A stretch of DNA of 64,000 bases from Kocuria sp. (GTDB taxonomy: Bacteria > Actinomycetota > Actinomycetes > Actinomycetales > Micrococcaceae), in the NCBI RefSeq assembly GCF_030538595.1, contig NZ_JAUNTS010000003.1, positions 198,171 to 262,170 on the forward strand. Direction: 5' to 3'. Below are positions 1 through 64,000 of this stretch, in pieces. How positions within the stretch are numbered: position 1 is the stretch's first letter; each line of letters opens with the position of its first letter. The notes beneath the pieces are model-generated. The model worked only from the letters and a program-made list of their open reading frames with translations. It made no database searches and was not told the DNA's origin. The position numbers were made by a program, and so were the translations under genes.

Positions 1-1
1 G

Positions 2-457
2 CCTACAGGTGCGCAGGCGGTTGATCGACCGCGTTCCACTGAGGATCCATTGGAGTTCGTCACTGCGACAATGACGGACTGGGATGTGGCAAGGGTTGTT
101 GCTGGTGATGATCGAAGCGCACAGCAGGCCTACGTGCAGCATGTTCGGATGAACTACCGAACGTTGACAAGTCGGGAAAAGTTGCGTGAGACACTAGCCG
201 CGGGTGGAGCGTCCAGTCCGCCAGCGGGGATGGCTGCGGCTTCAGCTGCTTTCTTGCCCATTATCCCTATCGTTGGTCGCGCGCTACTCGCGGCCGCGCG
301 GCGGTACGGCCCTGCGGTATATCGTAGTTTACGCGATGCGGTTCGTGGCGGTTACGGTCGATTCCAGGAGTGGACTCGTAACCATCCGTGGGTGGCTGGC
401 ATTCTTGGGGGCGTCTCATCAAATGCCGTCTATGATTGGCTGAGGCAGAATATTTGA
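2..457 (+). CDS. C-terminal part of an unidentified protein (5' end outside window)
   Basis: The reading frame is open to the left edge of the window, so only the last roughly 150 codons are seen. A TTG at 50 could serve as a start but has no ribosome binding site, and the open upstream frame (reading PTGAQAVDRPRSTEDP) favours a longer protein. The visible part is polar for about 60 residues, then has an Ala-rich hydrophobic stretch (FLPIIPIVGRALLAAA), a basic linker and a short hydrophobic end (WVAGILGGVSSNAVYDWL). This could be a membrane-associating tail. No family is recognised. Its stop overlaps the start of the next gene (TGATG), so the two are probably translationally coupled. Confidence 0.5.
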   Translation, partial: PTGAQAVDRPRSTEDPLEFVTATMTDWDVARVVAGDDRSAQQAYVQHVRMNYRTLTSREKLRETLAAGGASSPPAGMAAASAAFLPIIPIVGRALLAAARRYGPAVYRSLRDAVRGGYGRFQEWTRNHPWVAGILGGVSSNAVYDWLRQNI

Positions 458-654
458 TGGTGAGGCGCAAGAAGCTCCCTAATCCATTCATTCTAGGTGC
501 CGTTGCTGCAGTAATTACTGCATGGGTAATACTTACCTGGAGGTCTGGTTTAGATGCATCCAACTCGATTGCGGCAGCCCTCATCGTGTTAGTCGTCGTA
601 GGTCTGTGGTCGATCTCCAGATTCATATCTCGGAGGAACCGCGATTCACCATGA
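457..654 (+). CDS. Small two-helix membrane protein, unknown function
   Basis: This 65-residue protein starts at the ATG that overlaps the stop of the preceding gene. It has a basic N-terminus (MVRRKKLPNP), a first hydrophobic helix (FILGAVAAVITAWVILTW), a short polar loop, a second helix (SIAAALIVLVVVGLWSI) and a basic tail (RFISRRNRDSP). The pattern suggests an inner-membrane hairpin with both ends in the cytoplasm. An upstream in-frame TTG at 436 would add seven residues but lies inside the previous gene. A strong hairpin follows 13 bp after the stop. The job is unknown and probably linked to the upstream protein. Confidence 0.55.
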   Translation: MVRRKKLPNPFILGAVAAVITAWVILTWRSGLDASNSIAAALIVLVVVGLWSISRFISRRNRDSP

Positions 655-667
655 ATGACGGTGGCCT

Positions 668-699
668 GTGCGGGGCGCTCCGAACGGAGCGCCCCGCAC
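668..699. terminator. Strong intrinsic hairpin between convergent genes
   Basis: A perfect 15-bp GC-rich stem (668-682 with 685-699) around a 2-nt AA centre. It lies between the small membrane gene ending at 654 and the minus-strand nuclease gene ending at 742. There is no long U tract, which is common for actinobacterial terminators. Confidence 0.7.
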
Positions 700-727
700 T
701 TCGCTTTGGTATCTACCACCAGGGGGA

Positions 728-756
728 GGCCCCCGGCGGGACTAGCGCCGGGGGCC
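728..756 (-). terminator. Hairpin overlapping the nuclease stop codon
   Basis: An 11-bp perfect GC stem (728-738 with 746-756) and a 7-nt loop that contains part of the TAG stop of the minus-strand nuclease gene. It probably ends or stabilises the 3' end of the nucleotidase-nuclease mRNA. The neighbouring 668-699 hairpin makes this a tandem terminator region. Confidence 0.55.
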
Positions 757-3480
757 GGTGGTGGTTCCCCAGCGGTCGCGGACATGGTCTGGGATGCCTT
801 TGCCTTGCCCCGGGTGGGACGTTGGTGGGCCCTGTTTCACCGGTGTGGTCGGTTGAGTGCTGGGACCGGGAGTCGGTTCCTGGCTGGGTTCACCGGAAGG
901 TTCGGGCGTGGGTTCAGCAGAGTTGCTGGTGCTGAAGCCCACCAGGGCTGGATTGTGGTCGGAGGCGCGGAACTGATCCGGGGCAAACAGGTTCACCACG
1001 TTGTAGTTCTGCCGCGAGTACTCCATGCCAATGGACTCATTGGCGTTGATTTCCCAAACATCTGAACCGGTCACAGCGGCTGCAGCAGCCGGTGAGGCCA
1101 CCACATGGTCCAGAGAGCCGGCCATGCCGTCAAAGGCGTAGGAGTACTGGCCTTCCGGGGCAATGTTCACAAATCCGGAGTTGTAGAGCACCTGCATGGG
1201 GTCCTCAAACGTGTAGGAGTTGAAATCGCCCACCAGGAACACACGGTCGGTTCCCGCGCTGTCCGCAAACTCCTGAGCAAAAGCCAGCATGGCTTGGGAC
1301 TGACGGGTTCGGTCTCCGTTCCAGGCACCCTGCCCGGTGTCCACGTTGTCCCCGGTGGCGGAGGCCCCCGAGCCCTTGGACTTGAAGTGGTTGACCACCA
1401 CCACAAAGTCATCCGTGGCATCACCACCTGCCGGGCGGAAGGTCTGGGCCAGGGGCTCACGGGCGTTGGAGAAATTGACCTGATCATCCAGGATCGCGGA
1501 TTCACCCACAGCTTCCACCCGGGCGGGTTGGTAAATGAATGCTGTACGAATCACGTCCTCAGCTGCAGGAACCGCAGCGGGGGAGGGCACATACGCCCAC
1601 TTGTCCGTTCCGGCATCCGCGTTGAGTGCATCCACCAGGGTGGAAAGCGCTGCATCCCGGTCCTGATCGAACCGCGCGGAGTTCTCAATCTCCTCCAAGG
1701 ACACCACCCCGGCATCCAGGCCGTTGATGGCAGATACCAACTTGTCCTGCTGGGCCTGGAAGGAGTCCTGATCGTAGGCTCCGCGCACGTTGCAGTTGCG
1801 GGTGGTCAGGGGATTGCCCGAGCGGTCGTTGTAGGAGGCACAGCCCGGTTCATCGGTACCCAACGTGGTGAAGTAGTTGAGCACATTGAAGGTGCCCAAT
1901 TGCACATCCCCGCCCACGTCAGCCGGGGCGGCGTATTCAGAACGGTCGTTCTGGAACACCACGGGCACTGCGTCCAACGAGTCACCAGTAACTTGCTGCA
2001 GCGGTTGCAGCCGCCACTCATTGTGGCCGTATCCCAGCACCACCGGCTGATCGAAAGTGACGGTGGAGCCCATACGCACCGGGTTCTCCAGGCTCAGGTA
2101 CGGCAGCGGTTGGTCCCCATAGGTGCTGAGGTTGCCGTAGTTCCAGGTGGAGCCGTCATCCAGGATCACTTTCCGCGCGGTGTTGTCCGCCTCCACCGCA
2201 GAGGCTTCCGCGGAGCCCGGGGCAGCCACGTCTGTGGGAGTGCGCAGCACGTCATCCCCGAATGCCAGCCCGACTTCACCGTAGGTGTTCAGTCCGTAGT
2301 TGTTGGTCACCGTGAAGCTCCCGGTGGGCTGCAGCAGCATCCCCTCCAGAGCTTCGCGCTCAGCATCGGAGGCCGGCCACGCAATCTCCGCAGGCTTCAC
2401 AGCCTGGGCCGGTTCAGACAGGACCGAGATTCCAGCGGGTTGAACCGAGAGCTGGGTCTGGCCAAAGTACTCCTGCGCTGTTCCAGTCAGTTCCACGTGA
2501 TCGCCCAGTTGGACAGCATTCAGCGCATTGGGGGCATACACAAAGATGCCGTCAGAGGCGCTGTGGTCCGCACCCAGATCACCGCCAGTCCCTTCGGTCT
2601 GTACCTGGAAGCCGTTGAGCCCGCCTGTTGCATACACGGCCGTGACCACACCGCGGGTACGGACCGTCTGGTTCAGATACGGTGTGGCCTCCCCGGTGCC
2701 CTGGATTTGAGCAATGCTCAAGAGCTCACCGGGCTCACCCGTGGGTTCGGCGGACGGAGACGACGACGGCGTATCCGTGGCCGGTGCGCTCGGCTCCGCA
2801 GGACTTGTTTCACCCGCACCCGTCTGCGGTGTGACTTCCGTGGACAGGGTGAAGTCCACGGAGTTGTTGTCCGTGTCCACACTGTCGGTCCGGTTCAGGG
2901 ACCGGGGATCGTTGTTCGCCGTCGGCGCGGGGGCCGCAGCAGCCTCAAAGGTGTTGGTGGTGCCGTAGCCCAGTAAATCCACCACACCGTCCGTGCCGGT
3001 GACCGAACCCGCCGGTAGAGCCAGCGCCGTTGCGGCATCCGAAAGCACAAACGTGCCCCGGGTTCCCGCCGGATTCAATCGGCTTCCGGCATCCAGGTCT
3101 GCTTGCGGTAGTGGCTGTCCGGCAGTCCCGTTGGAGCCACCGGCCACCAAATAGAACTCCCCGGGCTCAATGGTGCCGGTCAATTGCACCACGTTGTTTG
3201 ACGGCCCGGTTCCTGTGGCTGACCGGTACTGCAGACTCCAACCGGTCAGGTCCACGGCGGTGTCCGTGGGGTTGTAGAGCTCTACGAATTTGTGAGTGTA
3301 GGGCGCATTGGCTGATCCGCCGTTGACGTAGGCCTCATTGATCACCACGTGGTCGCCTAGGGCTGGTTGCTCCGGGACTGGCTCGGCACCGGCCGGTGCC
3401 GCAATCACCACGCTGGTAGGCAGAGCCAGCAGGGCGGCAGCGGGCAGGGCCCAAAAACGTGTGCGCAGGTTCAAGGTCAT
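742..3480 (-). CDS. Secreted ExeM/NucH-type extracellular endonuclease with lamin-tail domain
   Basis: A 912-residue exported nuclease. The first 32 residues form a signal peptide (hydrophobic core, cut near APAGAEP). Residues about 40-170 match a lamin-tail domain (INEAYVNGG, FVELYNP, DLTGWSLQY). Residues about 250-370 resemble the OB-fold seen in ExeM/NucH proteins. Residues about 520-855 are an endonuclease/exonuclease/phosphatase domain with the motifs LGTFNVLNYF, SLEEIENS, VVVNHFKSKG, LVGDFNSY and SDHNPALV, so the metal-binding and catalytic residues are present. The tail is rich in Pro, Glu and Thr, as in wall-spanning spacers. It is the second gene of an operon, 11 bp behind the 5'-nucleotidase. 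GGAG touches the annotated ATG, so a TTG two codons later (3474, spacing 6) may be the true start. Its expected role is degradation of extracellular DNA. Confidence 0.85.
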   Translation of the reverse strand: MTLNLRTRFWALPAAALLALPTSVVIAAPAGAEPVPEQPALGDHVVINEAYVNGGSANAPYTHKFVELYNPTDTAVDLTGWSLQYRSATGTGPSNNVVQLTGTIEPGEFYLVAGGSNGTAGQPLPQADLDAGSRLNPAGTRGTFVLSDAATALALPAGSVTGTDGVVDLLGYGTTNTFEAAAAPAPTANNDPRSLNRTDSVDTDNNSVDFTLSTEVTPQTGAGETSPAEPSAPATDTPSSSPSAEPTGEPGELLSIAQIQGTGEATPYLNQTVRTRGVVTAVYATGGLNGFQVQTEGTGGDLGADHSASDGIFVYAPNALNAVQLGDHVELTGTAQEYFGQTQLSVQPAGISVLSEPAQAVKPAEIAWPASDAEREALEGMLLQPTGSFTVTNNYGLNTYGEVGLAFGDDVLRTPTDVAAPGSAEASAVEADNTARKVILDDGSTWNYGNLSTYGDQPLPYLSLENPVRMGSTVTFDQPVVLGYGHNEWRLQPLQQVTGDSLDAVPVVFQNDRSEYAAPADVGGDVQLGTFNVLNYFTTLGTDEPGCASYNDRSGNPLTTRNCNVRGAYDQDSFQAQQDKLVSAINGLDAGVVSLEEIENSARFDQDRDAALSTLVDALNADAGTDKWAYVPSPAAVPAAEDVIRTAFIYQPARVEAVGESAILDDQVNFSNAREPLAQTFRPAGGDATDDFVVVVNHFKSKGSGASATGDNVDTGQGAWNGDRTRQSQAMLAFAQEFADSAGTDRVFLVGDFNSYTFEDPMQVLYNSGFVNIAPEGQYSYAFDGMAGSLDHVVASPAAAAAVTGSDVWEINANESIGMEYSRQNYNVVNLFAPDQFRASDHNPALVGFSTSNSAEPTPEPSGEPSQEPTPGPSTQPTTPVKQGPPTSHPGQGKGIPDHVRDRWGTTTGPRR

Positions 3481-3491
3481 CTCCGCTGCGC

Positions 3492-6110
3492 TCAGTTACC
3501 AGTGGGCACTGCGGCGTCGTCGGTCACCACGCCCGTGGCAGGGACTTCAAACTGCTGATCGAACCGGTGCAGGAATGCTGCTGTGGCGTCACGGTTGGTT
3601 GGGCTGAAGGGGCGGTAAGTACCATCCGCCCACCCCGTGGACAGGCCGGTCTGAGCCATCCACACCATGGCGGTGTAGTGCTGCATGTTGGCATTGACGT
3701 CCACAAAGGGTGAGTTGGCGGGAAGCTCCACCGCGGGCTCGCCTGCCATCCGGTAGAGGAACGCAGCCATGGCGTCCCGAGCAATGGGCTGAGTGGGCCG
3801 GAACGTTCCGTCCGACCACCCCTTCACAATGCCTTCTTGTTGAGCCCACACGATGGCCTGGTAATGGGCCTGACCCGGAGTCACATCGGTGAACGGTGAG
3901 TTTGCAGGCAGTGTCACCTCCGGCTCACCAGCCATTCGGTAGAGGAATGCGGCCATGGCATCCCGGTTCACGGGGCGCAACGGCCGGAACTCAGCGGTTC
4001 CGGTGTCCTGGTTGACCCACCCGCGGGAGATTCCGTTCTGTGCCATCCACATGATGTGTTCGTAATGCTGCATACCCTCCGTCACGTCCGTGAAGGTCAC
4101 GGTCTCGGGTTCGGGATCCACCGGAGTAGCCTCACCCAACACAGCATCCGTCAGCGGCAGGGCGGTGCCGGCGGGTTCAACGGTCAACCATGCGGTCTCT
4201 CCATCCAGCGCGGTGCGGTCAAATGACACCGAGGCCGTGCCGCCCACCAGGCCATCCGCGCCGCGGACGGCCTCACCGCTGACGGGGGCCTCTGCAATCA
4301 CCGAACCATTGGCACCGCCCTTGCGGACCTGCACCGTGGAATTGGCGGGTGCCCCCAAGGAGGTCATGTTGAGTTCTTGGAGCTCAAAGCTCACGGTGGT
4401 GCCGTCAGTTCGCACGTTGGACAAGTTCACCGCCCGCCGGTCAAACTGCGGTGCCACAGGGGTGCTGGCGGAGGTTTCGCCCAGATGTTCGGAGAACACC
4501 TGGCGGTCAATCAGCCCGGTGTCCGTGAAATTGGCCCCTTCTGTGAAGGCCGTGAAGCCGTCTCCGCCGTCCAACAGGAAGGACACGGAGGCCACCGTGT
4601 AGGTACCGGTGGGATCAATGGGAGTGCCATCCACCGTGATGGAGGTGATGCGGTCACCTGCAGGGCGGGATTCATCAAAGGTGTACTGCACGTTTTCGGA
4701 CAGCCCCAGGTGCAAAAACGCCCTGGAGGACCCGGCTGGCTGCCACTGCTGTTCCAGGACGCTCTTGAACTGCGCACCGGTCAAGTCAATGGTGTTCATG
4801 TTGTTGGCAAACGGCAGGACGTTGTTGATTTCAGCCTCGGTGACCATACCGTCACGGTCGCCGTCGATCGTCTCATCCGGGTTGTCCGCGTAGTACAGCT
4901 CATTGCGGATGCCGCCAGGATTGATCACGCCAATGTCCACCCCGTGCGAATCCGCCAGCTGAGCGCGAAAACCTTGGGCGATCAGGTTGCCCAATGCCGA
5001 CTCGTTCTGCCGGTCATCGCGGACCATCTGGCCGGAGGAATTGGGGCCAAACGCCGTGGTGATGTCCGCTGAAATTTCACCGGCGGGGGTGGAGCCGATC
5101 TCATTGGCCACTGCCACCGCGGCATCCACAATCTGGTTCACCTCAGCCACGCGTGGGTAAGCGGCGATCAACTGTTCCTCGCTGCGCCCGGCCACAATCT
5201 GCGACGTCGGGGTGAGCGTGCTGGTCAGGTCCACCGAATCGGTGGCGGGGTCGTAGGTGAAGGACACCTTGCCCACATTGGCTCCGTAGGAACCGGTCTG
5301 CATGTAAGCGCGGTCTGCAACACCGTCCCCATCCACGTCCTGGGTCAGGTTGTATTCGGCGTGGGAGTCCCCGCCGAAAACCACGTCCACGCTCTGGGAG
5401 GTTTCTGTCCAGAAACGGTCGGAGGCAGCTTCAGCCTGGGTGGCGGAACCGTCGTGATAGGCCGCCACAATCACATCAGCGGTGCCTTCCTCATCCAACC
5501 GGTCCGCTACCGCATTCACCTCCGCCACGGGGTCTGTGAAAACCAACCCTTCGACGGCGGATGGCGCCACCTTTTCAGGCGTGGCCTGAGTGACTGCGCC
5601 GATCACGGCGATTGTCACACCGTCGCGCTCAAAGAGTTCATATGCGCCGTTGCCCTGGTGGCCTTCGCCTTCCATGAGCAGTGGACCGTTGGCATCCCCG
5701 ATCCGGACATTGGCCGCCAGATACGGGAATTCGGCACGCTCTGTCACACGGCCGGTGAGGTCATCGCGGCCCTGGTCGAATTCGTGATTGCCCACGGCGG
5801 AGACATCAAGATCCAGTGCGTTGAGCATGTCCAACGTGGGGTTGTCCTGCTGGGAGGCGGAGGTGTATTCGGAGGCGCCAATGTTGTCACCACCAGAGAT
5901 CAGCAAGGAGTTGTCGGTGCGTTCAGATTCAATGGCGCCCGCAAATTGCACGGGTCGGGAGTCCAGCCGGCCGTGGTAATCGTTGAAATACAGCAGGTCA
6001 ATGGCCTGGGAGGGGGTTTCATCCGCGTAGGCCGGAACCACAAAGGAGGTTGTGGTGAGGATGCCTGCCGCTAGGGCAGCGATGAACGACGGTGTGGTGC
6101 GACGGGACAT
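3492..6110 (-). CDS. Secreted 5'-nucleotidase/cyclic phosphodiesterase with three SLH repeats
   Basis: Exported UshA/NadN-type phosphoesterase. The ATG at 6110 is chosen because GAAGGA sits 9 bp upstream; an ATG 11 codons earlier (6143) lacks such a site. A signal peptide (SFIAALAAGILTTTSFVVPAYADE) is followed by the metallophosphatase domain with YFNDYHGRL, SGGDNIGAS, VGNHEFDQG and FGGDSHAEY, then the 5'-nucleotidase C-terminal domain (NPGGIRNE, LDGGDGFTAF). Residues about 680-870 hold three S-layer-homology repeats, each with an FTDV-type start and an FRP...RDAMAAFLYRM end, which should anchor the enzyme to wall polymers. It hydrolyses extracellular nucleotides to nucleosides and phosphate. 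It lies just upstream of the nuclease gene, whose products it would consume. Confidence 0.88.
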   Translation of the reverse strand: MSRRTTPSFIAALAAGILTTTSFVVPAYADETPSQAIDLLYFNDYHGRLDSRPVQFAGAIESERTDNSLLISGGDNIGASEYTSASQQDNPTLDMLNALDLDVSAVGNHEFDQGRDDLTGRVTERAEFPYLAANVRIGDANGPLLMEGEGHQGNGAYELFERDGVTIAVIGAVTQATPEKVAPSAVEGLVFTDPVAEVNAVADRLDEEGTADVIVAAYHDGSATQAEAASDRFWTETSQSVDVVFGGDSHAEYNLTQDVDGDGVADRAYMQTGSYGANVGKVSFTYDPATDSVDLTSTLTPTSQIVAGRSEEQLIAAYPRVAEVNQIVDAAVAVANEIGSTPAGEISADITTAFGPNSSGQMVRDDRQNESALGNLIAQGFRAQLADSHGVDIGVINPGGIRNELYYADNPDETIDGDRDGMVTEAEINNVLPFANNMNTIDLTGAQFKSVLEQQWQPAGSSRAFLHLGLSENVQYTFDESRPAGDRITSITVDGTPIDPTGTYTVASVSFLLDGGDGFTAFTEGANFTDTGLIDRQVFSEHLGETSASTPVAPQFDRRAVNLSNVRTDGTTVSFELQELNMTSLGAPANSTVQVRKGGANGSVIAEAPVSGEAVRGADGLVGGTASVSFDRTALDGETAWLTVEPAGTALPLTDAVLGEATPVDPEPETVTFTDVTEGMQHYEHIMWMAQNGISRGWVNQDTGTAEFRPLRPVNRDAMAAFLYRMAGEPEVTLPANSPFTDVTPGQAHYQAIVWAQQEGIVKGWSDGTFRPTQPIARDAMAAFLYRMAGEPAVELPANSPFVDVNANMQHYTAMVWMAQTGLSTGWADGTYRPFSPTNRDATAAFLHRFDQQFEVPATGVVTDDAAVPTGN

Positions 6111-6284
6111 AGGAGAGGGTCCTTCGGCTTGTGGTGCGGGCATCAGCCACCGGTTGAGGAGGGCAGCGCACCTGTGGGGCGCGCCAAGTTACCGGCTAGT
6201 TGGCTACATCACATCATGACCGAGTAAAGCCCGGGTGACCAGAGGTTTTCCAAAAGGCTCTGGGCGTCCCGCCTGAAAATCTGC

Positions 6285-6863
6285 TCAGTTGGGGTGGTTG
6301 GGTCCTAACCCGCGCAGGAGAAGTTCGGTCAACCACGCTTCCAGGCTCTCCTTGGGTGCCACCGTGTTGATGGGCGCGGGTAGGGGGCGGGTGATCGCGG
6401 CAATCGCCACAACCAGGCGTGTGGGGGTGAGGTCATCGGCTGCCACACCAGCTTGCTGAGCACGGTGGAGAACTGCCTCAAAATGGTTGAGCATCTCGGC
6501 TCGGGTTTCCTGGGCTTGCTGCAGCTGAGCCTCGGTGAGCTCTTGGGAGATGTCGAGCGACCCTATGAGGGCTGCGACGCGCAGCGCGGCAAGTTCGTGG
6601 ATGAGAGCAGTCCATGCGGCTTGCGGGTCTGCATCCCATTGAGCCAGGGCATGATTCAGCCGCGATTGGATTGTGGCGGCCACTTCTTGGAGCAGCCCCA
6701 ATACCAGTTCACCGCGGTCCGGGAAGTGCCGGTAGAGGGTGCCGATGCCCACCCCTGCCTCCTTGGCCACTTCCCGGAGGGAGGTTTCTGCCCCCTTGGC
6801 GGCGAACAACCTCCAAGCGGCGTTGATGAGTTGACTACGGTTGGCTGCTGCATCTGCCCGCAT
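6285..6863 (-). CDS. TetR-family transcriptional repressor
   Basis: A 192-residue regulator with an N-terminal TetR helix-turn-helix (AAWRLFAAKGAETSLREVAKEAGVGIGTLYRHFPDR split over residues about 15-55) and a helical ligand-binding C-terminal domain without further recognisable motif. The ATG at 6863 follows GAGGAG; a GTG six codons upstream is less likely. It is divergent from a YhgE/Pip-like membrane gene and separated from it by two closely related palindromes, so it probably represses both genes. The ligand is unknown. Confidence 0.88.
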   Translation of the reverse strand: MRADAAANRSQLINAAWRLFAAKGAETSLREVAKEAGVGIGTLYRHFPDRGELVLGLLQEVAATIQSRLNHALAQWDADPQAAWTALIHELAALRVAALIGSLDISQELTEAQLQQAQETRAEMLNHFEAVLHRAQQAGVAADDLTPTRLVVAIAAITRPLPAPINTVAPKESLEAWLTELLLRGLGPNHPN

Positions 6864-6905
6864 GAGGCTCCTCACGTTCACTGCGCTCTACTTGCCAAGT
6901 CTAAT

Positions 6906-6950
6906 ACGGAGCACTACGCTCCATTTACATAAACGGAGCGAAACGCTCCG
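6906..6950. promoter_or_regulatory. Two tandem palindromes, probable TetR operators
   Basis: Site 1 (6907-6922) reads CGGAGCACTACGCTCC. Site 2 (6934-6950) reads CGGAGCGAAACGCTCCG, a perfect 7-bp inverted repeat with a 3-bp centre. The two start 27 bp apart in the 116-bp gap between the divergent tetR and membrane-protein genes. Site 2 is followed by six T residues and could be mistaken for a terminator, but no plus-strand gene ends upstream and the same half-site recurs in site 1. Confidence 0.75.
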
Positions 6951-6979
6951 ATTTTTTGATCTCAAGTGCAGGAGTCCTC

Positions 6980-8056
6980 ATGACCAACCAAGAGTTGCGG
7001 GATGCTTCCCGTCACGACGACGCCCCGTGGGCGCCATCCGATGCCGCTGGTGACGGTGCGGCTACCCCGAGCCGACGTACCGAGGATTCCCCCGGTAGGC
7101 AGTGGGCCAAGACCGCCGGAGTGGTGGCCGGCCTGGTGATTGTGGTGAGCTTGATGCTGCTGGCATTCCTGCTCCCCGCCATCAACTCCGGTGCCAAAGA
7201 TCTCCCGCTGGCGGTCAGCGGACCAGATGCTGCCGTCACAGCACTCACAGATCAGCTGAACACGGCAGATCCGGAGGCTTTCGAGATCACCACTTACGAT
7301 TCCACCCAGTCTGTCCAGACGGCCGTGGAGAATCGGGATGCCATTGGCGGGATCAGCGTCCAGGCCGACGGTGTGGTCATCACCACCGCCAGCGGTGCGG
7401 GTGCGCCCTACAGCAACATGCTGCAGGGGATTGGATCAGGACTGGAACAAGCCGGACAGACGGGGACCTACCAGGACGTGGCGCCCTTCCCCGAGGACGA
7501 TCCCACCGGTACCGCCATGACGTCCTTGGCATTGCCTCTGGTCTTCGGCGGCATGATTTCCGCTGTTGTTCTGTCCACTGTGCTCAAGGGCCGTCCCTGG
7601 CATCGTTTGGTCGGAGCCCTGGTCTTTGCCGCACTGGCAGGCACCGTGGTGGCGGCCATCCTGCAGTTCGGACTCAACGCCATGGATGCCCAATATTGGG
7701 CCATGGCGGGGGCAATAGCGGCGACCATTGCTGCCATCTCCCTCACCATCATTGGCTTGGCTTCCTTGTTCGGGGCAGCGGGCTTGGGTGTCGGCGCGGT
7801 TGTGATGATGTTTGTGGCCAACCCACTGTCTGGAATAGCCGCTGGAGCGGATTGGCTGCCGGCACCGTGGGGTGCTGGGGGTCAGCTTCTTCCGCTGGGT
7901 GCTGGTGAAACGATCATTCGCTCAGTGGCCTACTTTGACGGCGCCGGGACCGGTTCTGCACCGTGGGTTGTGCTCTGCTGGGCAACGGTGGGTGTCATGT
8001 TGATTGTTGCGGCGGCCTGGCGCGATCGGCGGCGCCACAGCTCAGTGGCATCGTGA
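6980..8056 (+). CDS. YhgE/Pip-like integral membrane protein
   Basis: A 358-residue membrane protein. The ATG at 6980 follows AGGAG by 5 bp; the in-frame ATG at 6956 lies upstream of that site. A cytoplasmic polar N-terminus (about 40 residues) leads to one membrane helix (VVAGLVIVVSLMLLAFLLP), an extracytoplasmic domain of about 125 residues and then five or six membrane helices from about residue 180 to 350. This topology, one helix, an external domain, then a helix bundle, is that of the YhgE/Pip and ABC-2-permease-like group, which is often paired with a TetR repressor. Export of a hydrophobic or toxic substrate is plausible but not shown. A bidirectional hairpin follows. Confidence 0.65.
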   Translation: MTNQELRDASRHDDAPWAPSDAAGDGAATPSRRTEDSPGRQWAKTAGVVAGLVIVVSLMLLAFLLPAINSGAKDLPLAVSGPDAAVTALTDQLNTADPEAFEITTYDSTQSVQTAVENRDAIGGISVQADGVVITTASGAGAPYSNMLQGIGSGLEQAGQTGTYQDVAPFPEDDPTGTAMTSLALPLVFGGMISAVVLSTVLKGRPWHRLVGALVFAALAGTVVAAILQFGLNAMDAQYWAMAGAIAATIAAISLTIIGLASLFGAAGLGVGAVVMMFVANPLSGIAAGADWLPAPWGAGGQLLPLGAGETIIRSVAYFDGAGTGSAPWVVLCWATVGVMLIVAAAWRDRRRHSSVAS

Positions 8057-8061
8057 ACCAT

Positions 8062-8095
8062 TGCGGGCCCCGACCATCAAAAGTCGGGGCCCGCA
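8062..8095. terminator. Bidirectional terminator
   Basis: A perfect 13-bp GC-rich stem (8062-8074 with 8083-8095) and an 8-nt A-rich loop, between the membrane gene ending at 8056 and the convergent CoA-binding gene ending at 8115. Confidence 0.8.
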
Positions 8096-8114
8096 CTGCT
8101 CGCCGCTGGAAAAT

Positions 8115-8618
8115 TCAGGCCAACACCTGCCGCTTGGAGGAAATCACCCCGGTATTGAAACCAGCCAGGTGGAGACCACCGTGGAAGCGGGCGTGTTCAA
8201 TCTTCACGCAGCGGTCCATGACCACATGGAGCCCAGCCTCCTCCGCAATTGCGGCGGCTTCCTCATTCCAGGAACCCAGTTGCAGCCACAGGGTTTTGGC
8301 TCCGATCTCCACGGCCTCGCGGGCAACCTCCGGCAGGTCATCGTGTTTGCGGAACACATCCACCACGTCCGGGACTTCCGGCAGCTCGGCCAGTGACGCG
8401 TACACGGGCTGCCCCAGCACAGTGGCGCCTTTGGCCGCCAGAATCGGGTTCACAAAAAACACCTTGTATGGCGATGAGGAGAGCAGATACGTGGAGACAA
8501 AGTAGGAGGCTCGGGATGGCTTGTCTGACATACCCACGATCGCCACGGATTCAGCGCCATGCAGAATGCTCAGGCGTTCCGGTGCGGATGGCCCCACCCA
8601 GGTGCGTTCGGTGCTCAT
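8115..8618 (-). CDS. CoA-binding domain protein (YccU-like)
   Basis: A 167-residue single-domain Rossmann-fold protein. Family features are SVAIVGMSDKPSRASYFVSTYL near residue 25 (written here as the pieces VAIVGMSDKP and ASYFVSTYLL), VFFVNPILA, and the C-terminal VVMDRCVKIEHAR, typical of CoA_binding_2 proteins. The exact role is not known for most members; they bind CoA-like nucleotides or act in protein acylation networks. The ATG at 8618 overlaps the metY stop (TGATG) with GAGGG 6 bp upstream, so it is translationally coupled to metY. It is the last gene of the acs-metY operon. Confidence 0.85.
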   Translation of the reverse strand: MSTERTWVGPSAPERLSILHGAESVAIVGMSDKPSRASYFVSTYLLSSSPYKVFFVNPILAAKGATVLGQPVYASLAELPEVPDVVDVFRKHDDLPEVAREAVEIGAKTLWLQLGSWNEEAAAIAEEAGLHVVMDRCVKIEHARFHGGLHLAGFNTGVISSKRQVLA

Positions 8619-9982
8619 CACTTGCCCTCACTTTCGGTCCCAGAGTCCACGGAAGGATTCACGACGACGCCGTCGCGGTTCACCCCGGTAGCTGCTGTCA
8701 GGGCTTGGTCCAGATCCCACAGAATGTCCTCCGGGTCCTCCAGGCCCACCGAAATCCGGATCAGATCCTCACCCACACCACCGGAGGCCAGCTGCTCGGC
8801 AGTCAACTGCTGGTGGGTGGTGGATGCGGGGTGCAATACCAAGGTTCGGGCATCGCCGATATTGGCCAAGTGGGAGGCCAATTGCAGGGCTCCGATGAAG
8901 CGGCCACCCACCTGGCGTGCAGTGAGCGCATCCGTGGTGTGAACCCCAAAGGCAAACACTGAGCCCACACCGTGCGGCAGGTACTTGGCGGCACGCTCGT
9001 GATGTGGGTGCTCGGCCAATCCTGCGTAGTTCACGTAGGAGATGCGGGGATCGGTGTTGAGCCAATCGGCCACCGAGCGGGCATTGGCCACGTGGGCATC
9101 CATGCGCTGCGGCAAAGTTTCCACGCCTTGCAGCAGATTCCAGGCCGACTGCGGAGCCAAAGCTGGCCCGATGTCCCGCAGTTGCTCCGAACGCAGTTTG
9201 GTCAGAAACCCGTACTCGCCAAAGTTCCCCCACCAGCTCACACCGTTGTAGGACGGGACGGGCTCTGTCATGGACGGGAAGTTGCCGTTGCCCCAGTTGA
9301 ACCGCCCGGATTCCACCACCACACCGCCCAAGGTGGTGCCGTGCCCACCCAGGAATTTGGTGGCCGAATGGATCACGATGTCCGCACCGTGTTCCAGCGG
9401 CCTGCACAGGTAGGGCGTGTTGAGCGTGGCATCCACGATCAGCGGTACACCCGCCTCACGGGCCACCTCCGCCAGTCCCTCCAGATCGGCGATTTCACCG
9501 GAGGGGTTGGCCACCAGTTCGGTGTAGATGGCCTTGGTGTTCGGTGTCAGGGCCGCTCGGTAATCGGCTGGGTCAGTGCCCGGTACAAAGGTGGTTTCCA
9601 CCCCGAAGCGGCGCAGTGTCACGTCCAGTTGGGTCACTGTGCCGCCGTAGAGCTGGGAGGAAGCAACCACGTGGTCGCCGTATCCGCACAGGGCGGCAAA
9701 GGTGATGAACTCGGCGGCCATGCCGGAGGCTGTGGCCACAGCGCCAATGCCGCCTTCCAGGGAGGCAATTCGCTCCTCGAAAGCCGCCACGGTGGGGTTG
9801 CCGATCCGCGAGTAAATGTTGCCGTACTTTTGCAGCGCAAAGAGGTTGGCGGCGTCGTCGGCGTCTTTGAACACGAACGAACTGGTCTGGTAGATCGGAA
9901 CCGCCCGCGCGCCGTGTTCGGCGTCGGGGGTCCCACCGGCGTGCAGAGCACGGGTGCGGAACCCGAACTGGTGCTCAGCCAT
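8618..9982 (-). CDS. metY: O-acetylhomoserine sulfhydrylase (aminocarboxypropyltransferase)
   Basis: A 454-residue PLP enzyme of the Cys/Met metabolism family. It should convert O-acetylhomoserine and sulfide to homocysteine in direct sulfhydrylation. Visible features: the N-terminal FGFRTRALHAGG, PIYQTSSFVFKD, YSRIGNPT, the substrate and cofactor loop SGMAAEF, VDATLNTPYLCRP, and the PLP-lysine motif SATKFLGGHGT. Length and the large C-terminal domain (NLLQGVETLPQRMDAH) fit MetY rather than cystathionine synthases. AGGAGG precedes the ATG. It lies 41 bp behind acs with no room for a riboswitch. No metX or other homoserine gene is adjacent. Confidence 0.92.
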   Translation of the reverse strand: MAEHQFGFRTRALHAGGTPDAEHGARAVPIYQTSSFVFKDADDAANLFALQKYGNIYSRIGNPTVAAFEERIASLEGGIGAVATASGMAAEFITFAALCGYGDHVVASSQLYGGTVTQLDVTLRRFGVETTFVPGTDPADYRAALTPNTKAIYTELVANPSGEIADLEGLAEVAREAGVPLIVDATLNTPYLCRPLEHGADIVIHSATKFLGGHGTTLGGVVVESGRFNWGNGNFPSMTEPVPSYNGVSWWGNFGEYGFLTKLRSEQLRDIGPALAPQSAWNLLQGVETLPQRMDAHVANARSVADWLNTDPRISYVNYAGLAEHPHHERAAKYLPHGVGSVFAFGVHTTDALTARQVGGRFIGALQLASHLANIGDARTLVLHPASTTHQQLTAEQLASGGVGEDLIRISVGLEDPEDILWDLDQALTAATGVNRDGVVVNPSVDSGTESEGK

Positions 9983-10023
9983 ACAAGCCTCCTGTGTGGA
10001 TGGGGTGGTTGATTCTGCGAGGT

Positions 10024-12186
10024 TCAGGATCGCCGAGCGGACATAACGTGCGCAATGGCATCCAGGGCTTCTTCATTTTGCAGCGAGGAACGGTCGCCCA
10101 ACGGCTGATCGTGGTAGAGCTGGGCCAGCAGGCGGCGAGTGATCTTCCCGGAGCGGGTTTTGGGCAGATCCGGCACGGCGATCACTTCACGCGGTTTGGC
10201 AATCGGGCCGATTTCTTGGGCCACATGGGTGCGCAGCTCCTCCTGCAGCTCAGCCTCCGGCAACGCGGCACCGGCCGGTGTCAGCACCACACAGGCCAGT
10301 ACGGCGTGCCCGGTCAGGGGGTCTTCCACGGGGGTGGTGCCTGCTTCCACCACGTAGGGGTGGGTGACCAGGGCGGATTCAATCTCAATGGTGGAGAGCC
10401 TGTGCCCGGAGACGTTGATGACGTCATCCACCCGGCCCAGGATGTAGAGGTCATTCTCCTGGTCCAGCCGGGCGCCGTCGCCGGCCAGGAACCAACCGCG
10501 CTGTCCGTACTGCTGCCAGTAGGAGCTCAGGTAGCGCTGCGGGTCTCCCCACACGGTCCGGGCCATGGAGGGGCCGATCTTGTCCACCACGGCCAGACCC
10601 TGCTGACCTGGTGCCACCGGTTCCCCTGCCTCATCCAGCACCTTGACGGACACCCCGGGGATGGCTCGGGTGGCGCATCCAGGCTTCAGTGCGGTGTGCG
10701 GGGTGTTGTCCGCAAAAGTTCCAGCCGGGGCAAACTGGGGATCGTGCGGGCGCGGGGAGGCCACGCAGGAGCCCGTTTCTGACTGCCACCACGTGTCCAC
10801 GAACGGAACCTCGTCCCGCCCGATCTGGCCGCGCAACCACCGCCACGCCTCCGGATTGATGGATTCACCCACGGAGCCCAGCAGGCGGATGGAAGCCAGG
10901 TTGTAAATCTGCGGAATCCCATGGGGGAAAGCACCCATCAAGGAGCGAATCAGTGTGGGGGCGGTGTAGTAATTGGTCACCCCGTAACGCTCGATCACCT
11001 CAAAATGCCGGCCCGGATGCGGAGTGTTCGGCGTGCCCTCGTAAATCACCTGGGACACACCGTTGGCCAGCGGGCCGTAGAGCTCGTACGTATGTGCCGT
11101 GACCCACGCCAAGTCCGCGGTGCACCAGTGAACGGTGGAATCCACTTTGGCTTGGTCGTTCACGGTGGAGAGCTCGTCCGGGCGCAGGGCGCCGTCGTCG
11201 TCAATCCTGTCCGGGAGGAGGTCAAAGAGCAGCGCGTGCGTGTAGGCGGTCTGGACCAGGTAGCCGCCCATGGTGTGCACCAGGCCCTTGGGGCGGCCGG
11301 TGGTTCCGGAGGTGTAGATGATGAACAGCGGGGTTTCGGCGTCAAAGAACTCGGGTTGGTGCGTTGTGGGTGCGTCTTTGATGAGGTCGTGCCACCAGAG
11401 ATCGCGGCCCGGGGTCCAGGGCACGTGCAGTTCGTCATTGGAGCGTGCACCACGCGTTCCTGCGGCCAGTTGCTTGTTGCCCGGGCGGGAGGTTCGGCGG
11501 ACGACGACGACGTGTTCGATCTGGTTCTCACCACTGCACGCTTGATCGGCGTTGGCCTTGACGGGGACCACGGTGCCGCGGCGGTTCTGGCCGTCGGTGG
11601 TGACCAGCACCTTGGCGCCGGTGTCCTCCACCCGGAACTTCAGGGCTTCTGCGGAAAAGCCGCCGAACACCAAGGAGTGGATGGCGCCGATCCTGGCGCA
11701 GGCCAGTGTGATGATCACTGTCTCCGGGATCACCGGCAGGTAGATCACCACGCGGTCACCCTTGCCCACCCCCAGATTGCTCAGGGCGTGGGCTGCGCGA
11801 GCCACCTCTTTCTGAAGATCGGCGTAGGTGTAAACCAGCCGATCCCCGGGTTCGCCCTCAAAGTAGAGCGCCACGTGGTTCCCGCGGCCTGCCTCCACGT
11901 GACGGTCCACGCAGTTGTAGGTCACGTTGAGTGTGCCGCCCTCAAACCAGGCGATTTCGGGGACGGAGTAGGTGGGGTTGCCGTCCTGGTCCTCACCGAT
12001 CACCTGGGGCTTGTCGAACCGGTGCGTGGTGTGCCACGGCTGCGCCCAATCCAGCCTGCTCGCTTGGGACGCCCAGAAGTTGATCCGGGCGTCATCACTG
12101 ATCAACGCAGGGTTTGGGGTTGGGTTTTCAGGATCAGAGAACGAATGTTCGGTCTGGGAAGAGGCCGTGGTCACAGGGAAACTCAC
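10024..12186 (-). CDS. acs: Acetate-CoA ligase (AMP-forming) with unusual insertions
   Basis: A 720-residue acetyl-CoA synthetase, longer than the usual about 650. It activates acetate to acetyl-CoA through acetyl-AMP. Seen are the ATP loop YTSGTTGRPKGLVHT, the DTWWQSETG motif with the acetate-pocket Trp, AGDGARLD, GRVDDVINVSGHRLS, and the acetylation-controlled lysine loop PKTRSGKITRRLL. Odd points: about 16 extra residues before WCTADLAWVTAHTY, where the family normally reads DVGWVTGHSY; extra residues in the loop after WWQSETG; and a longer segment before the WHDLI motif. These changes lie near the active site but leave the catalytic residues in place. It is first in an operon with metY and the CoA-binding protein, which links acetyl-CoA supply to acetylhomoserine use. 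Confidence 0.88.
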   Translation of the reverse strand: MSFPVTTASSQTEHSFSDPENPTPNPALISDDARINFWASQASRLDWAQPWHTTHRFDKPQVIGEDQDGNPTYSVPEIAWFEGGTLNVTYNCVDRHVEAGRGNHVALYFEGEPGDRLVYTYADLQKEVARAAHALSNLGVGKGDRVVIYLPVIPETVIITLACARIGAIHSLVFGGFSAEALKFRVEDTGAKVLVTTDGQNRRGTVVPVKANADQACSGENQIEHVVVVRRTSRPGNKQLAAGTRGARSNDELHVPWTPGRDLWWHDLIKDAPTTHQPEFFDAETPLFIIYTSGTTGRPKGLVHTMGGYLVQTAYTHALLFDLLPDRIDDDGALRPDELSTVNDQAKVDSTVHWCTADLAWVTAHTYELYGPLANGVSQVIYEGTPNTPHPGRHFEVIERYGVTNYYTAPTLIRSLMGAFPHGIPQIYNLASIRLLGSVGESINPEAWRWLRGQIGRDEVPFVDTWWQSETGSCVASPRPHDPQFAPAGTFADNTPHTALKPGCATRAIPGVSVKVLDEAGEPVAPGQQGLAVVDKIGPSMARTVWGDPQRYLSSYWQQYGQRGWFLAGDGARLDQENDLYILGRVDDVINVSGHRLSTIEIESALVTHPYVVEAGTTPVEDPLTGHAVLACVVLTPAGAALPEAELQEELRTHVAQEIGPIAKPREVIAVPDLPKTRSGKITRRLLAQLYHDQPLGDRSSLQNEEALDAIAHVMSARRS

Positions 12187-12402
12187 GAGTTATCACTCCA
12201 TCGCTCCTGGCATGAGCACCGAGTGCACGCGCCACATGATGCGTCAGTGGGCAATGCAGGGTTGCTGCGGCGTCAACGAGCCAGATCTCTAAGCCGCTCT
12301 GGATGGGAACGTTGTTCATTGAACTCTGTGTCCGCCAGCGGTAGCAAATCTGATGGCACGGGGTTCGCGCGGTAGCGCCGTCGTCGTTATGCTGTCTCCA
12401 GA

Positions 12403-12510
12403 ACGATCATGAGTTCCGGTGCGTAGCCCTGGCTGGCCGGACGGCAACCCTCTCCCGTAGCGGGGTGCCCCAGGTGAGGATCGGGCCGCGCGTCAAACCG
12501 CGTGTGGCAA
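12403..12510 (+). promoter_or_regulatory. SAM-IV-class riboswitch
   Basis: The RNA begins with CGATCATGAG and closes with GTGAGGATCG (P1 pair 12404-12408 with 12479-12483). Between them lie the conserved blocks of the SAM-I/SAM-IV family: GGCAACCC at about 12443 and GGGGTGCCCC at about 12463. An extra hairpin follows P1 (12485-12492 with 12501-12508, two G-U pairs), as SAM-IV has. SAM-IV riboswitches are largely actinobacterial and lower expression when S-adenosylmethionine is high. A -10-like TATGCT lies at 12388-12393. About 90 nt of expression platform separate the aptamer from the AGGAG and GTG of the flavin monooxygenase gene at 12600. The class call rests on pattern memory, not on a covariance-model search. 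Confidence 0.78.
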
Positions 12511-12599
12511 GTACGGCGCAACCGAGCGCTGGACCCGCAGGATGGTCACCGCTGGTGGCGCACGGGGCGTGGGTCTGACTAGCCTCTAGGAGACCTCGC

Positions 12600-14021
12600 G
12601 TGAGCAAGCGGATTTCCCTCAATGCCTTTGACATGACCTGTGTGGGCCACCAGAGCTTTGGCCTGTGGCGGCACCCGCGCTCGCGGGCCACCGAGTACAA
12701 CACCATCGAGTACTGGACTGATCTGGCCAAGACTCTGGAGCGCGGCAAGTTCGATGCCCTGTTCCTGGCCGACGTGGTGGGTATCTACGACGTCTACCAA
12801 AACTCCGCAGCCCCTTCGATTGCCGACGGCGCCCAGGTTCCGGTCAACGATCCCTTCATGCAGATTTCGGCCATGGCCGCCGTGACTCAAGGACTTGGGT
12901 TCGGTGTGACCAGCGCCGTCACCTACGAACAGCCCTACACTCTGGCTCGCAAGTACGCCACGCTGGATCACCTGACCCGTGGGCGTGTGGGTTTCAACGT
13001 GGTGACCTCCTACCTGACTTCGGCGGCCGAGAATCAGGGGTTGCCGCGCCAGATCGAGCACGATCTGCGGTACGAGATTGCCGATGAGTTCTTGGACGTC
13101 TGCTACAAGCTCTGGGAAGGTTCTTGGGAAGACGGCGCAGTGGTCAAGGACCGCGAGCGCGGCCTGTACGCGGACCCCAACCTGGTGCACCCCATTCAGC
13201 ACTACGGGCGGCACTTCACCGTGCCCGGTGCCGCACTGACGGAGCCCAGCCCGCAGCGCACTCCCTTGATCTTCCAGGCCGGGGCCTCCTCCCGCGGCCA
13301 GGCCTTCGCAGGCAAGCATGCGGAAGCTGCCTTCATCACCGCCTTGCGTCCGGATCTGACCCGGTACATGACGGATCGTTTCCGGGACAAGGTGGAGGCC
13401 GCCGGCCGCGACCGGGATGACTTGAAGATTTACGCCATGCTTTCAGTGGTCGTGGATGAAACCGATGCCAAGGCGGAGGCCAAGTACCGCGATTACCTGC
13501 AGTACGTGAACCTGGAGTCTTCACAGGCGATCATTGGCGGCTGGTCCGGTGTTGACCTGTCCCGCTTTGATGAGGACGAAGTCCTGAAGTACGTCCAGAC
13601 CGAATCCATCCAGTCCTTCCTGGCGCCCTTCACCATGCAGGACAAGTCCCGCGACTGGACCCGTAAGAACATTGCCGCGCACTGCGCAATCGGCGGCATG
13701 GGTTCGGTGTTGGTGGGCTCACCGGAGACCGTTGCGGATCAGCTGGAAACCTGGATCGACGACGGCGGCCTGGACGGCATCAACTTGGCGTACCACGTCT
13801 CTCCCGGCTCCTTCGAGGACTTTGTGGACTACGTGGTGCCTGAGTTGCAAAAGCGTGGGCGTTACCGCACCGAATACGAGGGCTCCACCTTGCGGGAGAA
13901 CCTTTACGGCGTGGGACAGTCCAAGGTCATGGACACCCACCCGGCGGCCAAGTACCGCGGGGCGTTCGTGGATGCGCCGTCGACCGCCAACACACCGGCC
14001 CGGGACCTGGCCCAAGCCTGA
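12600..14021 (+). CDS. FMN-dependent LLM-class monooxygenase (NtaA/SnaA/DszA/DmoA family)
   Basis: A 473-residue luciferase-like flavin monooxygenase. Family signatures include NAFDMTCVGHQSFGLWRHP, FDALFLADVVG, DPFMQISAMAAVTQGLGFG (read in pieces), LDHLTRGRVGFNVVTSYLTSAA, and the FMN-phosphate region IFQAGASSRGQAFAGKHAE. Members use FMNH2 supplied by a separate reductase to cleave C-S or C-N bonds, as in DmoA on dimethyl sulfide, DszA on dibenzothiophene sulfone and NtaA on nitrilotriacetate. The SAM-IV riboswitch upstream indicates a role in sulfur or methionine supply, for example sulfur release from an organosulfur compound. The GTG start follows AGGAG by 7 bp. No reductase or transporter gene is adjacent. 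Confidence 0.85.
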   Translation: MSKRISLNAFDMTCVGHQSFGLWRHPRSRATEYNTIEYWTDLAKTLERGKFDALFLADVVGIYDVYQNSAAPSIADGAQVPVNDPFMQISAMAAVTQGLGFGVTSAVTYEQPYTLARKYATLDHLTRGRVGFNVVTSYLTSAAENQGLPRQIEHDLRYEIADEFLDVCYKLWEGSWEDGAVVKDRERGLYADPNLVHPIQHYGRHFTVPGAALTEPSPQRTPLIFQAGASSRGQAFAGKHAEAAFITALRPDLTRYMTDRFRDKVEAAGRDRDDLKIYAMLSVVVDETDAKAEAKYRDYLQYVNLESSQAIIGGWSGVDLSRFDEDEVLKYVQTESIQSFLAPFTMQDKSRDWTRKNIAAHCAIGGMGSVLVGSPETVADQLETWIDDGGLDGINLAYHVSPGSFEDFVDYVVPELQKRGRYRTEYEGSTLRENLYGVGQSKVMDTHPAAKYRGAFVDAPSTANTPARDLAQA

Positions 14022-14043
14022 CCCGCTTGCCGTTACCCACCCC

Positions 14044-14112
14044 GGCTGCCGAGTGTCCGAGTTTGGTCGTTTCAGAGGCCCTGAGACGACCAAACTCGGA
14101 CACTCGGCAGCC
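14044..14112. repeat. Long hairpin, 32-bp stem with 5-nt loop
   Basis: Arms 14044-14075 and 14081-14112 are complementary over 32 bp with one G-U-type mismatch, around the loop AGGCC. It lies between the convergent monooxygenase and thioesterase genes and can end both transcripts. The stem is far longer than a normal terminator and carries a distinct non-GC-clamp sequence (CCGAGTGTCCGAGTTTGG), which suggests a dispersed palindromic element. Confidence 0.75.
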
Positions 14113-14148
14113 AGGAGAGGGGTGAGGGGTGGAGGGTGGGGGGGGGAG

Positions 14149-15138
14149 TCAGTCCTCCAGCAGGTGGTTCGGTAGACGGTTTCCCGGTGCTCGGCCGCGG
14201 ATTTCCAACATGTCCCGGGCCAACTGCCACAGGCGCTTGTCCTCATCCGTTACGGGTTCCCAGGCGGGGACAGGTACGGAGGTGCCTTCGTCGTCGCGGG
14301 CCACCATGACCGTGATGCAGTTGGTGGTGACTTTCAGTTCCTCACCCTTGGGGTCCCCGGAGCGAACCTCCACCCATATGTGCATGCCTTTGTTGCCGGT
14401 GTAGACCAGGCGGGCGTCCACCTCCACCATGTCCCCAATGTGCAACGGTTGCAGGAAGCGGATGCCGCCGGAGAACACCGCCACGGTGTCCTTCCCGCAG
14501 TAGCGAGTGGCGCAAAGATAGGCGGCCTCATCCATCCACTCCATGACGATTCCGCCATGGACCTTGCCGCCCCAGTTCACATCCGTAGGGGCAGCCAAGA
14601 AGCGCAGGATCACCCGCTCGGCTTCGCCATCGACAGCGGGGGACTGGGAGGCCAGCAGGTCGGTGATCTCATCTCGAACGGGGATTCGATCCAAGGCGTA
14701 CTGCTGTGCCAGTTCCTGCTCCAGGGTCTGCGGAGTGAAGGTGGGTACGGGAGTGGCCTTGCCGTCGTCGTTGACCGCCACAAAAATCACCAGGCAGCGG
14801 GCGCGTTCCTCCAATTCCCCGGTCTTGGGGTCTCCTGAACGGACCACGGTGCTGACGTGCATGGATGAGCGGCCCGTGTGCAGAACCGTTCCGGTGACCT
14901 CCACCATTTCGCCCACCTGCACCGGGTAGCGGAAGTGGATGTTGCCCACGTACGCGGTCACGCAGTAGGTCCCGGCCCAGGCGGTGGCTGCGGCGAACGC
15001 TGCCTTGTCCACCCACTCCAGGACGCGGCCGGCGTCAACGGTGCCGGAGTGTCCGACGTCGGTGGGGGCCGCCAAGAAACGCAGCGTTTCAGTGTATCGG
15101 CGGGGCACGGTCGACGACGGCGTCTTGGCTGAGTTCAT
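14149..15138 (-). CDS. Double-hotdog acyl-CoA thioesterase
   Basis: A 329-residue protein with two tandem hotdog domains (about residues 12-140 and 175-300). Each repeats the pattern LRFLAAPTDV, a Gly-rich turn, VLEWVDKAAF or VMEWMDEAAY, an IHFRYPV or IRFLQPL strand and a VVRSGDPKTGE or VEVRSGDPKGE strand. This is the ACOT-type arrangement that hydrolyses acyl-CoA to free acid and CoA. The Asp and Glu residues in the VDKAAF and MDEAAY helices are candidates for catalysis. The start has no strong ribosome binding site. It ends convergently against the long hairpin and lies 9 bp downstream of the higA stop. Confidence 0.87.
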   Translation of the reverse strand: MNSAKTPSSTVPRRYTETLRFLAAPTDVGHSGTVDAGRVLEWVDKAAFAAATAWAGTYCVTAYVGNIHFRYPVQVGEMVEVTGTVLHTGRSSMHVSTVVRSGDPKTGELEERARCLVIFVAVNDDGKATPVPTFTPQTLEQELAQQYALDRIPVRDEITDLLASQSPAVDGEAERVILRFLAAPTDVNWGGKVHGGIVMEWMDEAAYLCATRYCGKDTVAVFSGGIRFLQPLHIGDMVEVDARLVYTGNKGMHIWVEVRSGDPKGEELKVTTNCITVMVARDDEGTSVPVPAWEPVTDEDKRLWQLARDMLEIRGRAPGNRLPNHLLED

Positions 15139-15147
15139 GGGGTCAAG

Positions 15148-16200
15148 TTACCGGATGACGTTGTCCATCTTGTGCTTGAGTTCATGGCCCCAGGCGTAGT
15201 CAACGCTCAGGTGTTGCGCGCGCCCCAGAACAATGCTTGGTGCAATGCCAAGCTCCGCTGCCAGAGTCCGGATGGCTTCAATGTCGCGGCCTTTGGGGAT
15301 CCTGGCCACCTCGCTTGGTGGAATCAGGGTGTCAGCGGCAAAGGTGTTGGCCTCATCCTCAGTTTGGGCCACCTCCCCGTTGAGGTACAAACCCTTGCTG
15401 CCATGGAGAAGGACATGGCCTAACTCATGAAACAGCGTGAACCAGAACTGATCATCAGTCTTTTGAAGCAGGGAGAGTTGGATGATGGGGTGGTCGTTCA
15501 TCCAGCGGGTGGCTCCGCAAATGCCCAGGCCGGGGATGGCGGGTATAAAGCAGAGGATGACTCCGACCTCGTGCAGCAGTTCCACGGCCTGACGTGCGCC
15601 AACCTCGGGTTCTTCGGTGGTGAGTTCGCGCAACCGGGGGATCAAAGCCTTCAACGCCTGTTCATTGAATGCGGGAAGGTCGCCAAGTTTCTCGTGGTGG
15701 CGTTCAGCCAAAGCCAGCCATGTGGCCAACGCAGGTGCATGGTCATGTCCTACAGCAGCGCGGCGATAAGCCACGCTGCCGCGGGACCACGTTGCGTCGA
15801 ATGCAGCCAGGCTGGCCACACCCAATACGGCTAGCAGCTGTTGCACGGTACCCGCGCGGTCCCTAGGCGCGGCCGTGATTACTTGGACCCGCCGCAGATG
15901 AGCCAATGGAAAATCTTTGGCGCGATCGTACTGCTCGGCAAGTGCATCGGCTTCTTCCAGACGAGCGAGGTCTGAACGATAACCACTTTCATGCTGATTC
16001 CAGATGCGGGCGGGGACGCCCGTCACCCGCTCCAAGGCCAACGCGGTGCGGTGAGACAGTGGCGCCTTCCCGCTCAAAAGTTCGCTGATGTGCTTGGGTG
16101 TGACGCCCAACCTGCGGGCGAGTTCAGCTGCGTTGATGCCTTCATCGTCCATCCATTCGGTGATGAAGTCACCTGTTGATACCAAGTAGTCGGGCTGCAT
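15148..16200 (-). CDS. higA: HigA-type antitoxin fused to an ImmA/IrrE-like metallopeptidase
   Basis: A 350-residue protein. Residues about 10-75 are an XRE helix-turn-helix of the HigA type (ITEWMDDEGINAAELARRLG, SELLSGKAPLSHRTALALE). A linker of about 150 residues leads to a zinc-peptidase domain with FHELGHVLLHG (HExxH) at about 253-263 and the downstream DEANTFAADTLI glutamate helix, as in ImmA/IrrE proteins. It probably neutralises and autorepresses the upstream HigB. The fused protease may cut a partner or tune antitoxin stability, which is inference. GGGGAGGAG precedes the ATG by 8 bp. It follows the toxin gene by 33 bp, the toxin-first order of higBA. Confidence 0.87.
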   Translation of the reverse strand: MQPDYLVSTGDFITEWMDDEGINAAELARRLGVTPKHISELLSGKAPLSHRTALALERVTGVPARIWNQHESGYRSDLARLEEADALAEQYDRAKDFPLAHLRRVQVITAAPRDRAGTVQQLLAVLGVASLAAFDATWSRGSVAYRRAAVGHDHAPALATWLALAERHHEKLGDLPAFNEQALKALIPRLRELTTEEPEVGARQAVELLHEVGVILCFIPAIPGLGICGATRWMNDHPIIQLSLLQKTDDQFWFTLFHELGHVLLHGSKGLYLNGEVAQTEDEANTFAADTLIPPSEVARIPKGRDIEAIRTLAAELGIAPSIVLGRAQHLSVDYAWGHELKHKMDNVIR

Positions 16201-16233
16201 GATCTAGTCTCCTCCCCGCTGTCTGCTGTTCAG

Positions 16234-16533
16234 TTAGCGCCGGTGGTAGTCGGTAATCTCCACCACCAGAACGGTGGTTGCGCCGTTGGGTTGTGGCGCA
16301 ACAATCAGGCGCCAATTGCCGGACAGTCGTCCCGACCATTGGCCTCGCCTGTCACCCGTCAGCTCTTCCCATCGACCCACTCCGAGCAGCAGGTCCGCCA
16401 TCTCTTGGCTGTTGCGGAGTTCGGCGATGCGTAATTTCAGCGACTTGGCCACCTGGACGTTGAGCTTGCGCTGCATGTATCGAGCTTCGGTGCAGATTCG
16501 CTCCAGTTCCTTGCTCGCATACTCCAAGTGCAT
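16234..16533 (-). CDS. higB: HigB/RelE-superfamily toxin
   Basis: A 99-residue basic protein with the RelE/HigB fold pattern: YASKELERICTE, AKSLKLRIAELRNSQEMADLL, a GRWEELTGDRRGQWSGRLSG-type core and the closing strands NWRLIVAPQP and VLVVEITDYHRR. HigB toxins cut mRNA on the ribosome. The Arg and His residues of the core and the C-terminal YHRR are candidate catalytic positions. It is the first gene of the higBA operon. A perfect inverted repeat sits 8 bp upstream of its ATG. Confidence 0.87.
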   Translation of the reverse strand: MHLEYASKELERICTEARYMQRKLNVQVAKSLKLRIAELRNSQEMADLLLGVGRWEELTGDRRGQWSGRLSGNWRLIVAPQPNGATTVLVVEITDYHRR

Positions 16534-16540
16534 GGGTCGA

Positions 16541-16559
16541 TGTTACCTGAATCGTAACA
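16541..16559. promoter_or_regulatory. Probable HigA operator
   Basis: TGTTACCTGAATCGTAACA is a perfect 6-bp inverted repeat with a 7-bp centre, only 8 bp from the higB start and 71 bp from the hsdM start on the other strand. The position is that of an autoregulatory higBA operator, and binding there could also affect the divergent restriction operon. Confidence 0.65.
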
Positions 16560-16629
16560 CCGATTGCTGCTGAGGCCGGAGAAGGATGGCGGCAAGGGGC
16601 GGAACGAACCCACCGGTAGGATCGACCGA

Positions 16630-18099
16630 GTGATCACCGGAGACCTCAAGAACAAAATTGACCGCGTTTGGGATGCTTTCTGGTCTGGCGGCATCAGCAA
16701 CCCGTTGGAGGTGATCGAACAGATCACCTACCTGCTGTTCCTGCGGCGGCTGGATGACCTTCAGGTCAATGCGGAGAAAAAGGCGCTGATCACCGGCAAT
16801 GGCCTGGAGAACCCACCGTTCCGCCCGGGGGAGGACCACCTGCGGTGGAGTCGGTTCAAGAACCTGGACCCGCAGACCATGTACCGGACGGTCAGCGGTG
16901 AAGTCTTCCCGTTCCTTCAGAACTACGGCACCCGGGTGGGTGGGGACAACTCCACTTACTCCGAACACATGAGGGACGCCCGCTTCACTATCCCCACCCC
17001 GGCGCTGCTGGCCAAGGTGGTTGACCTGCTGAGCGATGTGGACATGGACAAGCGGGACACCAACGGTGACCTGTACGAATACATGCTCTCCAAGTTGGCC
17101 ACTTCCGGCATGAACGGCCAGTTCCGCACACCGCGCCACATCATCCAGTTGATGGTGGACATGGTGGCACCCACTCCCGACGACGTCATCTGTGACCCCG
17201 CCTGCGGCACCGCCGGTTTCTTGGTCCAGGCCAACGAGTACATCCGCGATCATCACCCGTCTGCTCTGACGCATCCGCAGCAGCGCAAGCACTTCCACCA
17301 GGACATGTTCCACGGGTACGACTTTGACAACGTCATGCTGCGCATCGGCTCCATGAACATGCTGATGCACGGCATTGAGTCCCCGGACATTCGCTACCGG
17401 GACTCGCTGTCCGAAGGTGCCAGTGAGGACACTTCCCGCTACACACTGATCCTTGCCAACCCGCCTTTCGCGGGGTCTTTGGATTATGAAACGACGTCGA
17501 AAGCTCTGCTGAACACGGTCAAGACCAAGAAAACCGAACTGTTGTTCTTGGCTTTGTTCCTCAAGCTGTTGCAGCCTGGTGGCCGCGCTGCCGTGGTGGT
17601 TCCCGACGGCGTCCTGTTCGGCTCATCCACTGCGCACAAAGCCTTGCGCAAAATCCTGGTGGAGGACCAAAAGCTGGATGCCGTGGTCAAGCTGCCGTCC
17701 GGTGTGTTCAAGCCGTACGCGGGGGTCTCCACCGCCATTTTGTTCTTCACTCGAACTGACTCCGGTGGTACCGAGGACGTCTGGTTCTACGACGTCCGCT
17801 CGGATGGATTCTCCCTGGATGACAAGCGCAACCCGGTGGAAACCAACGATCTACCGGACGCCCTGCGGCGGTGGCAGAACCTCGACGACGAACGGGACCG
17901 GTCCCGCACGAATCAAAGCTTCATGGTGCCCAAGCAAGAGATCGTGGATCAGGGCTACGATCTTTCCCTGAACCGGTACAAAGAGATCGAGTACGAGGAA
18001 GTTGAGCACCGCTCCCCGCTGGAAATCATCGCGGACATCGAAAAGCTCGACGCCGAGATCGCCGAGGGCATGGCAGAACTGAAGGCGATGCTGAAATGA
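16630..18099 (+). CDS. hsdM: Type I restriction-modification methyltransferase subunit
   Basis: A 489-residue adenine-N6 methyltransferase. An N-terminal helical HsdM domain (GDLKNKIDRVWDAFWSGG, IEQITYLLFLRRLDD) leads to the AdoMet-binding DPACGTAGF at about 188 and the catalytic ILANPPFAG at about 276. The C-terminal helices (residues about 440-489) would contact HsdS. The GTG at 16630 is preferred because AGGA lies 8 bp upstream and the HsdM domain begins directly; an upstream TTG at 16564 would add 22 residues without homology. It methylates the site chosen by HsdS, overlaps hsdS by 4 bp, and is the first gene of the operon hsdM-hsdS-mrr-hsdR. Confidence 0.93.
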   Translation: MITGDLKNKIDRVWDAFWSGGISNPLEVIEQITYLLFLRRLDDLQVNAEKKALITGNGLENPPFRPGEDHLRWSRFKNLDPQTMYRTVSGEVFPFLQNYGTRVGGDNSTYSEHMRDARFTIPTPALLAKVVDLLSDVDMDKRDTNGDLYEYMLSKLATSGMNGQFRTPRHIIQLMVDMVAPTPDDVICDPACGTAGFLVQANEYIRDHHPSALTHPQQRKHFHQDMFHGYDFDNVMLRIGSMNMLMHGIESPDIRYRDSLSEGASEDTSRYTLILANPPFAGSLDYETTSKALLNTVKTKKTELLFLALFLKLLQPGGRAAVVVPDGVLFGSSTAHKALRKILVEDQKLDAVVKLPSGVFKPYAGVSTAILFFTRTDSGGTEDVWFYDVRSDGFSLDDKRNPVETNDLPDALRRWQNLDDERDRSRTNQSFMVPKQEIVDQGYDLSLNRYKEIEYEEVEHRSPLEIIADIEKLDAEIAEGMAELKAMLK

Positions 18100-19259
18100 A
18101 GGTGGTGAAGCTGGGTGATGTTGCTTCTATAGATCGTCAGATTATTGCGCCGTCTGACCTTGAACCCTCTACTTCATATCTAGGGCTAGAACATATTGCT
18201 CAAGGTGGGCAAATTTTAGACTCAGAGACGATTGGCAGTTCGGGTGTCCGGAGTTCAAAGTTTCGCTTCACAAGCGATCATATCCTTTACGGTAAATTAC
18301 GTCCGTACCTGGCAAAAATAAGTCGACCTTCCTTTAGTGGCGTCTGCAGTACTGACATCCTTGCAATTCTTCCCGGCAGGGACTTGGACCGTAACTATTT
18401 GAACCACTATCTGTTGCAGCCAAATATGGTTGACTACGCGTCCAGTCGAGCAACTGGTGCAAACCTGCCGCGGCTGAGTCCCAACACTCTGGCCGGATTC
18501 CCCGTACCTCTCCCACCTCTCGAAGACCAGCGGCGGATAGCGGCGATCTTGGACAAAGTCGACTCGCTCCGCGCCAAGCGCCGCGAGGCCATCTCCCACT
18601 TGGAAAGCCTGCCGCAAGCCATCTTCCGCGAGATGTATCAGGGTGGCGACCCAGGTGCGTGGCCGCTGCTCCGAGTTGGGGAACTGGTCTCATCTATTGA
18701 AAGTGGATCGAGCCCAAAGTGTGAGAGCCGCCCGGCGTTGGATGGTGAATATGGTGTCTTGAAGCTGGGGGCTGTCACGTATGGTGATTTTAGACCTTCT
18801 GAGAATAAGGCGTACCTGGGGAGCCTTGATGATTTACGAGTTGTTGAGGTTAATTATGGCGATGTCCTTATGACGCGTAAAAATACTCTAGACTTGGTGG
18901 GTGCGGTGGCTGTCGTGGACCAGTTGCATCCAAGGCTAATTCTTCCAGATCTCATATTCCGGCTTAATTTCGTGCCTGGAATTATGGATGCGCATTTTTT
19001 TCAAACTATGATGATGAGTTCGGTCGTCCGTCCACGTGTGCGTCAGCTCGCCGGTGGGTCGGCTGCGAGTATGTCAAATATCTCCAAGCAGCGGCTGAGT
19101 GGGCTCGTCGTTCCAGTGCCGCCGATAGAGCAACAGCGTGCGTTTTCACGAGTTGTAGAGGATGCAAAAGCTCGTCTGCATCGAATGACATTGCAGGCGA
19201 AAGCTCTCGACGAACTTTTCGCATCCCTCCAATCGCGGGCCTTCAAGGGTGAACTTTGA
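18096..19259 (+). CDS. hsdS: Type I restriction specificity subunit
   Basis: A 387-residue HsdS with two target-recognition domains. Repeat 1 covers about 1-150 and ends with PLPPLEDQRRIAAILDKVDSL; repeat 2 covers about 185-350 and ends with VPVPPIEQQRAFSRVVEDA. These paired long helices set the spacing between the two half-sites of the DNA target. The DNA encoding both recognition domains (about 18,120-18,480 and 18,690-19,090) is visibly AT-rich next to the GC-rich conserved spacer and flanking genes, a sign of exchange of recognition domains. The ATG overlaps the hsdM stop (ATGA). The recognised sequence cannot be predicted here. Confidence 0.93.
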   Translation: MKVVKLGDVASIDRQIIAPSDLEPSTSYLGLEHIAQGGQILDSETIGSSGVRSSKFRFTSDHILYGKLRPYLAKISRPSFSGVCSTDILAILPGRDLDRNYLNHYLLQPNMVDYASSRATGANLPRLSPNTLAGFPVPLPPLEDQRRIAAILDKVDSLRAKRREAISHLESLPQAIFREMYQGGDPGAWPLLRVGELVSSIESGSSPKCESRPALDGEYGVLKLGAVTYGDFRPSENKAYLGSLDDLRVVEVNYGDVLMTRKNTLDLVGAVAVVDQLHPRLILPDLIFRLNFVPGIMDAHFFQTMMMSSVVRPRVRQLAGGSAASMSNISKQRLSGLVVPVPPIEQQRAFSRVVEDAKARLHRMTLQAKALDELFASLQSRAFKGEL

Positions 19260-20164
19260 TGCGAGCACCAACGTGGGAGCAGTACATGGCGCCGTCGTTG
19301 CGGGTGCTGGCTGATGGCCAGGTGCACCGGCTGCGCGACGTCATCACGCAAGCAGCAGACCTCCTGGACCTCACCGATGACCAACGAGCCATTCTGATTC
19401 CATCCGGCCAGGAGCAGTGGCTCAATCGTGGCAACTGGGCGTTGTCCTACCTGACTCGTGCGGGTGCAACGGAACGGCCGGGGCGGGGGAGGTATCGGAT
19501 CACCGAGTTGGGGCGTGAGCTGCTGGCACGGAATCCAGACTCCATCACCTTGCGTGACCTCCAGGCTGTGCCGAGCTGGCAGGGGAGCACCGTGCAAAAA
19601 GGTGAAGCGGTCGGCGCGGAGGGTGGCGCCGTCGTCGTCGAAAATGAGCTTGACCCCACGGAACAGATCGCATCGGGGATCGCGCGCATTCAACAAGAGG
19701 TTGCCGAGGACCTGTTGCAGCGCTTGCACGCGCAGGAGCCGGTTTTCTTTGAACAAGCGGTGCTGAATTTGTTGATCGCCATGGGTTACGGCGGTTCCCT
19801 GGGTAAGGCCACGCGTACGCAGCTGTCCAACGATGGCGGTATAGACGGCATCATTGACCAGGATGCGCTGGGTCTGGACCGTATCTACGTGCAGGCAAAA
19901 CGCTATGCACCCGGCACGGCGGTCCAGCGTCCGGAGGTCCAGGCCTTTGCCGGGGCACTCCAGGGGCAGCGGGCAGAGCGCGGAGTGTTCATCACCACCG
20001 GTGGATTCTCGTCAGGGGCTCGCCAGTTTGCGGAGGGTTTGTCCGTCAGGTTGGTGTTGATCGACGGCGCCCGGCTCACTGAGCTCATGATCCGTCACGG
20101 TGTTGGCGTGCAAACCAAGCGGACCGTTCAAATCGTGGAAGTGGATGAAGACTTCTTTGAGTGA
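19259..20164 (+). CDS. mrr: Mrr-family restriction endonuclease
   Basis: A 301-residue protein. Residues about 1-95 are the Mrr N-terminal winged helix (PTWEQYMAPSLRVLADG, ITELGRELLARNP). Residues about 160-285 are a PD-(D/E)xK nuclease with MGYGGSLGKATRTQ, DGGIDGIIDQDALGLD and YVQAKRY, giving the D...QxK active site. Mrr enzymes cut modified DNA. Its place between hsdS and hsdR, with a TGATG overlap to hsdS, is notable: the cassette would both cut unmethylated foreign DNA (HsdRMS) and restrict DNA carrying foreign methylation (Mrr). Confidence 0.9.
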   Translation: MRAPTWEQYMAPSLRVLADGQVHRLRDVITQAADLLDLTDDQRAILIPSGQEQWLNRGNWALSYLTRAGATERPGRGRYRITELGRELLARNPDSITLRDLQAVPSWQGSTVQKGEAVGAEGGAVVVENELDPTEQIASGIARIQQEVAEDLLQRLHAQEPVFFEQAVLNLLIAMGYGGSLGKATRTQLSNDGGIDGIIDQDALGLDRIYVQAKRYAPGTAVQRPEVQAFAGALQGQRAERGVFITTGGFSSGARQFAEGLSVRLVLIDGARLTELMIRHGVGVQTKRTVQIVEVDEDFFE

Positions 20165-20198
20165 TACGGCCGCCTTTGGCGGTTGCATCATGGGAACC

Positions 20199-20226
20199 TT
20201 GGGTTGTCTGACCCTGGCGGTAGGCT
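20199..20226 (+). promoter_or_regulatory. Possible hsdR promoter
   Basis: TTGGGT, 16 bp and TAGGCT in the 136-bp gap between mrr and hsdR. A separate promoter would allow the nuclease subunit to be made after the methylase, a sensible order when the locus enters a new cell. The match is weak at -35. Confidence 0.4.
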
Positions 20227-20300
20227 CGATTCATGGACATCAAAGGTCAGCGGAGGCGAGCGAAAGTGAGCAATCGTCGCTGCCCTTGTAGGGAGACCAC

Positions 20301-23300
20301 GTGAGCAACTTCGGATTCATTCAGCAGGACTGGCCTGGCGTTCATGCGGATGCTCGCCGAGCAGAGAGTTATGTATCCAGTGATCCTGTTGCCGCGTGCT
20401 TCTACAGCCGTCGGGCCATTGAGCAACTGGTTCTGCATCTGTACGACGTCATGGGCTTGCCCGAACCGTACCGCGATGACCTGTCCGCGCGCATTAATGA
20501 ACAACATTTCAAGAACACAGTTGGTGAGGGAATTGTTCTCAAACTGAACCTGATCCGCCGCGTGGGCAATTCCGCTGTTCACAGCAATAAGTCGGTTCCG
20601 CCCCAGGCTGCTCAGCAGGTCTTGAGAGAGCTGTTCCACGTCCTGGTGTTTACCGCTCTGCGCTACTCAACTCGACCTGACCTGGTGCCCACTCGGGCGC
20701 AGTTCGACCCCACACTGGCGGCACGTGCGGCACCGTTGAGCCGCCAGGAGTTGGTAGCTCTCAACAAGAAGTTCCAGGAGCAGGACCAAGCGCACGCTCA
20801 GGCGCTCAAAGAGCAGCAGGACTTGGCGGCAGCCAAGGACGCTGAAATCAAGCAGCTCAAAGAGCAGATTGCCGCAGCCCAAGCTGCCAACAATCGTCCT
20901 GACGACCATGACTACACAGAGGCCGAGACCCGCACAGGCACCATCGACATCATGCTGGGTGAGGCTGGTTGGCCCCTGGACCAGAAGCGGGACCGCGAAT
21001 ACCCGGTAGACGGGATGCCCAAGGGGCGCGGCTATGTGGACTACGTCCTGTGGGGCGCAGACGGATTGCCGCTGGCAGTGGTGGAGGCAAAACGCACCGC
21101 ACGCAGCGCCCAGCTCGGCCAGGAACAGGCCAGACTTTATGCACAGGCTTTGGAGCAAGAGTTCGGGCGCCGCCCAGTGATCTTTTACACCAACGGCCAT
21201 GAACAGTGGCTATGGGACGATCGCGCTTTTGGCGACGACGGCGGGTACCCACCCCGTAAGATTCAGGGCTTCCTCAAACGGGATGAATTGGAGCTGATGA
21301 TTCAGCGCCGTTCCACTCGCACCGCGCTGTCAACGGCGGACGTGGACTCAGCCATCGTGGACCGTTACTACCAATCCCGCGCGGTCAAGGCCATCGGCGC
21401 CGCATTCGACAATCGGGACCGTGATGCGCTGTTGGTCATGGCAACCGGTGCAGGCAAAACCCGCACGGTGATCGCGCTGGTGGACATGCTGACCAAGGCC
21501 AACTGGGTGAAGCGGGTGCTGTTCCTGGCCGACCGCCGGGCGCTGGTGACGCAGGCAGTGAGTAGCTTCAAAACGCATTTGCCCAGCTCCAATCCCGTGA
21601 ACCTCCTGGAAGAACGCCACGGACAGGGCCGGGTGTATGCAGCCACGTACCCCACCATCATGAATCTCATCAATGACGTCAAGGACGGCCGTGAATTCAG
21701 CCCCGGCCACTTTGACCTGGTGGTCATTGATGAAGCCCACCGATCCGTGTACCAGAAGTACCGCGCGATCTTCAGTTGGTTCGACTCCTACCTGGTGGGT
21801 CTGACTGCTACGCCCAAGGAGGAAATTGACCGGAACACCTACGGGTTGTTCAACCTGGAGGACGGGGTCCCTACAGATGCTTACGGCCTGGACCAGGCCA
21901 TTGCTGACAATTACCTTGTGCCGCCGCGCGGCATCGCCGTCGGGACCCGATTCCTGCGTGACGGCATCCGGTATGACCAACTCTCCCAAGAGGAACGGGA
22001 TGACTGGGACGGTCTGGATTGGGGCGACGACGGCGCTCCGGACGCCATTGATTCAGAGGAAATCAACCGTTTCCTCTTCAACGCGGACACAGTGGACAAA
22101 GTCTTGGCGCAGCTCATGACTGACGGACACAAAGTGGCCGGCGGAGACCGGCTGGGCAAGACCATCATTTTTGCCAAGAACCAGGCGCATGCCCAGTTCA
22201 TCGAACAACGGTTCAATATTGCCTACCCCGAATACGGGGGAGAGTTCGCCCGGGTCATCACCCATGGCAATCCGTTCGCGGAGAAGCTGATCGAAGACTT
22301 CAGCCAACCCGACGGAGCCCCGCACATCGCCATCAGCGTGGACATGCTGGACACCGGTATTGATGTGCCAGAAGTGGTCAATCTGGTGTTCTTCAAGGTG
22401 GTCCGCTCCAAGACCAAGTTCTGGCAGATGATTGGGCGTGGAACCCGGTTGTGCCCCGACCTCTACGGTCCGGGGGAGGACAAACATGACTTCTACGTCT
22501 TTGATTTCTGCGGAAACCTGGATTACTTCGGTCAGGACCTGCCTGGCTCTGAGGGTTCCGTGGCCAAATCACTGTCCCAACGCCTGTTTGAAGGACGCCT
22601 GGGCCTGGTGACTGCATTGGACCGAGCGGAGCAACACCCTGATCTCCGCGGCGCAACAGCGGATTGGCTCCACCAGCTGGTCGCCGGGATGAACTTGGAC
22701 AACTTCCTGGTCAGAGCGCATCGGCGCTATGTGGAGAGGTGGGCGGAGCGTCGTCGTTGGGACACCGTCAGCCAAACGGATGTGGCTGACCTCTTGGAGC
22801 ACGTGGCCGACTTGCCGTCAACAGTCCAGGACACGGACGAGGACGCCAAGCGCTTTGACCTCTTTGTGCTCAGGCGTCAGTTGGCGACTTTGGATGGCGA
22901 CGCCACAGTAGCCCAGCGGACACAGGAGTCCATCCAGGCCATCGCGGAGAACCTGCTGAGCAAGGGGGCTATCCCGGTCGTGGCCAAGCAACTGCCGCTG
23001 CTGGAAGAAGTGGCTGAAGAACAGTGGTGGGAGGACGTCACGCTGCCCATGTTGGAAGTCATGCGAGTACGCATCCGGGGGCTGGCACGATTCGTGGAAC
23101 GCACCCGCCGTAATCCGGTTTACACCAACTTCCAAGATGCGCTGAATGAATCGCGGGAAGTGGAGATGCCGCAGGCTGCCATCGGGATGGATTGGGGCCG
23201 TTTTGAAGCCAAGGTCTCCGCGCTGGTTCAACAGAACCAAGATCACCTGACCATTCAGCGCCTCAAGCGCAATAAGCAGCTCACGGCGGAGGATCTGGAA

Positions 23301-23660
23301 GCCCTTGAAGGCATGTTGCTGACAGCCGGGGATGAGCAGGTGAACCTCGACTGGGTCAAGGATCGAGTGGGCAGTCTGGGGGCCTTTGTTCGTACCCTGA
23401 TCGGGTTGGAACGGGAGGCGGTCATGGAGGCATTCTCCCAGTTCCTTGATGAATCCCGGTTCACGGCCGAGCAGATCCGATTCATCGGCATGGTGGTGGA
23501 TGAACTCACCGTCAATGGTGTGATGAAGCCAGAGCGTCTGTTTGAGTCTCCGTACACGGACATGGGACGGGTGGATGCGATCTTCCCGGACAACTGGGTG
23601 GAGATTGCCGGGGTCTTACGCCAGGTCGAATCCACGGCCGACCCGGTTGGTGTCGCCTGA
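20301..23660 (+). CDS. hsdR: Type I restriction endonuclease/translocase subunit with DUF4145 domain
   Basis: A 1119-residue HsdR. Residues about 1-120 are a DUF4145-like helical domain (ACFYSRRAIEQLVLHLYD, LIRRVGNSAVHSNK). A coiled coil rich in Gln, Glu and Ala follows (about 140-195). The HsdR nuclease domain at about 205-300 has GYVDYVLWG and LAVVEAKRT. Helicase motifs are ATGAGKT (about 380), VVIDEAHRS (about 475), LTATP, and the C-terminal helicase half with SVDMLDTGIDVPEV and QMIGRGTRL. The remainder to about 1119 is a helical HsdM-contact region. It translocates DNA with ATP and cuts when complexes collide. The GTG follows AGGGAG. Its TGA abuts the stop of the opposite NYN gene exactly. 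Confidence 0.93.
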   Translation: MSNFGFIQQDWPGVHADARRAESYVSSDPVAACFYSRRAIEQLVLHLYDVMGLPEPYRDDLSARINEQHFKNTVGEGIVLKLNLIRRVGNSAVHSNKSVPPQAAQQVLRELFHVLVFTALRYSTRPDLVPTRAQFDPTLAARAAPLSRQELVALNKKFQEQDQAHAQALKEQQDLAAAKDAEIKQLKEQIAAAQAANNRPDDHDYTEAETRTGTIDIMLGEAGWPLDQKRDREYPVDGMPKGRGYVDYVLWGADGLPLAVVEAKRTARSAQLGQEQARLYAQALEQEFGRRPVIFYTNGHEQWLWDDRAFGDDGGYPPRKIQGFLKRDELELMIQRRSTRTALSTADVDSAIVDRYYQSRAVKAIGAAFDNRDRDALLVMATGAGKTRTVIALVDMLTKANWVKRVLFLADRRALVTQAVSSFKTHLPSSNPVNLLEERHGQGRVYAATYPTIMNLINDVKDGREFSPGHFDLVVIDEAHRSVYQKYRAIFSWFDSYLVGLTATPKEEIDRNTYGLFNLEDGVPTDAYGLDQAIADNYLVPPRGIAVGTRFLRDGIRYDQLSQEERDDWDGLDWGDDGAPDAIDSEEINRFLFNADTVDKVLAQLMTDGHKVAGGDRLGKTIIFAKNQAHAQFIEQRFNIAYPEYGGEFARVITHGNPFAEKLIEDFSQPDGAPHIAISVDMLDTGIDVPEVVNLVFFKVVRSKTKFWQMIGRGTRLCPDLYGPGEDKHDFYVFDFCGNLDYFGQDLPGSEGSVAKSLSQRLFEGRLGLVTALDRAEQHPDLRGATADWLHQLVAGMNLDNFLVRAHRRYVERWAERRRWDTVSQTDVADLLEHVADLPSTVQDTDEDAKRFDLFVLRRQLATLDGDATVAQRTQESIQAIAENLLSKGAIPVVAKQLPLLEEVAEEQWWEDVTLPMLEVMRVRIRGLARFVERTRRNPVYTNFQDALNESREVEMPQAAIGMDWGRFEAKVSALVQQNQDHLTIQRLKRNKQLTAEDLEALEGMLLTAGDEQVNLDWVKDRVGSLGAFVRTLIGLEREAVMEAFSQFLDESRFTAEQIRFIGMVVDELTVNGVMKPERLFESPYTDMGRVDAIFPDNWVEIAGVLRQVESTADPVGVA

Positions 23661-24065
23661 TCATCGCCACTTGTCAGGTCGATCAAAGATTCTGGGCGGG
23701 ATACCTATCACGATTTTTCGTGGCAGCTGCGATTGACGGATCTCCTTAAGCATGCGCACGGCTGGAACCAGATCACTGTCTGCGCTCATAATCAACGCCG
23801 AATCGTAGGTTTGTTCCATGGCATCTCTCAGGAGGTGAAGGGCGATGTTCACATCGGTTTCTTTCTCCTCATTGCGTTGCCACGTTGCATGGCATTTCCG
23901 GCAAGTCTGAGTTTTGCTTTTGTAGTGGCCTTGGATGACCTGAAAACGATCGCCATAGAGCGTCTCAAGCGCAGAGATGTACCGGTCCTGGCGGCTTTCA
24001 GTAGCGGGCACATTGATGACTGGAGCGGTGAGTATTTCACGCAGCTGATCTCGGTGTGTGGACAC
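23661..24065 (-). pseudogene. N-terminally truncated NYN-domain (LabA/DUF88-type) protein
   Basis: The 134 residues match only the second half of NYN-domain RNases: CRKCHATWQRNEEKETDVNIAL, then HLLRDAMEQTYDSALIMSADSDLVPAVRMLKE (both read in pieces), which hold the central ETD and SADSD acidic motifs. The N-terminal first strand with the metal-binding Asp (usually V-D-G-x-N) is missing, and no upstream frame restores it within 200 bp. A CxxC pair (CRKC) is present. A GTG with AGGAG 9 bp upstream could still allow expression. It lies head-to-head at its 3' end with hsdR. Most likely a relic in the defence island, though a shortened active form is possible. Confidence 0.6.
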
Positions 24066-24132
24066 AGGGGGTTACTCCTGGTGTATGGCTACTGCACACC
24101 CCGCTTGCGGCTATTCCGGTAGCTTCAAGCCC

Positions 24133-24160
24133 AACGGCCCGGCTTTTTAGTTGGGCCGTT
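24133..24160 (+). terminator. Hairpin followed by T5
   Basis: AACGGCCC (24133-24140) pairs with GGGCCGTT (24153-24160), followed by TTT. It looks like an intrinsic terminator for plus-strand transcription, although the nearest plus-strand gene (hsdR) ended 470 bp earlier. It may stop read-through toward the minus-strand tRNA-Ser gene, or mark an unannotated short RNA. Confidence 0.45.
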
Positions 24161-24196
24161 TTTGTGCTCGGAACAGAGGCCACATCTTCCAACACC

Positions 24197-24240
24197 AAAG
24201 GCCCGGTGACCAGCATATAACCGCTGGTCACCGGGCCTTT
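24197..24240 (-). terminator. tRNA-Ser terminator
   Basis: A perfect 18-bp stem (24197-24214 with 24223-24240) with an 8-nt AT-rich loop. It starts 8 bp after the 3' end of the minus-strand tRNA-Ser and is followed by TTTGG in that direction. Confidence 0.85.
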
Positions 24241-24248
24241 GCCTGGTG

Positions 24249-24336
24249 CGGAAGGTGTAGGATTCGAACCTACGGTACGGGGTTACCGCACACCGGTTTT
24301 CAAGACCGGCTCCTTCGGCCGCTCGGACAACCTTCC
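24249..24336 (-). tRNA. tRNA-Ser (anticodon UGA)
   Basis: An 88-nt cloverleaf on the minus strand. The acceptor GGAAGGT pairs with its 3' partner; the anticodon stem CCGGT/ACCGG encloses the loop CTTGAAA; a long class-II variable arm and the T-loop GGTTCGAATCC follow. The discriminator base is G and CCA is not encoded. It is followed by a strong terminator and diverges from the quinone oxidoreductase gene. Confidence 0.96.
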
Positions 24337-24387
24337 ATGTACTTGGTCGGCTCTCACCGCCTTGTACGAGCGACTACAGTAGCACAC

Positions 24388-25371
24388 ATGCGAGCCGTCA
24401 TTGACACCACTCCGGGCGGGCCGGAAGTTCTACGCGTCACGGAGCATGCGCGTCCTGATCTGCACAGCGACGCCGTTCGGATCGCCGTCGCAGCCGCCGG
24501 TCTGAACAGGGCTGATGTGCGGCAGAGAACTGGTAATTACAAGATTCCTGCGGGCGCTTCCAAGGTGTTCGGACTGGAAGTGTCTGGGGTTGTCACGGAG
24601 ATAGGCCCTGATGTTGACGCTGCCCGGAATCTGAAGGTGGGGGACCGGGTCTGTGCCCTTCTGGACTCGGGCGGCTACGCAGAGGAAGTGGTGGCGCCGA
24701 CCGCCAACGTGCTGCCGATTCCGGAGTCCATCACCATGGAAGAAGCCGCAGGTCTACCGGAGGTGCTGGCCACGGTGTGGTCCAACATTTTCATGGAGGC
24801 TCGTGCCCAACCAGGGGAGACCGTCTTGATTCACGGCGGCTCCGGCGGCATTGGTAGTGCGGCTATCCAAATGTGCAACGCCTTTGGGCTGAACGTGCTG
24901 ACCACGGTGGGCAGCGCAGCAAAAGCCGAATACGTCAGGGAACTCGGTGCCCAGGCCATCCGATATGACACTCAGGACTTTGCGCAGCAAGTCCTTGACC
25001 TCACGGATGGTCAAGGAGCTGACATCATCTTGGACGTGGTGGGTGCCAAATACCTGGAGTCCAACATCAAGGCCTCGGCTGAGGATGGTCGTCTGGTGAT
25101 CATCGGCCTTCAAGGCGGGCGCACCGCAGAGATTGACTTGGCTCGGTTGATGGGCCGCAGATTGCATCTGATCGGGACCACTCTGCGGGCAAGGCCGCCC
25201 CGGCAGAAGGCTGAGATCATGGCCCAACTCAAGAAGCATGTGTGGCCCCTGGTGGAGAGTGGGCGGATTGCCGTGCGCATCGACCGGACGTTTCCCTTGG
25301 ATGAAGTTGCGGCCGCTCACGAGTACTTCGATTCGGGCGCTCACCTGGGCAAAGTCCTGCTGGTGCCATAA
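24388..25371 (+). CDS. NAD(P)H:quinone oxidoreductase, zinc-free MDR family
   Basis: A 327-residue medium-chain reductase of the quinone oxidoreductase/PIG3 type. GroES-like part: GLNRADVRQRTGNY, KVFGLEVSGVVTEIGP; Rossmann part: VLIHGGSGGIGSAAIQMC. No zinc-ligand cysteine pattern is seen. It is likely to reduce quinones or enones with NADPH. The ATG at 24388 is chosen because the protein begins there in frame with family members, with the -10-like TACAGT 7 bp upstream and no Shine-Dalgarno, so the mRNA is probably leaderless. Confidence 0.88.
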   Translation: MRAVIDTTPGGPEVLRVTEHARPDLHSDAVRIAVAAAGLNRADVRQRTGNYKIPAGASKVFGLEVSGVVTEIGPDVDAARNLKVGDRVCALLDSGGYAEEVVAPTANVLPIPESITMEEAAGLPEVLATVWSNIFMEARAQPGETVLIHGGSGGIGSAAIQMCNAFGLNVLTTVGSAAKAEYVRELGAQAIRYDTQDFAQQVLDLTDGQGADIILDVVGAKYLESNIKASAEDGRLVIIGLQGGRTAEIDLARLMGRRLHLIGTTLRARPPRQKAEIMAQLKKHVWPLVESGRIAVRIDRTFPLDEVAAAHEYFDSGAHLGKVLLVP

Positions 25372-25544
25372 CTGCCGGACTGGATGGGCGCACCGCCATT
25401 GCATGAACTTGGCGCGTTCAAACATTTGAGAGCAATAACAGTGTTTCAGCTCATATTCAGGCCTAAACTCACGATGTCCTGAGGCTGCGTGTTCTGCGGA
25501 ACAACCCTCACCTAAACAGCAGCCTCCTTCTCATCAGGAGCACC

Positions 25545-27839
25545 ATGAGTACCATCGTGAACCCGCCGTCACCTGGCGGGTCCGGGCCTGAGCCCGAACT
25601 TGATCTCCCCCCGGTAGCCGTTGACCCAGAAGTGCTCGACGCCGAGCAGCGCCGCTGGACCCCCACCAAGATTGCCATTTGGGTGGCCATTGCCCTTGTG
25701 GGTGGGTTGGCGTGGGCCATGATCGCCATTGTCCGCGGGGAGACCATCAATGCCATTTGGTTTGTTCTGGCTGCAGTGTGCAGCTACCTGGTGGCCTACC
25801 GGTTCTACTCCAAGTTCATTGAGAACAAACTGGTCAAACCGGACGACACCCGCGCAACCCCAGCTGAGTACAAAGCCAACGGCCGTGACTACTTGGCCAC
25901 TGACCGCCGAGTCCTCTACGGGCACCACTTTGCCGCCATCGCCGGCGCCGGGCCATTGGTTGGTCCCGTGCTGGCCGCTCAGATGGGTTACCTGCCGGGG
26001 ACCATCTGGATTGTGGTGGGTGTGATCCTGGCCGGTGCCGTGCAGGACTATCTGGTGCTGTTCTTCTCCATGCGCCGCGGAGGCCGGTCACTGGGCCAGA
26101 TGGCTCGGGAGGAACTGGGACCCATTGGTGGCTGGGCTGCCATCATTGCCACGCTGGCCATCATGATCATCATTGTGGCCATCCTGGCCCTGGTGGTGGT
26201 CAACGCACTGGGTGAATCCCCGTGGGGCGTGTTCTCCGTGGGAATGACCATCCCCATTGCCATTTTCATGGGTGTTTACCTGCGCTACATCCGTCCCGGC
26301 AAGGTGATGGAAATCTCCATCATTGGCTTTGCGCTGCTGATGTTGGCCATCGTGGCCGGCGGTTGGGTGGCGGACACCAGCTGGGGTGCGGAAGTTTTCA
26401 CCCTGGAACGCACCACGCTGGCCTGGTTTGTCATTCTCTACGGCTTCATTGCCGCCGTACTGCCCGTGTGGCTGCTGCTGTCCCCACGGGACTACCTCTC
26501 CACCTTCATGAAGGTGGGAGTGATCGTGCTGCTGGCGCTGGCAATCGTCGTCGTCCGCCCGGAAATAACGGTTCCGGCCGTATCCGAATTTGCCGGGCGC
26601 AGCGACGGCCCCGTGTTCTCCGGATCACTTTTCCCGTTCCTGTTCGTGACCATCGCCTGCGGTGCACTCTCTGGTTTCCACGCGCTGATTGCCTCCGGAA
26701 CCACACCCAAGATGGTGGAAAAGGAACGCCAGACACGCATGATCGGCTACGGCGGCATGCTCATGGAATCCTTTGTGGCCATCATGGCCCTGGTTGCGGC
26801 CATCTCCATTGATCGCGGCATTTACTTTGCCATGAACTCTTCGGCAGCTGTTACGGGCGGCACCGTGGAAGGTGCTGTGGCTTGGGTGAACTCTCTGGGA
26901 CTGACCGGTGTTCACGTGACTCCGGAACTCCTGCAGGGCACCGCGGACGCCGTGGGTGAGGAGAGCATTGTCTCCCGAACTGGCGGTGCTCCCACGCTGG
27001 CCGTGGGACTGGCGCACATCATGCAGCAGTGGCTGGGCGGTCCGTCCATGATGAGCTTCTGGTACCACTTCGCCATCATGTTTGAAGCTCTGTTCATCCT
27101 GACCGCCGTGGATGCAGGAACCCGCGTGGCCCGCTTCATGCTGCAGGACTCCCTGGGCAACGTGGTGCCCAAATTCGCCGATACCAACTGGCGGATCGGC
27201 AGTTGGTTGACCACCGCCATCATGGTTGCGGGCTGGGGGTCCATCCTGATTTTGGGAGTGACGGACCCACTGGGCGGTATCAACACGTTCTTCCCGCTCT
27301 TCGGAATAGCCAATCAGCTCTTGGCAGCCATTGCGCTGTCCGTGTGTTTGGCCATAGCGGCCTCCCGTGGCAGCTTCAAATACTTGTGGATCATCATTGT
27401 TCCGCTGGCATTTGATCTGGTGGTCACGGTGGTGGGGTCATATCAGAAGATCTTTTCCTCCAACCCAGCCGTGGGCTACTGGGCCAACCACTTCAAATTC
27501 CGGGATGCCTTGGCTGCGGGGGAGACCAGTGCCGGCAACGCCACGAGCGTGGAAGCCATGGAGGCCGTGGTCCGCAATACGGCGGTGCAGGGAACGCTCT
27601 CCATCGTGTTTGTGGTGCTGGCCCTGATCGTGGCCATCACAGCAATCATCCGCACCATCCGCTGCTTCCGGGAGCGCAACCCGCAAGTTCACGAAGACCC
27701 CTACCTTCCCTCCAAGTTCTTTGCCCCCGCCGGCTTTGTTCTCAGCCCCGCTGAGAAGGATCTGGAGAAACGGTGGGCCAAACTCCCGCTGGAGGTCCGC
27801 ACCCCGGGCGCCGCCCAAGGACACGGACATGGCCACTGA
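25545..27839 (+). CDS. cstA: CstA-family carbon starvation/pyruvate or peptide transporter
   Basis: A 764-residue polytopic protein with about 16-18 membrane helices. CstA signatures: GHHFAAIAGAGPLVGPVLAAQ, LGPIGGWAA, LLSPRDYLSTFMK, SGFHALIASGTTPKM and LWPLFGIANQ-like FFPLFGIANQLLAAIAL (each seen as a short block). Homologs import pyruvate or peptides when carbon is short. The C-terminal region ends in a His/Gly-rich GHGHGH. CAGGAG precedes the ATG. It is followed by a YbdD/YjiX partner gene 116 bp downstream, the usual pairing. Confidence 0.93.
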   Translation: MSTIVNPPSPGGSGPEPELDLPPVAVDPEVLDAEQRRWTPTKIAIWVAIALVGGLAWAMIAIVRGETINAIWFVLAAVCSYLVAYRFYSKFIENKLVKPDDTRATPAEYKANGRDYLATDRRVLYGHHFAAIAGAGPLVGPVLAAQMGYLPGTIWIVVGVILAGAVQDYLVLFFSMRRGGRSLGQMAREELGPIGGWAAIIATLAIMIIIVAILALVVVNALGESPWGVFSVGMTIPIAIFMGVYLRYIRPGKVMEISIIGFALLMLAIVAGGWVADTSWGAEVFTLERTTLAWFVILYGFIAAVLPVWLLLSPRDYLSTFMKVGVIVLLALAIVVVRPEITVPAVSEFAGRSDGPVFSGSLFPFLFVTIACGALSGFHALIASGTTPKMVEKERQTRMIGYGGMLMESFVAIMALVAAISIDRGIYFAMNSSAAVTGGTVEGAVAWVNSLGLTGVHVTPELLQGTADAVGEESIVSRTGGAPTLAVGLAHIMQQWLGGPSMMSFWYHFAIMFEALFILTAVDAGTRVARFMLQDSLGNVVPKFADTNWRIGSWLTTAIMVAGWGSILILGVTDPLGGINTFFPLFGIANQLLAAIALSVCLAIAASRGSFKYLWIIIVPLAFDLVVTVVGSYQKIFSSNPAVGYWANHFKFRDALAAGETSAGNATSVEAMEAVVRNTAVQGTLSIVFVVLALIVAITAIIRTIRCFRERNPQVHEDPYLPSKFFAPAGFVLSPAEKDLEKRWAKLPLEVRTPGAAQGHGHGH

Positions 27840-27898
27840 ACTGCGCATCCATGGACGACGACGCCGCACCACCCCGCCGTCGTCCCATCCCCGGGGTG

Positions 27899-27924
27899 CG
27901 GATGCCTGCCAAGGCAGGCATCCG
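27899..27924 (+). repeat. Intercistronic hairpin between cstA and ybdD
   Basis: A perfect 12-bp stem (27899-27910 with 27913-27924) with an AA centre, lying 32 bp upstream of the ybdD start. It may partially terminate transcription or protect the cstA mRNA, setting different levels for the two proteins. Confidence 0.6.
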
Positions 27925-27955
27925 ACTGCCAAAAATCAGGAGGAGGTTGGAGCTC

Positions 27956-28171
27956 ATGTCAGCTGTGGGTGACTACTGGAAGAAGGTGCGGGCTACCGGT
28001 GGCAACGTGGCTGGCTGGTTCTCCGGGGTGCTGGGTGCGGACAAGTACCAGCGCTACCTGGAATTCCACGCGGCGCACGGTGAACCCGGGGCCGCACCCA
28101 TGACCGAACGGGAGTTCTGGCGGGACTGGCAAGACCACCAGCAGAACAATCCGCAGGGGCGTTGCTGCTGA
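27956..28171 (+). CDS. ybdD: YbdD/YjiX family small protein
   Basis: A 71-residue protein with the family pattern YWKKVRATGG, GADKYQRYLEFHAAHGE, TEREFWRDWQDHQQNNP and a C-terminal RCC. YbdD-type proteins are encoded with CstA/BtsT transporters and are needed for full pyruvate uptake. The ATG at 27956 is preceded by AGGAGGAGG at a workable distance; longer in-frame starts run through the upstream hairpin. Confidence 0.88.
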   Translation: MSAVGDYWKKVRATGGNVAGWFSGVLGADKYQRYLEFHAAHGEPGAAPMTEREFWRDWQDHQQNNPQGRCC

Positions 28172-28210
28172 TCGGAGATTGACCGGGCGCTGCGTTGGCG
28201 CAGTACCGGT

Positions 28211-28242
28211 GAAGGGGCCCGCTGAAATTGGTGGGCCCCTTC
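28211..28242 (+). terminator. Terminator of the cstA-ybdD operon
   Basis: A perfect 10-bp stem (28211-28220 with 28233-28242), 12-nt loop, 39 bp after the ybdD stop. Confidence 0.75.
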
Positions 28243-28355
28243 CTACTGCCTGGAATCTGGTGTGAGGCTGCATCTGGCGTCAGGAACTTCGGTTGAGGTT
28301 GCTGCGCGGTGCATTGCTCTGTGGGAGTTCTGCGGTCTGAGATCATGGGTCGACC

Positions 28356-28835
28356 ATGGGATTTTTCGCGGAGCATCTGGCGGCACGCCGGGATCAGAAG
28401 GAGTTGGGTCAAGGCGTCTGGCGCCGGGCCCACGACCGGTTCAGGCGCGGCCTGGACCGGTTTCACCAGGTGCTGGAACAAGTCCAGGATCCGGAACTGG
28501 TGGCCAGTGCCGTGCCCGTGGCAAATTCTTTGGCCGATCTGCTGCCCCGCGTTCGCCAGATTTGCATGACTGCGCAGACTTTTGCCCCTGACCAGGAGCA
28601 GGAGATTCCGCATTCGGAGGGGGGCTGGTTGCATGACCTGCACCGTGAGCTGTCCCGGGCCGGAAATGACCTTGCCCAAGCCGCCGAAGCTCTTGCCATG
28701 GCACGTTTCCGCAGCTCCTCTGTGGATGCCACTTTGGCCCACCAGCTGAGCTTGTCGGCGCTCACACGTCGGACGGATGCCGTGGCGCAACGGGTGGAGC
28801 AGGCCGAAGCTCTCCTGGCCGCCCACAACCTCTGA
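28356..28835 (+). CDS. Helical protein of unknown function
   Basis: A 159-residue soluble protein without signal peptide or membrane segment, rich in Ala, Arg, Glu and Gln and predicted to be almost entirely helical (ARRDQKELGQGVWRRAHDRF, DLLPRVRQICMTAQ, GWLHDLHRELSRAGNDLAQA). No family is recognised. It has normal codon use for the region. The ribosome binding site is weak. It stands alone between the cstA-ybdD terminator and repeat copy A. Confidence 0.65.
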   Translation: MGFFAEHLAARRDQKELGQGVWRRAHDRFRRGLDRFHQVLEQVQDPELVASAVPVANSLADLLPRVRQICMTAQTFAPDQEQEIPHSEGGWLHDLHRELSRAGNDLAQAAEALAMARFRSSSVDATLAHQLSLSALTRRTDAVAQRVEQAEALLAAHNL

Positions 28836-28939
28836 CCCCACCCGCCCGCCGCCTGCACCCCATCTGCCCCGCCCGGCCACCCCAGCCCTGCCCCGCCCCG
28901 GTCCGCCGCCTGCACTCCATCTGCCCCGTCGCCCCTATC

Positions 28940-29012
28940 GTCGACTTCCCATCTGACCGCGAGATCACCGCCCAGGAGGTGGGAGCTCGCCGGATATATG
29001 GGAGCTCGGCAG
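28940..29012 (+). repeat. 73-bp dispersed repeat, copy A
   Basis: Begins GTCGACTTCCCATCTG and ends ATGGGAGCTCGGCAG, with an inner GTGGGAGCT. It is identical at 59 of 73 positions, without gaps, to the reverse complement of copy B (30296-30368), and is also related to copy C (59115-59187). Its ends form an imperfect inverted pair (GACTTCCCAT with ATGGGAGCTC). It lies between the unknown helical gene and the DUF559 gene. Confidence 0.8.
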
Positions 29013-29250
29013 CGTGCTGGCGACGCGACAGGCAGCAGGCAGGCGCAGAAGACAGTACGACGACGCCCCGACCTCCCCGCGCCGGGACAATCACCCGTGA
29101 CGGCAGCGCAAGTGAACCGGACAGTGTGGTTGCCCCGTCCGAGCGCCCCGTGCCTGGGCAACCTTCCCGCGCCGGGGAACCACCAGTGGTGGTGACTCCA
29201 CAGGCCACGATTTCGGCCCGAATGCGGGGTGGAACGTCCACAGATGCAGC

Positions 29251-30312
29251 GTGATGGCCCACAGCAGGCTGCGGGAAGCTCATGCTCGATCCATGAACTC
29301 CCTACCGTCTGTCCGGCAAGTCAGTGTGGATGGTTCCTCTGGCTCGCATCGGAAACGTAGCCACCGTCCCCAACGCGGCCCCGTGCCTGAACGTCTGCTC
29401 ACCAGCGACCAGGTCATGGAAAACCTGGGCCGTTACCCACGAGCGATTACTGATGGGCGCGATCCCAAACTGGGTTTGCTGCGAGTCCAGCGCAACGCGT
29501 GGGCAGATGAATCCTGGTGGAAGTCCCTGAGCAGCTGGCAACGTGTGAAGCAGGAACACCTGGCGGTCAACATGGCAGCACGCCACCCTTTGACCTTTTG
29601 CCGTGAGTCCGCAGCGCTGTTGCATGGATGGCCTGTGCTTTCCCTGCCACACAGGCCGCACGCGGTGGTCGGTCACCAGAGAACTGGCAGTCATCGCACT
29701 GATCGAACTGTGGCCCCGCATCTGTGGCATCTCTCCCCGGAGGATGTGCAACCGCACGGCGCGGCTTTCGTCACCGTGCCGGCTCGAACGGCCGCTGATT
29801 GTGCCCGCGAGTTGGCGTCACGCGACGCCGTCGTGATGCTTGATCATTTTCTGCGGGTAGGCGGGAGGCTGGACCAGGTCGAAATGATGCTCACGGCGTC
29901 CAAAAATCGACGCGGAGTCCGCCGCGCTCGCGCAGCGCTGCGTCGAGCCAACGGTCTGGCTGAGTCCCCTGGCGAGACTTTGACGCGCCTCATGCTGGAG
30001 GACCACGGGGTGGACGGCTTCACCCAACAGCTTGCGATCATGACAGCCGGGGGTCGGCACCGCGTGGACTTTGCGTGGGAGCGTGAGAAGGTGATCCTTG
30101 AGTTTGACGGTGGCATCAAGTATTCGGGAAAGTACGGCAGCCCCGGGGACGTGATCCGTCTGGAGCGGCAGCGGGAGAAGGACCTGACCAATGCAGGATG
30201 GCGGGTGATCCGGGTCAATTGGGACACGGTTGTGCGCTCGCCATTGATGGTGGTGCAGCTCATCCGCGCGGAATTGCACGCGGCTTCCCACTCCACTGTC
30301 CAGCTCCCATAA
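29251..30312 (+). CDS. DUF559/Vsr-fold nuclease-like protein with AbiEi-type N-terminal part
   Basis: A 353-residue protein. The N-terminal two thirds (CRESAALLHGWPVL, TVPARTAADCARELA, VMLDHFLRVGG) resemble the widespread actinobacterial proteins annotated as AbiEi-like or DUF559. The C-terminal about 100 residues are a Vsr/DUF559 nuclease fold with RHRVDFAWEREKVILEFDGG and REKDLTNAGWRVIRVNWDTV, so Asp and Glu of a PD-(D/E)xK-like site are visible. The biological role of this group is unknown; no AbiEii toxin gene is adjacent. The start is uncertain: GTG 29251, ATG 29254 and ATG 29293 all lack a good ribosome binding site. The gene is bracketed by inverted copies of the 73-bp repeat, and copy B overlaps its last codons. 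Confidence 0.7.
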   Translation: MMAHSRLREAHARSMNSLPSVRQVSVDGSSGSHRKRSHRPQRGPVPERLLTSDQVMENLGRYPRAITDGRDPKLGLLRVQRNAWADESWWKSLSSWQRVKQEHLAVNMAARHPLTFCRESAALLHGWPVLSLPHRPHAVVGHQRTGSHRTDRTVAPHLWHLSPEDVQPHGAAFVTVPARTAADCARELASRDAVVMLDHFLRVGGRLDQVEMMLTASKNRRGVRRARAALRRANGLAESPGETLTRLMLEDHGVDGFTQQLAIMTAGGRHRVDFAWEREKVILEFDGGIKYSGKYGSPGDVIRLERQREKDLTNAGWRVIRVNWDTVVRSPLMVVQLIRAELHAASHSTVQLP

Positions 30313-30368
30313 ACTTGCCCAGCTCCCACGTCATAGCCGGTGATCTCGCAGCCAGATGGGAAGTCGAC
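30296..30368 (-). repeat. 73-bp dispersed repeat, copy B (inverted)
   Basis: Read on the minus strand it matches copy A at 59 of 73 positions with no gap. It overlaps the final five codons and stop of the DUF559 gene. A further GGGAGCTC half-site lies just outside (about 30377-30384). Confidence 0.8.
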
Positions 30369-30551
30369 AGCAGAGTGGGAGCTCAACAACAGAGGGGGCG
30401 GTCGGTGAGTCTCCCGAATCCCGTAGGCTGCCGTCAGGCCCGCAGGCGCCCGTAACACGCCCGGCCCATACACACATTCCTGCCTATAACCCCACATTCC
30501 TGCCGCTGCCCCGACACGCCAGGAACACACGGCAGGGCCTCAGCGAATGAG

Positions 30552-30585
30552 AAGCGGCCCGTCACCTTGGGGTGACGAGCCGCTT
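30552..30585 (-). terminator. Displaced host terminator of tRNA-Thr
   Basis: Stem of 7 bp, a 2-nt internal loop and 6 bp (30552-30566 with 30571-30585), TTGG loop. In minus orientation it starts a few bases after attL. In the uninterrupted chromosome it would directly follow tRNA-Thr, so the prophage has separated the tRNA from its own terminator by 19.4 kb. Confidence 0.65.
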
Positions 30586-30588
30586 TGT

Positions 30589-30629
30589 GGAGCCTCCTGC
30601 CGGAATCGAACCGGCGACCTATTCTTTAC
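30589..30629. other. attL: 41-bp core, 3' half of tRNA-Thr
   Basis: 41 bp identical to 50024-50064. The core covers the 3' half of tRNA-Thr(CGU) from the anticodon loop to the discriminator base. Sequence left of it is host, right of it is phage. Confidence 0.95.
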
Positions 30630-30681
30630 TAGCGCAACGGTCTGTGACGCCGGTCCCCGCTGCGGCGTAACGTAAACACCC

Positions 30682-31503
30682 ATGTTGTATTTGCATGATT
30701 TTAGAGACTGGCAGCGGGCTGCGAATCTGTCTGAGCGGACGGCCACGGAGCGGGCGCGGGTGATCGCCCAGCTGTGCGCGGCGGCCGGGCGGGATGACCC
30801 ACTGGAGGTTGGGGCGCGGGAGATTGTGCGATTCCTGGCCCAGCGCCACCTGTCCCGGACCACACGCGCCAGCTACTACGCCAGCCTGCGGGCCTTCTAC
30901 ACGTGGGCCATGCGGGCAGGGCTAGCGGCCAGCAGTCCGATGGAGGGCGTCCCCACGCCGAAGCGGCCACCGTCCACGCCGCGACCTATCCAGACTGTGC
31001 AGCTGGCTGCCACGCTGCGGGCGGCTAACCGGGCGCGCACGCGGGCCATGGTTTTGCTCGGCGCGCTGGAGGGGCTGCGGGTCCATGAAATCGCGGCGGC
31101 GGCTGGGCCGGATTTCGATCTGGGAGCGGGCACCATGACGCTGACCGGGAAGGGTGGGAAGCGGGCTGTGATCCCGCTGCACCCTGCGGTGGCCGAGCTG
31201 GCGCGGGAGATGCCTACGCGGTCGTGGTGGTTCCCCTCCTACCAGGATGCGACACAGCACATCGGCAGCCGTGCAGTCGGCAAGGCAATCAGCGGGGCCA
31301 TGCACCGGGCCGGTGTGCCCGGTACAGCTCACCAGCTGCGCCACTGGTACGGCACAGAGCTACTGGAGCGCGGCGCGAGCCTGCGGACCGTGCAGGAACT
31401 TCTGCGGCATGAGTCCGTGGCCACGACGCAGATATACACGCGGGTGACCAGCGCCCGGAGGCGGGAAGCTATCGGGCGGCTGGAATTACCTGCGGCAGCC
31501 TAG
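30682..31503 (+). CDS. int: Tyrosine recombinase integrase, short, with C-terminal PAAA
   Basis: A 273-residue integrase that recombines attP with the tRNA-Thr attB site. It starts directly with the core-binding SAM-like domain (residues about 1-85: LSERTATERARVIAQL, SRTTRASYYASLRAFY) and lacks a separate arm-type DNA-binding domain. Catalytic residues are visible: Arg in LEGLRVHEIA, Lys in GKGGKRAVIPL, HQLRHWYG (HxxR), His in LLRHESVATT and Tyr in TQIYTRV. It ends LELPAAA, a small nonpolar tail like ClpXP degrons. The ATG has no Shine-Dalgarno; TAACGT 8 bp upstream with GTGACG 18 bp before it suggests a leaderless mRNA. In the excised circle it lies 11 bp after the repressor stop. Confidence 0.95.
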   Translation: MLYLHDFRDWQRAANLSERTATERARVIAQLCAAAGRDDPLEVGAREIVRFLAQRHLSRTTRASYYASLRAFYTWAMRAGLAASSPMEGVPTPKRPPSTPRPIQTVQLAATLRAANRARTRAMVLLGALEGLRVHEIAAAAGPDFDLGAGTMTLTGKGGKRAVIPLHPAVAELAREMPTRSWWFPSYQDATQHIGSRAVGKAISGAMHRAGVPGTAHQLRHWYGTELLERGASLRTVQELLRHESVATTQIYTRVTSARRREAIGRLELPAAA

Positions 31504-31533
31504 TTGACACCCCGCATATGCGGGGGTTAGGGT
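31504..31533 (+). promoter_or_regulatory. Consensus promoter with palindromic spacer
   Basis: TTGACA (31504-31509), an 18-bp spacer and TAGGGT (31528-31533). The spacer contains the perfect 16-bp palindrome CCCCGCATATGCGGGG (31510-31525), placed as an operator would be. It begins at the integrase stop and should drive the 31583 gene. A repressor bound here would keep this gene silent or limited in the lysogen. Confidence 0.75.
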
Positions 31534-31582
31534 TGGGTGTACCGGGGCAGGCCAAGGCCCCACCAACCGAAAGGAAACCATC

Positions 31583-31858
31583 ATGAAGAGCATTAAGCGG
31601 GCCGACTGGGAGGGCATCCTGGGCTGTGACACCGGCACCGGGACGGGCTGGCAGATCATGGGCTATGAGCTCACCTCAGACCAGGCGCGGGCCTGGAATG
31701 ACGTGCATTTCATCATCACGGACCAAGACACCGTGGTTGTCAAAAACTGGCCACTGCCTGATGACGCGGTATCCCCATGGAGTGGCCGCTCACTCAGTGC
31801 TGACGCGGTAGCGCGTGAGGTCTGGCAGGCCGTGATTGGCGACGGACTAGCAAGCTGA
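31583..31858 (+). CDS. Phage protein of unknown function, possibly lysogenically expressed
   Basis: A 91-residue soluble acidic protein (MKSIKRADWEGILG, ARAWNDVHFIITDQDTVVVK, SADAVAREVWQAVIGDG) with no recognised domain. AAAGG lies upstream. It has its own consensus promoter and its own terminator, on the strand opposite to the structural genes, which is the arrangement of genes expressed from a resident prophage. It could be a morphogenesis-independent cargo or superinfection factor. Confidence 0.65.
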   Translation: MKSIKRADWEGILGCDTGTGTGWQIMGYELTSDQARAWNDVHFIITDQDTVVVKNWPLPDDAVSPWSGRSLSADAVAREVWQAVIGDGLAS

Positions 31859-31866
31859 TCCCAGCA

Positions 31867-31905
31867 CAACGCCCGCCCCATGCGACCAAGCGGGGGCGGG
31901 CGTTG
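31867..31905 (+). terminator. Terminator after the 31583 gene
   Basis: A 13-bp GC stem (31867-31879 with 31893-31905) and a 13-nt loop, 8 bp after the stop codon. Confidence 0.8.
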
Positions 31906-31949
31906 CCGTATCCCCACACGGGTGGGGACCAGACCGAAAGGAAATCGGT

Positions 31950-32171
31950 ATGACGGATTCTACCCGGCAGGCGCTCACACTCGGTGACCTCGCACGCCGC
32001 TACCGCCTCAACCGCGACACGCCACGCGGGTGGGCTTTACCCGCGCCGGATGTGGCCCTGGGCAGGTCCACCGGCTGGTGGCCCGAGACCATTGACGCAT
32101 GGGTAGCGGAGCACCGTCCCGACCTACTAGCCGATGGTGGGGCCAAAGTCCTCGATCAGCACCACGCCTAG
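31950..32171 (+). CDS. Small helix-turn-helix protein, excisionase/AlpA-like
   Basis: A 73-residue protein with LTLGDLARRYRLNRDTPRGWALPAPD followed by GRSTGWWPETIDAWVAEHRPDLL (read in pieces), the winged-helix pattern of AlpA/Xis-type proteins that bind DNA beside attachment sites. AAAGGAAA precedes the ATG. Located near int, it is one of two candidates for the recombination directionality factor, the other being the 49657 gene. Its 3' end overlaps the end of the convergent lysis-region gene by 45 bp. Confidence 0.6.
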   Translation: MTDSTRQALTLGDLARRYRLNRDTPRGWALPAPDVALGRSTGWWPETIDAWVAEHRPDLLADGGAKVLDQHHA

Positions 32172-32474
32172 CACGGCCGCGATGACGGCGGCGAGCACGA
32201 TGCGGACTACCCACGCTTGCCAAGATTCCAGTTCGAGCACGCGGGACTCGATCCATTTGATGTGCCGGTCGGCGGTCTCGGTGTGCTCCTGTAGGTCGGT
32301 TTCCAGGCGGCGGATGTCAGCCTCGTGGGCTTCCCTGCGGGCGTTCATGACCCGCTCCACGTCTTTCCACGTGGGGCGGGCGTCAAGTTTTTCATCCATG
32401 GAGGTCACAGCGGCCTCGATCCGCTCCAGAGACCTGGAGACCTCGGCCGGGTTCATGGGCTCACTGGTCGGCAC
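32127..32474 (-). CDS. Coiled-coil protein with C-terminal membrane anchor, lysis region
   Basis: A 115-residue protein with a long charged helix (residues about 10-85: SRSLERIEAAVTSMDEKLDA, EADIRRLETDLQEHTETADR) and one C-terminal membrane helix (VVRIVLAAVIAAVLGVVLI). This is the XhlA-like layout often found beside holins. The GTG at 32474 overlaps the end of the holin-like gene; an internal ATG at 32456 is an alternative. It is the last gene of the minus-strand late operon. Confidence 0.65.
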   Translation of the reverse strand: MPTSEPMNPAEVSRSLERIEAAVTSMDEKLDARPTWKDVERVMNARREAHEADIRRLETDLQEHTETADRHIKWIESRVLELESWQAWVVRIVLAAVIAAVLGVVLIEDFGPTIG

Positions 32475-32829
32475 GGGGGGTGTCCTCGGTGCGGGAGACG
32501 GCCAGGCCCAGGCCCAGCACGGCAGCAGCGACCCCGACCCAGGCGACGGCCTGGGTTTCGTCCAGGATGCCGTAGACCACCAGCAGGGGCACGACGGCCA
32601 GCAGGATGCCGTAGAGCCAGCGGCGGCGGGCTGCGGTCAGGTAGCGGGGGCCGGCGTAGGTGTCCACCACGGCACGATGACGCGGCGTGTCGCTCCCGGT
32701 GCCGGCAGCGGTCGGGCTGGTATCCTGCACGGCCTCGGAGGCCAGTAGCACCAGATCGCCGGGGGCGGGGTAGGACGTGAGCCCGATGGGGGAGCCGTCC
32801 GGGGTGTTCTCAGCGGCGAGATTTGCCAT
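32461..32829 (-). CDS. Holin-like membrane protein
   Basis: A 122-residue protein with a polar N-terminus, the stretch TAARRRWLYGILLAVVPLLV, then two close hydrophobic segments (LLAVVPLLVVYGIL and AWVGVAAAVLGLGLAV) and a charged tail (SRTEDTPRADQ). The order endolysin-holin and the RRRWLYG...PLLVVYG pattern match putative holins of actinobacterial phages. It would form membrane lesions that release the amidase. Confidence 0.7.
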   Translation of the reverse strand: MANLAAENTPDGSPIGLTSYPAPGDLVLLASEAVQDTSPTAAGTGSDTPRHRAVVDTYAGPRYLTAARRRWLYGILLAVVPLLVVYGILDETQAVAWVGVAAAVLGLGLAVSRTEDTPRADQ

Positions 32830-32830
32830 G

Positions 32831-33514
32831 TCAGAGACCTTTCTTGTTCATGCGGTTCAGGATGATCGCCAGGTCTTGGCGGGAGACCGTGGCGAAGGGC
32901 TCAAATTGGCCTTTGCGAAGCGTCATCAGGCCCTTGTCCACAGCCCATGTGACTTCTGTGGGGAAGTAGGTCTGTGCGAGATCTCCGATCTTGGTGCTGG
33001 TGGTCGTTGGCGCTGTGGTGACGGTTTTCACGGCGGTGGATTGCTTGCGGCGGGTGTTCTCGGCGTTCACGGCCGCAATGAGTTCGTTGAGGCGGGGGCC
33101 GTACCGGCCGGGGCAGGATGTGCTCGACCAGTAGTTATGCGGATACACCTTCAGGTCGCCGTAAAATTGCTCCAGGTCAGACATGAGTTCCACCAGGGTG
33201 GCCCAGTCGCCCGGGCTCATTTCCGGGCGGCACTCAATGCCAATGGTTTGGCCGTTTCCTTGGGCTGATCCTGCGTGCCATGCGGCCCGGGCGGGCTCCA
33301 CGATGCAGGACACTTTTCCCGCGCTGACGACGTAGTGCGCGCTGGTGGGGTTAGCGGGCCGGTTAGAGCACAGGTATTGGACCACGCCGTCGTGGGATTG
33401 TCCGTCTAGGCCCCAGTGGTGGATGGTGATTCCTGTGGGGTTGCCGGTGTGCCCGAAGTTGGCGCGGGATGACTGGTGTACGGCGGTGTGCTTGGTTTCG
33501 TAGGTGTAGGGCAT
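32831..33514 (-). CDS. Endolysin: zinc N-acetylmuramoyl-L-alanine amidase with SLH-like tail
   Basis: A 227-residue lysin. Residues about 20-150 are an Amidase_2/PGRP domain with ITIHHWGLDG, SAHYVVSAG, AWHAGSAQGN, TIGIECRP and STSCPGRYG, giving His, His and Cys zinc ligands. It cuts the bond between muramic acid and L-Ala. The C-terminal about 60 residues (EVTWAVDKGLMT, FEPFATVSRQDLAIILNRMN) resemble one SLH-type repeat, and the same FxP...RxxxAxxLxRM pattern is seen in the host nucleotidase at 3.5-4.1 kb, which suggests binding to the same wall polymer. Confidence 0.88.
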   Translation of the reverse strand: MPYTYETKHTAVHQSSRANFGHTGNPTGITIHHWGLDGQSHDGVVQYLCSNRPANPTSAHYVVSAGKVSCIVEPARAAWHAGSAQGNGQTIGIECRPEMSPGDWATLVELMSDLEQFYGDLKVYPHNYWSSTSCPGRYGPRLNELIAAVNAENTRRKQSTAVKTVTTAPTTTSTKIGDLAQTYFPTEVTWAVDKGLMTLRKGQFEPFATVSRQDLAIILNRMNKKGL

Positions 33515-33523
33515 GGGGTTCTC

Positions 33524-34216
33524 CTAGAGGTTCCAACCGGCGCGGAGGTCGGTTTCTACTTGGGCGCGTTCGGTGGCGGATAGGGCGCGGTCCCAGGCCG
33601 CTATTTCGGTGTAGGCGCCGGTCATGGGGTAGTCCCCGCCGTTGGTTCCCACACCGGCCAGGGACAGTGTTGTGCGGGGGTTGGTGCCGGTGGTTTTGGT
33701 GGTCTCGGTGCCGTCGAGCCGCAGCGTGGTGGTGGTGTCCCCGAAGGTGGCCACCAGGACGTGCCACCCGACGCTGATGGACCCGAAGCCGACCAGGGTG
33801 CCGGTGTTGACGGTGAGGTTCCCGGAGGCGTCTACGGCTATCCAGGTGTCTCGGCCGCCCAGGATGGTGGCCCGCTGCGCCTCGGTGGTGGCGAAGGCGT
33901 TGAGGCGGAACGCTGCGGCGATGGTGTGCGGGCGTGACAGCGCCAGGGTGGTGCCCAGCGCGGAGGCGGCCCGGCCCGCTGATCTGATGGACATGCGCCC
34001 ATCGGTGGCGGTCTGGGACGGTGCGGAGCCGTCGAGCTTGGACAGCGCCAGGCCGCCGATGGTGTCTGTCCAGGTCTCGACGTTCCCGGCCAGGGTGGGA
34101 TGCAGAGCCACGCCCGCGTTGGCCATCCACCGGTGGCGGGGGTTGGTGCGGAGCTGATGCGGCAGCACGGGCAGCGTGGGTGTGAAAGTGTTGGCGGTTT
34201 GGAGCGCGTAACCCAT
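33524..34216 (-). CDS. Tail-tip protein with LamG/concanavalin-like domain
   Basis: A 230-residue protein. After a short N-terminal part (FTPTLPVLPHQLRT) residues about 55-225 show the LamG-like jelly-roll pattern: TIAAAFRLNAF, ILGGRDTWIAVDASGNLTVN, GWHVLVATFGDTTTTLRLDG, GAYTEIAAWDRALS. Such domains bind sugars. Its place between the tail-tip deacetylase-like gene and the endolysin suggests a receptor-binding role. Confidence 0.72.
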   Translation of the reverse strand: MGYALQTANTFTPTLPVLPHQLRTNPRHRWMANAGVALHPTLAGNVETWTDTIGGLALSKLDGSAPSQTATDGRMSIRSAGRAASALGTTLALSRPHTIAAAFRLNAFATTEAQRATILGGRDTWIAVDASGNLTVNTGTLVGFGSISVGWHVLVATFGDTTTTLRLDGTETTKTTGTNPRTTLSLAGVGTNGGDYPMTGAYTEIAAWDRALSATERAQVETDLRAGWNL

Positions 34217-34230
34217 AGTCAGGACGCCTT

Positions 34231-35739
34231 TCAGATCGCGTGACAGGTCACGGACAAGTTGACGGGGAAGGTGGTGGCCGCGATGGTTACCGTGATGGAC
34301 GTGGCAGACAGCGGCACCGTGAACGGTGTATGTGTGTCACGCGACCGGGCGGGCTTGGAGACGGCTAGGGCGCCGTCGTTGCTGGTGACCTCCACGGTGT
34401 ATGAGCCGGACCCGGTGGCGGTCAGGTCGCGGGGGGAGCCCACAACGGACGACAGGCGGTTGGTGTACACGGTGCGTGTGGCGGACTGCCCCGGCTGGAG
34501 GGACACGGCCCAGGGGGAGCCCAGCAAGTCATGCCGCCAGGTGGTGGTGGGGTCCAGTAGCAGCGACCCGCCCGGTGTGGTGACCAGCAGCTCACCCGCG
34601 TCACGGCGCTCAGCCAGCCGCTTGCAGAACGCCGTGAACTCCGCCGTGGTGATATACCCGGTGGTGTCGAGTCGGGAGGGGTGCAGCATGATCGTCAGCG
34701 CGGCAGGCCCGGAGCCCGCCAACCCGTCAATAAGCCCATGTGCCCACGCCGATGTTTGCTGATCCAAGGTCACGTGCCCCGCTCCGAGTTCCATGCTCAC
34801 CTGCGGCCGGTAGGCCCCGGTGACGTACCCGAAACAAGCGGCGTGGTGGTTGCGGATCAGCTGCCCGGCCAGGGTATCGGCCCAGGTCGCCGTGGTTTGG
34901 CCCCAGTTGAAACCGGCGTAGCGGGTGCCGGTGACACCGGCCGGTGTGAAGCCCTCCACGGGGACGGAGGGCACCTGTGCAGCCAGCTCGGTGAGGCCGG
35001 TGACGATGTAGTCCCGGATGGTGTCACGGTCGGCCGCGTCATCATGGGTTGCGCCGTGATTCGTGATTTCCACACCGTCAGCCAACGCCGCGGTATTCAG
35101 ATCAGCCGGGGTCATGCCCGCGTTTTCCGGGGTTGACCAGGTGCGTGAGTTCATGGTCTGCATGGACGGCAGCCCGTACTGACGCAACACCGGCAACACT
35201 TTGCTTTTGTAATTGGTGAGGCCGTGGTCAAAGCGTAGGGCGACGACGGGTTTCCCGCCGGTGCCGATCCGGCCACCGCGCCGGGCCATGAAGGCCGAGA
35301 CCAGGGCGTCACGGCGCCCAGCCTGCGCGGGTGCAGGCAGACGGGCACCCCACCGGTCGAGCACCCATTGCGGCACGGTCCCGTCCGGGAGTACCGCTAG
35401 CTCGGAGAGACGCCGGGCGGAGTCCATCACAGCGAAGGCGTATTCGGACTCTAGGGGCGTGTAGCCCAGCGTGTTTTTCACGGTCTCCACGGCATCAGCA
35501 CCGGCCTGTGACGCTGCGGCTTTGGCTGTGGCCAGCGTGGCCGCGTCTCCCTGCACGGCCGCTGTTTTGGCGGCGTTCAGGGTGGAGGTGTCCCCGGCAT
35601 CGGCGGCGCTGCGGGCGGTTTTGTGGAGGTCCACTGTCGCCAAGGCGTTGAGTGTGATCGCGTCGTCACCGCCTGAAACGTTGTCTGATCCCGTGGGCGT
35701 GGTGAAGCCGAGTTCGCGGGTTTCTGAGAGGCTGGCCAT
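34231..35739 (-). CDS. Tail protein with polysaccharide deacetylase (NodB-like) domain
   Basis: A 502-residue protein. Residues about 1-120 are an Ala-rich helical stem. Residues about 155-380 form a NodB-like deacetylase fold: VVALRFDHGLTNY (motif 1, Asp retained, the second Asp replaced by His), GVEITNHGATHDD (motif 2 with two metal-binding His) and GFTPAG (motif 3 region). The C-terminal about 100 residues look like a beta-rich domain. The D-H-H metal site appears intact, so deacetylation of a wall or capsular polymer during adsorption is plausible. Confidence 0.78.
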   Translation of the reverse strand: MASLSETRELGFTTPTGSDNVSGGDDAITLNALATVDLHKTARSAADAGDTSTLNAAKTAAVQGDAATLATAKAAASQAGADAVETVKNTLGYTPLESEYAFAVMDSARRLSELAVLPDGTVPQWVLDRWGARLPAPAQAGRRDALVSAFMARRGGRIGTGGKPVVALRFDHGLTNYKSKVLPVLRQYGLPSMQTMNSRTWSTPENAGMTPADLNTAALADGVEITNHGATHDDAADRDTIRDYIVTGLTELAAQVPSVPVEGFTPAGVTGTRYAGFNWGQTTATWADTLAGQLIRNHHAACFGYVTGAYRPQVSMELGAGHVTLDQQTSAWAHGLIDGLAGSGPAALTIMLHPSRLDTTGYITTAEFTAFCKRLAERRDAGELLVTTPGGSLLLDPTTTWRHDLLGSPWAVSLQPGQSATRTVYTNRLSSVVGSPRDLTATGSGSYTVEVTSNDGALAVSKPARSRDTHTPFTVPLSATSITVTIAATTFPVNLSVTCHAI

Positions 35740-35752
35740 GGTGTGGGGGCTC

Positions 35753-37045
35753 CTATGCGGGTAGTTGGTAGTCGTTCCAGGCGCCGGGGGTGGAGTTCCA
35801 CGGGGTGCGTACCTGGTCCCAGGTGTAGGCCGGGATCGTGGGCCGCTCGGAGTAGAGCACGCCCATCACGGATGACACGGAGTGCAAGGCCAGTTCGATT
35901 TCCCAGGTGTCTTTATCCATGCGCTCAGTGATGCCCTGGGCCGTGTAGGCACCTTGGATCGCGGCGGGCCAGTCCGCGCCGATCAGCACGGGCTCCCCCA
36001 CCTCCAGTTTCAGCAGCCACATGGCTATACGCCGGTCATAGGGGACGGTGGAGGTCAGCAGCCGGATCAGGTCAAACCGCACCGATTGCAGGCGGGTGAC
36101 GGGCACGTTGTACCGCTGGTTGAGCGCGTTCATGTAGTACCGGTAGTGCTCATAGGGTGATTCGGTTTGCGCGACGATGTTGGACCAGTCCACAAGCTCC
36201 GGTTCAGCTAGTGATGCGGGGTTGGCTAGGGGGAATGGCCAATCCTGGGTGTAGGGGGCACCGGAGGACACCACACGGGTGATGGACAACCTGCGGTTGG
36301 CGGCCTCAATGGGCTGGGACCAGCGCGCCGGGGCGATACCCTCGGCGCGCAGCACCGGCAGGGTCGTGGCCACGGTGCTAAACAGCTCGAACCGGCGGCG
36401 GCCGATCGGCAGTATCCAGAGGTCGCCTTGCCGCATTTCGCGGATTTGGGTTCCGGTGCCGGCCCCGTAGGTGTCGATGACCTCAGAGGCTTTGGTCCAC
36501 TCGGTGGTGGCTGCGATGGTGTCCGGGCCACCGATACCCACGGTGCCGATTTTCGATCCCAGATCGGTGTGCTTCAACGCACGTTTCAGCAAGTCGTTGA
36601 CAGTTTCGCCTTTGGTGGGCTGCACCTTGCGGGAGGCGCCCATGACCAGGGATGACCAGTGAGCCGCCTTAAACGTCGTCGTGAAGCCCTTAGATGCGAG
36701 CCCGCCTCGGTCTTCTACCTCGGTGGCACCTACCCGGCCAATGAACCGGTCACGGATTTGCGTGCCGCTGGTGGCCTTGGTGGGGTCCAGTGCGGCGATT
36801 CGGTTGGCGAACGTTGTTTGCAACCGAAAATAAGCTTGGGTGTTGTTGCCGGTGTAGAGCGCGCCGGGGGCCACAACCTCCAGGGTGGAGGGATGCAGGC
36901 CACCGTCTGGGGAGTCCGATCCCCGGTGCAGCGTGATAGACGTGACGGCGCTGTCCGAGAGCGTGCCGAGCTGCTCGGTGTTCACGGCGACCATGCCCAC
37001 ACCGGTGTGTAGGCGCCGGTAGAGCCGTCCAGGGCGGCGCGTCAT
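35753..37045 (-). CDS. Minor tail (baseplate hub-like) protein
   Basis: A 430-residue protein encoded directly after the tape measure (4-bp overlap), the position of distal-tail and hub proteins. Recognisable only by context and by mixed alpha/beta segments such as ITLHRGSDSPDGGLHPSTLE, FIGRVGATEVEDRGG and VNDLLKRALKHTD. The last resembles siphophage minor tail proteins that place a ring at the tail tip. No enzymatic motif is seen. Confidence 0.7.
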   Translation of the reverse strand: MTRRPGRLYRRLHTGVGMVAVNTEQLGTLSDSAVTSITLHRGSDSPDGGLHPSTLEVVAPGALYTGNNTQAYFRLQTTFANRIAALDPTKATSGTQIRDRFIGRVGATEVEDRGGLASKGFTTTFKAAHWSSLVMGASRKVQPTKGETVNDLLKRALKHTDLGSKIGTVGIGGPDTIAATTEWTKASEVIDTYGAGTGTQIREMRQGDLWILPIGRRRFELFSTVATTLPVLRAEGIAPARWSQPIEAANRRLSITRVVSSGAPYTQDWPFPLANPASLAEPELVDWSNIVAQTESPYEHYRYYMNALNQRYNVPVTRLQSVRFDLIRLLTSTVPYDRRIAMWLLKLEVGEPVLIGADWPAAIQGAYTAQGITERMDKDTWEIELALHSVSSVMGVLYSERPTIPAYTWDQVRTPWNSTPGAWNDYQLPA

Positions 37046-39690
37046 GGTGTGGTCACCTGCCAGCCCATCAGGTTGGCTTCCTCACGCAGCACACGCCGGA
37101 TTTCGCGTGCGACGCCTACGGTGTCGGTGACCAGCCCGTTAAAGTTCACCATGACTTCCATGCGACGCCCGCCGCTGCCGGTGGCGGTGCTGCCGGGGCC
37201 TGTGCGGGGGAGGCGGGGGCTGAGTTCCACGGGTTGGCGGTTGAAGTCCGCGACGGGGGTGCGGGCGGCCGAGACCATGCGGCGGGCGGCGGAGGTCACA
37301 GCGCTGCGAGAGGCCAGAATGCCGCTGGCCAGGCCCGCGCCGATCTGCTTGCCCACCTCATCACGGAAAACACGTGACGGCGAGTGGATACCCAGCAACG
37401 ACTTGGCCCCTTGTACGGCGTCGCCCACAACCCCTTTGGCCTTGTCAACCAGGGCACCGGCCATGGAGGCCACACCGTCGATCATGCCTTGGATCATCTG
37501 CACGCCCATGGTGCGCAGTTGGCCGGGGAGGCCCGCCAGTACGCCCATGACGCGGCCGGGGAGGCCCTGCATCCAAGACACCACGGACGCCACACCGGAG
37601 GTCACGGCCTGCACGATGTTGTTCCAGGCGTTCTGTATCCCGGAGGTGACGGCGTTCCACGCGGAGGTGACCAGGCCCAGGATCAGGGTGCCCGCTGCGG
37701 CCAGGATGCCGAACACCAACGCCAACGCGCCTTGGATGATGCCGGTGATGATCTGCCACGCGCCGGAGACGATCATGCCCAGCCCGTCCCACACCATTTG
37801 CCAGTTGCCTGTGAGTAGGCCAGAGAACACGGTGACGACGCCTTGGATCATGGTCAGCGCGCCGGTGATGATCTGCACGATGAAGCCAAACACCGTGATC
37901 ACGGTATCCATCAGGGTGGAAATCGTGGGGATCAGCACATCCAGCAGCGTGGAAATCAGCGGGATGAACGCTTGGGCCAGGGCCACGATGGTGGCGGCCA
38001 GCTGCACGGCGACGGGGATCAGCTGCGGCAGTAGCTCGGTGGCCAGGCGGGTGAAAATCGGTGCCAGTCCGGTCACCAGTTGCTCGACCAGGGGTGTGAG
38101 GGCTGTGACCACCTCGGTCCAGGCCGGTGCCAGGGTTTGGACCAGCTGCACCAGCACGGGCAGCGCTGCGGTGACCAGGGACATGATGACCGGCAGCAGG
38201 CCCTCCAGCAGCGTGCCCGCTACTCCCAGCAGGGCCTCCCCGACCGGGGCCAGGGCGGTGAGGATGGAGAGGAATGCGGCCGAGAGCTGCGGCAGTAGGC
38301 CGGTGATGAACGTTGTCAGTGGGGGCAGGATCACGGCCAGGGCTTGCGAGAGGCCCGCGCCCAGGGCTGTGACTAGCGGGTCCAGGGCTGTGGCCACGGC
38401 GCCGATGATGGGGACCAGGGCGCCCAGGATTTGCCCGACCAGCGGCAGCACGGTCGCGGCCACCGTCCCGAACAACGCGAACACGCTGTTCGCGGCTTCT
38501 CCCAGGCCGGAGAGGTGGGGGACTAGGCCCTGCACGCCGGTCAGGATGCCAGCGAAGGCTTGTTGGAGGCCGGGGCCGACTTGGGAGAGTGCTGCGCCCA
38601 GGGTGGACAGCAGCACGGAGGCGGCCATGCCCGCCATGGTCAGGGCCGCGTTGAGCGCCGGTGCCAGAGCCACGAAAGCATCCCCCAGCGCTGACACGCC
38701 GGGGCCGAGAGCGGAGATCGCGGCGTAGGCACCGGCAAACACCGTGGTGAGCGCGCCTTGGAACACCGGCCCGGCCGTGGCTTGCCGGACGCGGGCCAGC
38801 CCATCGGCCAGTGCGCCCAGGGAAGCGCCACCGGCGGCGGATGCTGCGCGCGCCAGGTTCGCCAGGATGCCACCGGTAGCGCCCAGAACACGGCCAAGGT
38901 CGCGGGTCGCCGTGATGGCGTCGTTGATCCAGCGGTGGAGAGAGCCGTCACCGGCAACGCGCATGGTCCAGGCGTTGAAGTCTCGGCCAAGGTTGGTGAA
39001 CCAGGTGCCCAGCGCCGGGAGGTATGAGGCCCCGGCTGTGAACAGGGTCATGAGCGCGGCGGTGAACCAGCCCGCGCCTTGTGCGGCGTTGAGTGAGCCT
39101 TGTGCGGTGTAGTCCAGGATCGCGCCGAGCTGTGCCAGTGATGTGGCGCTGCCGAGTACGGAGGCGATAGACCCGGCCATGACGCCCATGGCGGATGCGA
39201 CCTTGGGCAGGCCGGCCGAGAGTACCGGGAGTACCCCGGTGGCCAGGTCTCGGATCGGCTGCGCGGCCTGTTTCCAGAACGCGGGGGAGAATCCTTCCCG
39301 TAGGGCTGCGAATTGCGGGGCCAGGTCTCCCAGGTATTGGCCCGCGTCTTTCAGGGAGAGCGCCATCACGCCCAGGGCTATGCCCATGCCCAGCAGCGCG
39401 CCGGGGGCGGCTAGGGCTAGGGGCATGATGGAGGCCAGAGACGCGCCAATTGCGAGCAGCTGACCGGAGGCGGCTAGGGCTGCGGCGGTCAGGGTGGCGA
39501 TGGTGACCGCGATAGCGGCGATTTTCGGGGCGTTGGTGAGCAGCCCCACGGTGGCCGCGCGGCCCGCTTTCGCGGCGCGTTGCAGCCCGACCGCTGCGGC
39601 GGCGGTTTGGGTGAGCGCCCGGACACCGCCGCGTGAGTTGCCGGTGATCCTCACGGAGAGGATTGCTGTTTTCCCAGCCATGAGGGTCAC
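37042..39690 (-). CDS. Tape measure protein
   Basis: An 882-residue protein, the longest in the prophage, rich in Ala, Gly, Leu and Val with many hydrophobic helices (ALAASGQLLAIGASLASIMP, LDVLIPTISTLMDTVITVFG). A C-terminal stretch is typical of actinophage tape measures (GAKSLLGIHSPSRVFRDEVG). It sets tail length and probably enters the membrane during injection. A GTG at 39690 or ATG at 39681 may be the start. It follows the frameshifted tail chaperone gene, as usual. Confidence 0.93.
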   Translation of the reverse strand: MTLMAGKTAILSVRITGNSRGGVRALTQTAAAAVGLQRAAKAGRAATVGLLTNAPKIAAIAVTIATLTAAALAASGQLLAIGASLASIMPLALAAPGALLGMGIALGVMALSLKDAGQYLGDLAPQFAALREGFSPAFWKQAAQPIRDLATGVLPVLSAGLPKVASAMGVMAGSIASVLGSATSLAQLGAILDYTAQGSLNAAQGAGWFTAALMTLFTAGASYLPALGTWFTNLGRDFNAWTMRVAGDGSLHRWINDAITATRDLGRVLGATGGILANLARAASAAGGASLGALADGLARVRQATAGPVFQGALTTVFAGAYAAISALGPGVSALGDAFVALAPALNAALTMAGMAASVLLSTLGAALSQVGPGLQQAFAGILTGVQGLVPHLSGLGEAANSVFALFGTVAATVLPLVGQILGALVPIIGAVATALDPLVTALGAGLSQALAVILPPLTTFITGLLPQLSAAFLSILTALAPVGEALLGVAGTLLEGLLPVIMSLVTAALPVLVQLVQTLAPAWTEVVTALTPLVEQLVTGLAPIFTRLATELLPQLIPVAVQLAATIVALAQAFIPLISTLLDVLIPTISTLMDTVITVFGFIVQIITGALTMIQGVVTVFSGLLTGNWQMVWDGLGMIVSGAWQIITGIIQGALALVFGILAAAGTLILGLVTSAWNAVTSGIQNAWNNIVQAVTSGVASVVSWMQGLPGRVMGVLAGLPGQLRTMGVQMIQGMIDGVASMAGALVDKAKGVVGDAVQGAKSLLGIHSPSRVFRDEVGKQIGAGLASGILASRSAVTSAARRMVSAARTPVADFNRQPVELSPRLPRTGPGSTATGSGGRRMEVMVNFNGLVTDTVGVAREIRRVLREEANLMGWQVTTP

Positions 39691-39697
39691 CGGCCTT

Positions 39698-39853
39698 TCA
39701 CGTGTCGTTGTTTTCTTGCATGATTTCCAGTGCGGTGGCGATGACGCCGGGGGTGGAGTGTTCTTCTGTGACCCAGGTGGATGGCGGGATGCCGGACTCC
39801 AGGGCCAGGACCACTAGGGCGTGACTCAGTGATCCTGCCGGGTAGGGTCCGCC
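39698..39853 (-). CDS. Tail assembly chaperone, frameshift extension (no own start)
   Basis: A second frame, -1 relative to the upstream chaperone gene, open from 39853 to the TGA at 39698. It encodes SHALVVLALESGIPPSTWV followed by EEHSTPGVIATALEIMQ and a short polar end. It has no credible start codon or ribosome binding site and resembles the downstream half of siphophage G/GT chaperones. The slip must happen between the -1 stop at 39854-39856 and the zero-frame stop at 39826-39828. No textbook slippery heptamer is seen; the CCCTACCC stretch in that interval is the best candidate. Confidence 0.7.
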   Translation of the reverse strand, partial: GGPYPAGSLSHALVVLALESGIPPSTWVTEEHSTPGVIATALEIMQENNDT

Positions 39854-40137
39854 TCAGTCGCGGTGGGCTCCGGGTCCGGGTCGGATTCCGTCACGGCCTG
39901 CGCCTGCGCAATGAAATCGTCGAAGGTTTCGGAGTAGTCGCCGGTGCGGGTCAGTGAGTGCCAGGTGCAGAAAAACAAGAACCGCAGCGGGTTGTCCTCC
40001 AGCGTGCCCCAGCCCAGGACGCGGGCCTTCTGCTCGAACATGAGTTGGTCGATGGGCAGCAGTTTCACGTTGTGGTGTTCGATTTCTGCGCCGTCTTTGT
40101 GCAGCAGGACGTTGGTGGTGGGGATGGTGATTGCCAT
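39826..40137 (-). CDS. Tail assembly chaperone
   Basis: A 103-residue protein between the tail tube and tape measure genes. An N-terminal beta part (AITIPTTNVLLHKDGAEIEH) and helices (LPIDQLMFEQKARVLG, ETFDDFIAQAQAV) are followed by an acidic, Pro-rich C-terminal end (ESDPDPEPTATEADP) just before its stop, the site of the presumed frameshift. Such chaperones coat the tape measure during tail assembly. Confidence 0.78.
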   Translation of the reverse strand: MAITIPTTNVLLHKDGAEIEHHNVKLLPIDQLMFEQKARVLGWGTLEDNPLRFLFFCTWHSLTRTGDYSETFDDFIAQAQAVTESDPDPEPTATEADPTRQDH

Positions 40138-40138
40138 G

Positions 40139-40513
40139 TCATTTGCCTTTCACGGACAGCACCGCCGCGTTGAGTTCGCGGGTGTAGGCGCTGATCCAGA
40201 TGGGTTCGGAGGTTTGCGCGGCTCGGGTTAGCCACGGGTTGGCGTGGATGCCGGGGCGGGGGTCGCCCCAGTGCACGCGGCCGGGGTAGGGCAGGCCACG
40301 TGAGCCGACCTTGATCGTCCCGGCGCGGGCGGTGGCGGACACGCGTGTGGTGGCCGCAGCCGCGCCGGTGAGTTTGGGGGCGGTGGCCATGGCGTAGGGC
40401 ATCACGTACTGGGCTGCGTGCCGGTGGGCTTCCCTGATGTCGTCCAGGTCGGCGCCAGCGCGGCGGGCCGTGGTGATAAAACGGTTCAGGCCCTCGATCT
40501 GCACCCCCGCCAT
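40139..40513 (-). CDS. HK97 gp10-like tail/neck protein
   Basis: A 124-residue protein with LNRFITTARRAGADLDDIRE, AQYVMPYAMATAPKLTGAAA, TIKVGSRGLPYPGRVHWG and HANPWLTRAAQ, the pattern of HK97-gp10-type tail-completion proteins. It lies between tail tube and chaperone genes, slightly downstream of its usual place before the tube gene. Confidence 0.68.
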   Translation of the reverse strand: MAGVQIEGLNRFITTARRAGADLDDIREAHRHAAQYVMPYAMATAPKLTGAAAATTRVSATARAGTIKVGSRGLPYPGRVHWGDPRPGIHANPWLTRAAQTSEPIWISAYTRELNAAVLSVKGK

Positions 40514-40518
40514 GGCGG

Positions 40519-40947
40519 TTACCCCCCAGAGGGTGCGGTGTAGGTGTCGCTGATCGTGGGGTTACCCACCAGCGGAAACTCGAACTCGGTGCTGGCTTTG
40601 GTTTTCACGTCGCCGCCGATTTTCACGGGGCGGACGGTCAGCGTGCCTTTGGCCTGCACCTTCCCGGCCTGGGACGGCACGAACGTGAACGGCAGTTGCT
40701 TGCCTTTGTTGGTGTTGCACCACACGCTCAGGTCGCCGGTGGCGAAGGACTGCACGAACTCGCCGCTCAGGGTCCACTTCTCGGTTTCGTCTTGTTCCTC
40801 GGTGCCGTCCAGGTAGGGCAGCGCGTCGCCCTCATCAATTTCCGGGGTGAGTTCCACTTTGGTGGTGCGTCCCGCGAATTGCTGGAGGGTGCCGGTGGCG
40901 CCGATTTCCAGGATGCCGGGGCCGAGTTTGTTGGTTGTGCCTGCCAT
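40519..40947 (-). CDS. Major tail (tube) protein
   Basis: A 142-residue beta-rich protein (GPGILEIGATGTLQQFAGR, EKWTLSGEFVQSFATGDLSV, GTLTVRPVKIGGDV, TEFEFPLVGNP) with the size and position of siphophage tail tube proteins. AGGAGAACG precedes its ATG, fitting high expression. Confidence 0.82.
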   Translation of the reverse strand: MAGTTNKLGPGILEIGATGTLQQFAGRTTKVELTPEIDEGDALPYLDGTEEQDETEKWTLSGEFVQSFATGDLSVWCNTNKGKQLPFTFVPSQAGKVQAKGTLTVRPVKIGGDVKTKASTEFEFPLVGNPTISDTYTAPSGG

Positions 40948-40957
40948 GATCGTTCTC

Positions 40958-41323
40958 CTAGTCGTGATGGTGGTGGGTGGTGGATGTCAGGGACAGTGCT
41001 GGCCATGCCCGGCCTTGTGGGGGCTGGAAATTGGCGGGCTCGGCCCGGTCTACGTCCAGGGGGAGGCGTAGGGCCTCCCCGATGTCGTCCAGCTGCGCCC
41101 AGGCGTCCAGCAGGGACGCCTCCCCGGCGATGACGATGACGGTCCACGTCGCCGTGGTGTCGTTGTAGGTCTCATGCGCGATGGTGGGCGGTTGGATGAG
41201 CACCACGGGGGAGCCCTGCCCCACGGCGGCGTTGGCCTGATCGGCGTCCACGGTCACCAGCACGGCATCCGAGAGATGCGCCTGTGCTATGGCCACCAGG
41301 TCACGGGCAGATTGCAGCGTCAT
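40958..41323 (-). CDS. Tail terminator/minor head-tail protein
   Basis: A 121-residue protein. The ATG at 41323 overlaps the upstream stop (TGATG) with AGGAGG 9 bp before it; the frame is open further upstream but that part is only the shadow of the neighbour. Segments such as ARDLVAIAQAHLSDAVLVTV, SPVVLIQPPTIAHETYND and LLDAWAQLDDIGEAL fit tail-terminator-like proteins, which cap the tail tube. The C-terminus is a natural HHHH run followed by Asp. Confidence 0.65.
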   Translation of the reverse strand: MTLQSARDLVAIAQAHLSDAVLVTVDADQANAAVGQGSPVVLIQPPTIAHETYNDTTATWTVIVIAGEASLLDAWAQLDDIGEALRLPLDVDRAEPANFQPPQGRAWPALSLTSTTHHHHD

Positions 41324-41661
41324 CACGCGAAACCTCCTGGTAGGTAGGGGGCCAGCATCGGGCGCACGGCCCGCAGCGGGTCGTTGGCCACGTGCACCAG
41401 CTCCGGGCCGGACTCGGACCCTGCCCCAAAGTCCACGACACCGGCGCGGGCCTGCTTGCGCCAAAACAGGTCAGCGGCGGTCTCCACGACGGCGCGGGTG
41501 ACGATGGGGTCAGGGACCGGGCGGCCCTGGATGTGGCGGGCCACCAGGTCCATGGCTTCCGCCGTGCAGTCAGCCACGAAACCGTTGGTCTCGGACGTGT
41601 TGACGTAGGCGGCGACCTTAGCCGTGTAGTGGTCGGCGTTGTGGGGCAGGGTGGTGGCCAT
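41323..41661 (-). CDS. Head-tail connector protein
   Basis: A 112-residue, mostly helical protein (KVAAYVNTSETNGFVADCTA, MDLVARHIQGRPVPD, VTRAVVETAADLFWRKQARA), a pattern common in gp6-like DNA-packaging adaptors. It directly follows the capsid gene, as expected for the connector. Confidence 0.72.
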   Translation of the reverse strand: MATTLPHNADHYTAKVAAYVNTSETNGFVADCTAEAMDLVARHIQGRPVPDPIVTRAVVETAADLFWRKQARAGVVDFGAGSESGPELVHVANDPLRAVRPMLAPYLPGGFA

Positions 41662-41666
41662 GGGGA

Positions 41667-43346
41667 TCAGGCGGATGCCGGGGCGCCGAACTTGATTGGC
41701 AGCAGCGCGTCCGGGTGCGGCGTCAGCATGGCGGCGTACCCGTAGGCGGCGATGTCGTGGGACAGGTTCAGGGGCTGGTTGGCCTGGAGGCGGAACGGGG
41801 CGCCGGGGGATTCCCGGAACTCGAAGGCCATGGGGTCCAGGAACAACGCCCGCCCGGTGGTGCCGGAGAGCAGCCGGACCGGGACGTTGAGCAGGTTGCC
41901 CTCGATCTGGGGCAGGTTCAGGGTGCCGACGACGTTGGCGGTGCCGGTGCCCTGGTGTACGGAGAGCAGCGGGCGCCCATCGGTCCCGGCCTCGGAGGCC
42001 AGCGCCTTGAACACGTCGCCGGACAGGGCCAGCTCGGTGTAGCTGTACACGCTGCCCTCGTAGTGCTCGGCGGCGTCCACAATCGCGGTGATCCAGTCGA
42101 ACGCGCCGGGGTCAGCGGGCATGGTCAGCACCTTGTCCCCACCGGCTGCAAGAATCCGGTCGAGCTCGGCCACCACGTGGGCGGCCATAGCCTGATCCGT
42201 TTCCTCGGCGTAGGCGTACACCATGTCAGCGAAAATCGCTGCAATCTCATCGGTAGGCATACGGTCAATGACCTGTTGGGACAGGGTTTCGGCGCCGCCG
42301 AAGGTCCGCACGGGCGCGGTCTTGGTGGTCACGGACCGGCCGGAGCCCTTGACCAGCGGGTCAAGTTCCTTCTTCTGCTCGGCCACACGCGCGTGGGACT
42401 CTCGGCGGATGTAGGACACGCTCATGCCGTCATCGGGCAGCGGCTTGGTGGTGAACCGGTTGATCCACTTGCGGCGGGCGGCGACCTTCTTGGTCAGATC
42501 ACCAATGAAGCCCGGTGCTTGTGAGAGGTGGTCTAGCGGGATGTCACCGGTCACCACGTTACGGTACAGGGCGGTGGCCACGGCCTTACGTTCGGCGTCG
42601 GTGCGGTCGGAGACCAGGGCCTTCAGGAAGTCACCGGCGGAACGGAACTCGGTGGCGGCGGAGAGGTCCGGGCCGGTGGGGGTGCCGGTGGAGGCCGCGC
42701 CGAGCTGCGCGCGGCGGATGTCGTCGGACAGGTCAGCGCGCAGCGACTCGGCGAAGGTGTCCAGGTCGGTGGAGCGGATCAGATCGGCGGGCAGCTCAAC
42801 CTTGGGGGTGTCAGGCATGGGGTTCTCCTTGTGTGCGTGTTCGGCTGCGCGAACGGATGTGATGGTGGCTGTTTCGTAGGCGGGGAAGGGCACCAGGCTG
42901 TATTCCCGGACCCTGACCTTGGTGTGAACGATCAGGGGGGTGTTGTGGTCGTCGTCGTGTTCTTCTCGCCATTCCAGGGGCTCGAAGCCGATGGACAGGG
43001 AACGGATCACGCCGTCACGGGCCAGGGTCAGGGCCTCGTCCGCTGTGGGAACCTCGGAGAGTTTCAGCGTGACTTCCCGGCCGGTGTCGGTCTCGGTGGC
43101 GGCGGTCAGTAGCCCGATGGGGTCACGGTGGCGGTAGTAGGCCAGCGCGTCGGCGTCGTCGTCACAGGCACCGGGCTCGAACCGTTCCCGGAACCATGGG
43201 GTCACTAGTTCCTCGCCGTAGGGCACGCCGATGCCGGTCACGGTGCGGGTGTCGGTGTCGGCGGTAGCGGCGCGCACGCGCACGGCGGTGAGATCGCGGC
43301 GGGCTAGGTCTTGGCCTCGGGTCAGGTCGTTGAGTGTCAGGGTCAC
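41667..43346 (-). CDS. Fused HK97-type prohead protease and major capsid protein
   Basis: A 559-residue fusion. Residues 1 to about 170 are a prohead protease (VTGIGVPYGEELVTPWF, YYRHRDPIGLL, VIRSLSIGFEPLEW, VREYSLVPFPAYETATI), where RHR and the SLSIGF serine fit the His-Ser centre. Residues about 177-559 are the capsid subunit with a helical delta-like segment (STDLDTFAESLRADL) and the HK97 fold (KWINRFTTKPLPDDG, LTMPADPGAFDWI, LNVPVRLLSGTTGRALFL). An internal ATG at 42818 has an ideal AAGGAG site, so free capsid protein could also be made. Confidence 0.93.
   Translation of the reverse strand: MTLTLNDLTRGQDLARRDLTAVRVRAATADTDTRTVTGIGVPYGEELVTPWFRERFEPGACDDDADALAYYRHRDPIGLLTAATETDTGREVTLKLSEVPTADEALTLARDGVIRSLSIGFEPLEWREEHDDDHNTPLIVHTKVRVREYSLVPFPAYETATITSVRAAEHAHKENPMPDTPKVELPADLIRSTDLDTFAESLRADLSDDIRRAQLGAASTGTPTGPDLSAATEFRSAGDFLKALVSDRTDAERKAVATALYRNVVTGDIPLDHLSQAPGFIGDLTKKVAARRKWINRFTTKPLPDDGMSVSYIRRESHARVAEQKKELDPLVKGSGRSVTTKTAPVRTFGGAETLSQQVIDRMPTDEIAAIFADMVYAYAEETDQAMAAHVVAELDRILAAGGDKVLTMPADPGAFDWITAIVDAAEHYEGSVYSYTELALSGDVFKALASEAGTDGRPLLSVHQGTGTANVVGTLNLPQIEGNLLNVPVRLLSGTTGRALFLDPMAFEFRESPGAPFRLQANQPLNLSHDIAAYGYAAMLTPHPDALLPIKFGAPASA
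42816..42830 (-). promoter_or_regulatory. Internal ribosome binding site and start for the capsid half
   Basis: Minus strand AAGGAG, 6 bp, ATG, in frame with the fusion at codon 177, exactly at the protease-capsid junction (start of MPDTPKVELP). It would give a separate 383-residue capsid protein in excess over the fusion. Confidence 0.75.
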
Positions 43347-44581
43347 AGTGCTGTGTCCTTACGGGTGCGTGATGACTGGTTGGCGGTGGTGATCCGGTCG
43401 CGCTGCGCCTCGGTGAGCGGTGGCAGGTCTTCATGGGCGCGGGCTTCATCGGGGTCAAGCCACCCGGCGCGGATGCCGATTTCGTGGGCCTGGTAGCGGG
43501 TCAGCGTGTCCGAGCGCAGCAGGGCGTCCAGGTTGAACCGCACGGTCTGACCAGCAGGGGCGAGCTTGGTCAGGGTTTCCTCGATCTTGCGCAGATAGGC
43601 AATGAGGGTGAACCTCACGAACGCCAACCATTCCTGTTCCACGTTGGAGTAGGTGAGACTGTTGCCGTCCAGGCTGACTAGCATCAACGATGACGGGACG
43701 CCGAACAGGCGGGCCACGTCGGTCACCGTGAATTTGCGGACTTCCAGCCATTGCGCATCTTTGGGGTTGAGGAACAGGGGCGTGTAGGACAGGCCCTTTC
43801 CCAGCACGCGGATACCGGCCGGGTTGGAGTTGTCCCGGTCGCGGAACTGCCCGGTGTCGCGGTCGTAGTGGTTCCAGTCGTCACGCCATTGCTGCGCGTC
43901 AGCGGCGGTGAGGGGCTGGTCAGATTTCAGGATCGCGTTGGGGTGTCCGGCGCCGTTGAACCAGTTACCGGCGTATTCCCGCAGGTCAGTGGCGAATCCG
44001 AGTTCTGTGCGGGCGGCTTGGATGGGTCCGAAGCCGCGTAGCGTGTTGACGCCGCGCATCAGGGTTTGGTGGTCGAAGTCCTCGGCGGAGAACTTTCGGC
44101 CGTCGTGGTGGTAGGTGATGACGCGGGTGCGGTCATCACGGGAGACCTGCACCATGGTCGGGTCCACTATGCGGAGGTCCACGATTTCGTTGCCAACGCG
44201 GTGGCGGTAGATGAACAGCTCCCCGGTGGTCATCAGGGACATGACCGCTTGCCCGATGAAGTCGGATCGGTCCATCTCCAGGGAGGGGCGGCGGATCAGC
44301 CGGGGCACGGCCTCACCGGTGAGCTGCACGCCTTGGCGCTGCACTACCAGTGGGAGCTGGAGCGCTGCGGTTTGCATGACCTGCACGGCGCGAAAAACGG
44401 GGATCAGGCCCAGGGGGTTGCGGTCCCCGGCTGCGCGGGCGGGTGCGGGGGACCGGGTGAGATACACCGGGGTTGCGCGTGAGGCCCCATCGGGGGAGGG
44501 CTGCGCGGGCAGCTCAGCACGGGTAGCGGCTACGGGCTGCGCCTCGTAGCTCCCATCGGGCTGTTTCCGGTAGATCGTCAC
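43343..44581 (-). CDS. HK97-type portal protein
   Basis: A 412-residue portal. Motifs include NPLGLIPVFRAVQVMQTAAL, RPSLEMDRSDFIGQAVMSLM, GELFIYRHR, PLFLNPKDAQWLEVRKFT, VARLFGVPSSL and NSLTYSNVEQEWLAFVRFTL. It forms the dodecameric DNA gate of the capsid. It overlaps the capsid-fusion gene by 4 bp and lies just after the terminase gene. Confidence 0.93.
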   Translation of the reverse strand: MTIYRKQPDGSYEAQPVAATRAELPAQPSPDGASRATPVYLTRSPAPARAAGDRNPLGLIPVFRAVQVMQTAALQLPLVVQRQGVQLTGEAVPRLIRRPSLEMDRSDFIGQAVMSLMTTGELFIYRHRVGNEIVDLRIVDPTMVQVSRDDRTRVITYHHDGRKFSAEDFDHQTLMRGVNTLRGFGPIQAARTELGFATDLREYAGNWFNGAGHPNAILKSDQPLTAADAQQWRDDWNHYDRDTGQFRDRDNSNPAGIRVLGKGLSYTPLFLNPKDAQWLEVRKFTVTDVARLFGVPSSLMLVSLDGNSLTYSNVEQEWLAFVRFTLIAYLRKIEETLTKLAPAGQTVRFNLDALLRSDTLTRYQAHEIGIRAGWLDPDEARAHEDLPPLTEAQRDRITTANQSSRTRKDTAL

Positions 44582-44665
44582 AGCACAGATGTGACACCGT
44601 GCCCGGCTGGTTTGTCACAGGTGACGGGGCGCGGCGGGGCCGCCAGGGGACGCGTGGGGCGGGGG

Positions 44666-46105
44666 TCATGCGAACAGTTGGAGGCCGTAGGACTCGGGGG
44701 CGTGGTCGTGGGCGTAGGCTCCGACCGCTGCGGCTATGAGGTTCGGGATCGGCCGGGATGAGTGGTCACGGGAGAGGCGGGCCACGCCGTTGGTGGTGCG
44801 GACCTGCGCGGCGGCGATTTCGTCGCGGAAGGCGTCCACGGCTTCCCCGGTTTCGGTGGTCACGGGGACGTGGCGGATGGTCTGGTCATCACGTGCGGCC
44901 GAGATGAGGCCCTCGGATGCCTGCCCGAACTCTGCCATGGTCAGCCGCCGCACGGTGTGGCCACGGTCCTCCAGGTCGGTGGCGTGGCGGGCCACGGGTC
45001 CAGCGCCGTCACAGACCAGCTCGACCCCCCAGGCGGTGGCGAGTTCGGAGGCGAAGGGCACCAGCCAGGCTGTGCCGGGGGCTGAGTGCACGGTGCGGAT
45101 GACCTGGTGACCGGTGTCGTTGCGCCACGCGGCGACGACGGCGGCTGCGGCGTTGTCTGGGGCGGCCTCGAAGGCGAGTGTGACCTCGGAGGTGTCAGCC
45201 GGTGGTTCCTCCCACGGGGATGCCAGCGCGTCCCAGTCGTCCAGGTCGATCAGCGTGGTCTCAGCGAGCACCAGCCGGTTGGCGTAGGCGCGGATGAACT
45301 CGGCTTTGGGGAGGCGGGTTTCACGCTGGATGTCTTCCTCGGCGATGGTGTTGCCCAGGGCGGGGTGATAGCGCCACCAGGTGGCGGGGTCGTACACGTC
45401 AGCCCCATCAGGTGCCGAGTACTCGATGACGCACATGGTGGGGTCATCGGCCGCTGCGGCCAGCTTGTCGTTCATGAACGTGCTGTCTGCGGTGCCTTTG
45501 GTGCTGATCCACCACAGCTGTGAGCGTGAGCCCAGTGTGATCTGACCGGGGGACGCGGCCCCCTCCAACGCGGTCCCAAGGTCGGTGTCGTACTTCCAAA
45601 ACTCGTCAAACGTGACCAGCCAGGGGGTTTCGCCGTGTAGCGCGGACTTGGTGGGTGCGAAGTGCAGCAGGGAGGCGCCGTTACCGGGGACCAGCAGCCC
45701 GGAGCCTCCAGCGGCGCGCACGGGCTTGAACAGGTACCGGGCGGGGGAAGCGACCACCAGGTCAATGAGGGCGCCCATGCGTTTGCGGGCGTCCTTCCCG
45801 GTCTGCGCGGTGAAGAACGCGGATGACCGGGGGCGGGTCATCACGCGGTGGCACTGGACAGGCCCTACCAGCGTGGTCTTGCCGGACTGCCGGGGCACGG
45901 TGATGATGACCTCACGGTAGCGGTAGCGGCGCTGCCCGGAGGCGTCTAGCCGGTACTCGGTGGCGACGTCCACGGCCTTGCGCTGCCAGGGCATCAGCTC
46001 CACGCCCATCAGCCCGGCCACACGCGCGATTTCCCCGCCCTCGGTCAGCCAAGACGGATCGCGGGCGGGGTGGTGGGTGGCTGGTGGCAGGTGGGTGAAG
46101 GCCAT
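44666..46105 (-). CDS. terL: Terminase large subunit
   Basis: A 479-residue packaging motor. The ATPase part has MPWQRKAVDVATEYRLDA, the Walker A-like VPRQSGKTTLVG and the Walker B-like WLVTFDEFW. The nuclease part shows EVTLAFEAAPDNAAAAVVAA, VELVCDGAGPVA and the C-terminal Asp-containing segments. It cuts and pumps phage DNA into the prohead through the portal encoded next to it. Confidence 0.93.
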   Translation of the reverse strand: MAFTHLPPATHHPARDPSWLTEGGEIARVAGLMGVELMPWQRKAVDVATEYRLDASGQRRYRYREVIITVPRQSGKTTLVGPVQCHRVMTRPRSSAFFTAQTGKDARKRMGALIDLVVASPARYLFKPVRAAGGSGLLVPGNGASLLHFAPTKSALHGETPWLVTFDEFWKYDTDLGTALEGAASPGQITLGSRSQLWWISTKGTADSTFMNDKLAAAADDPTMCVIEYSAPDGADVYDPATWWRYHPALGNTIAEEDIQRETRLPKAEFIRAYANRLVLAETTLIDLDDWDALASPWEEPPADTSEVTLAFEAAPDNAAAAVVAAWRNDTGHQVIRTVHSAPGTAWLVPFASELATAWGVELVCDGAGPVARHATDLEDRGHTVRRLTMAEFGQASEGLISAARDDQTIRHVPVTTETGEAVDAFRDEIAAAQVRTTNGVARLSRDHSSRPIPNLIAAAVGAYAHDHAPESYGLQLFA

Positions 46106-46109
46106 GCGG

Positions 46110-46517
46110 TCAGCTGATTTCGCCCTGCACGGCCGCTAGCGCACGGTCCAAATCGTCGGTGGCTACCTGGTCCACCTGCGGCAGGTTCTCCAGGATCGCG
46201 TTCAGTGCGGTAATGAGCTGCGCTTTCCCGTAAGCCTTGCCGCTGGTGAGGTTTTCCAGGTCGATTTCCTGCGCTGTGACAATGGCCAGGGCCACCACGC
46301 CGTTGTGGTGCGGGTGCAGCACGTCGGCCTCCTGGAGCGCTGCGACTTGCTGGCGTACACCGGCCTCGACGGGGCCGGGCTGACCGGATCGTGTGGGCCG
46401 TGGCGGGGATACCGGGAAATAAGCTTGGCCGTGACGGTCCTCGGAAATCATGGCGTCTGATCCGGTACGATTCGGCGCGTTTTCCTGGGGTGCTGTGGGG
46501 GGTTTTTCCTGGCTCAT
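46110..46517 (-). CDS. Terminase small subunit-like protein
   Basis: About 135 residues when started at the ATG 46517 (no strong ribosome binding site; ATG 46451 is an alternative). The C-terminal half is helical (RQQVAALQEADVLHPHHNGVV, ALIVTAQEIDL-like, AYGKAQLITALNAILENL; read in pieces) and recalls P27-type small terminases. It lies 4 bp upstream of terL, the usual place of the DNA-recognition subunit. Confidence 0.65.
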   Translation of the reverse strand: MSQEKPPTAPQENAPNRTGSDAMISEDRHGQAYFPVSPPRPTRSGQPGPVEAGVRQQVAALQEADVLHPHHNGVVALAIVTAQEIDLENLTSGKAYGKAQLITALNAILENLPQVDQVATDDLDRALAAVQGEIS

Positions 46518-46548
46518 TTTCGTTGTTTTTCTGTGTTTAGATTTTTTG

Positions 46549-46863
46549 TTAGTGGTCTGGTGAGTGAATGGACACGGGGCGCGGGGTGGCGGTGGCCCCC
46601 GCACCACGGAAAAACGATGCACCGTGCACAACTTTGCTTGTCACATCACGATTACCACGCGAGTAGTTACAGGTGGCGTGCGCTGGCCCGAGATTCCACG
46701 TGTCATGTGTTCCTCCTTTGCTTTGTGCTTGCTTGTGCTCAACAGTTGCATCACTCAACTCTGTGATCTTTAACCCACAGATACAACACACATAATCATC
46801 ACGCACAAGCAGCGCTAACAAGATGGAACGACGACGACGATAAGGCAACTGAGACCAACGCAC
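46549..46863 (-). CDS. HNH endonuclease
   Basis: About 104 residues from the GTG at 46863; the open frame runs further upstream through the neighbouring gene. YVCCICGLKITELSDATVEH, GGTHDTWNLGPAHATCNYSR carry the HNH core (His-Asn-His equivalents) and a CxxC plus C zinc site. HNH proteins beside the terminase genes are common in HK97-type phages and assist cutting of the packaging end. Confidence 0.82.
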   Translation of the reverse strand: MRWSQLPYRRRRSILLALLVRDDYVCCICGLKITELSDATVEHKQAQSKGGTHDTWNLGPAHATCNYSRGNRDVTSKVVHGASFFRGAGATATPRPVSIHSPDH

Positions 46864-46873
46864 GCGAACAATC

Positions 46874-47101
46874 TCAGTCTTTCGTGCTGGTCTTCTTACC
46901 AGCGTCAAGCCACGCCTGAACGTCACGGGGCTGGTAGCGGACCAGGCGGGAGCGACCCAGCGTGATGAACGCCGGGCCGTCACCGGACTGCCGCCACCGC
47001 TTTACGATGTCGGGGTGGACACCACACAGGGCTGCCACATCGGGGGTGGTCATCAGCCGGGCACGGGATGGGACAACGGGGGTGGGCTGCGGGGTGGTCA
47101 T
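46874..47101 (-). CDS. Helix-turn-helix protein, excisionase/MerR-like
   Basis: A 75-residue DNA-binding protein with LMTTPDVAALCGVHPDIVKR, WRQSGDGPAFITLG, RLVRYQPRDVQAWLD, the compact winged-helix form of phage Xis-like and AlpA-like regulators. Its start overlaps the stop of the upstream gene. Possible regulator of the late genes that begin immediately downstream. Confidence 0.7.
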   Translation of the reverse strand: MTTPQPTPVVPSRARLMTTPDVAALCGVHPDIVKRWRQSGDGPAFITLGRSRLVRYQPRDVQAWLDAGKKTSTKD

Positions 47102-47565
47102 CAGGCACCAACCCGGTGAGCGTCGGCCAGTACGGACTGCCAGACGTGTCTCGCCATGCGGATGGACTGGGGCGGCTTATGGTCGGCGGGCAGCAGGTCG
47201 GCCGCCATGGCCCACGCCACCGCGTCACCGACAGCACAGGCCAGCGCGTTGCGCTTGTGCCCAGCCAGCGTGTCATCCAAGCCAAGGTCAGTGGTCTCCA
47301 TCAGGTGGCTAGTGATCGCCTCGATAGCGGACAGCAGGCCCGTGCAGGCTGACACGCGCCCGGAGTCGAACAGTAGCCGGTAGTATTGCCGATCCTGCGG
47401 GGTGGGGGTGTGCAGCTCCGGGATGTCGTAGGCGTCCGCTATGGCCTCCAGCGCGCGATGGCCCATGTCTTTATCAGCGAAGGCTTGCAGGACGTACAGG
47501 CCACGGGTCACGGACTGCACGACAGGCGGCACGGTGGGGTGGTTCATGGTGATGGTGACGTGCAC
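47101..47565 (-). CDS. Phage early-region protein of unknown function
   Basis: A 154-residue helical protein (VQSVTRGLYVLQAFADKDMG, RVSACTGLLSAIEAITSHLM, GDAVAWAMAADLLPADHKPP). No domain is recognised. It overlaps the next gene by one base and has a weak ribosome binding site (GGAGATAACCC). Part of the tightly packed leftward early operon. Confidence 0.6.
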   Translation of the reverse strand: MHVTITMNHPTVPPVVQSVTRGLYVLQAFADKDMGHRALEAIADAYDIPELHTPTPQDRQYYRLLFDSGRVSACTGLLSAIEAITSHLMETTDLGLDDTLAGHKRNALACAVGDAVAWAMAADLLPADHKPPQSIRMARHVWQSVLADAHRVGA

Positions 47566-47568
47566 GGG

Positions 47569-47754
47569 TTATCTCCTGGTGAGTTGGGGTAGTTCGTTGT
47601 GGTCGGTCCAGGCCGTCACAGCCTTGTGGACCTCGCTGACGTGCAAGGTCTTGACGAAGCAGCGGGTGCCGTCGCGGAAGAAATGCACGGTGACGCATGA
47701 GGGGCGGGCGGATGCGACCAACCGCCAGGTGCGGGACAGCTCAGGGTGTGTCAT
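47569..47754 (-). CDS. Small phage protein of unknown function
   Basis: A 61-residue basic protein (MTHPELSRTWRLVASARPSC, FFRDGTRCFVKTLHVSEVHK). No domain is recognised. Its ATG overlaps the stop of the upstream gene (ATGA), which supports that it is translated. Confidence 0.55.
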   Translation of the reverse strand: MTHPELSRTWRLVASARPSCVTVHFFRDGTRCFVKTLHVSEVHKAVTAWTDHNELPQLTRR

Positions 47755-47918
47755 GGCGTGGGGGCCTGGTCGATGTGGCGGCCGGTGACGATGTAGTCCG
47801 CTAGGCGGATCACCAACGCCTCGGTAGCGTCCAGGTCCGGGCGCTGCGCGGGCGGCAGCAGGGACGTGACACAGGTAGTCGCCATGGCCACCGCGTCAGA
47901 GCGCTCTTGCGGGCTCAC
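47751..47918 (-). CDS. Small phage protein of unknown function
   Basis: About 55 residues from the GTG at 47918 (MSPQERSDAVAMATTCVTSL, ATEALVIRLADYIVTGRHID). The start is set by GGAGG 7 bp upstream and by the GTGA overlap with the preceding stop; the frame is open further upstream only as a shadow. Helical, function unknown. Confidence 0.55.
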   Translation of the reverse strand: MSPQERSDAVAMATTCVTSLLPPAQRPDLDATEALVIRLADYIVTGRHIDQAPTP

Positions 47919-48214
47919 AGGTCGCCCTCCTTGGTGGTCATCAGGCCCATGTTGTACATGCCGGGGGGTGTCTCCACGCCCGCGAGCTTGCACAGGTGGT
48001 CAGTGACGTGGCTGTTGAGGTCGGCCAGCACACTGAGCAGGTCCTCACGGGTCAGGGTCGCGTTAGGGTCTGGTTGTTCCTTCTCAATGAAGGCGGTGGC
48101 GGATTGGATCGTTTCCACGACACCGGCTAGGGCCATGGCAGCCCCGAACTTCTCCGGTCCGAGCCGGTCACGGCTAATCGTGACCGGGGTTACGCCGTCA
48201 GGGATGTTAGTCAC
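47915..48214 (-). CDS. Phage early-region protein of unknown function
   Basis: A 99-residue acidic helical protein (PVTISRDRLGPEKFGAAMAL, TLTREDLLSVLADLNSHVTD). No recognised domain. It overlaps both neighbours by 4 bp, so the whole block is translationally chained. Confidence 0.55.
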   Translation of the reverse strand: MTNIPDGVTPVTISRDRLGPEKFGAAMALAGVVETIQSATAFIEKEQPDPNATLTREDLLSVLADLNSHVTDHLCKLAGVETPPGMYNMGLMTTKEGDL

Positions 48215-48537
48215 AGCAATACTCCTTGGTTGGGGTCGGGTTCGTTGCAGGTGAAGGATTGTTGGCCGCGTGTGGTCCTGCGGCGCACGTGGTCATGGCC
48301 AGGACGGGCACAGGGGATGAAATAGGGGTCAGCGCCAGCGGACGCGCAGACCAGGCACAGGCGTTCGGTGCGGTGGCGGCGGTTAACCGCGCAGTGCCAA
48401 CACAGATCAGCACGGGCAAACTCGGTGGCGGCGGGGGTTGCGTGTCGGTCGTACGACCGGGCGGCCTCCCGCTTCACCTGTTCCCGCTGAGCTTCTTTCG
48501 TTGACCATCGTTGGCGGGCGCGGTCTTGGGCTGTCAT
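48211..48537 (-). CDS. Putative zinc-binding phage protein
   Basis: A 108-residue protein with a basic helical N-terminal third (RQRWSTKEAQREQVKREAAR) and a Cys/His-rich part: LCWHCAVNRRHRTERLCLVC then CARPGHDHVRRR and a final CNEP. The CxxC...CxxC spacing suggests a zinc ribbon that may bind nucleic acid or protein. AAGGAG lies 11 bp before the ATG. It is the first gene of the leftward block after a 495-bp non-coding stretch. Confidence 0.6.
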   Translation of the reverse strand: MTAQDRARQRWSTKEAQREQVKREAARSYDRHATPAATEFARADLCWHCAVNRRHRTERLCLVCASAGADPYFIPCARPGHDHVRRRTTRGQQSFTCNEPDPNQGVLL

Positions 48538-49032
48538 GGCCTGTGTTCTCCTTTCATCAGTGCCGGGGTTGGCGTGCGAGTCGGGTTGGCGTGCACCGGG
48601 CTACGGTGTGGGATCACGTGGGATTGGAGCCCCTGCGGGGCCTGTCCGGGAGCGGCCCCAACCTCCAGAAATTTCCCGGGATTTGTCGCCAGAATCCCCG
48701 CCTGGGCATGACTTAGGCCCGACCGGGTTACCGGGCCGGGTTAAATCACGCTCACCACTCCCATGGCCGTGGGTGCGGTGATCCGCTTATCCCCCCCTGC
48801 GGGGCCGTTCTGTTTGGTACAGGGCCGGTCTGGTCGATGTTTTGCGTCCCCCGCCCGCGCTGCGCTTCCAGGGACGTGCCCACATGAGTCCCCCGGAGCT
48901 ACCGGGGCCGTGAGCCGTGCTGTGTGTGGTGGCTTCTGAGCCCTCCCTTACGTGCTGTGTGTGGTGGCATAAACCGCTAGTGCCCTTGCAGCCCCTCCCG
49001 GCGTGATTTGGACGGGAGAGGCAGCAAAGGCA
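48538..49032. other. Non-coding prophage region
   Basis: No supported gene in about 440 bp. It contains GC-rich inverted repeats (GGCCCG and CGGGCC around 48717-48738), an 18-bp direct repeat (48916-48933 and 48951-48968) and the terminator of the upstream gene. It is the likely site of the promoter for the 48537 operon and possibly of a replication or regulatory site. Confidence 0.6.
48916..48968. repeat. 18-bp direct repeat pair
   Basis: CGTGCTGTGTGTGGTGGC occurs exactly at 48916-48933 and 48951-48968, a 35-bp period (about 3.3 helical turns). The spacing places both copies on nearly the same face of the helix, which fits a protein-binding pair such as a regulator or replication-initiator site. 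Confidence 0.7.
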
Positions 49033-49036
49033 CTAG
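48977..49036 (-). terminator. Terminator overlapping the stop of the 49033 gene
   Basis: 24-nt arms (48977-49000 and 49013-49036) pair with three mismatches around a 12-nt loop. It would end the short leftward transcript that starts next to the repressor. Confidence 0.75.
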
Positions 49037-49290
49037 GTGATGTTGAGGAAATTGCCGAGCTGGAAGAAACGGCGGGTGTCTGTGGCGGTGGCGCGGCCCG
49101 CATGTAGTTGGCTCAGCAAGCCGTCGTATTGGTGGCGGGCGTGCGCGCGGTCTACATAGGCCATGGCCTCAGACCAGGTGATGAAGGTCTGGACTGGGGG
49201 CATGAAAGCGGGACGGTAGTCGCGGCGGTCCAGGACCAGCCACGTGCCGGGATTAACACCAGCAACGACAGCGAACGGGGCGCGGGTCAC
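49033..49290 (-). CDS. Immediate-early phage protein of unknown function
   Basis: An 85-residue protein (APFAVVAGVNPGTWLVLDRR, FMPPVQTFITWSEAMAYVDR). No domain is recognised. Its GTG overlaps the TGA of the small membrane gene (GTGA). It is third in the first leftward transcript. Confidence 0.55.
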   Translation of the reverse strand: MTRAPFAVVAGVNPGTWLVLDRRDYRPAFMPPVQTFITWSEAMAYVDRAHARHQYDGLLSQLHAGRATATDTRRFFQLGNFLNIT

Positions 49291-49433
49291 CGGGTCACAG
49301 CCTCAATGAACGCGGCACGGGCAGCGCGCAACGCCCGGTAGACAAACGGCGCGGCCGCCAGTGCGCCGGGGATGGTCCCCACAAACACCACAAACGCCAC
49401 GACGTAGACCAGGACCAGGGCGATGGGGCTCAC
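49287..49433 (-). CDS. 48-residue small membrane protein (short, easily missed)
   Basis: GTG at 49433 to TGA at 49287. It encodes one or two membrane helices (MSPIALVLVYVVAFVVFVG, then PGALAAAPFVYR) and an amphipathic basic tail (ALRAARAAFIEAVTR). It has 4-bp GTGA overlaps with both the upstream excisionase-like gene and the downstream 49290 gene, which strongly supports translation. Its position in the first leftward operon next to the repressor suggests an early or superinfection role. Confidence 0.65.
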   Translation of the reverse strand: MSPIALVLVYVVAFVVFVGTIPGALAAAPFVYRALRAARAAFIEAVTR

Positions 49434-49657
49434 AGGTCATCACCGGCCTTGTGGTCCGCATACGCCTGCCGAGTCTCAAACGCCTCAATGTCAGCCGGGC
49501 GCACGTAGTAGCGTCCCTGATAAGAGTCGGGGATGAACGTGGCGGGGATAGCGCCTGAGTGAATCAGGTTGCGCAAGTGCTGCGGGGAGCAGTTAAGCCG
49601 CCGGGCTGCGGCGCCGGTGGTCAAGAGCCCGGTAGAAGATTCAACCGATGTTTGCAT
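49430..49657 (-). CDS. Cro/excisionase-like helix-turn-helix protein
   Basis: A 75-residue DNA-binding protein (LTTGAAARRLNCSPQHLRNL, IHSGAIPATFIPDS, GRYYVRPADIEAFETRQAY) of the MerR/Xis type. It is the first gene leftward and divergent from the repressor, the place of Cro or Cro/Xis in integration-dependent-immunity phages. The ATG has no ribosome binding site, and TATTAA lies 8 bp upstream, so the message is probably leaderless. Confidence 0.75.
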   Translation of the reverse strand: MQTSVESSTGLLTTGAAARRLNCSPQHLRNLIHSGAIPATFIPDSYQGRYYVRPADIEAFETRQAYADHKAGDDL

Positions 49658-49760
49658 GAGCCCATTTAATACCCCATCGGGTGATTGTGCAACCAGTGGG
49701 CCTATATATGCGTTTCACTGGGAGCTTCCCGCAACGTTTGCATGTGCCTACACTGGGGGC
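49658..49760. promoter_or_regulatory. Divergent repressor/early promoter region with operator-like repeats
   Basis: Leftward: TTGCAC or GTTGCA (49687-49693), 15-16 bp and TATTAA (49671-49666), with ACCCCATCGGGT (49671-49682) in the spacer. Rightward: TACACT (49749-49754) 6 bp before the repressor ATG, giving a leaderless mRNA. CCAGTG (49693-49698), CACTGG (49716-49721) and CACTGG (49751-49756) are repeated half-sites; CACTGGGAGC and CACTGGGGGC are nearly the same 10-mer. These are likely repressor operators. Confidence 0.65.
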
Positions 49761-50087
49761 ATGACAACTCAACCAGACATTGGCACAGTGCCCGCCTGGA
49801 GCCTCCAGGACCGGCTGCGCAAAGCTCGGGAGCATGCCGGACTACAGCAAGGGGAGCTATCGGATGCCCTGGGCATCTCTCGGAATACGATCAGCCGCTA
49901 TGAGCTAGGGGCGCGGACCACACCAAGGCCGGTGGTCATGGCGTGGGCCATGGCCACCGGTGTGCCTTTTAGCTGGCTGGAGACGGGTCTGACCCCTTCG
50001 CCGCGTGGTGAAGGGGTCAGGTCGGAGCCTCCTGCCGGAATCGAACCGGCGACCTATTCTTTACGAGGGAATCGCTCTACCGACTGA
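49761..50087 (+). CDS. XRE-family immunity repressor whose gene crosses attR
   Basis: A 108-residue repressor with an XRE helix-turn-helix at about residues 15-70 (LQDRLRKAREHAGLQQGELS, ALGISRNTISRYELG) and a short tail. Codons from SEP onward lie in the 41-bp att core, and the last seven (RGNRSTD) come from the antisense of host tRNA-Thr. In the excised phage the frame runs through attP into the sequence right of attL and gives a tail LAQRSVTPVPAAA, stop at 30668-30670, about 114 residues. The mRNA is probably leaderless. This matches the repressor layout of integration-dependent immunity, with a degron-like AAA end only in the free phage. Confidence 0.88.
   Translation: MTTQPDIGTVPAWSLQDRLRKAREHAGLQQGELSDALGISRNTISRYELGARTTPRPVVMAWAMATGVPFSWLETGLTPSPRGEGVRSEPPAGIEPATYSLRGNRSTD
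49989..50020 (-). terminator. Phage-supplied terminator for tRNA-Thr, inside the repressor gene
   Basis: A perfect 11-bp stem (49989-49999 with 50010-50020), 5 bp beyond the 3' end of tRNA-Thr in the direction of tRNA transcription. It lies in the coding sequence of the repressor and replaces the host terminator now stranded at 30552-30585. Confidence 0.65.
50024..50064. other. attR: 41-bp core within tRNA-Thr
   Basis: Identical to 30589-30629. Right of it lies the 5' half of the tRNA gene (host), left of it the phage repressor gene. Confidence 0.95.
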
Positions 50088-50098
50088 GCTAAGGAGGC
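50026..50098 (-). tRNA. tRNA-Thr (anticodon CGU)
   Basis: A 73-nt cloverleaf on the minus strand: acceptor GCCTCCT/AGGAGGC, D-arm GCTCAGTCGGTAGAGC, anticodon loop CTCGTAA, T-arm GCCGGTTCGAATCCGGC, discriminator U, no encoded CCA. The anticodon stem ATTCC/AGAAT has a C-A mismatch next to the loop (31-39). The 3' half is the att core, so it may come from the phage. Confidence 0.95.
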
Positions 50099-50208
50099 GT
50101 TGCAGCGCAAACCGCGTTGCAGCACAGCCCGTGCTGAAACACGGAACAGTGCGCGGATCACTTTAGCACCGCCCCGCGTCCAGACCCCAAATCACGACGA
50201 CGCCGCAC

Positions 50209-51753
50209 TCAGCCGCAGACCTCATCCTCCGCGGGGAGATCACCGTTCACCAGGTAGTTGTCCACTGCGTTCACCACGCACTGGTTTCCGCTGGTGTAGG
50301 CACCGTGGCCCCAACCGTCGTAGGTCAAGAGCCGCGCGTTGCCCAGCTGCTCGGTCAACGCCTGGGCCCACGGATACGGGGTTGCGGGATCGTGTTGGGT
50401 GCCAACCACCAGGATGGGATTTTCGCCGTCGTAAGTCACGGGTGCGGGGGAGTCCACTGGTTCCACGGGCCAGGATTGACACGCGGCATCTGTGTAACCC
50501 AGGTACGGCCCAAATGTGGGGGATGCTTCCTGGAGTTCTTGCTGCGCTGCGCTCATTTGTTCATCGGTCACAGTGCGGGAGTCAAAGTCCAGGCAGTTGA
50601 CCGCTGAGAATGCCGCGGTGGAATTTCCGCGGTACGTGCCATCCGGTGTCCTCCCATGGTTGGAGTCAGAGATTTCCAGCAGCGCGGAGTAGTCGCCGCC
50701 CTGGGCATCACGCAGAGCCATGTTCAAGGTGCCGTACGTGGCTGTGTTGTACAGGGGAACCAGGACTCCCTCCGCGGCGGAGACCGGAGCCACGGTGCGA
50801 CCGTCATCCGTGGTCACCGTTTCATCCTGCGTACGTGCCAGGATGTTCTGCACTTCCGTGAGGCCATCCTCCACTGAGCCGTCCGTGAAACACATGTTGT
50901 TGCTTTCGGTGCAGTCACGGATGAACTCCCGCAAAGATTCATCAAATGACCGCGCCTGTCCCAAGGTGATCTCTCGGTTGTTCAGGGACGGGTCAACGGC
51001 ACCGTCCAACACAAAGCGCCCCACTCGCTCCGGAAACAGCTGCGCATAGGTGGAACCCAACTGGGTGCCGTAGGAGAAACCCAGGTAGGTGGTTTGGGTG
51101 TCTCCCAGGGCGGCGCGCATGATGTCCATGTCACGGGCCACTGATTCGGTGTTCATGTGCGCCAGGACAGGGCCGGAGTTGTCTTGGCAGGCTTGTCCCA
51201 CGGCTTGATATTCGTCCCGGATGACGTCCGGGGAATCCGTCTGCGGATTGAACGTTGTGTTCTCCCGCCAGTCATCCAGTTCTTGATCCGTCAGGCAGGT
51301 GATCCCGTCTGAACGGAACACTCCGCGCGGGTCAAAGGAGACCAAGTTGTAGTTCTTCTGAAGATCTTTGCTGAATACCGCCGGGGCGTACTGCATCAAA
51401 TCCACGCCGGAACCGCCCGGTCCACCGGGATTCATGATCAGTGAGCCACGGGGAGACGACGAGCTGGATGCCAAACGAGCCAACACCACCGTTGTGGTTT
51501 CCCGGTCAGGTTGCGCGTAATCCACGGGCACGGTGAGGTCTGCGCATTCAAGGTCCGTTCCTCCGGCCACATCTTCACAGTCACCCCAGCTCAAGTCCTG
51601 TTCGTAAAACGCGGACAGGGCACTGTCCGTACCGTCCACGGGGTCAGAGTCTGAACCGGTTTGTGAACCATTCTGCTGACTACAGCCCACCAACACGGCC
51701 GCCGCGCACACGCCAACCACGGCCCTCCAGGTTTTCTTGTTCCACGCACTCAC
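50209..51753 (-). CDS. Secreted lipoprotein alpha/beta-hydrolase, TAP/tripeptidyl-aminopeptidase type
   Basis: A 514-residue exported hydrolase. The lipobox AAVLVGCSQ ends the signal peptide at about residue 24. The hydrolase fold has NPGGPGGSG (oxyanion loop), the nucleophile GFSYGTQLGS at about 225, and the C-terminal TAP-like domain with VVGTQHDPATPYPWA (Asp) and GWGHGAY (His). Such proteins trim N-terminal peptides or hydrolyse esters outside the membrane. It is the third gene of tmk-holB-hydrolase (4-bp overlap), a frequent actinobacterial order. Confidence 0.87.
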   Translation of the reverse strand: MSAWNKKTWRAVVGVCAAAVLVGCSQQNGSQTGSDSDPVDGTDSALSAFYEQDLSWGDCEDVAGGTDLECADLTVPVDYAQPDRETTTVVLARLASSSSSPRGSLIMNPGGPGGSGVDLMQYAPAVFSKDLQKNYNLVSFDPRGVFRSDGITCLTDQELDDWRENTTFNPQTDSPDVIRDEYQAVGQACQDNSGPVLAHMNTESVARDMDIMRAALGDTQTTYLGFSYGTQLGSTYAQLFPERVGRFVLDGAVDPSLNNREITLGQARSFDESLREFIRDCTESNNMCFTDGSVEDGLTEVQNILARTQDETVTTDDGRTVAPVSAAEGVLVPLYNTATYGTLNMALRDAQGGDYSALLEISDSNHGRTPDGTYRGNSTAAFSAVNCLDFDSRTVTDEQMSAAQQELQEASPTFGPYLGYTDAACQSWPVEPVDSPAPVTYDGENPILVVGTQHDPATPYPWAQALTEQLGNARLLTYDGWGHGAYTSGNQCVVNAVDNYLVNGDLPAEDEVCG

Positions 51754-52889
51754 AGCAGGGACACCGCCATTGCCTCAAAGGCCAAACCTGCGGCCGCATT
51801 GGTCCGAATCCGCGCACGCGTGCGGCTGATCACGTCAATTCTCTTCAAGGATTCCTCCGGTGTGCTGTTCACGGCGTAATCGCGCAGGGGATCGGCAAGA
51901 TGGTGATTGATCAACTCCGAACCGGTGCCCAGCTGCACGGTGAGGACATCCCGGTAAAACGTGGTGAGGTCGATCAGGAACCGATCCAGCGTGTCCGTCC
52001 GAATCCGCTTGGACCGCCGCTTTTGATCATCCTCCAGGCGTTTCAGGGCGCTGCGCACGGTGGGGGGCATTCGCCCGGACTCGGGGGCCCCCAGAGCCAC
52101 CATCAGATGCGCCTTTTCATCCTCATGGCGCGCCTCGGCATCAGCGGTGGCTTCTTCTTCGGCCAGTTTGGTGAGGCGGTCCGCCTCCTGAACAGCATCC
52201 GCCACGCCCCCCAACCGCAGCGGCAACTCAACCACTTGACGACGCCGCTGGCGGGCGTCGTCGTAATGAGCCAGTCTGCGGGCCACACCAACGTGGGACT
52301 GCGCCAGCCGTGCGCATTCAGTGGCCAGTGGCGCGGGAACGCCGTCCCGGGTCTCCAGGAGGTGGGCCACGGCATCCACCGGGGGGATGCGCAACGTCAC
52401 GGGCCGGCAGCGGGAACGAATGGTGACCAGCACGTCCATGGGGCTGGGTGCGCACAGCAGCCAAATGGTGTTGGGCGGAGGTTCCTCAATGGCTTTGAGC
52501 ATCACGTTGGAGGTGCGCTCCACCATCCGGTCGGCATCCTCCACCACCAGAACCCGCCACCGGCCCACGGAGGGTTTGTCTTGCGCGCGGACCACCAATT
52601 CACGGGCGTCGTCAATGCGGATCTCATTGTGTTCCGTGCGGAAGTGCGTGAGATCCGCGTGGGAGCCAGAGGCCACGGTGCGGCAAGCTGTGCAGTGGCC
52701 GCATCCACGTTGGGCTGGGTCAACCTGTTCGCAGAGCAGCGCTGCCGCCAGGGCCAGAGCGGCACTGGAACGCCCCGACCCCGGAGGCCCCGTGAACAAC
52801 CATGCGTGGGTGGGGTTTGGGTCCTGAGCAGCTCGCTGAAGTTGCTGGACCACGGAGTCCTGCCCCACAAGCTCATCCCAGACGCTCAT
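51750..52889 (-). CDS. holB: DNA polymerase III delta' subunit
   Basis: A 379-residue clamp-loader subunit. AAA+ features: WDELVGQDSVVQQLQRA, FTGPPGSGRSSAALALA (Walker A), a four-Cys zinc module (CEQ...CGHCTAC), VVEDADRM (Walker B region), VMLKAIEEPPPNTIWLL and the sensor TIRSRCRPV. The C-terminal region is helical and highly charged. It loads the beta clamp with the gamma/tau and delta subunits. It overlaps tmk by 4 bp. Confidence 0.9.
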   Translation of the reverse strand: MSVWDELVGQDSVVQQLQRAAQDPNPTHAWLFTGPPGSGRSSAALALAAALLCEQVDPAQRGCGHCTACRTVASGSHADLTHFRTEHNEIRIDDARELVVRAQDKPSVGRWRVLVVEDADRMVERTSNVMLKAIEEPPPNTIWLLCAPSPMDVLVTIRSRCRPVTLRIPPVDAVAHLLETRDGVPAPLATECARLAQSHVGVARRLAHYDDARQRRRQVVELPLRLGGVADAVQEADRLTKLAEEEATADAEARHEDEKAHLMVALGAPESGRMPPTVRSALKRLEDDQKRRSKRIRTDTLDRFLIDLTTFYRDVLTVQLGTGSELINHHLADPLRDYAVNSTPEESLKRIDVISRTRARIRTNAAAGLAFEAMAVSLL

Positions 52890-53566
52890 CCCAGTCCCCG
52901 ATCCACCAGAAGTTCCGTGACCCGTTGCGCAATGGCTTGTGCCAGGACTGGAATGGGCTGATCCGCAGCCAGCACCAGGTACCGCTGCGGGGCGTCCTGC
53001 GCCAAGGTCACAAAAGCCTGCCGCACGGAATCGTGGAAGTCCTGAGATTCCTGCTCCATGCGATCCTCAGCTCGGGTGGAACGCCGGTCCCGCCCCGTGG
53101 TTGCGCTGACATCCAGCAGCACCGTGAGATCCGCCATCAACCCGTTCACGGCCCAGGTGTTGAGATCACGAATGGTCTCCGTGCCCAGTCTGCGCCCCGC
53201 GCCCTGATAGGCCACGGAGGAGTCCAGGTACCGGTCTGTGATCACCACCGCGCCACGTTGCAACGCCGGGCGGATGACTGTTTCCACGTGCGCACTGCGA
53301 GAAGCGGCAAACAGCAAGGCCTCCGTGCGCGCATCCACGGGTGCAAACTGCGGGTCCAACACAAGATTGCGCAGTTGTTCGCCAAGGTCACTGCCGCCGG
53401 GCTCCCGGGTGGTCAGTACCTCCAGCTGCCACGAACGCAAGGTGCGTGCCAGTCGCTTGATCTGAGTGGACTTCCCGGCACCATCGCCACCTTCCAGGGC
53501 AATGAACAGTCCCGCAGCGGGTGCGGAGCCACTTGCGGGGGAGTCGATCAGATCGGTTGAAGTCAC
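52886..53566 (-). CDS. tmk: Thymidylate kinase
   Basis: A 226-residue kinase that phosphorylates dTMP to dTDP. P-loop ALEGGDGAGKSTQIKRL at about 23, TTREPGGSDLGEQLR, DRYLDSSVAYQGAGR (the DR motif), and a lid region with STRAEDRMEQESQDF. A variable about 18-residue N-terminal extension precedes the core. First gene of tmk-holB-hydrolase, divergent from the trans-sulfuration enzyme. Confidence 0.95.
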   Translation of the reverse strand: MTSTDLIDSPASGSAPAAGLFIALEGGDGAGKSTQIKRLARTLRSWQLEVLTTREPGGSDLGEQLRNLVLDPQFAPVDARTEALLFAASRSAHVETVIRPALQRGAVVITDRYLDSSVAYQGAGRRLGTETIRDLNTWAVNGLMADLTVLLDVSATTGRDRRSTRAEDRMEQESQDFHDSVRQAFVTLAQDAPQRYLVLAADQPIPVLAQAIAQRVTELLVDRGLG

Positions 53567-53656
53567 GGCCTAACTGTATCCATCACCACAGACATCACAG
53601 CCCGGTGGCACCTCGGCCAGGGCTCTATCCCGAAAACACGGTTCTATCCTGGGAGC

Positions 53657-54808
53657 ATGGCAGTTTCCCAGACCTTGCGCCCAGAGACCGTCGTCGTTGC
53701 CGGGGGCCGCCCAGCCCCAGCACCGGACGCCCCGGTCAGCCCCTCCCTGGTGCTCACCTCCACTTACCGTGGCATCACGGACATGGTCGAATCTGACCGT
53801 GGTTACGCAAGAATGTCCAACCCCACCTGGGACGACTTTGAGGGTGTCCTGGGCAGGCTGGAGGGGTCTGAGCTGCCCGCGTTGGCTGTGGCATCTGGGC
53901 TGGCGGCTGTGGCCACGGTGTTTTCCCTGGTTCCTGCGGGCGGCCACGTGGTCATGCCAACGCACGCCTATCAGGGCTCTCAGGTGTTGGTGGACGATGC
54001 CGTTGCGGCCGGGCACCTGACCGTGACCCGCGTGGACATCACGGACACCCAGGCTGTGATCCAGGCAGCACGGGGCGCTGACCTGCTGTGGATCGAATCT
54101 CCCACCAACCCCATGTTGGAGGTTGCCGACCTCCCCGCAATTCTGGCCGCTACTCGCCAGGAGGGCGTTCTGACGGCGGTGGACAACACCTTTGCCACGC
54201 CGCTGCTGCAACAGCCGTTGACGTTGGGCGCAGACATGGTGGTGCATTCAGTCACCAAGTATTTGGCGGGCCATTCCGACGTCGTTCTGGGGGCCGTTGT
54301 GACCTCCAATCCCCAGCTGCACGCCACACTGCACCATCACCGTTCCATTCACGGCGCGATTGCCGGCCCGTTTGAAACTTGGCTGGCTCTACGCGGCATG
54401 CGCACCCTGGCGCTGCGCGTGGAGCGCGCGGGGGACAACGCTGGAATCCTGGCCCAGCGGTTGGCGGAGCACCCGGCGGTAACCCGCGTGCGGTACCCGG
54501 GCTTGCCGCATGATCCGGGGCATCAGCGGGCAAAGGAGCAGATGAACGGGCGGTTTGGCGCTGTGGTCAGTATTGAGCTGGGTACAGATGCGGCGGGCGC
54601 AGAAGCCGTGGTTCAGGCCCTGAACCTGTGGACGCCGGCCACTTCCCTGGGTGGTGTGGAGTCCTTGATCGAACGACGACGCCGCCACCACGACGAACCA
54701 GAATCCGTCCCCGAATCGCTGCTGCGTTTGTCCGTGGGAATCGAAAACGTGGAGGACCTGTGGGCTGATCTGAACCAGGCCCTGATGACCGTTAAGCTCA
54801 ACGCATGA
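53657..54808 (+). CDS. Cystathionine gamma-synthase/lyase-family PLP enzyme
   Basis: A 383-residue member of the Cys/Met PLP family. YARMSNPTWDDFEGVLG, ASGLAAVATVFSLV, WIESPTNPMLEV, AVDNTFATPLLQQP and the PLP-lysine HSVTKYLAGHSDVVLGA are visible. It could be cystathionine gamma-synthase, a cystathionine lyase or a methionine gamma-lyase-like enzyme; the sequence does not decide. The ATG at 53657 has TATCCT 6 bp before it, so a leaderless mRNA is likely, although GGGAG also precedes it. The next gene overlaps its stop by 4 bp. Confidence 0.85.
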   Translation: MAVSQTLRPETVVVAGGRPAPAPDAPVSPSLVLTSTYRGITDMVESDRGYARMSNPTWDDFEGVLGRLEGSELPALAVASGLAAVATVFSLVPAGGHVVMPTHAYQGSQVLVDDAVAAGHLTVTRVDITDTQAVIQAARGADLLWIESPTNPMLEVADLPAILAATRQEGVLTAVDNTFATPLLQQPLTLGADMVVHSVTKYLAGHSDVVLGAVVTSNPQLHATLHHHRSIHGAIAGPFETWLALRGMRTLALRVERAGDNAGILAQRLAEHPAVTRVRYPGLPHDPGHQRAKEQMNGRFGAVVSIELGTDAAGAEAVVQALNLWTPATSLGGVESLIERRRRHHDEPESVPESLLRLSVGIENVEDLWADLNQALMTVKLNA

Positions 54809-55167
54809 CTGTTTCACCCTTCCAGTTCCTGATTGCCCAGTTTGTCTCTTGGACCAATGTGGCGGTTCTGGTGTTCGTGGCAGCCATCTGCGCCATGGCG
54901 TTCCTGCACTGTGTGACCCGTACCAAGGCTGTGCAGTTTGAGCGTGCTTTCAAGCGAACCCGTACGTTTTGGATGGCAGTCACGGGTGCCTCCTTTGCGT
55001 TCACGGCGTTCTCCGCTGCTCCGGCACTTGCCGCTGCTGTGACGGGGCAGATTGTGCCCAGCGGTAGCTATTTCTTGGCGCTCATCACGGCCACCGTCTG
55101 CGGTGTGTATCTGGCGGACGTGAAGCCTGCGGTGGACGTGGAATCCCAAGGCCCCTCCGCCTGGTGA
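54805..55167 (+). CDS. DUF2516-like membrane protein
   Basis: A 120-residue protein with three hydrophobic helices (WTNVAVLVFVAAICAMAFLH, FAFTAFSAAPALAAAVTG-like, YFLALITATVCGVYLADV) separated by basic segments (TRTKAVQFERAFKRTRTFW) and ending in VDVESQGPSAW. The pattern fits the actinobacterial DUF2516 family of unknown role. Translationally coupled to the upstream PLP enzyme (ATGA). Confidence 0.75.
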   Translation: MTVSPFQFLIAQFVSWTNVAVLVFVAAICAMAFLHCVTRTKAVQFERAFKRTRTFWMAVTGASFAFTAFSAAPALAAAVTGQIVPSGSYFLALITATVCGVYLADVKPAVDVESQGPSAW

Positions 55168-55268
55168 GCAAGCGCTGATTCGTCCCAAGATCGGCCACGG
55201 GCGTAATTCGCGGACACAGGACGGCAACATGAGGCGGGTCACCAGGGGGCCAGTGGAATACTGGGCCC

Positions 55269-56024
55269 ATGGCTACTGACGCAAAGTACAAACTGATCCT
55301 CCTACGCCACGGGCAGTCGGACTGGAACGAGAAAAACCTGTTCACCGGTTGGGTGGATGTGCCCCTCACGGAGAAGGGCAAGGAGGAGGCTTCCCGCGGC
55401 GGTGAGCTGCTCAAGGAGCGTGACATCCTCCCGGACATCGTGCACACCTCCCTGCTGCGCCGTGCCATCATGACCGCCAACCTGTCCCTGGACGCTGCAG
55501 ACCGGCACTGGATTCCGGTCAAGCGCTCCTGGCGCCTGAACGAGCGCCACTACGGCGATCTGCAGGGCAAGGACAAAACTCAGGTCCGCGACCAGTATGG
55601 TGAAGAGCAGTTCATGACCTGGCGCCGTTCCTATGATGTTCCGCCGCCCCCGCTGGATGACAACGACGAATACTCTCAGGCCCACGACCCCCGATACGCA
55701 GACGTTCAGAACGCACCGCGCACCGAATGCCTCAAAGATGTTCTGGAGCGTTTTCTGCCTTACTGGGAAGAGCAGATCATCCCGGATCTGAAGGCTGACA
55801 AGGTGGTTCTGGTGGCCGCCCACGGCAACTCACTGCGCGCGTTGGTCAAGCACCTTGACGGAATCTCTGATGATGACATTGCCGGATTGAACATCCCCAC
55901 CGGCATCCCGCTGTATTACGAACTGGACCAGAACTTCAAGCCGATTACACCCGGTGGCGAGTACCTGGACCCGGAGGCAGCGGCCGCCAACATTCAGGCA
56001 GTCGCCAACCAGGGCAAGAAGTAA
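55269..56024 (+). CDS. gpmA: 2,3-bisphosphoglycerate-dependent phosphoglycerate mutase
   Basis: A 251-residue glycolytic enzyme that interconverts 3- and 2-phosphoglycerate. [20 protein letters not shown] holds the phosphohistidine motif [17 protein letters not shown] and [19 protein letters not shown] give the second His and Arg residues. Length is normal. The start lacks a clear ribosome binding site; AATACT lies 10 bp upstream. A strong terminator follows 16 bp after the stop. Confidence 0.95.
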
Positions 56025-56040
56025 GTCCTGAGAGACCAGA

Positions 56041-56082
56041 AACGACGCCGACCCTCCAACGGATGTGAGGGTCGGCGTCGTT
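56041..56082. terminator. Terminator after gpmA
   Basis: A perfect 16-bp stem (56041-56056 with 56067-56082) and 10-nt loop, between gpmA and the convergent phoU gene. Confidence 0.88.
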
Positions 56083-56166
56083 GTCTGTGTGTGGTGCGTT
56101 CACAACACGCTTCAGGTCACTTTCCAGCCTGGAAAAGCGGACGAACGTGCTGTGAACGCAGGTGAA

Positions 56167-56859
56167 TCAGTTGGCGCTGATGTGCCCGTGGCCGGTGGGG
56201 CGTTCCATGGTGGCCGACGGCGTCCACTCGCCTGTCACCAGGTAGGCCACCTTGCGGGCCACGGAAACCCCGTGGTCACCAATGCGCTCCAAGTAACGGG
56301 CGGAGAGAGTCACGTCCACGGCGGTGCTCACCGGTGAGTCCCAGGAATCGCTGCCCAGAGCGTTGAAGACCTCTTGGTGCAGGGAGTTGACCTCGGCCTT
56401 CTTGGTGTAAATGTCATCTGCAATGGACATCTCACGGGTTTCCAGAATCTGGATCACACCTTCAATGATCTCCAGGTCCAGATCGAACATCCGCCGGAAC
56501 GTGTCCTCCAGCTGGGAGGGCAGCACGGGTTCGGGGTAGCGGCGTCGTGCGTCCTGGGCCAGGTGGCGTGCAAGGTCGCCCATGCGTTCCAAGGAAGAAC
56601 TCATCCGCAGCGCGCCCACGATCATGCGGAGGTCGGATGCCACCGGAGACTGCAACGCAAGGATGTCGATTGACCGCTCATCCAGTTCGTTCTGCATGAA
56701 GTCAATCCGGGCATCCCCGGCAATCACATCCTGGGCGGTCTCCAAATCGGCTTCCAGGAAAGCCTGGCGAGCCTCGGAAAGGGCCTTGCGCACCAAGGTG
56801 GCGATCTCCACCAATTCTTCGCCAACCTGCTTCAGTTCGGCCTGGAAAACTTCGCGCAT
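56167..56859 (-). CDS. phoU: Phosphate signalling/transport regulator PhoU
   Basis: A 230-residue protein made of two three-helix PhoU repeats. The repeats carry DARIDFMQNELDERSIDILA and LERMGDLARHLAQDARR (first) and KKAEVNSLHQEVFNAL, LERIGDHGVSVARKVAYLV (second), the E/DxxxD metal and phosphate-related motifs. It represses the phosphate response when phosphate is plentiful, in concert with the PstSCAB transporter and the adjacent kinase. Divergent from the senX3/regX3 pair. Confidence 0.93.
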   Translation of the reverse strand: MREVFQAELKQVGEELVEIATLVRKALSEARQAFLEADLETAQDVIAGDARIDFMQNELDERSIDILALQSPVASDLRMIVGALRMSSSLERMGDLARHLAQDARRRYPEPVLPSQLEDTFRRMFDLDLEIIEGVIQILETREMSIADDIYTKKAEVNSLHQEVFNALGSDSWDSPVSTAVDVTLSARYLERIGDHGVSVARKVAYLVTGEWTPSATMERPTGHGHISAN

Positions 56860-57025
56860 TGAGCGCTCCTCTCGAATCTTGTGCCCACTTCCACTGCCGG
56901 TCTGGCAGCCCGGCGACCGGGGTTGCGACGGTGTGTGGGCACAGTCATGCCACTTCAGATCCAGCCATCAACCTTACCGTTGGCTCCGGCGCTGCACCGG
57001 GCCGTGGGGGAGACAGCAAGGGGCG

Positions 57026-57047
57026 CTTAGGTGAACGTCTGGCCAAC
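57026..57047 (-). promoter_or_regulatory. Possible PHO box upstream of phoU
   Basis: On the minus strand two 11-bp units follow each other: GTTGGCCAGAC and GTTCACCTAAG. The second matches the GTTCACC half-site of actinobacterial PhoP/RegX3 boxes, and the 11-bp period is the expected one. The site lies in the phoU-senX3 divergent gap. Only one unit is a good match. Confidence 0.4.
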
Positions 57048-57139
57048 GGCCAGGGAATCATGCGTGACAGTCGCCTGGGAATGGGCTCCGAGGTGCTTAC
57101 AGGGCCACCAACACCGGGGTGCACGCATACGCTAGGGGG

Positions 57140-58399
57140 GTGGATTCCTCCGTCGTTGCCGCAGTCGCAGGACTGATCGGCCTGTTGTTGGGCTTGAGCG
57201 GCCTGTTGGTGCTCAGGGGTACCCCCCGCCGTCGTGCGGATGCCTTGGAGATCACCGAACCCGGGCTTCCCGACGGCGCCGCTGATGTTCTGTCCGTGAT
57301 CGGCCAGGCCTACGTGGTGGTGGATGGCGTGGATGGGGTGGTGCGCGCATCCCCAGCTGCCTATGCTTTCGGGCTGGTGCGGGGCTACTCGCTGGTGCAG
57401 GACGATCTGGTGCGCATGGTCCGCACGGTGCGGGCCACCGGTGTCACGGAGGAATACCGGTTGGAGATCACCCGCGGAGGTCATCAATCCGGGGCCATTG
57501 TGCTGGACATGCGGGTGGCCATCCTGGGGGATGAGTACGTGTTGTTGCTGGCCGAGGACCAGACGGAAATTGTGCGCACCCAATCCGTCCGGAGTGACTT
57601 TGTGGCCAATGTGTCCCATGAACTCAAAACTCCCGTGGGTGCCATTCGGCTGCTCTCAGAAGCCATTGATGATGCAGCGGATGACCCGCAAGCCATCCGC
57701 CACTTCACCAAGAGTCTGCACAAAGAATCCGAACGCCTCAGTGCCCTGGTCCAAGACATCATGGAACTGTCCCGGTTGCAGGGCACGGATGTGGTGACTG
57801 CAGGGCAGCCCGTGGACCTTGATCGTGTGGTAGGTGAAGCTGTGGATCGCAACCGGCTCACCGCCCAGTCACGCGACATCAAAATTGTTGCCGGCGGGCG
57901 CGCCAGCGCCCAGGTTTTTGGCGACGTTGACCTGTTGACCACCGCCCTGCGTAATCTGATCGACAACGCCATCCGCTACTCACCCACGGGAACCCGCGTG
58001 GGAATCGGTGTTCGGGAGCGTGATGGAATGATGCAGATTTCCGTGACGGATCAAGGGCCCGGGATCTCCGAGGAGGAGCAGGAGCGCATCTTTGAGCGTT
58101 TCTACCGCGTGGATGCGGCACGGTCACGGCAGACCGGTGGCACCGGCTTGGGCCTGAGCATTGTGAAGCACGTGATGCAGCAGCACGGTGGGGAAGTCAC
58201 CGTGTGGTCCCGTGAAGGTCACGGCTCCACCTTCACCTTGTCCCTCCCGGTCCTGGAGGACTTGGAGTTCCCGGAACCAGCCGATCTTGCTTCAGCCGAT
58301 CCGGCCCCCACACCTTCCGCCCGCGGTTCTGTGACCGCTGATCGCCCAGCCCCTTCCGGGGCCACTCACACCTCTGAATTGAACGGAGAACGCGCATGA
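57140..58399 (+). CDS. senX3: Phosphate-responsive sensor histidine kinase (SenX3/PhoR type)
   Basis: A 419-residue membrane kinase. One N-terminal membrane helix (VAAVAGLIGLLLGLSGLLVL), a PAS-like domain at about 50-145, the phosphoacceptor VANVSHELKTPVGAIRLL at about 159, the ATPase N box LRNLIDNAIRYSPTG, G1 DQGPGI and G2 GGTGLGLSIVKHV. A Pro/Ala-rich tail follows. The GTG at 57140 is chosen because TACGCT lies 7 bp upstream (leaderless); an in-frame GTG at 57119 would add seven residues. Overlaps regX3 (ATGA). Confidence 0.92.
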   Translation: MDSSVVAAVAGLIGLLLGLSGLLVLRGTPRRRADALEITEPGLPDGAADVLSVIGQAYVVVDGVDGVVRASPAAYAFGLVRGYSLVQDDLVRMVRTVRATGVTEEYRLEITRGGHQSGAIVLDMRVAILGDEYVLLLAEDQTEIVRTQSVRSDFVANVSHELKTPVGAIRLLSEAIDDAADDPQAIRHFTKSLHKESERLSALVQDIMELSRLQGTDVVTAGQPVDLDRVVGEAVDRNRLTAQSRDIKIVAGGRASAQVFGDVDLLTTALRNLIDNAIRYSPTGTRVGIGVRERDGMMQISVTDQGPGISEEEQERIFERFYRVDAARSRQTGGTGLGLSIVKHVMQQHGGEVTVWSREGHGSTFTLSLPVLEDLEFPEPADLASADPAPTPSARGSVTADRPAPSGATHTSELNGERA

Positions 58400-59076
58400 C
58401 CCGGATCCTGATTGTTGAAGACGAGGAGTCGCTGTCCGACCCCCTGTCCTACCTTCTGGGCCGTGAGGGATTCGAGACTCAGGTGGTGGACAACGGCCTG
58501 GATGCCGTGACTGAGTTCGAGCGCAACGGCGCGGATTTGATCCTGCTGGACCTCATGCTGCCCGGCCAGTCCGGGACGGAGGTGTGCCGTCAGATCCGCC
58601 AGCGCTCCGTGGTCCCCATCATCATGCTGACCGCCAAGGACGCTGAGATCGACAAAGTGGTGGGCCTGGAACTCGGCGCCGATGACTATGTCACCAAGCC
58701 TTACTCCTCCCGGGAGCTGGTGGCCCGGATTCGCGCGGTTCTACGACGCCGCACTGAGCCCGAGGACATTGAATCCACCACCGTTGCAGCAGGTCCGGTG
58801 CGGATGGACGTGGAACGCCACGTGGTCACCGTGGACGGGGAGAACGTCAGCATGCCGCTCAAGGAGTTTGAGCTGTTGGAAATGCTGCTGCGCAACGCAG
58901 GCCGCGTTCTGACTCGCGGGCAGCTGATTGATCGTGTGTGGGGCTCCGATTACGTGGGGGACACCAAAACCTTGGATGTGCACGTCAAGCGCTTGCGCTC
59001 CAAGATCGAGCCGGATCCATCAGACCCTCGCCACTTGGTGACGGTGCGCGGCCTGGGCTACAAGTTCGAGCTCTAG
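58396..59076 (+). CDS. regX3: Response regulator (RegX3/PhoP type)
   Basis: A 226-residue OmpR-family regulator. The receiver domain has VEDEESLSDPLSYLL, the phosphorylated Asp in LILLDLMLPGQSG at about 52 and the Lys in YVTKPYSSREL. The winged-helix domain shows PLKEFELLEMLLRNAGRVLT, LDVHVKRLRSKIE and VRGLGYKFEL. It is phosphorylated by the upstream kinase and activates phosphate-starvation genes. Confidence 0.94.
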   Translation: MTRILIVEDEESLSDPLSYLLGREGFETQVVDNGLDAVTEFERNGADLILLDLMLPGQSGTEVCRQIRQRSVVPIIMLTAKDAEIDKVVGLELGADDYVTKPYSSRELVARIRAVLRRRTEPEDIESTTVAAGPVRMDVERHVVTVDGENVSMPLKEFELLEMLLRNAGRVLTRGQLIDRVWGSDYVGDTKTLDVHVKRLRSKIEPDPSDPRHLVTVRGLGYKFEL

Positions 59077-59114
59077 CCCCACCCGCTCGCCGCCCCGCGG
59101 CTCGCGCCCCACCC

Positions 59115-59203
59115 GCCGACTTCCCATCTGGCTGCAGAATCAGCCTCTACAGGGTGGGAAGTGGGCGCATTTCGGGGAGCTCGACCGCCAAATGGGAAGT
59201 CGC
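59115..59203 (+). repeat. 73-bp dispersed repeat, copy C, with an extra inverted terminus
   Basis: 59115-59187 aligns without gaps to copies A and B (same GACTTCCCATCTG start, GTGGGA middle and GGGAGCTCGA end). To its right AAATGGGAAGTCG (59190-59202) is the inverted partner of its left end, so the whole element has terminal inverted repeats. It lies between regX3 and its terminator. Confidence 0.72.
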
Positions 59204-59226
59204 CGCCAGCGAAGGAGCCACCATGA

Positions 59227-59264
59227 CAGAGCGGCCCTCCCCAAAATTGGGGAGGGCCGCTCTG
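59227..59264. terminator. Bidirectional terminator
   Basis: A perfect 16-bp stem (59227-59242 with 59249-59264) around AAAATT. It separates regX3 from the convergent lipoprotein gene. Confidence 0.88.
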
Positions 59265-59319
59265 CTCGTCAGATTAAACCGATGCCTCACCGCCATGGTG
59301 AGCACTACCCGGGTTCAGG

Positions 59320-59859
59320 TCAGTGACCGCTGCCTTCCTGGGCAGCACCGGGAGTGTTGGACGGGTTGGCAGGTGTTGCCGGGGCGCCGCCGGGGATGTA
59401 CTCGGCGTAGCGCGGGAAAGTGTGATCCAGAATCGGCACGGACTTGGTCAGTTCTGTGCTGCCGGTGTCAAACGTGGTTTCCACCATCAGACCTGGCTGA
59501 GCGCCGGCCGGGTCCAGGAGAGTTTCATTGTCTGAGTCCTCCAGACGGGTTTCACCGTTGGCAGGTACCTCAATTTCAGCCGAAGCCTGGTCCGTGGTGA
59601 CCGTCAAAGTGAGGTCTTCATCGGTCTTGTTGACCACGGTGCCCAGCAGACGTCCGGGGTCATTCTCCGACTCCGCCACAATCAGGATGTTGTTCAGCGA
59701 AACCTGATCCATCTCCTCCACAATGCCGTCACCAGGCGAATAAGCCATGGTGGTGGCCTGCGGGTTGATGTATGAGCAGCCTGTGACGGACAGGGTGGCT
59801 GCAACGACTGCTGCGCAGAGGCCAGCCATCTTGACCTTCTTGCGGGCGGCGATGTTCAC
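59320..59859 (-). CDS. LpqE-like secreted lipoprotein
   Basis: A 179-residue lipoprotein. The signal peptide [19 protein letters not shown] ends in the lipobox VTGC. The mature part is beta-rich ([59 protein letters not shown]) with a Pro-rich tail. A lipoprotein in this position, divergent from carD, corresponds to M. tuberculosis lpqE. The function is unknown; the fold pattern recalls extracellular metal-chaperone-like domains. The GTG follows AAGGAG by 8 bp. Confidence 0.75.
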
Positions 59860-60067
59860 GGCGCGAACTCCTTGGCGGTTCGGTGGCTTTGTGCTTCATG
59901 CTATCCGCTTGGCCACGGATCGTCTGCATCCACTCCGCGTTGATTGCACGCGAGCGTGGTGCGGGTGCCCGGTGGGGAGATTCCCGGGGCCTGATCGCTG
60001 GCCGCGGACGCCGAAAAGCGACCCAGATCACCGTGCTAGAATTGCTCGTCGGAAAGGGGCACATTAC

Positions 60068-60550
60068 ATGGTTTTTGAGGTTGGCGAGACAGTCGTCTAC
60101 CCCCACCACGGGGCGGCACTGATCGAAGAGATCAAGACCCGCACCATCAAGGGTGAAGAAAAGATGTATCTCAAACTCAAGGTCACCCAGGGTGATTTGG
60201 TGATTGAGGTTCCGGCGGAAAATGTTGATCTGGTGGGCGTCCGCGACGTCGTTGATGAGGAAGGTCTCAAGGAGGTCTTTGCCGTTCTGCAGGCCCAGGA
60301 CGTGGAGGAGGCCAGCAACTGGTCCCGCCGCTACAAAGCCAATGTGGAAAAGCTGGCTTCCGGTGATGTTCTCAAGGTTGCAGAGGTTGTCCGTGACCTG
60401 TGGCGCCGTGACAAGGACCGTGGATTGTCCGCCGGAGAAAAGCGCATGCTGACCAAAGCGCGGCACATTCTCACCTCCGAACTGGCGTTGGCCAAGGACA
60501 TTGACGAAGAAGAGGCGGAAAAGCGCCTTGACGACGTCCTGGCGGCCTGA
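60068..60550 (+). CDS. carD: CarD-family RNA polymerase-binding regulator
   Basis: A 160-residue protein. The RNA polymerase-interaction domain (residues about 1-60) has [20 protein letters not shown] and [18 protein letters not shown]. The helical DNA-binding C-terminus contains the conserved Trp region ([15 protein letters not shown]) that wedges the -10 upstream fork. CarD stabilises open complexes at rRNA and housekeeping promoters. AAAGGGG lies upstream of the ATG. First gene before ispD. Confidence 0.95.
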
Positions 60551-60610
60551 CCCAGATCATTCGTAACCCGCAGCAGTCAGTGCTCGGGTGACAGCAGAAA
60601 ACTTGTGCAC

Positions 60611-61426
60611 ATGACGACGGCGAACCCATCCTCCCGCGGTGGGTTCGCCGTCGTTGTGGTTGCGGCGGGTTCCGGCACGCGGCTGGGGCAAGGGATGCCC
60701 AAAGCCCTGGTCAATGTGGGCGGGCGCTCCATTTTGGAGCACAGCTTGACGGGTATTGCGGCCAGTGGGGTCACGCGGGGAAACCACGGTCAGCCGGCGC
60801 CTGTGGTGGTCACGGTGCCGGAGGACGATACTGAGCTGACCGCCGTTGCCCAGCGGCACAACGCTCAGGTGGTGACTGGCGGGGCCAGTCGAGCGGCAAG
60901 TGTGCGTCATGCCCTCCAAGCTGTGGAGCAGATGTACGCCGCTCGTCCCGATGCTCTGCGCGGAGTTCTGATTCACGACGCCGCCCGTTGCCTCACGCCG
61001 GTGGAAGTTTTCCATCGTGTGGTGGCAGCTGTGGAGGCCGGCCACGGCGCGGTGGTCCCGGTGTTGCCGGTGGTGGACACCATCCGTGCGGTGGATCAAG
61101 ACGGCAACAGCCAGGGAACGGTGGATCGTTCGCATCTGCGCGCCATTCAGACCCCGCAGGGTTTCGACTGGGACCTCCTGGCGGAGGTGAACCGCGCTGC
61201 CGGACAGGCCCACGATGATCGGATCACGGATGACGCCTCACTGGTGGAGCAATTTTCTGACACGCCCGTGCACACCGTGACGGGGGATGAAGCAGCGCTG
61301 AAAATCACCCGGCCCATGGATCTGCTCCTGGCCCAAGCCATTCTGGATTCCCAAGCTGTACCGAATGCCCAAGCCACCGGAGAATCGCTGCAGCAAACAG
61401 CACCGCAGGATCAGGAGGCTCTGTGA
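60611..61426 (+). CDS. ispD: 2-C-methyl-D-erythritol 4-phosphate cytidylyltransferase
   Basis: A 271-residue enzyme of the MEP isoprenoid pathway that joins CTP to methylerythritol phosphate. [20 protein letters not shown] is the nucleotide-binding start; [49 protein letters not shown] and [15 protein letters not shown] follow the family order. ATG 60611 or GTG 60605 may start it; neither has a clear ribosome binding site. Overlaps ispF. Confidence 0.93.
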
Positions 61427-61956
61427 ACATGGATCACCAGGTGGTACCCACAAATTTCCCCCGGACCGGTATCTCCGTGGACGTTCACGCTTTTGCCACT
61501 GATGCGGAACAAGCCGCGCACCGGGACGGTGCGGTGCCCCTGTGGTTGGCAGGTCTGTACTGGCCTGGGGAGCGGGGACTGTCCGGCCATTCGGATGGGG
61601 ACGTGGTGGCTCACGCCGCGGCGGATGCGTTGTTCTCGGCCGCTGGTTGTGGTGACCTCGGTTCCAACTTTGGGGTGGACCGTGAGGACATGGCCGGTGC
61701 CTCCGGGGTGCGGATACTGGGTGAAGCCGCCCGGATTGTGCGCCAGGCAGGCTTCATCCCGGGCAACATTGCCGTGCAGCTGATCGGTCAACGGCCCAAG
61801 TTCTCACCACGCCGTGAGGAAGCGCAGCAGGTGTTGAGCCAGGCCGCGGGCTGCCCGGTGGCGGTGGCAGCCACCACCTCAGACCACCTGGGGTTCACGG
61901 GGCGCTCGGAGGGCTTGGCCGCTGTGGCCACGGCGCTGGTGCTCCCGGGAGCTTGA
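61423..61956 (+). CDS. ispF: 2-C-methyl-D-erythritol 2,4-cyclodiphosphate synthase
   Basis: A 177-residue MEP-pathway enzyme. Key parts: SVDVHAFA (first metal ligands), [43 protein letters not shown] and [18 protein letters not shown]. It cyclises CDP-ME 2-phosphate with release of CMP. AGGAGG precedes the GTG, which overlaps the ispD stop (GTGA). Confidence 0.94.
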
Positions 61957-61984
61957 AGCGCGCGGGGTCGTTAGACTTGCCAGA

Positions 61985-63499
61985 GTGACGATCTTGCCCT
62001 TCGAATATGAGCCAGAAGAAATCAGAGCGCAGAAATTGGTTCTCTACAACTCCTTGGAGCAGGAATTTCAAGAGTTTGAACCCGTGCACCCGGAGGAAGC
62101 ACGGTTGTACTACTGCGGTGCCACCGTGCAGGGGCGTCCGCACATCGGTCACGTTCGCTCAGCCCTGGTTTTTGACATCCTGACCCGCTGGTTGCGCCAC
62201 GGTCACGGTCTGAAGGTCACTTCCGTGCGCAACGTGACGGACATAGACGACAAAATCTTGGCCAATTCGCTCGCCTCATTTGCTGAGGGTTTTGATGGCG
62301 AGCACCCCAAGGAAGAGTGGTGGGCACTGGCCTACCGCTTTGAAAAAATCTTCACGGGTGCTTACGGGGCGCTGGGTATTGAGGACCCCACCTATGAGCC
62401 GCGTGCTACTGGGCATATTCCGGAGATGCATGCCCTGATCAGGAAACTTATCCATGCAGGTCACGCTTACCCGGCTGGGGACGACTCCGGGGATGTCTAC
62501 TTTGATGTCCGGTCCTGGTCTCGCTACGGGGAGCTGACCCGGCAGCGCGTGGAGGACATGCAGGATGCCTCGGATGCTGATCGGCGCGGTAAACGGGATC
62601 CCCGCGACTTTGCGCTGTGGAAGGGGCACAAGGACTCTGATCCGGAGACTGCTGCCTGGGATTCCCCGTGGGGCCGTGGCCGCCCCGGTTGGCACTTGGA
62701 ATGCTCCGCCATGGCGGGCAAGTATTTGGGGGACACGTTCGACATCCACGGCGGTGGTCTGGACCTGCGTTTCCCGCACCACGAAAACGAACTCGCGCAG
62801 TCAGCTGCCGCCGGCCGCGGGTTCGCCAACTTCTGGTTGCACAACGGTCTGGTGACCTACCAGGGCGAAAAGATGTCCAAGTCCATCGGCAACACTATTT
62901 CCCCTGAAGAAATGTTGCAGATGGCTCGCCCGCTGGCGGTGCGCTACTACTTGGGCCAGGCGCAGTACCGCTCCACTTTGGACTACCAACTGAATTCACT
63001 GCAGATGGCGACTGCTGCCGTTGAACGCATTGAGAACTTTCTCAAGTTGGCACGAAGCCGAGGTGTGGCACTGCCTGCCGGCGATGATCAGTTGAAACTT
63101 GTGGCGCTACCGGGACAGTTTGTCGATGGCATGAACGATGACCTGAACGTTCCTCGAGCCCTGCAAGCTGTGCACGGAACGGTGCGATCCGGCAACACCA
63201 TCGCTTCTGCCGCGCACGTTGACCTCGCTGAATTAAAGCGTAAGGCGAAGCAAGTTCACCTAATGGCTGAGATCTTGGGGCTGCGTCAGCTCATGGACCT
63301 CGATGGTTCCGCGGGGTCGGGCGCTGACGGCGGGGAGCATGCGGCGCTGGACCACTTGGTGAAGGATCTCATGGAGCGCCGTGCGGCTGCTCGTGCCAAC
63401 AAGGACTGGGCGGAAGCAGACCGGCTCCGGGACACTTTGGCCGCTGCGGGAGTGCAGGTGGCCGATGGTGCCGATGGCTCCAGATGGAGCCTGGCCTGA
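61985..63499 (+). CDS. cysS: Cysteinyl-tRNA synthetase
   Basis: A 504-residue class I aminoacyl-tRNA synthetase. YYCGATVQGRPHIGHVRSAL has the zinc Cys and the HIGH motif at about 43-60; WHLECSAMAGKYLGD and HGGGLDLRFPHHENE are the other zinc and active-site blocks; GEKMSKSIGN is KMSKS at about 294. The C-terminal anticodon part ends DWAEADRLRDTLAAAGV. TAGACT lies 7 bp before the GTG, so the mRNA is probably leaderless. Confidence 0.95.
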   Translation: MTILPFEYEPEEIRAQKLVLYNSLEQEFQEFEPVHPEEARLYYCGATVQGRPHIGHVRSALVFDILTRWLRHGHGLKVTSVRNVTDIDDKILANSLASFAEGFDGEHPKEEWWALAYRFEKIFTGAYGALGIEDPTYEPRATGHIPEMHALIRKLIHAGHAYPAGDDSGDVYFDVRSWSRYGELTRQRVEDMQDASDADRRGKRDPRDFALWKGHKDSDPETAAWDSPWGRGRPGWHLECSAMAGKYLGDTFDIHGGGLDLRFPHHENELAQSAAAGRGFANFWLHNGLVTYQGEKMSKSIGNTISPEEMLQMARPLAVRYYLGQAQYRSTLDYQLNSLQMATAAVERIENFLKLARSRGVALPAGDDQLKLVALPGQFVDGMNDDLNVPRALQAVHGTVRSGNTIASAAHVDLAELKRKAKQVHLMAEILGLRQLMDLDGSAGSGADGGEHAALDHLVKDLMERRAAARANKDWAEADRLRDTLAAAGVQVADGADGSRWSLA

Positions 63500-63599
63500 G
63501 ACGTCCCGGGGTGGCAACGGCTGTTGATCCACCACCGTCATACACCGCAGACTTTGATTTCACATCGTTTAAAAACCTAAAGAACAGGTAGGTCACACC

Positions 63600-64000
63600 A
63601 TGGCAACGTCTCGCCGTCCGGGCGCGGGCAACAGCAAGAAAAAGGGTCCGTCCGTTGGGACGGGAGGCCACGGTCGGCGTCGTTTGGAGGGGAAGGGACC
63701 AACCCCCAAGGCCGAGGACCGCCCCTATCACAAGGCGCACAAGATGAAGAAGGCCGCTGAGCGTCGTAATGCGGCCCGGCCCAAGGGCGCCCAGGATCGT
63801 GGTCCGTCCCGCGGCCACAATCGGCGCGGACCCGGCAAGACCGAGGATTTGGTCACCGGCCGCAATGCTGTTCTGGAGTCCTTGCGCGCTGGGGTACCGG
63901 CCAAGACCCTCTACATCGCCACCCGTATTGAGGTGGATGACCGAATCCGCGAAACCCTCAAACTGTGCGCCGAAGGTCAGATTCCGGTCCTGGAAGCCAC
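63600..64000 (+). CDS. rlmB: 23S rRNA 2'-O-methyltransferase RlmB, N-terminal part
   Basis: The first 133 codons of a TrmH/SpoU-family methyltransferase; it runs off the window. A long basic, disordered N-terminus (RRPGAGNSKKKGPSV, KAHKMKKAAERRNAARPKGA) is typical of actinobacterial RlmB. The substrate-binding domain starts at EDLVTGRNAVLESLRAGVPA and KTLYIATRIEVDDRI. It would methylate G2251 of 23S rRNA. Order cysS-rlmB is conserved in actinobacteria. Confidence 0.92.
   Translation, partial: MATSRRPGAGNSKKKGPSVGTGGHGRRRLEGKGPTPKAEDRPYHKAHKMKKAAERRNAARPKGAQDRGPSRGHNRRGPGKTEDLVTGRNAVLESLRAGVPAKTLYIATRIEVDDRIRETLKLCAEGQIPVLEA

Follow-up and report, generated by a model that had tools for sequence, protein, structure and literature searches.

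A 19.4-kb prophage at tRNA-Thr with its attachment site inside the repressor gene, a probable case of integration-dependent immunity

The prophage and its insertion site

The window, by which we mean the whole 64,000-nucleotide stretch of DNA analyzed, carries a prophage body of ~19.4 kb (30630..50023) between two copies of a 41-bp core, attL (30589..30629) and attR (50024..50064), which are identical at 41 of 41 bases by sequence comparison. The attR copy lies both in the repressor frame and in the 3' half of a host tRNA-Thr(CGT) gene on the minus strand (50024..50098). The core covers the 3' end of this tRNA; attB overlaps the gene, and the core of the inserted phage rebuilds its 3' part. 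Among the ORFs scanned, profile matches mark, all on the minus strand, a terminase (44666-46105), a portal (43343-44581), a protease-capsid (41667-43346), a major tail (40519-40947), a tape measure (37042-39690) and a tail protein (34231-35739). Beside attL is a tyrosine integrase of 273 residues (30682..31503, plus strand; Pfam, PHROG and alignment) ending in LELPAAA, and at attR is the prophage form of the repressor, an HTH protein of 108 residues (49761..50087, plus strand; HTH_3, E 1.3e-13; phrog_2328, E 8.1e-31). Divergent from the repressor is a gene for a small, Cro/excisionase-like HTH_17 protein (49430..49657, minus strand) with a weak match to the excisionase/regulator family phrog_66 (E 2.3e-6).

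An uninterrupted counterpart of the site exists in the same genus. Among 25 same-genus tRNA-Thr loci, each with 1.5 kb of flank on either side, one (L095) has an intact tRNA flanked by homologues of both prophage neighbors, the left one matching the window gene at 29251-30312 at 66.6% over 314 residues and the right one the gene at 50209-51753 at 77.0% over 413 residues. The right-hand neighbor is present at 17 of the 25 loci, and at loci other than L095 either the flank is too short or the left homologue is absent. The uninterrupted tRNA-Thr between both neighbor homologues argues that the 19.4 kb are a genuine insertion.

The SAM-like N domain of the integrase (Pfam SAM_4) starts at residue 5, leaving no space for an arm-binding domain. 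The protein is 46.4% identical to the integrase of the M. abscessus phage phiGD21-1 and 45.1% identical to that of Brujita, and a profile search of genome contigs with the integrase alignment gave, among the matches listed, one Mycolicibacterium integrase at 42%, the remaining 79 listed being at 25-35% and mostly from other phyla. Its catalytic columns are invariant in a 12-sequence alignment. This bears on the possibility that the tagged repressor belongs to a defective prophage, any switch being a relic. Lysis genes were not identified among the prophage ORFs scanned, and the products of 32777-33265 and 35753-37045 have no match in Pfam or PHROG, as a decayed prophage might show; the intact catalytic columns, the identical att cores, and the open, ordered frames for terminase, portal, capsid, tail and tape measure speak against decay, and we regard a defective prophage as unlikely.

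We also noticed short repeats around the regulatory genes. TTTGCAT/ATGCAAA occurs six times in the 64 kb, four times within the prophage, two of these at the ends of the gap between the repressor and the cro-like gene, where GTTTGCATG is found at both ends (49650-49658 and 49736-49744); further copies of TTTGCAT are at 30690, in the start of the integrase gene, and at 44371. The distribution is suggestive of candidate operators. A TACACT hexamer lies 6 bases upstream of the repressor ATG (49749-49761), so the repressor mRNA may be leaderless; by eye, a -10-like hexamer seemingly stands at a similar distance from the ATG in some relatives.

Two forms of the repressor and their tails

The earlier note had read the repressor frame as entering the core at attR and ending in antisense tRNA after 108 residues. 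Both the coordinates and the residues hold, and the last seven residues, RGNRSTD, and the stop codon are encoded by host tRNA DNA. When the phage side of attR, the core and the phage side of attL are rejoined in silico, the core falls within the repressor frame, which stays open through the severed 3' end of the gene (30630..30670, plus strand), and the resulting attP form has 114 residues, ending in LAQRSVTPVPAAA with its stop at 30668-30670, as the note had proposed. Insertion into tRNA-Thr(CGT) swaps the last 13 codons for 7 host codons and the host stop, the first differing codon straddling the core edge (CGA at attR, CTA at attP). In the attP form, 11 bases separate the repressor stop (30670) from the integrase ATG (30682), the two genes being adjacent on the plus strand. 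The attP-form repressor ends in VTPVPAAA, which by sequence is ssrA-like (--AA), and the PAAA terminus of the integrase, which the earlier note had left unremarked, would be a similar tag. The tmRNA tag of the host is ANSKRTDFALAA, ending in ALAA, and the host genome contains one clpX (637 bits) and two clpP genes above the cut-offs. From these sequences, the repressor tail is a probable destruction tag.

To place the tail in its family, we surveyed 179 loci (18 phage records taken by name, the L009 locus described below, and 160 IMG/VR loci, the best 80 per search), in which profiles found 57 pairs of neighboring repressor and integrase genes with 41 distinct repressors, some of them close relatives. 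AA endings are found in 30 of the 41 repressors and 21 of the 41 integrases versus 32 of 2437 other ORFs at the same loci; with [AV]A endings the counts are 33/41, 29/41 and 45/2437, and with near-duplicates dropped, 25 of 33 repressors end in AA. The excess over other ORFs places the tail above chance. Exceptions are Barebow and Angel, which end in AS, UmaThurman, which ends in PA, and five of the 41 repressors outside AA, VA, AS and PA (VI, AK, VQ, NP and SD). These five weigh against a switch, as does Barebow, the closest named phage, whose repressor ends in RAS and integrase in IAS.

The arrangement recurs in related prophages. A search for both att copies covered 18 regions from 15 genomes and recovered both in two of them, which each rejoin in frame. 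One (G013; 18.7 kb) is at tRNA-Thr, with an attP tail ending in ALALVA and an integrase beside attL ending in SIAA. The other (G189; 17.6 kb) is at tRNA-Lys, with an attP tail ending in LTRAA and an integrase beside attL ending in AAAA, masked bases interrupting the sequence. As for the other 16 regions, ten lack a tRNA call at the repressor (a contig end in one case), one is cut by a contig edge on its phage side, three are bare tRNA sites, and two (G043 and G216) have the tRNA and repressor sequence, with the second core not found in the DNA fetched.

The closest sequence found is L009 (IMG/VR contig 3300010371_000576), part of an uncultivated viral contig of 16.6 kb in attP form, with 55% identity in the repressor and 56% in the integrase. 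It has the same antisense-tRNA frame (EPPAGIEPATFSL) and a core peptide one residue off that of the window (ATFSL versus ATYSL). Its repressor ends in LEPIAA and its integrase in LELPAAA, both tails ending in AA as in the window.

These data can be set against the alternative that no switch exists, attP lying at the 3' end of the repressor gene by chance, with both forms stable and the tail incidental. The change is short, 114 to 108 residues, a net difference of just six, the tail starts in what appears to be diverged antisense tRNA (the tRNA and the attL side match at 91% over 55 nt), and it ends in AAA whereas the host tag ends in LAA. However, chance placement is at odds with the AA counts above, with the in-frame rejoining of ALVA and RAA tails at two different tRNAs in two further prophages, and with the degradation reported for the BPs repressor (PMC4557955), and we consider this alternative very improbable.

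The switch itself is already published for Mycobacterium, Gordonia and Bifidobacterium. Integration-dependent immunity was described for BPs (PMC4557955), and the same switch is reported for Gordonia phages including those of the small cluster CW (PMC5559632), for M. abscessus prophages, some of whose repressors are without ssrA-like tags (PMC8092301), and for two Bifidobacterium prophages, described by rejoining the sequence in silico as here (PMC6109161). Arthrobacter phage Galaxy has a similar look but is reported to lack recognizable tags and an attP in the repressor gene (PMC5513430). The mycobacteriophages BPs, Brujita, Malithi and relatives (clusters G, I, N and P; PMC4557955, PMC9262239) are described with attP in the repressor gene, as here, and share with the window a repressor gene adjoining the integrase gene, a tRNA target, a host stop and a tag on both proteins. 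Unlike that group, the window has a 19.4-kb prophage in another host with an AAA tail, and 7 codons replace 13, while BPs is reported to lose 33 residues. In Bifidobacterium, Bb423phi2 and 689b-1 (PMC6109161) are small prophages in which rejoining in silico gives an ssrA-like tag; they differ in the host, in the tRNA-Met target and in a prophage form that misses 18 C-terminal residues.

The earlier note had proposed that this prophage uses the same switch with a different repressor and tRNA. The first part stands as the best reading of the gene order, att sites, tails and homology; the second does not. The repressor is a homologue, because the PHROG 2328 profile covers its residues 1-106 and it is 40.0% identical to that of Angel, from the BPs group; among named phages it is closest to Curtobacterium phage Barebow (49.1%), followed by Malithi and Shipwreck (48.5%). 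We therefore rejected the idea of a different repressor. Nor is tRNA-Thr special, being a reported target of several Gordonia phages (PMC5559632) and of M. abscessus prophages (PMC9934374). Barebow, Rahul, Coeur, McGonagall and GMA5 are likewise small temperate phages (16-18 kb) in which the repressor gene adjoins the integrase gene. The structural gene order of Barebow (18.3 kb) is that of the window; Rahul (16.2 kb) follows a similar order, except that lysin A sits between portal and capsid. McGonagall and GMA5 target tRNA-Lys (PMC5559632), the window tRNA-Thr.

On one defining feature, the lack of a separate RDF, the pertinent observation is the weak phrog_66 match of the small HTH_17 protein. 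The other defining features given in the accessible parts of PMC9262239 and PMC9934374 are present wherever the sequence can speak to them, which, with the published precedents, points to a switch of an already known type. With good confidence, the locus is best explained as a small prophage of siphovirus type that has integration-dependent immunity; the gene order, the attP in the repressor gene, the tRNA target, the host stop, the Ala-rich tails of repressor and integrase and the homology to proven systems all fit it. The sequence observation of the earlier note is right, and its mechanism is probably right too, although the system is an established one and the repressor a homologue. Proteolysis of the ClpXP type would hold repressor and integrase low in the free phage, and lytic growth would follow by default; where the integrase nonetheless persisted at a level sufficient for recombination, the repressor would shed its tail, become stable and repress the divergent early promoter. 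If this is true, the prophage is a compact example, at 19.4 kb, of a switch in which recombination itself decides lysogeny.

A hairpin in the repressor linker

Just before the core, the repressor linker reads PSPRGEG in the window and APSPDGDGA in several relatives (McGonagall, GMA5 and Coeur), and the DNA encoding it is an inverted repeat. In the window this forms a hairpin with an 11-bp perfect stem and a 10-nt loop (49989..50020), 3 bases past the tRNA 3' end, which we propose as a replacement tRNA terminator. The hairpin native to the 3' flank of tRNA-Thr would be displaced to the host side of attL (30560..30577). When the protein is held fixed and synonymous codons are redrawn, the window hairpin exceeds the redraws with p 0.008 for the stem and 0.035 for the energy. 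It has no U-run on the tRNA strand, which counts against the terminator reading; in L009, a 12-bp hairpin is followed by TTTTCTATGC on that strand.

We applied the same redrawing to the family, scoring at p<=0.05. From 129 repressor-frame matches, 40 without a recognizable T-arm were excluded, and the rest reduced to 66 distinct and 55 non-redundant linkers. The linkers fold more stably than their redraws in 43 of 55 cases, versus 14 of 55 for a control 120 nt upstream (paired Wilcoxon p 1.5e-6), many of the members from which the hairpin idea arose recurring among these 55. In a sliding window, the count is 40/55 at the tRNA end, 3/55 at a shift of 24 nt and 6 to 16/55 farther off; some excess structure in control windows 120-144 nt upstream (16 and 13 of 55) counts against the reading. 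A perfect stem alone gives a weaker signal (17 of the 40 T-arm members reach a stem of at least 7), and the variety of pairs in ten hairpins is illustrative only, as these were picked for strong stems. A held-out set, drawn from genomes that share the order and class, comprised the 26 matches that scored 55 bits or more and brought a new locus; the window, G012 and a further seven matches (in G355, G586 and G567) were outside it. Its linkers reach p<=0.05 in 16 of 20 cases and the controls in 3 of 20, although the set overlaps earlier loci in short stretches (86 bases at most, largely tRNA), and one locus (L368) is 76% identical over 325 bases. Twenty of the 26 held-out repressor homologues end in antisense tRNA (11 Arg, 4 Asn, 4 Lys and 1 Thr), suggesting that the arrangement is common.

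The hairpin could instead serve the repressor/integrase mRNA or integrase binding, since it lies within the repressor mRNA and beside the core. It is present in 39 of 49 homologues with a T-arm and also in 8 of 24 without a detected one, although two of the latter (L030 and L041, z -2.7 each) do sit on tRNA-Thr. Two observations argue the other way. In 24 of 25 same-genus genomes, the 55 bases beyond a bare tRNA-Thr gene contain a strong hairpin in the same place, and the native 14-bp arm in G083, GAAGCCCCGTCACC, is the McGonagall linker arm. Moreover, in the 51 of 55 linkers that could be anchored, A-ending codons, on the side giving U on the tRNA strand, are in excess at W+2 to W+5 (89/204 versus 37.4 expected) and less so at W+1 (10/51 versus 4.3), but not in the arm (the next two codons, 12/102 versus 12.5), though binomial p values for the excess are too small, the codons of related sequences not being independent. 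An mRNA or integrase role is, on balance, doubtful. Frames reading TGEAPSP.GDGA at bare tRNA-Thr genes (G083, G061 and G149) were considered as repressor remnants and set aside, native hairpins being likelier because 24 of 25 bare flanks have one.

We take the family pattern to reflect selection on the tRNA strand for an intrinsic terminator; the U-rich stretch is a trend across the family, absent from the window copy. As a second layer to the switch, the linker beside the core would be a translated tRNA terminator hairpin, the inserted phage giving the host tRNA both its 3' end and a 3' hairpin that stops the tRNA transcript. We lean toward a model in which one DNA stretch carries three overlapping codes, namely the tRNA 3' end, the replacement terminator (hairpin and U-tract) and the C-terminal linker of the repressor, before a removable degron. 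In this model APSPDGDGA would be a translated terminator, and ribosomes on the repressor gene would mask the mRNA hairpin while the untranslated tRNA transcript stops. If true, it would explain why the linker is conserved beside different tRNAs. A repressor gene doubling as a replacement tRNA terminator may be new at the level of the family: such a role was not found in the literature searched on integration-dependent immunity, that on tRNA-integrating elements generally being lightly searched, and the accessible parts of PMC9262239, PMC6109161 and PMC8092301 mention neither a terminator nor a hairpin.

Further repressor-family frames

Several observations were made in passing at related loci. 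The repressor tail of Malithi (L015, 2501-2971) diverges mid-tail from that of its close relative Donovan and is without AA; its integrase retains SAA. In contig G355:C1, two repressors (589741-590121 and 631784-632095) have a common tRNA-Asn core. Of these, the right-hand repressor terminates within the tRNA, and the left one is full length, with a tail ending in PVAA and an integrase gene behind it; profile A2 found no second integrase in the 65 kb to the left. A tandem lysogen may have left this pair as a relic, the resident repressor having been re-tagged by an incoming phage.

Short members of the family also occur. In L425 (G586:C27:158500-164500), the attR repressor at a tRNA-Thr gene is preceded, 0.7 kb upstream, by a second frame of 86 residues without an att site. 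In L419 (G355:C1:585000-604999), where two tRNA-Asn core copies bound a 42-kb stretch, four more short frames of ~85-91 residues each stand in a row (590983-592117), directly 3' of the integrase gene that adjoins the left core. These four stop before the linker and so have neither att site nor tail, and it is possible that they form a cassette of stable repressors against other phages.
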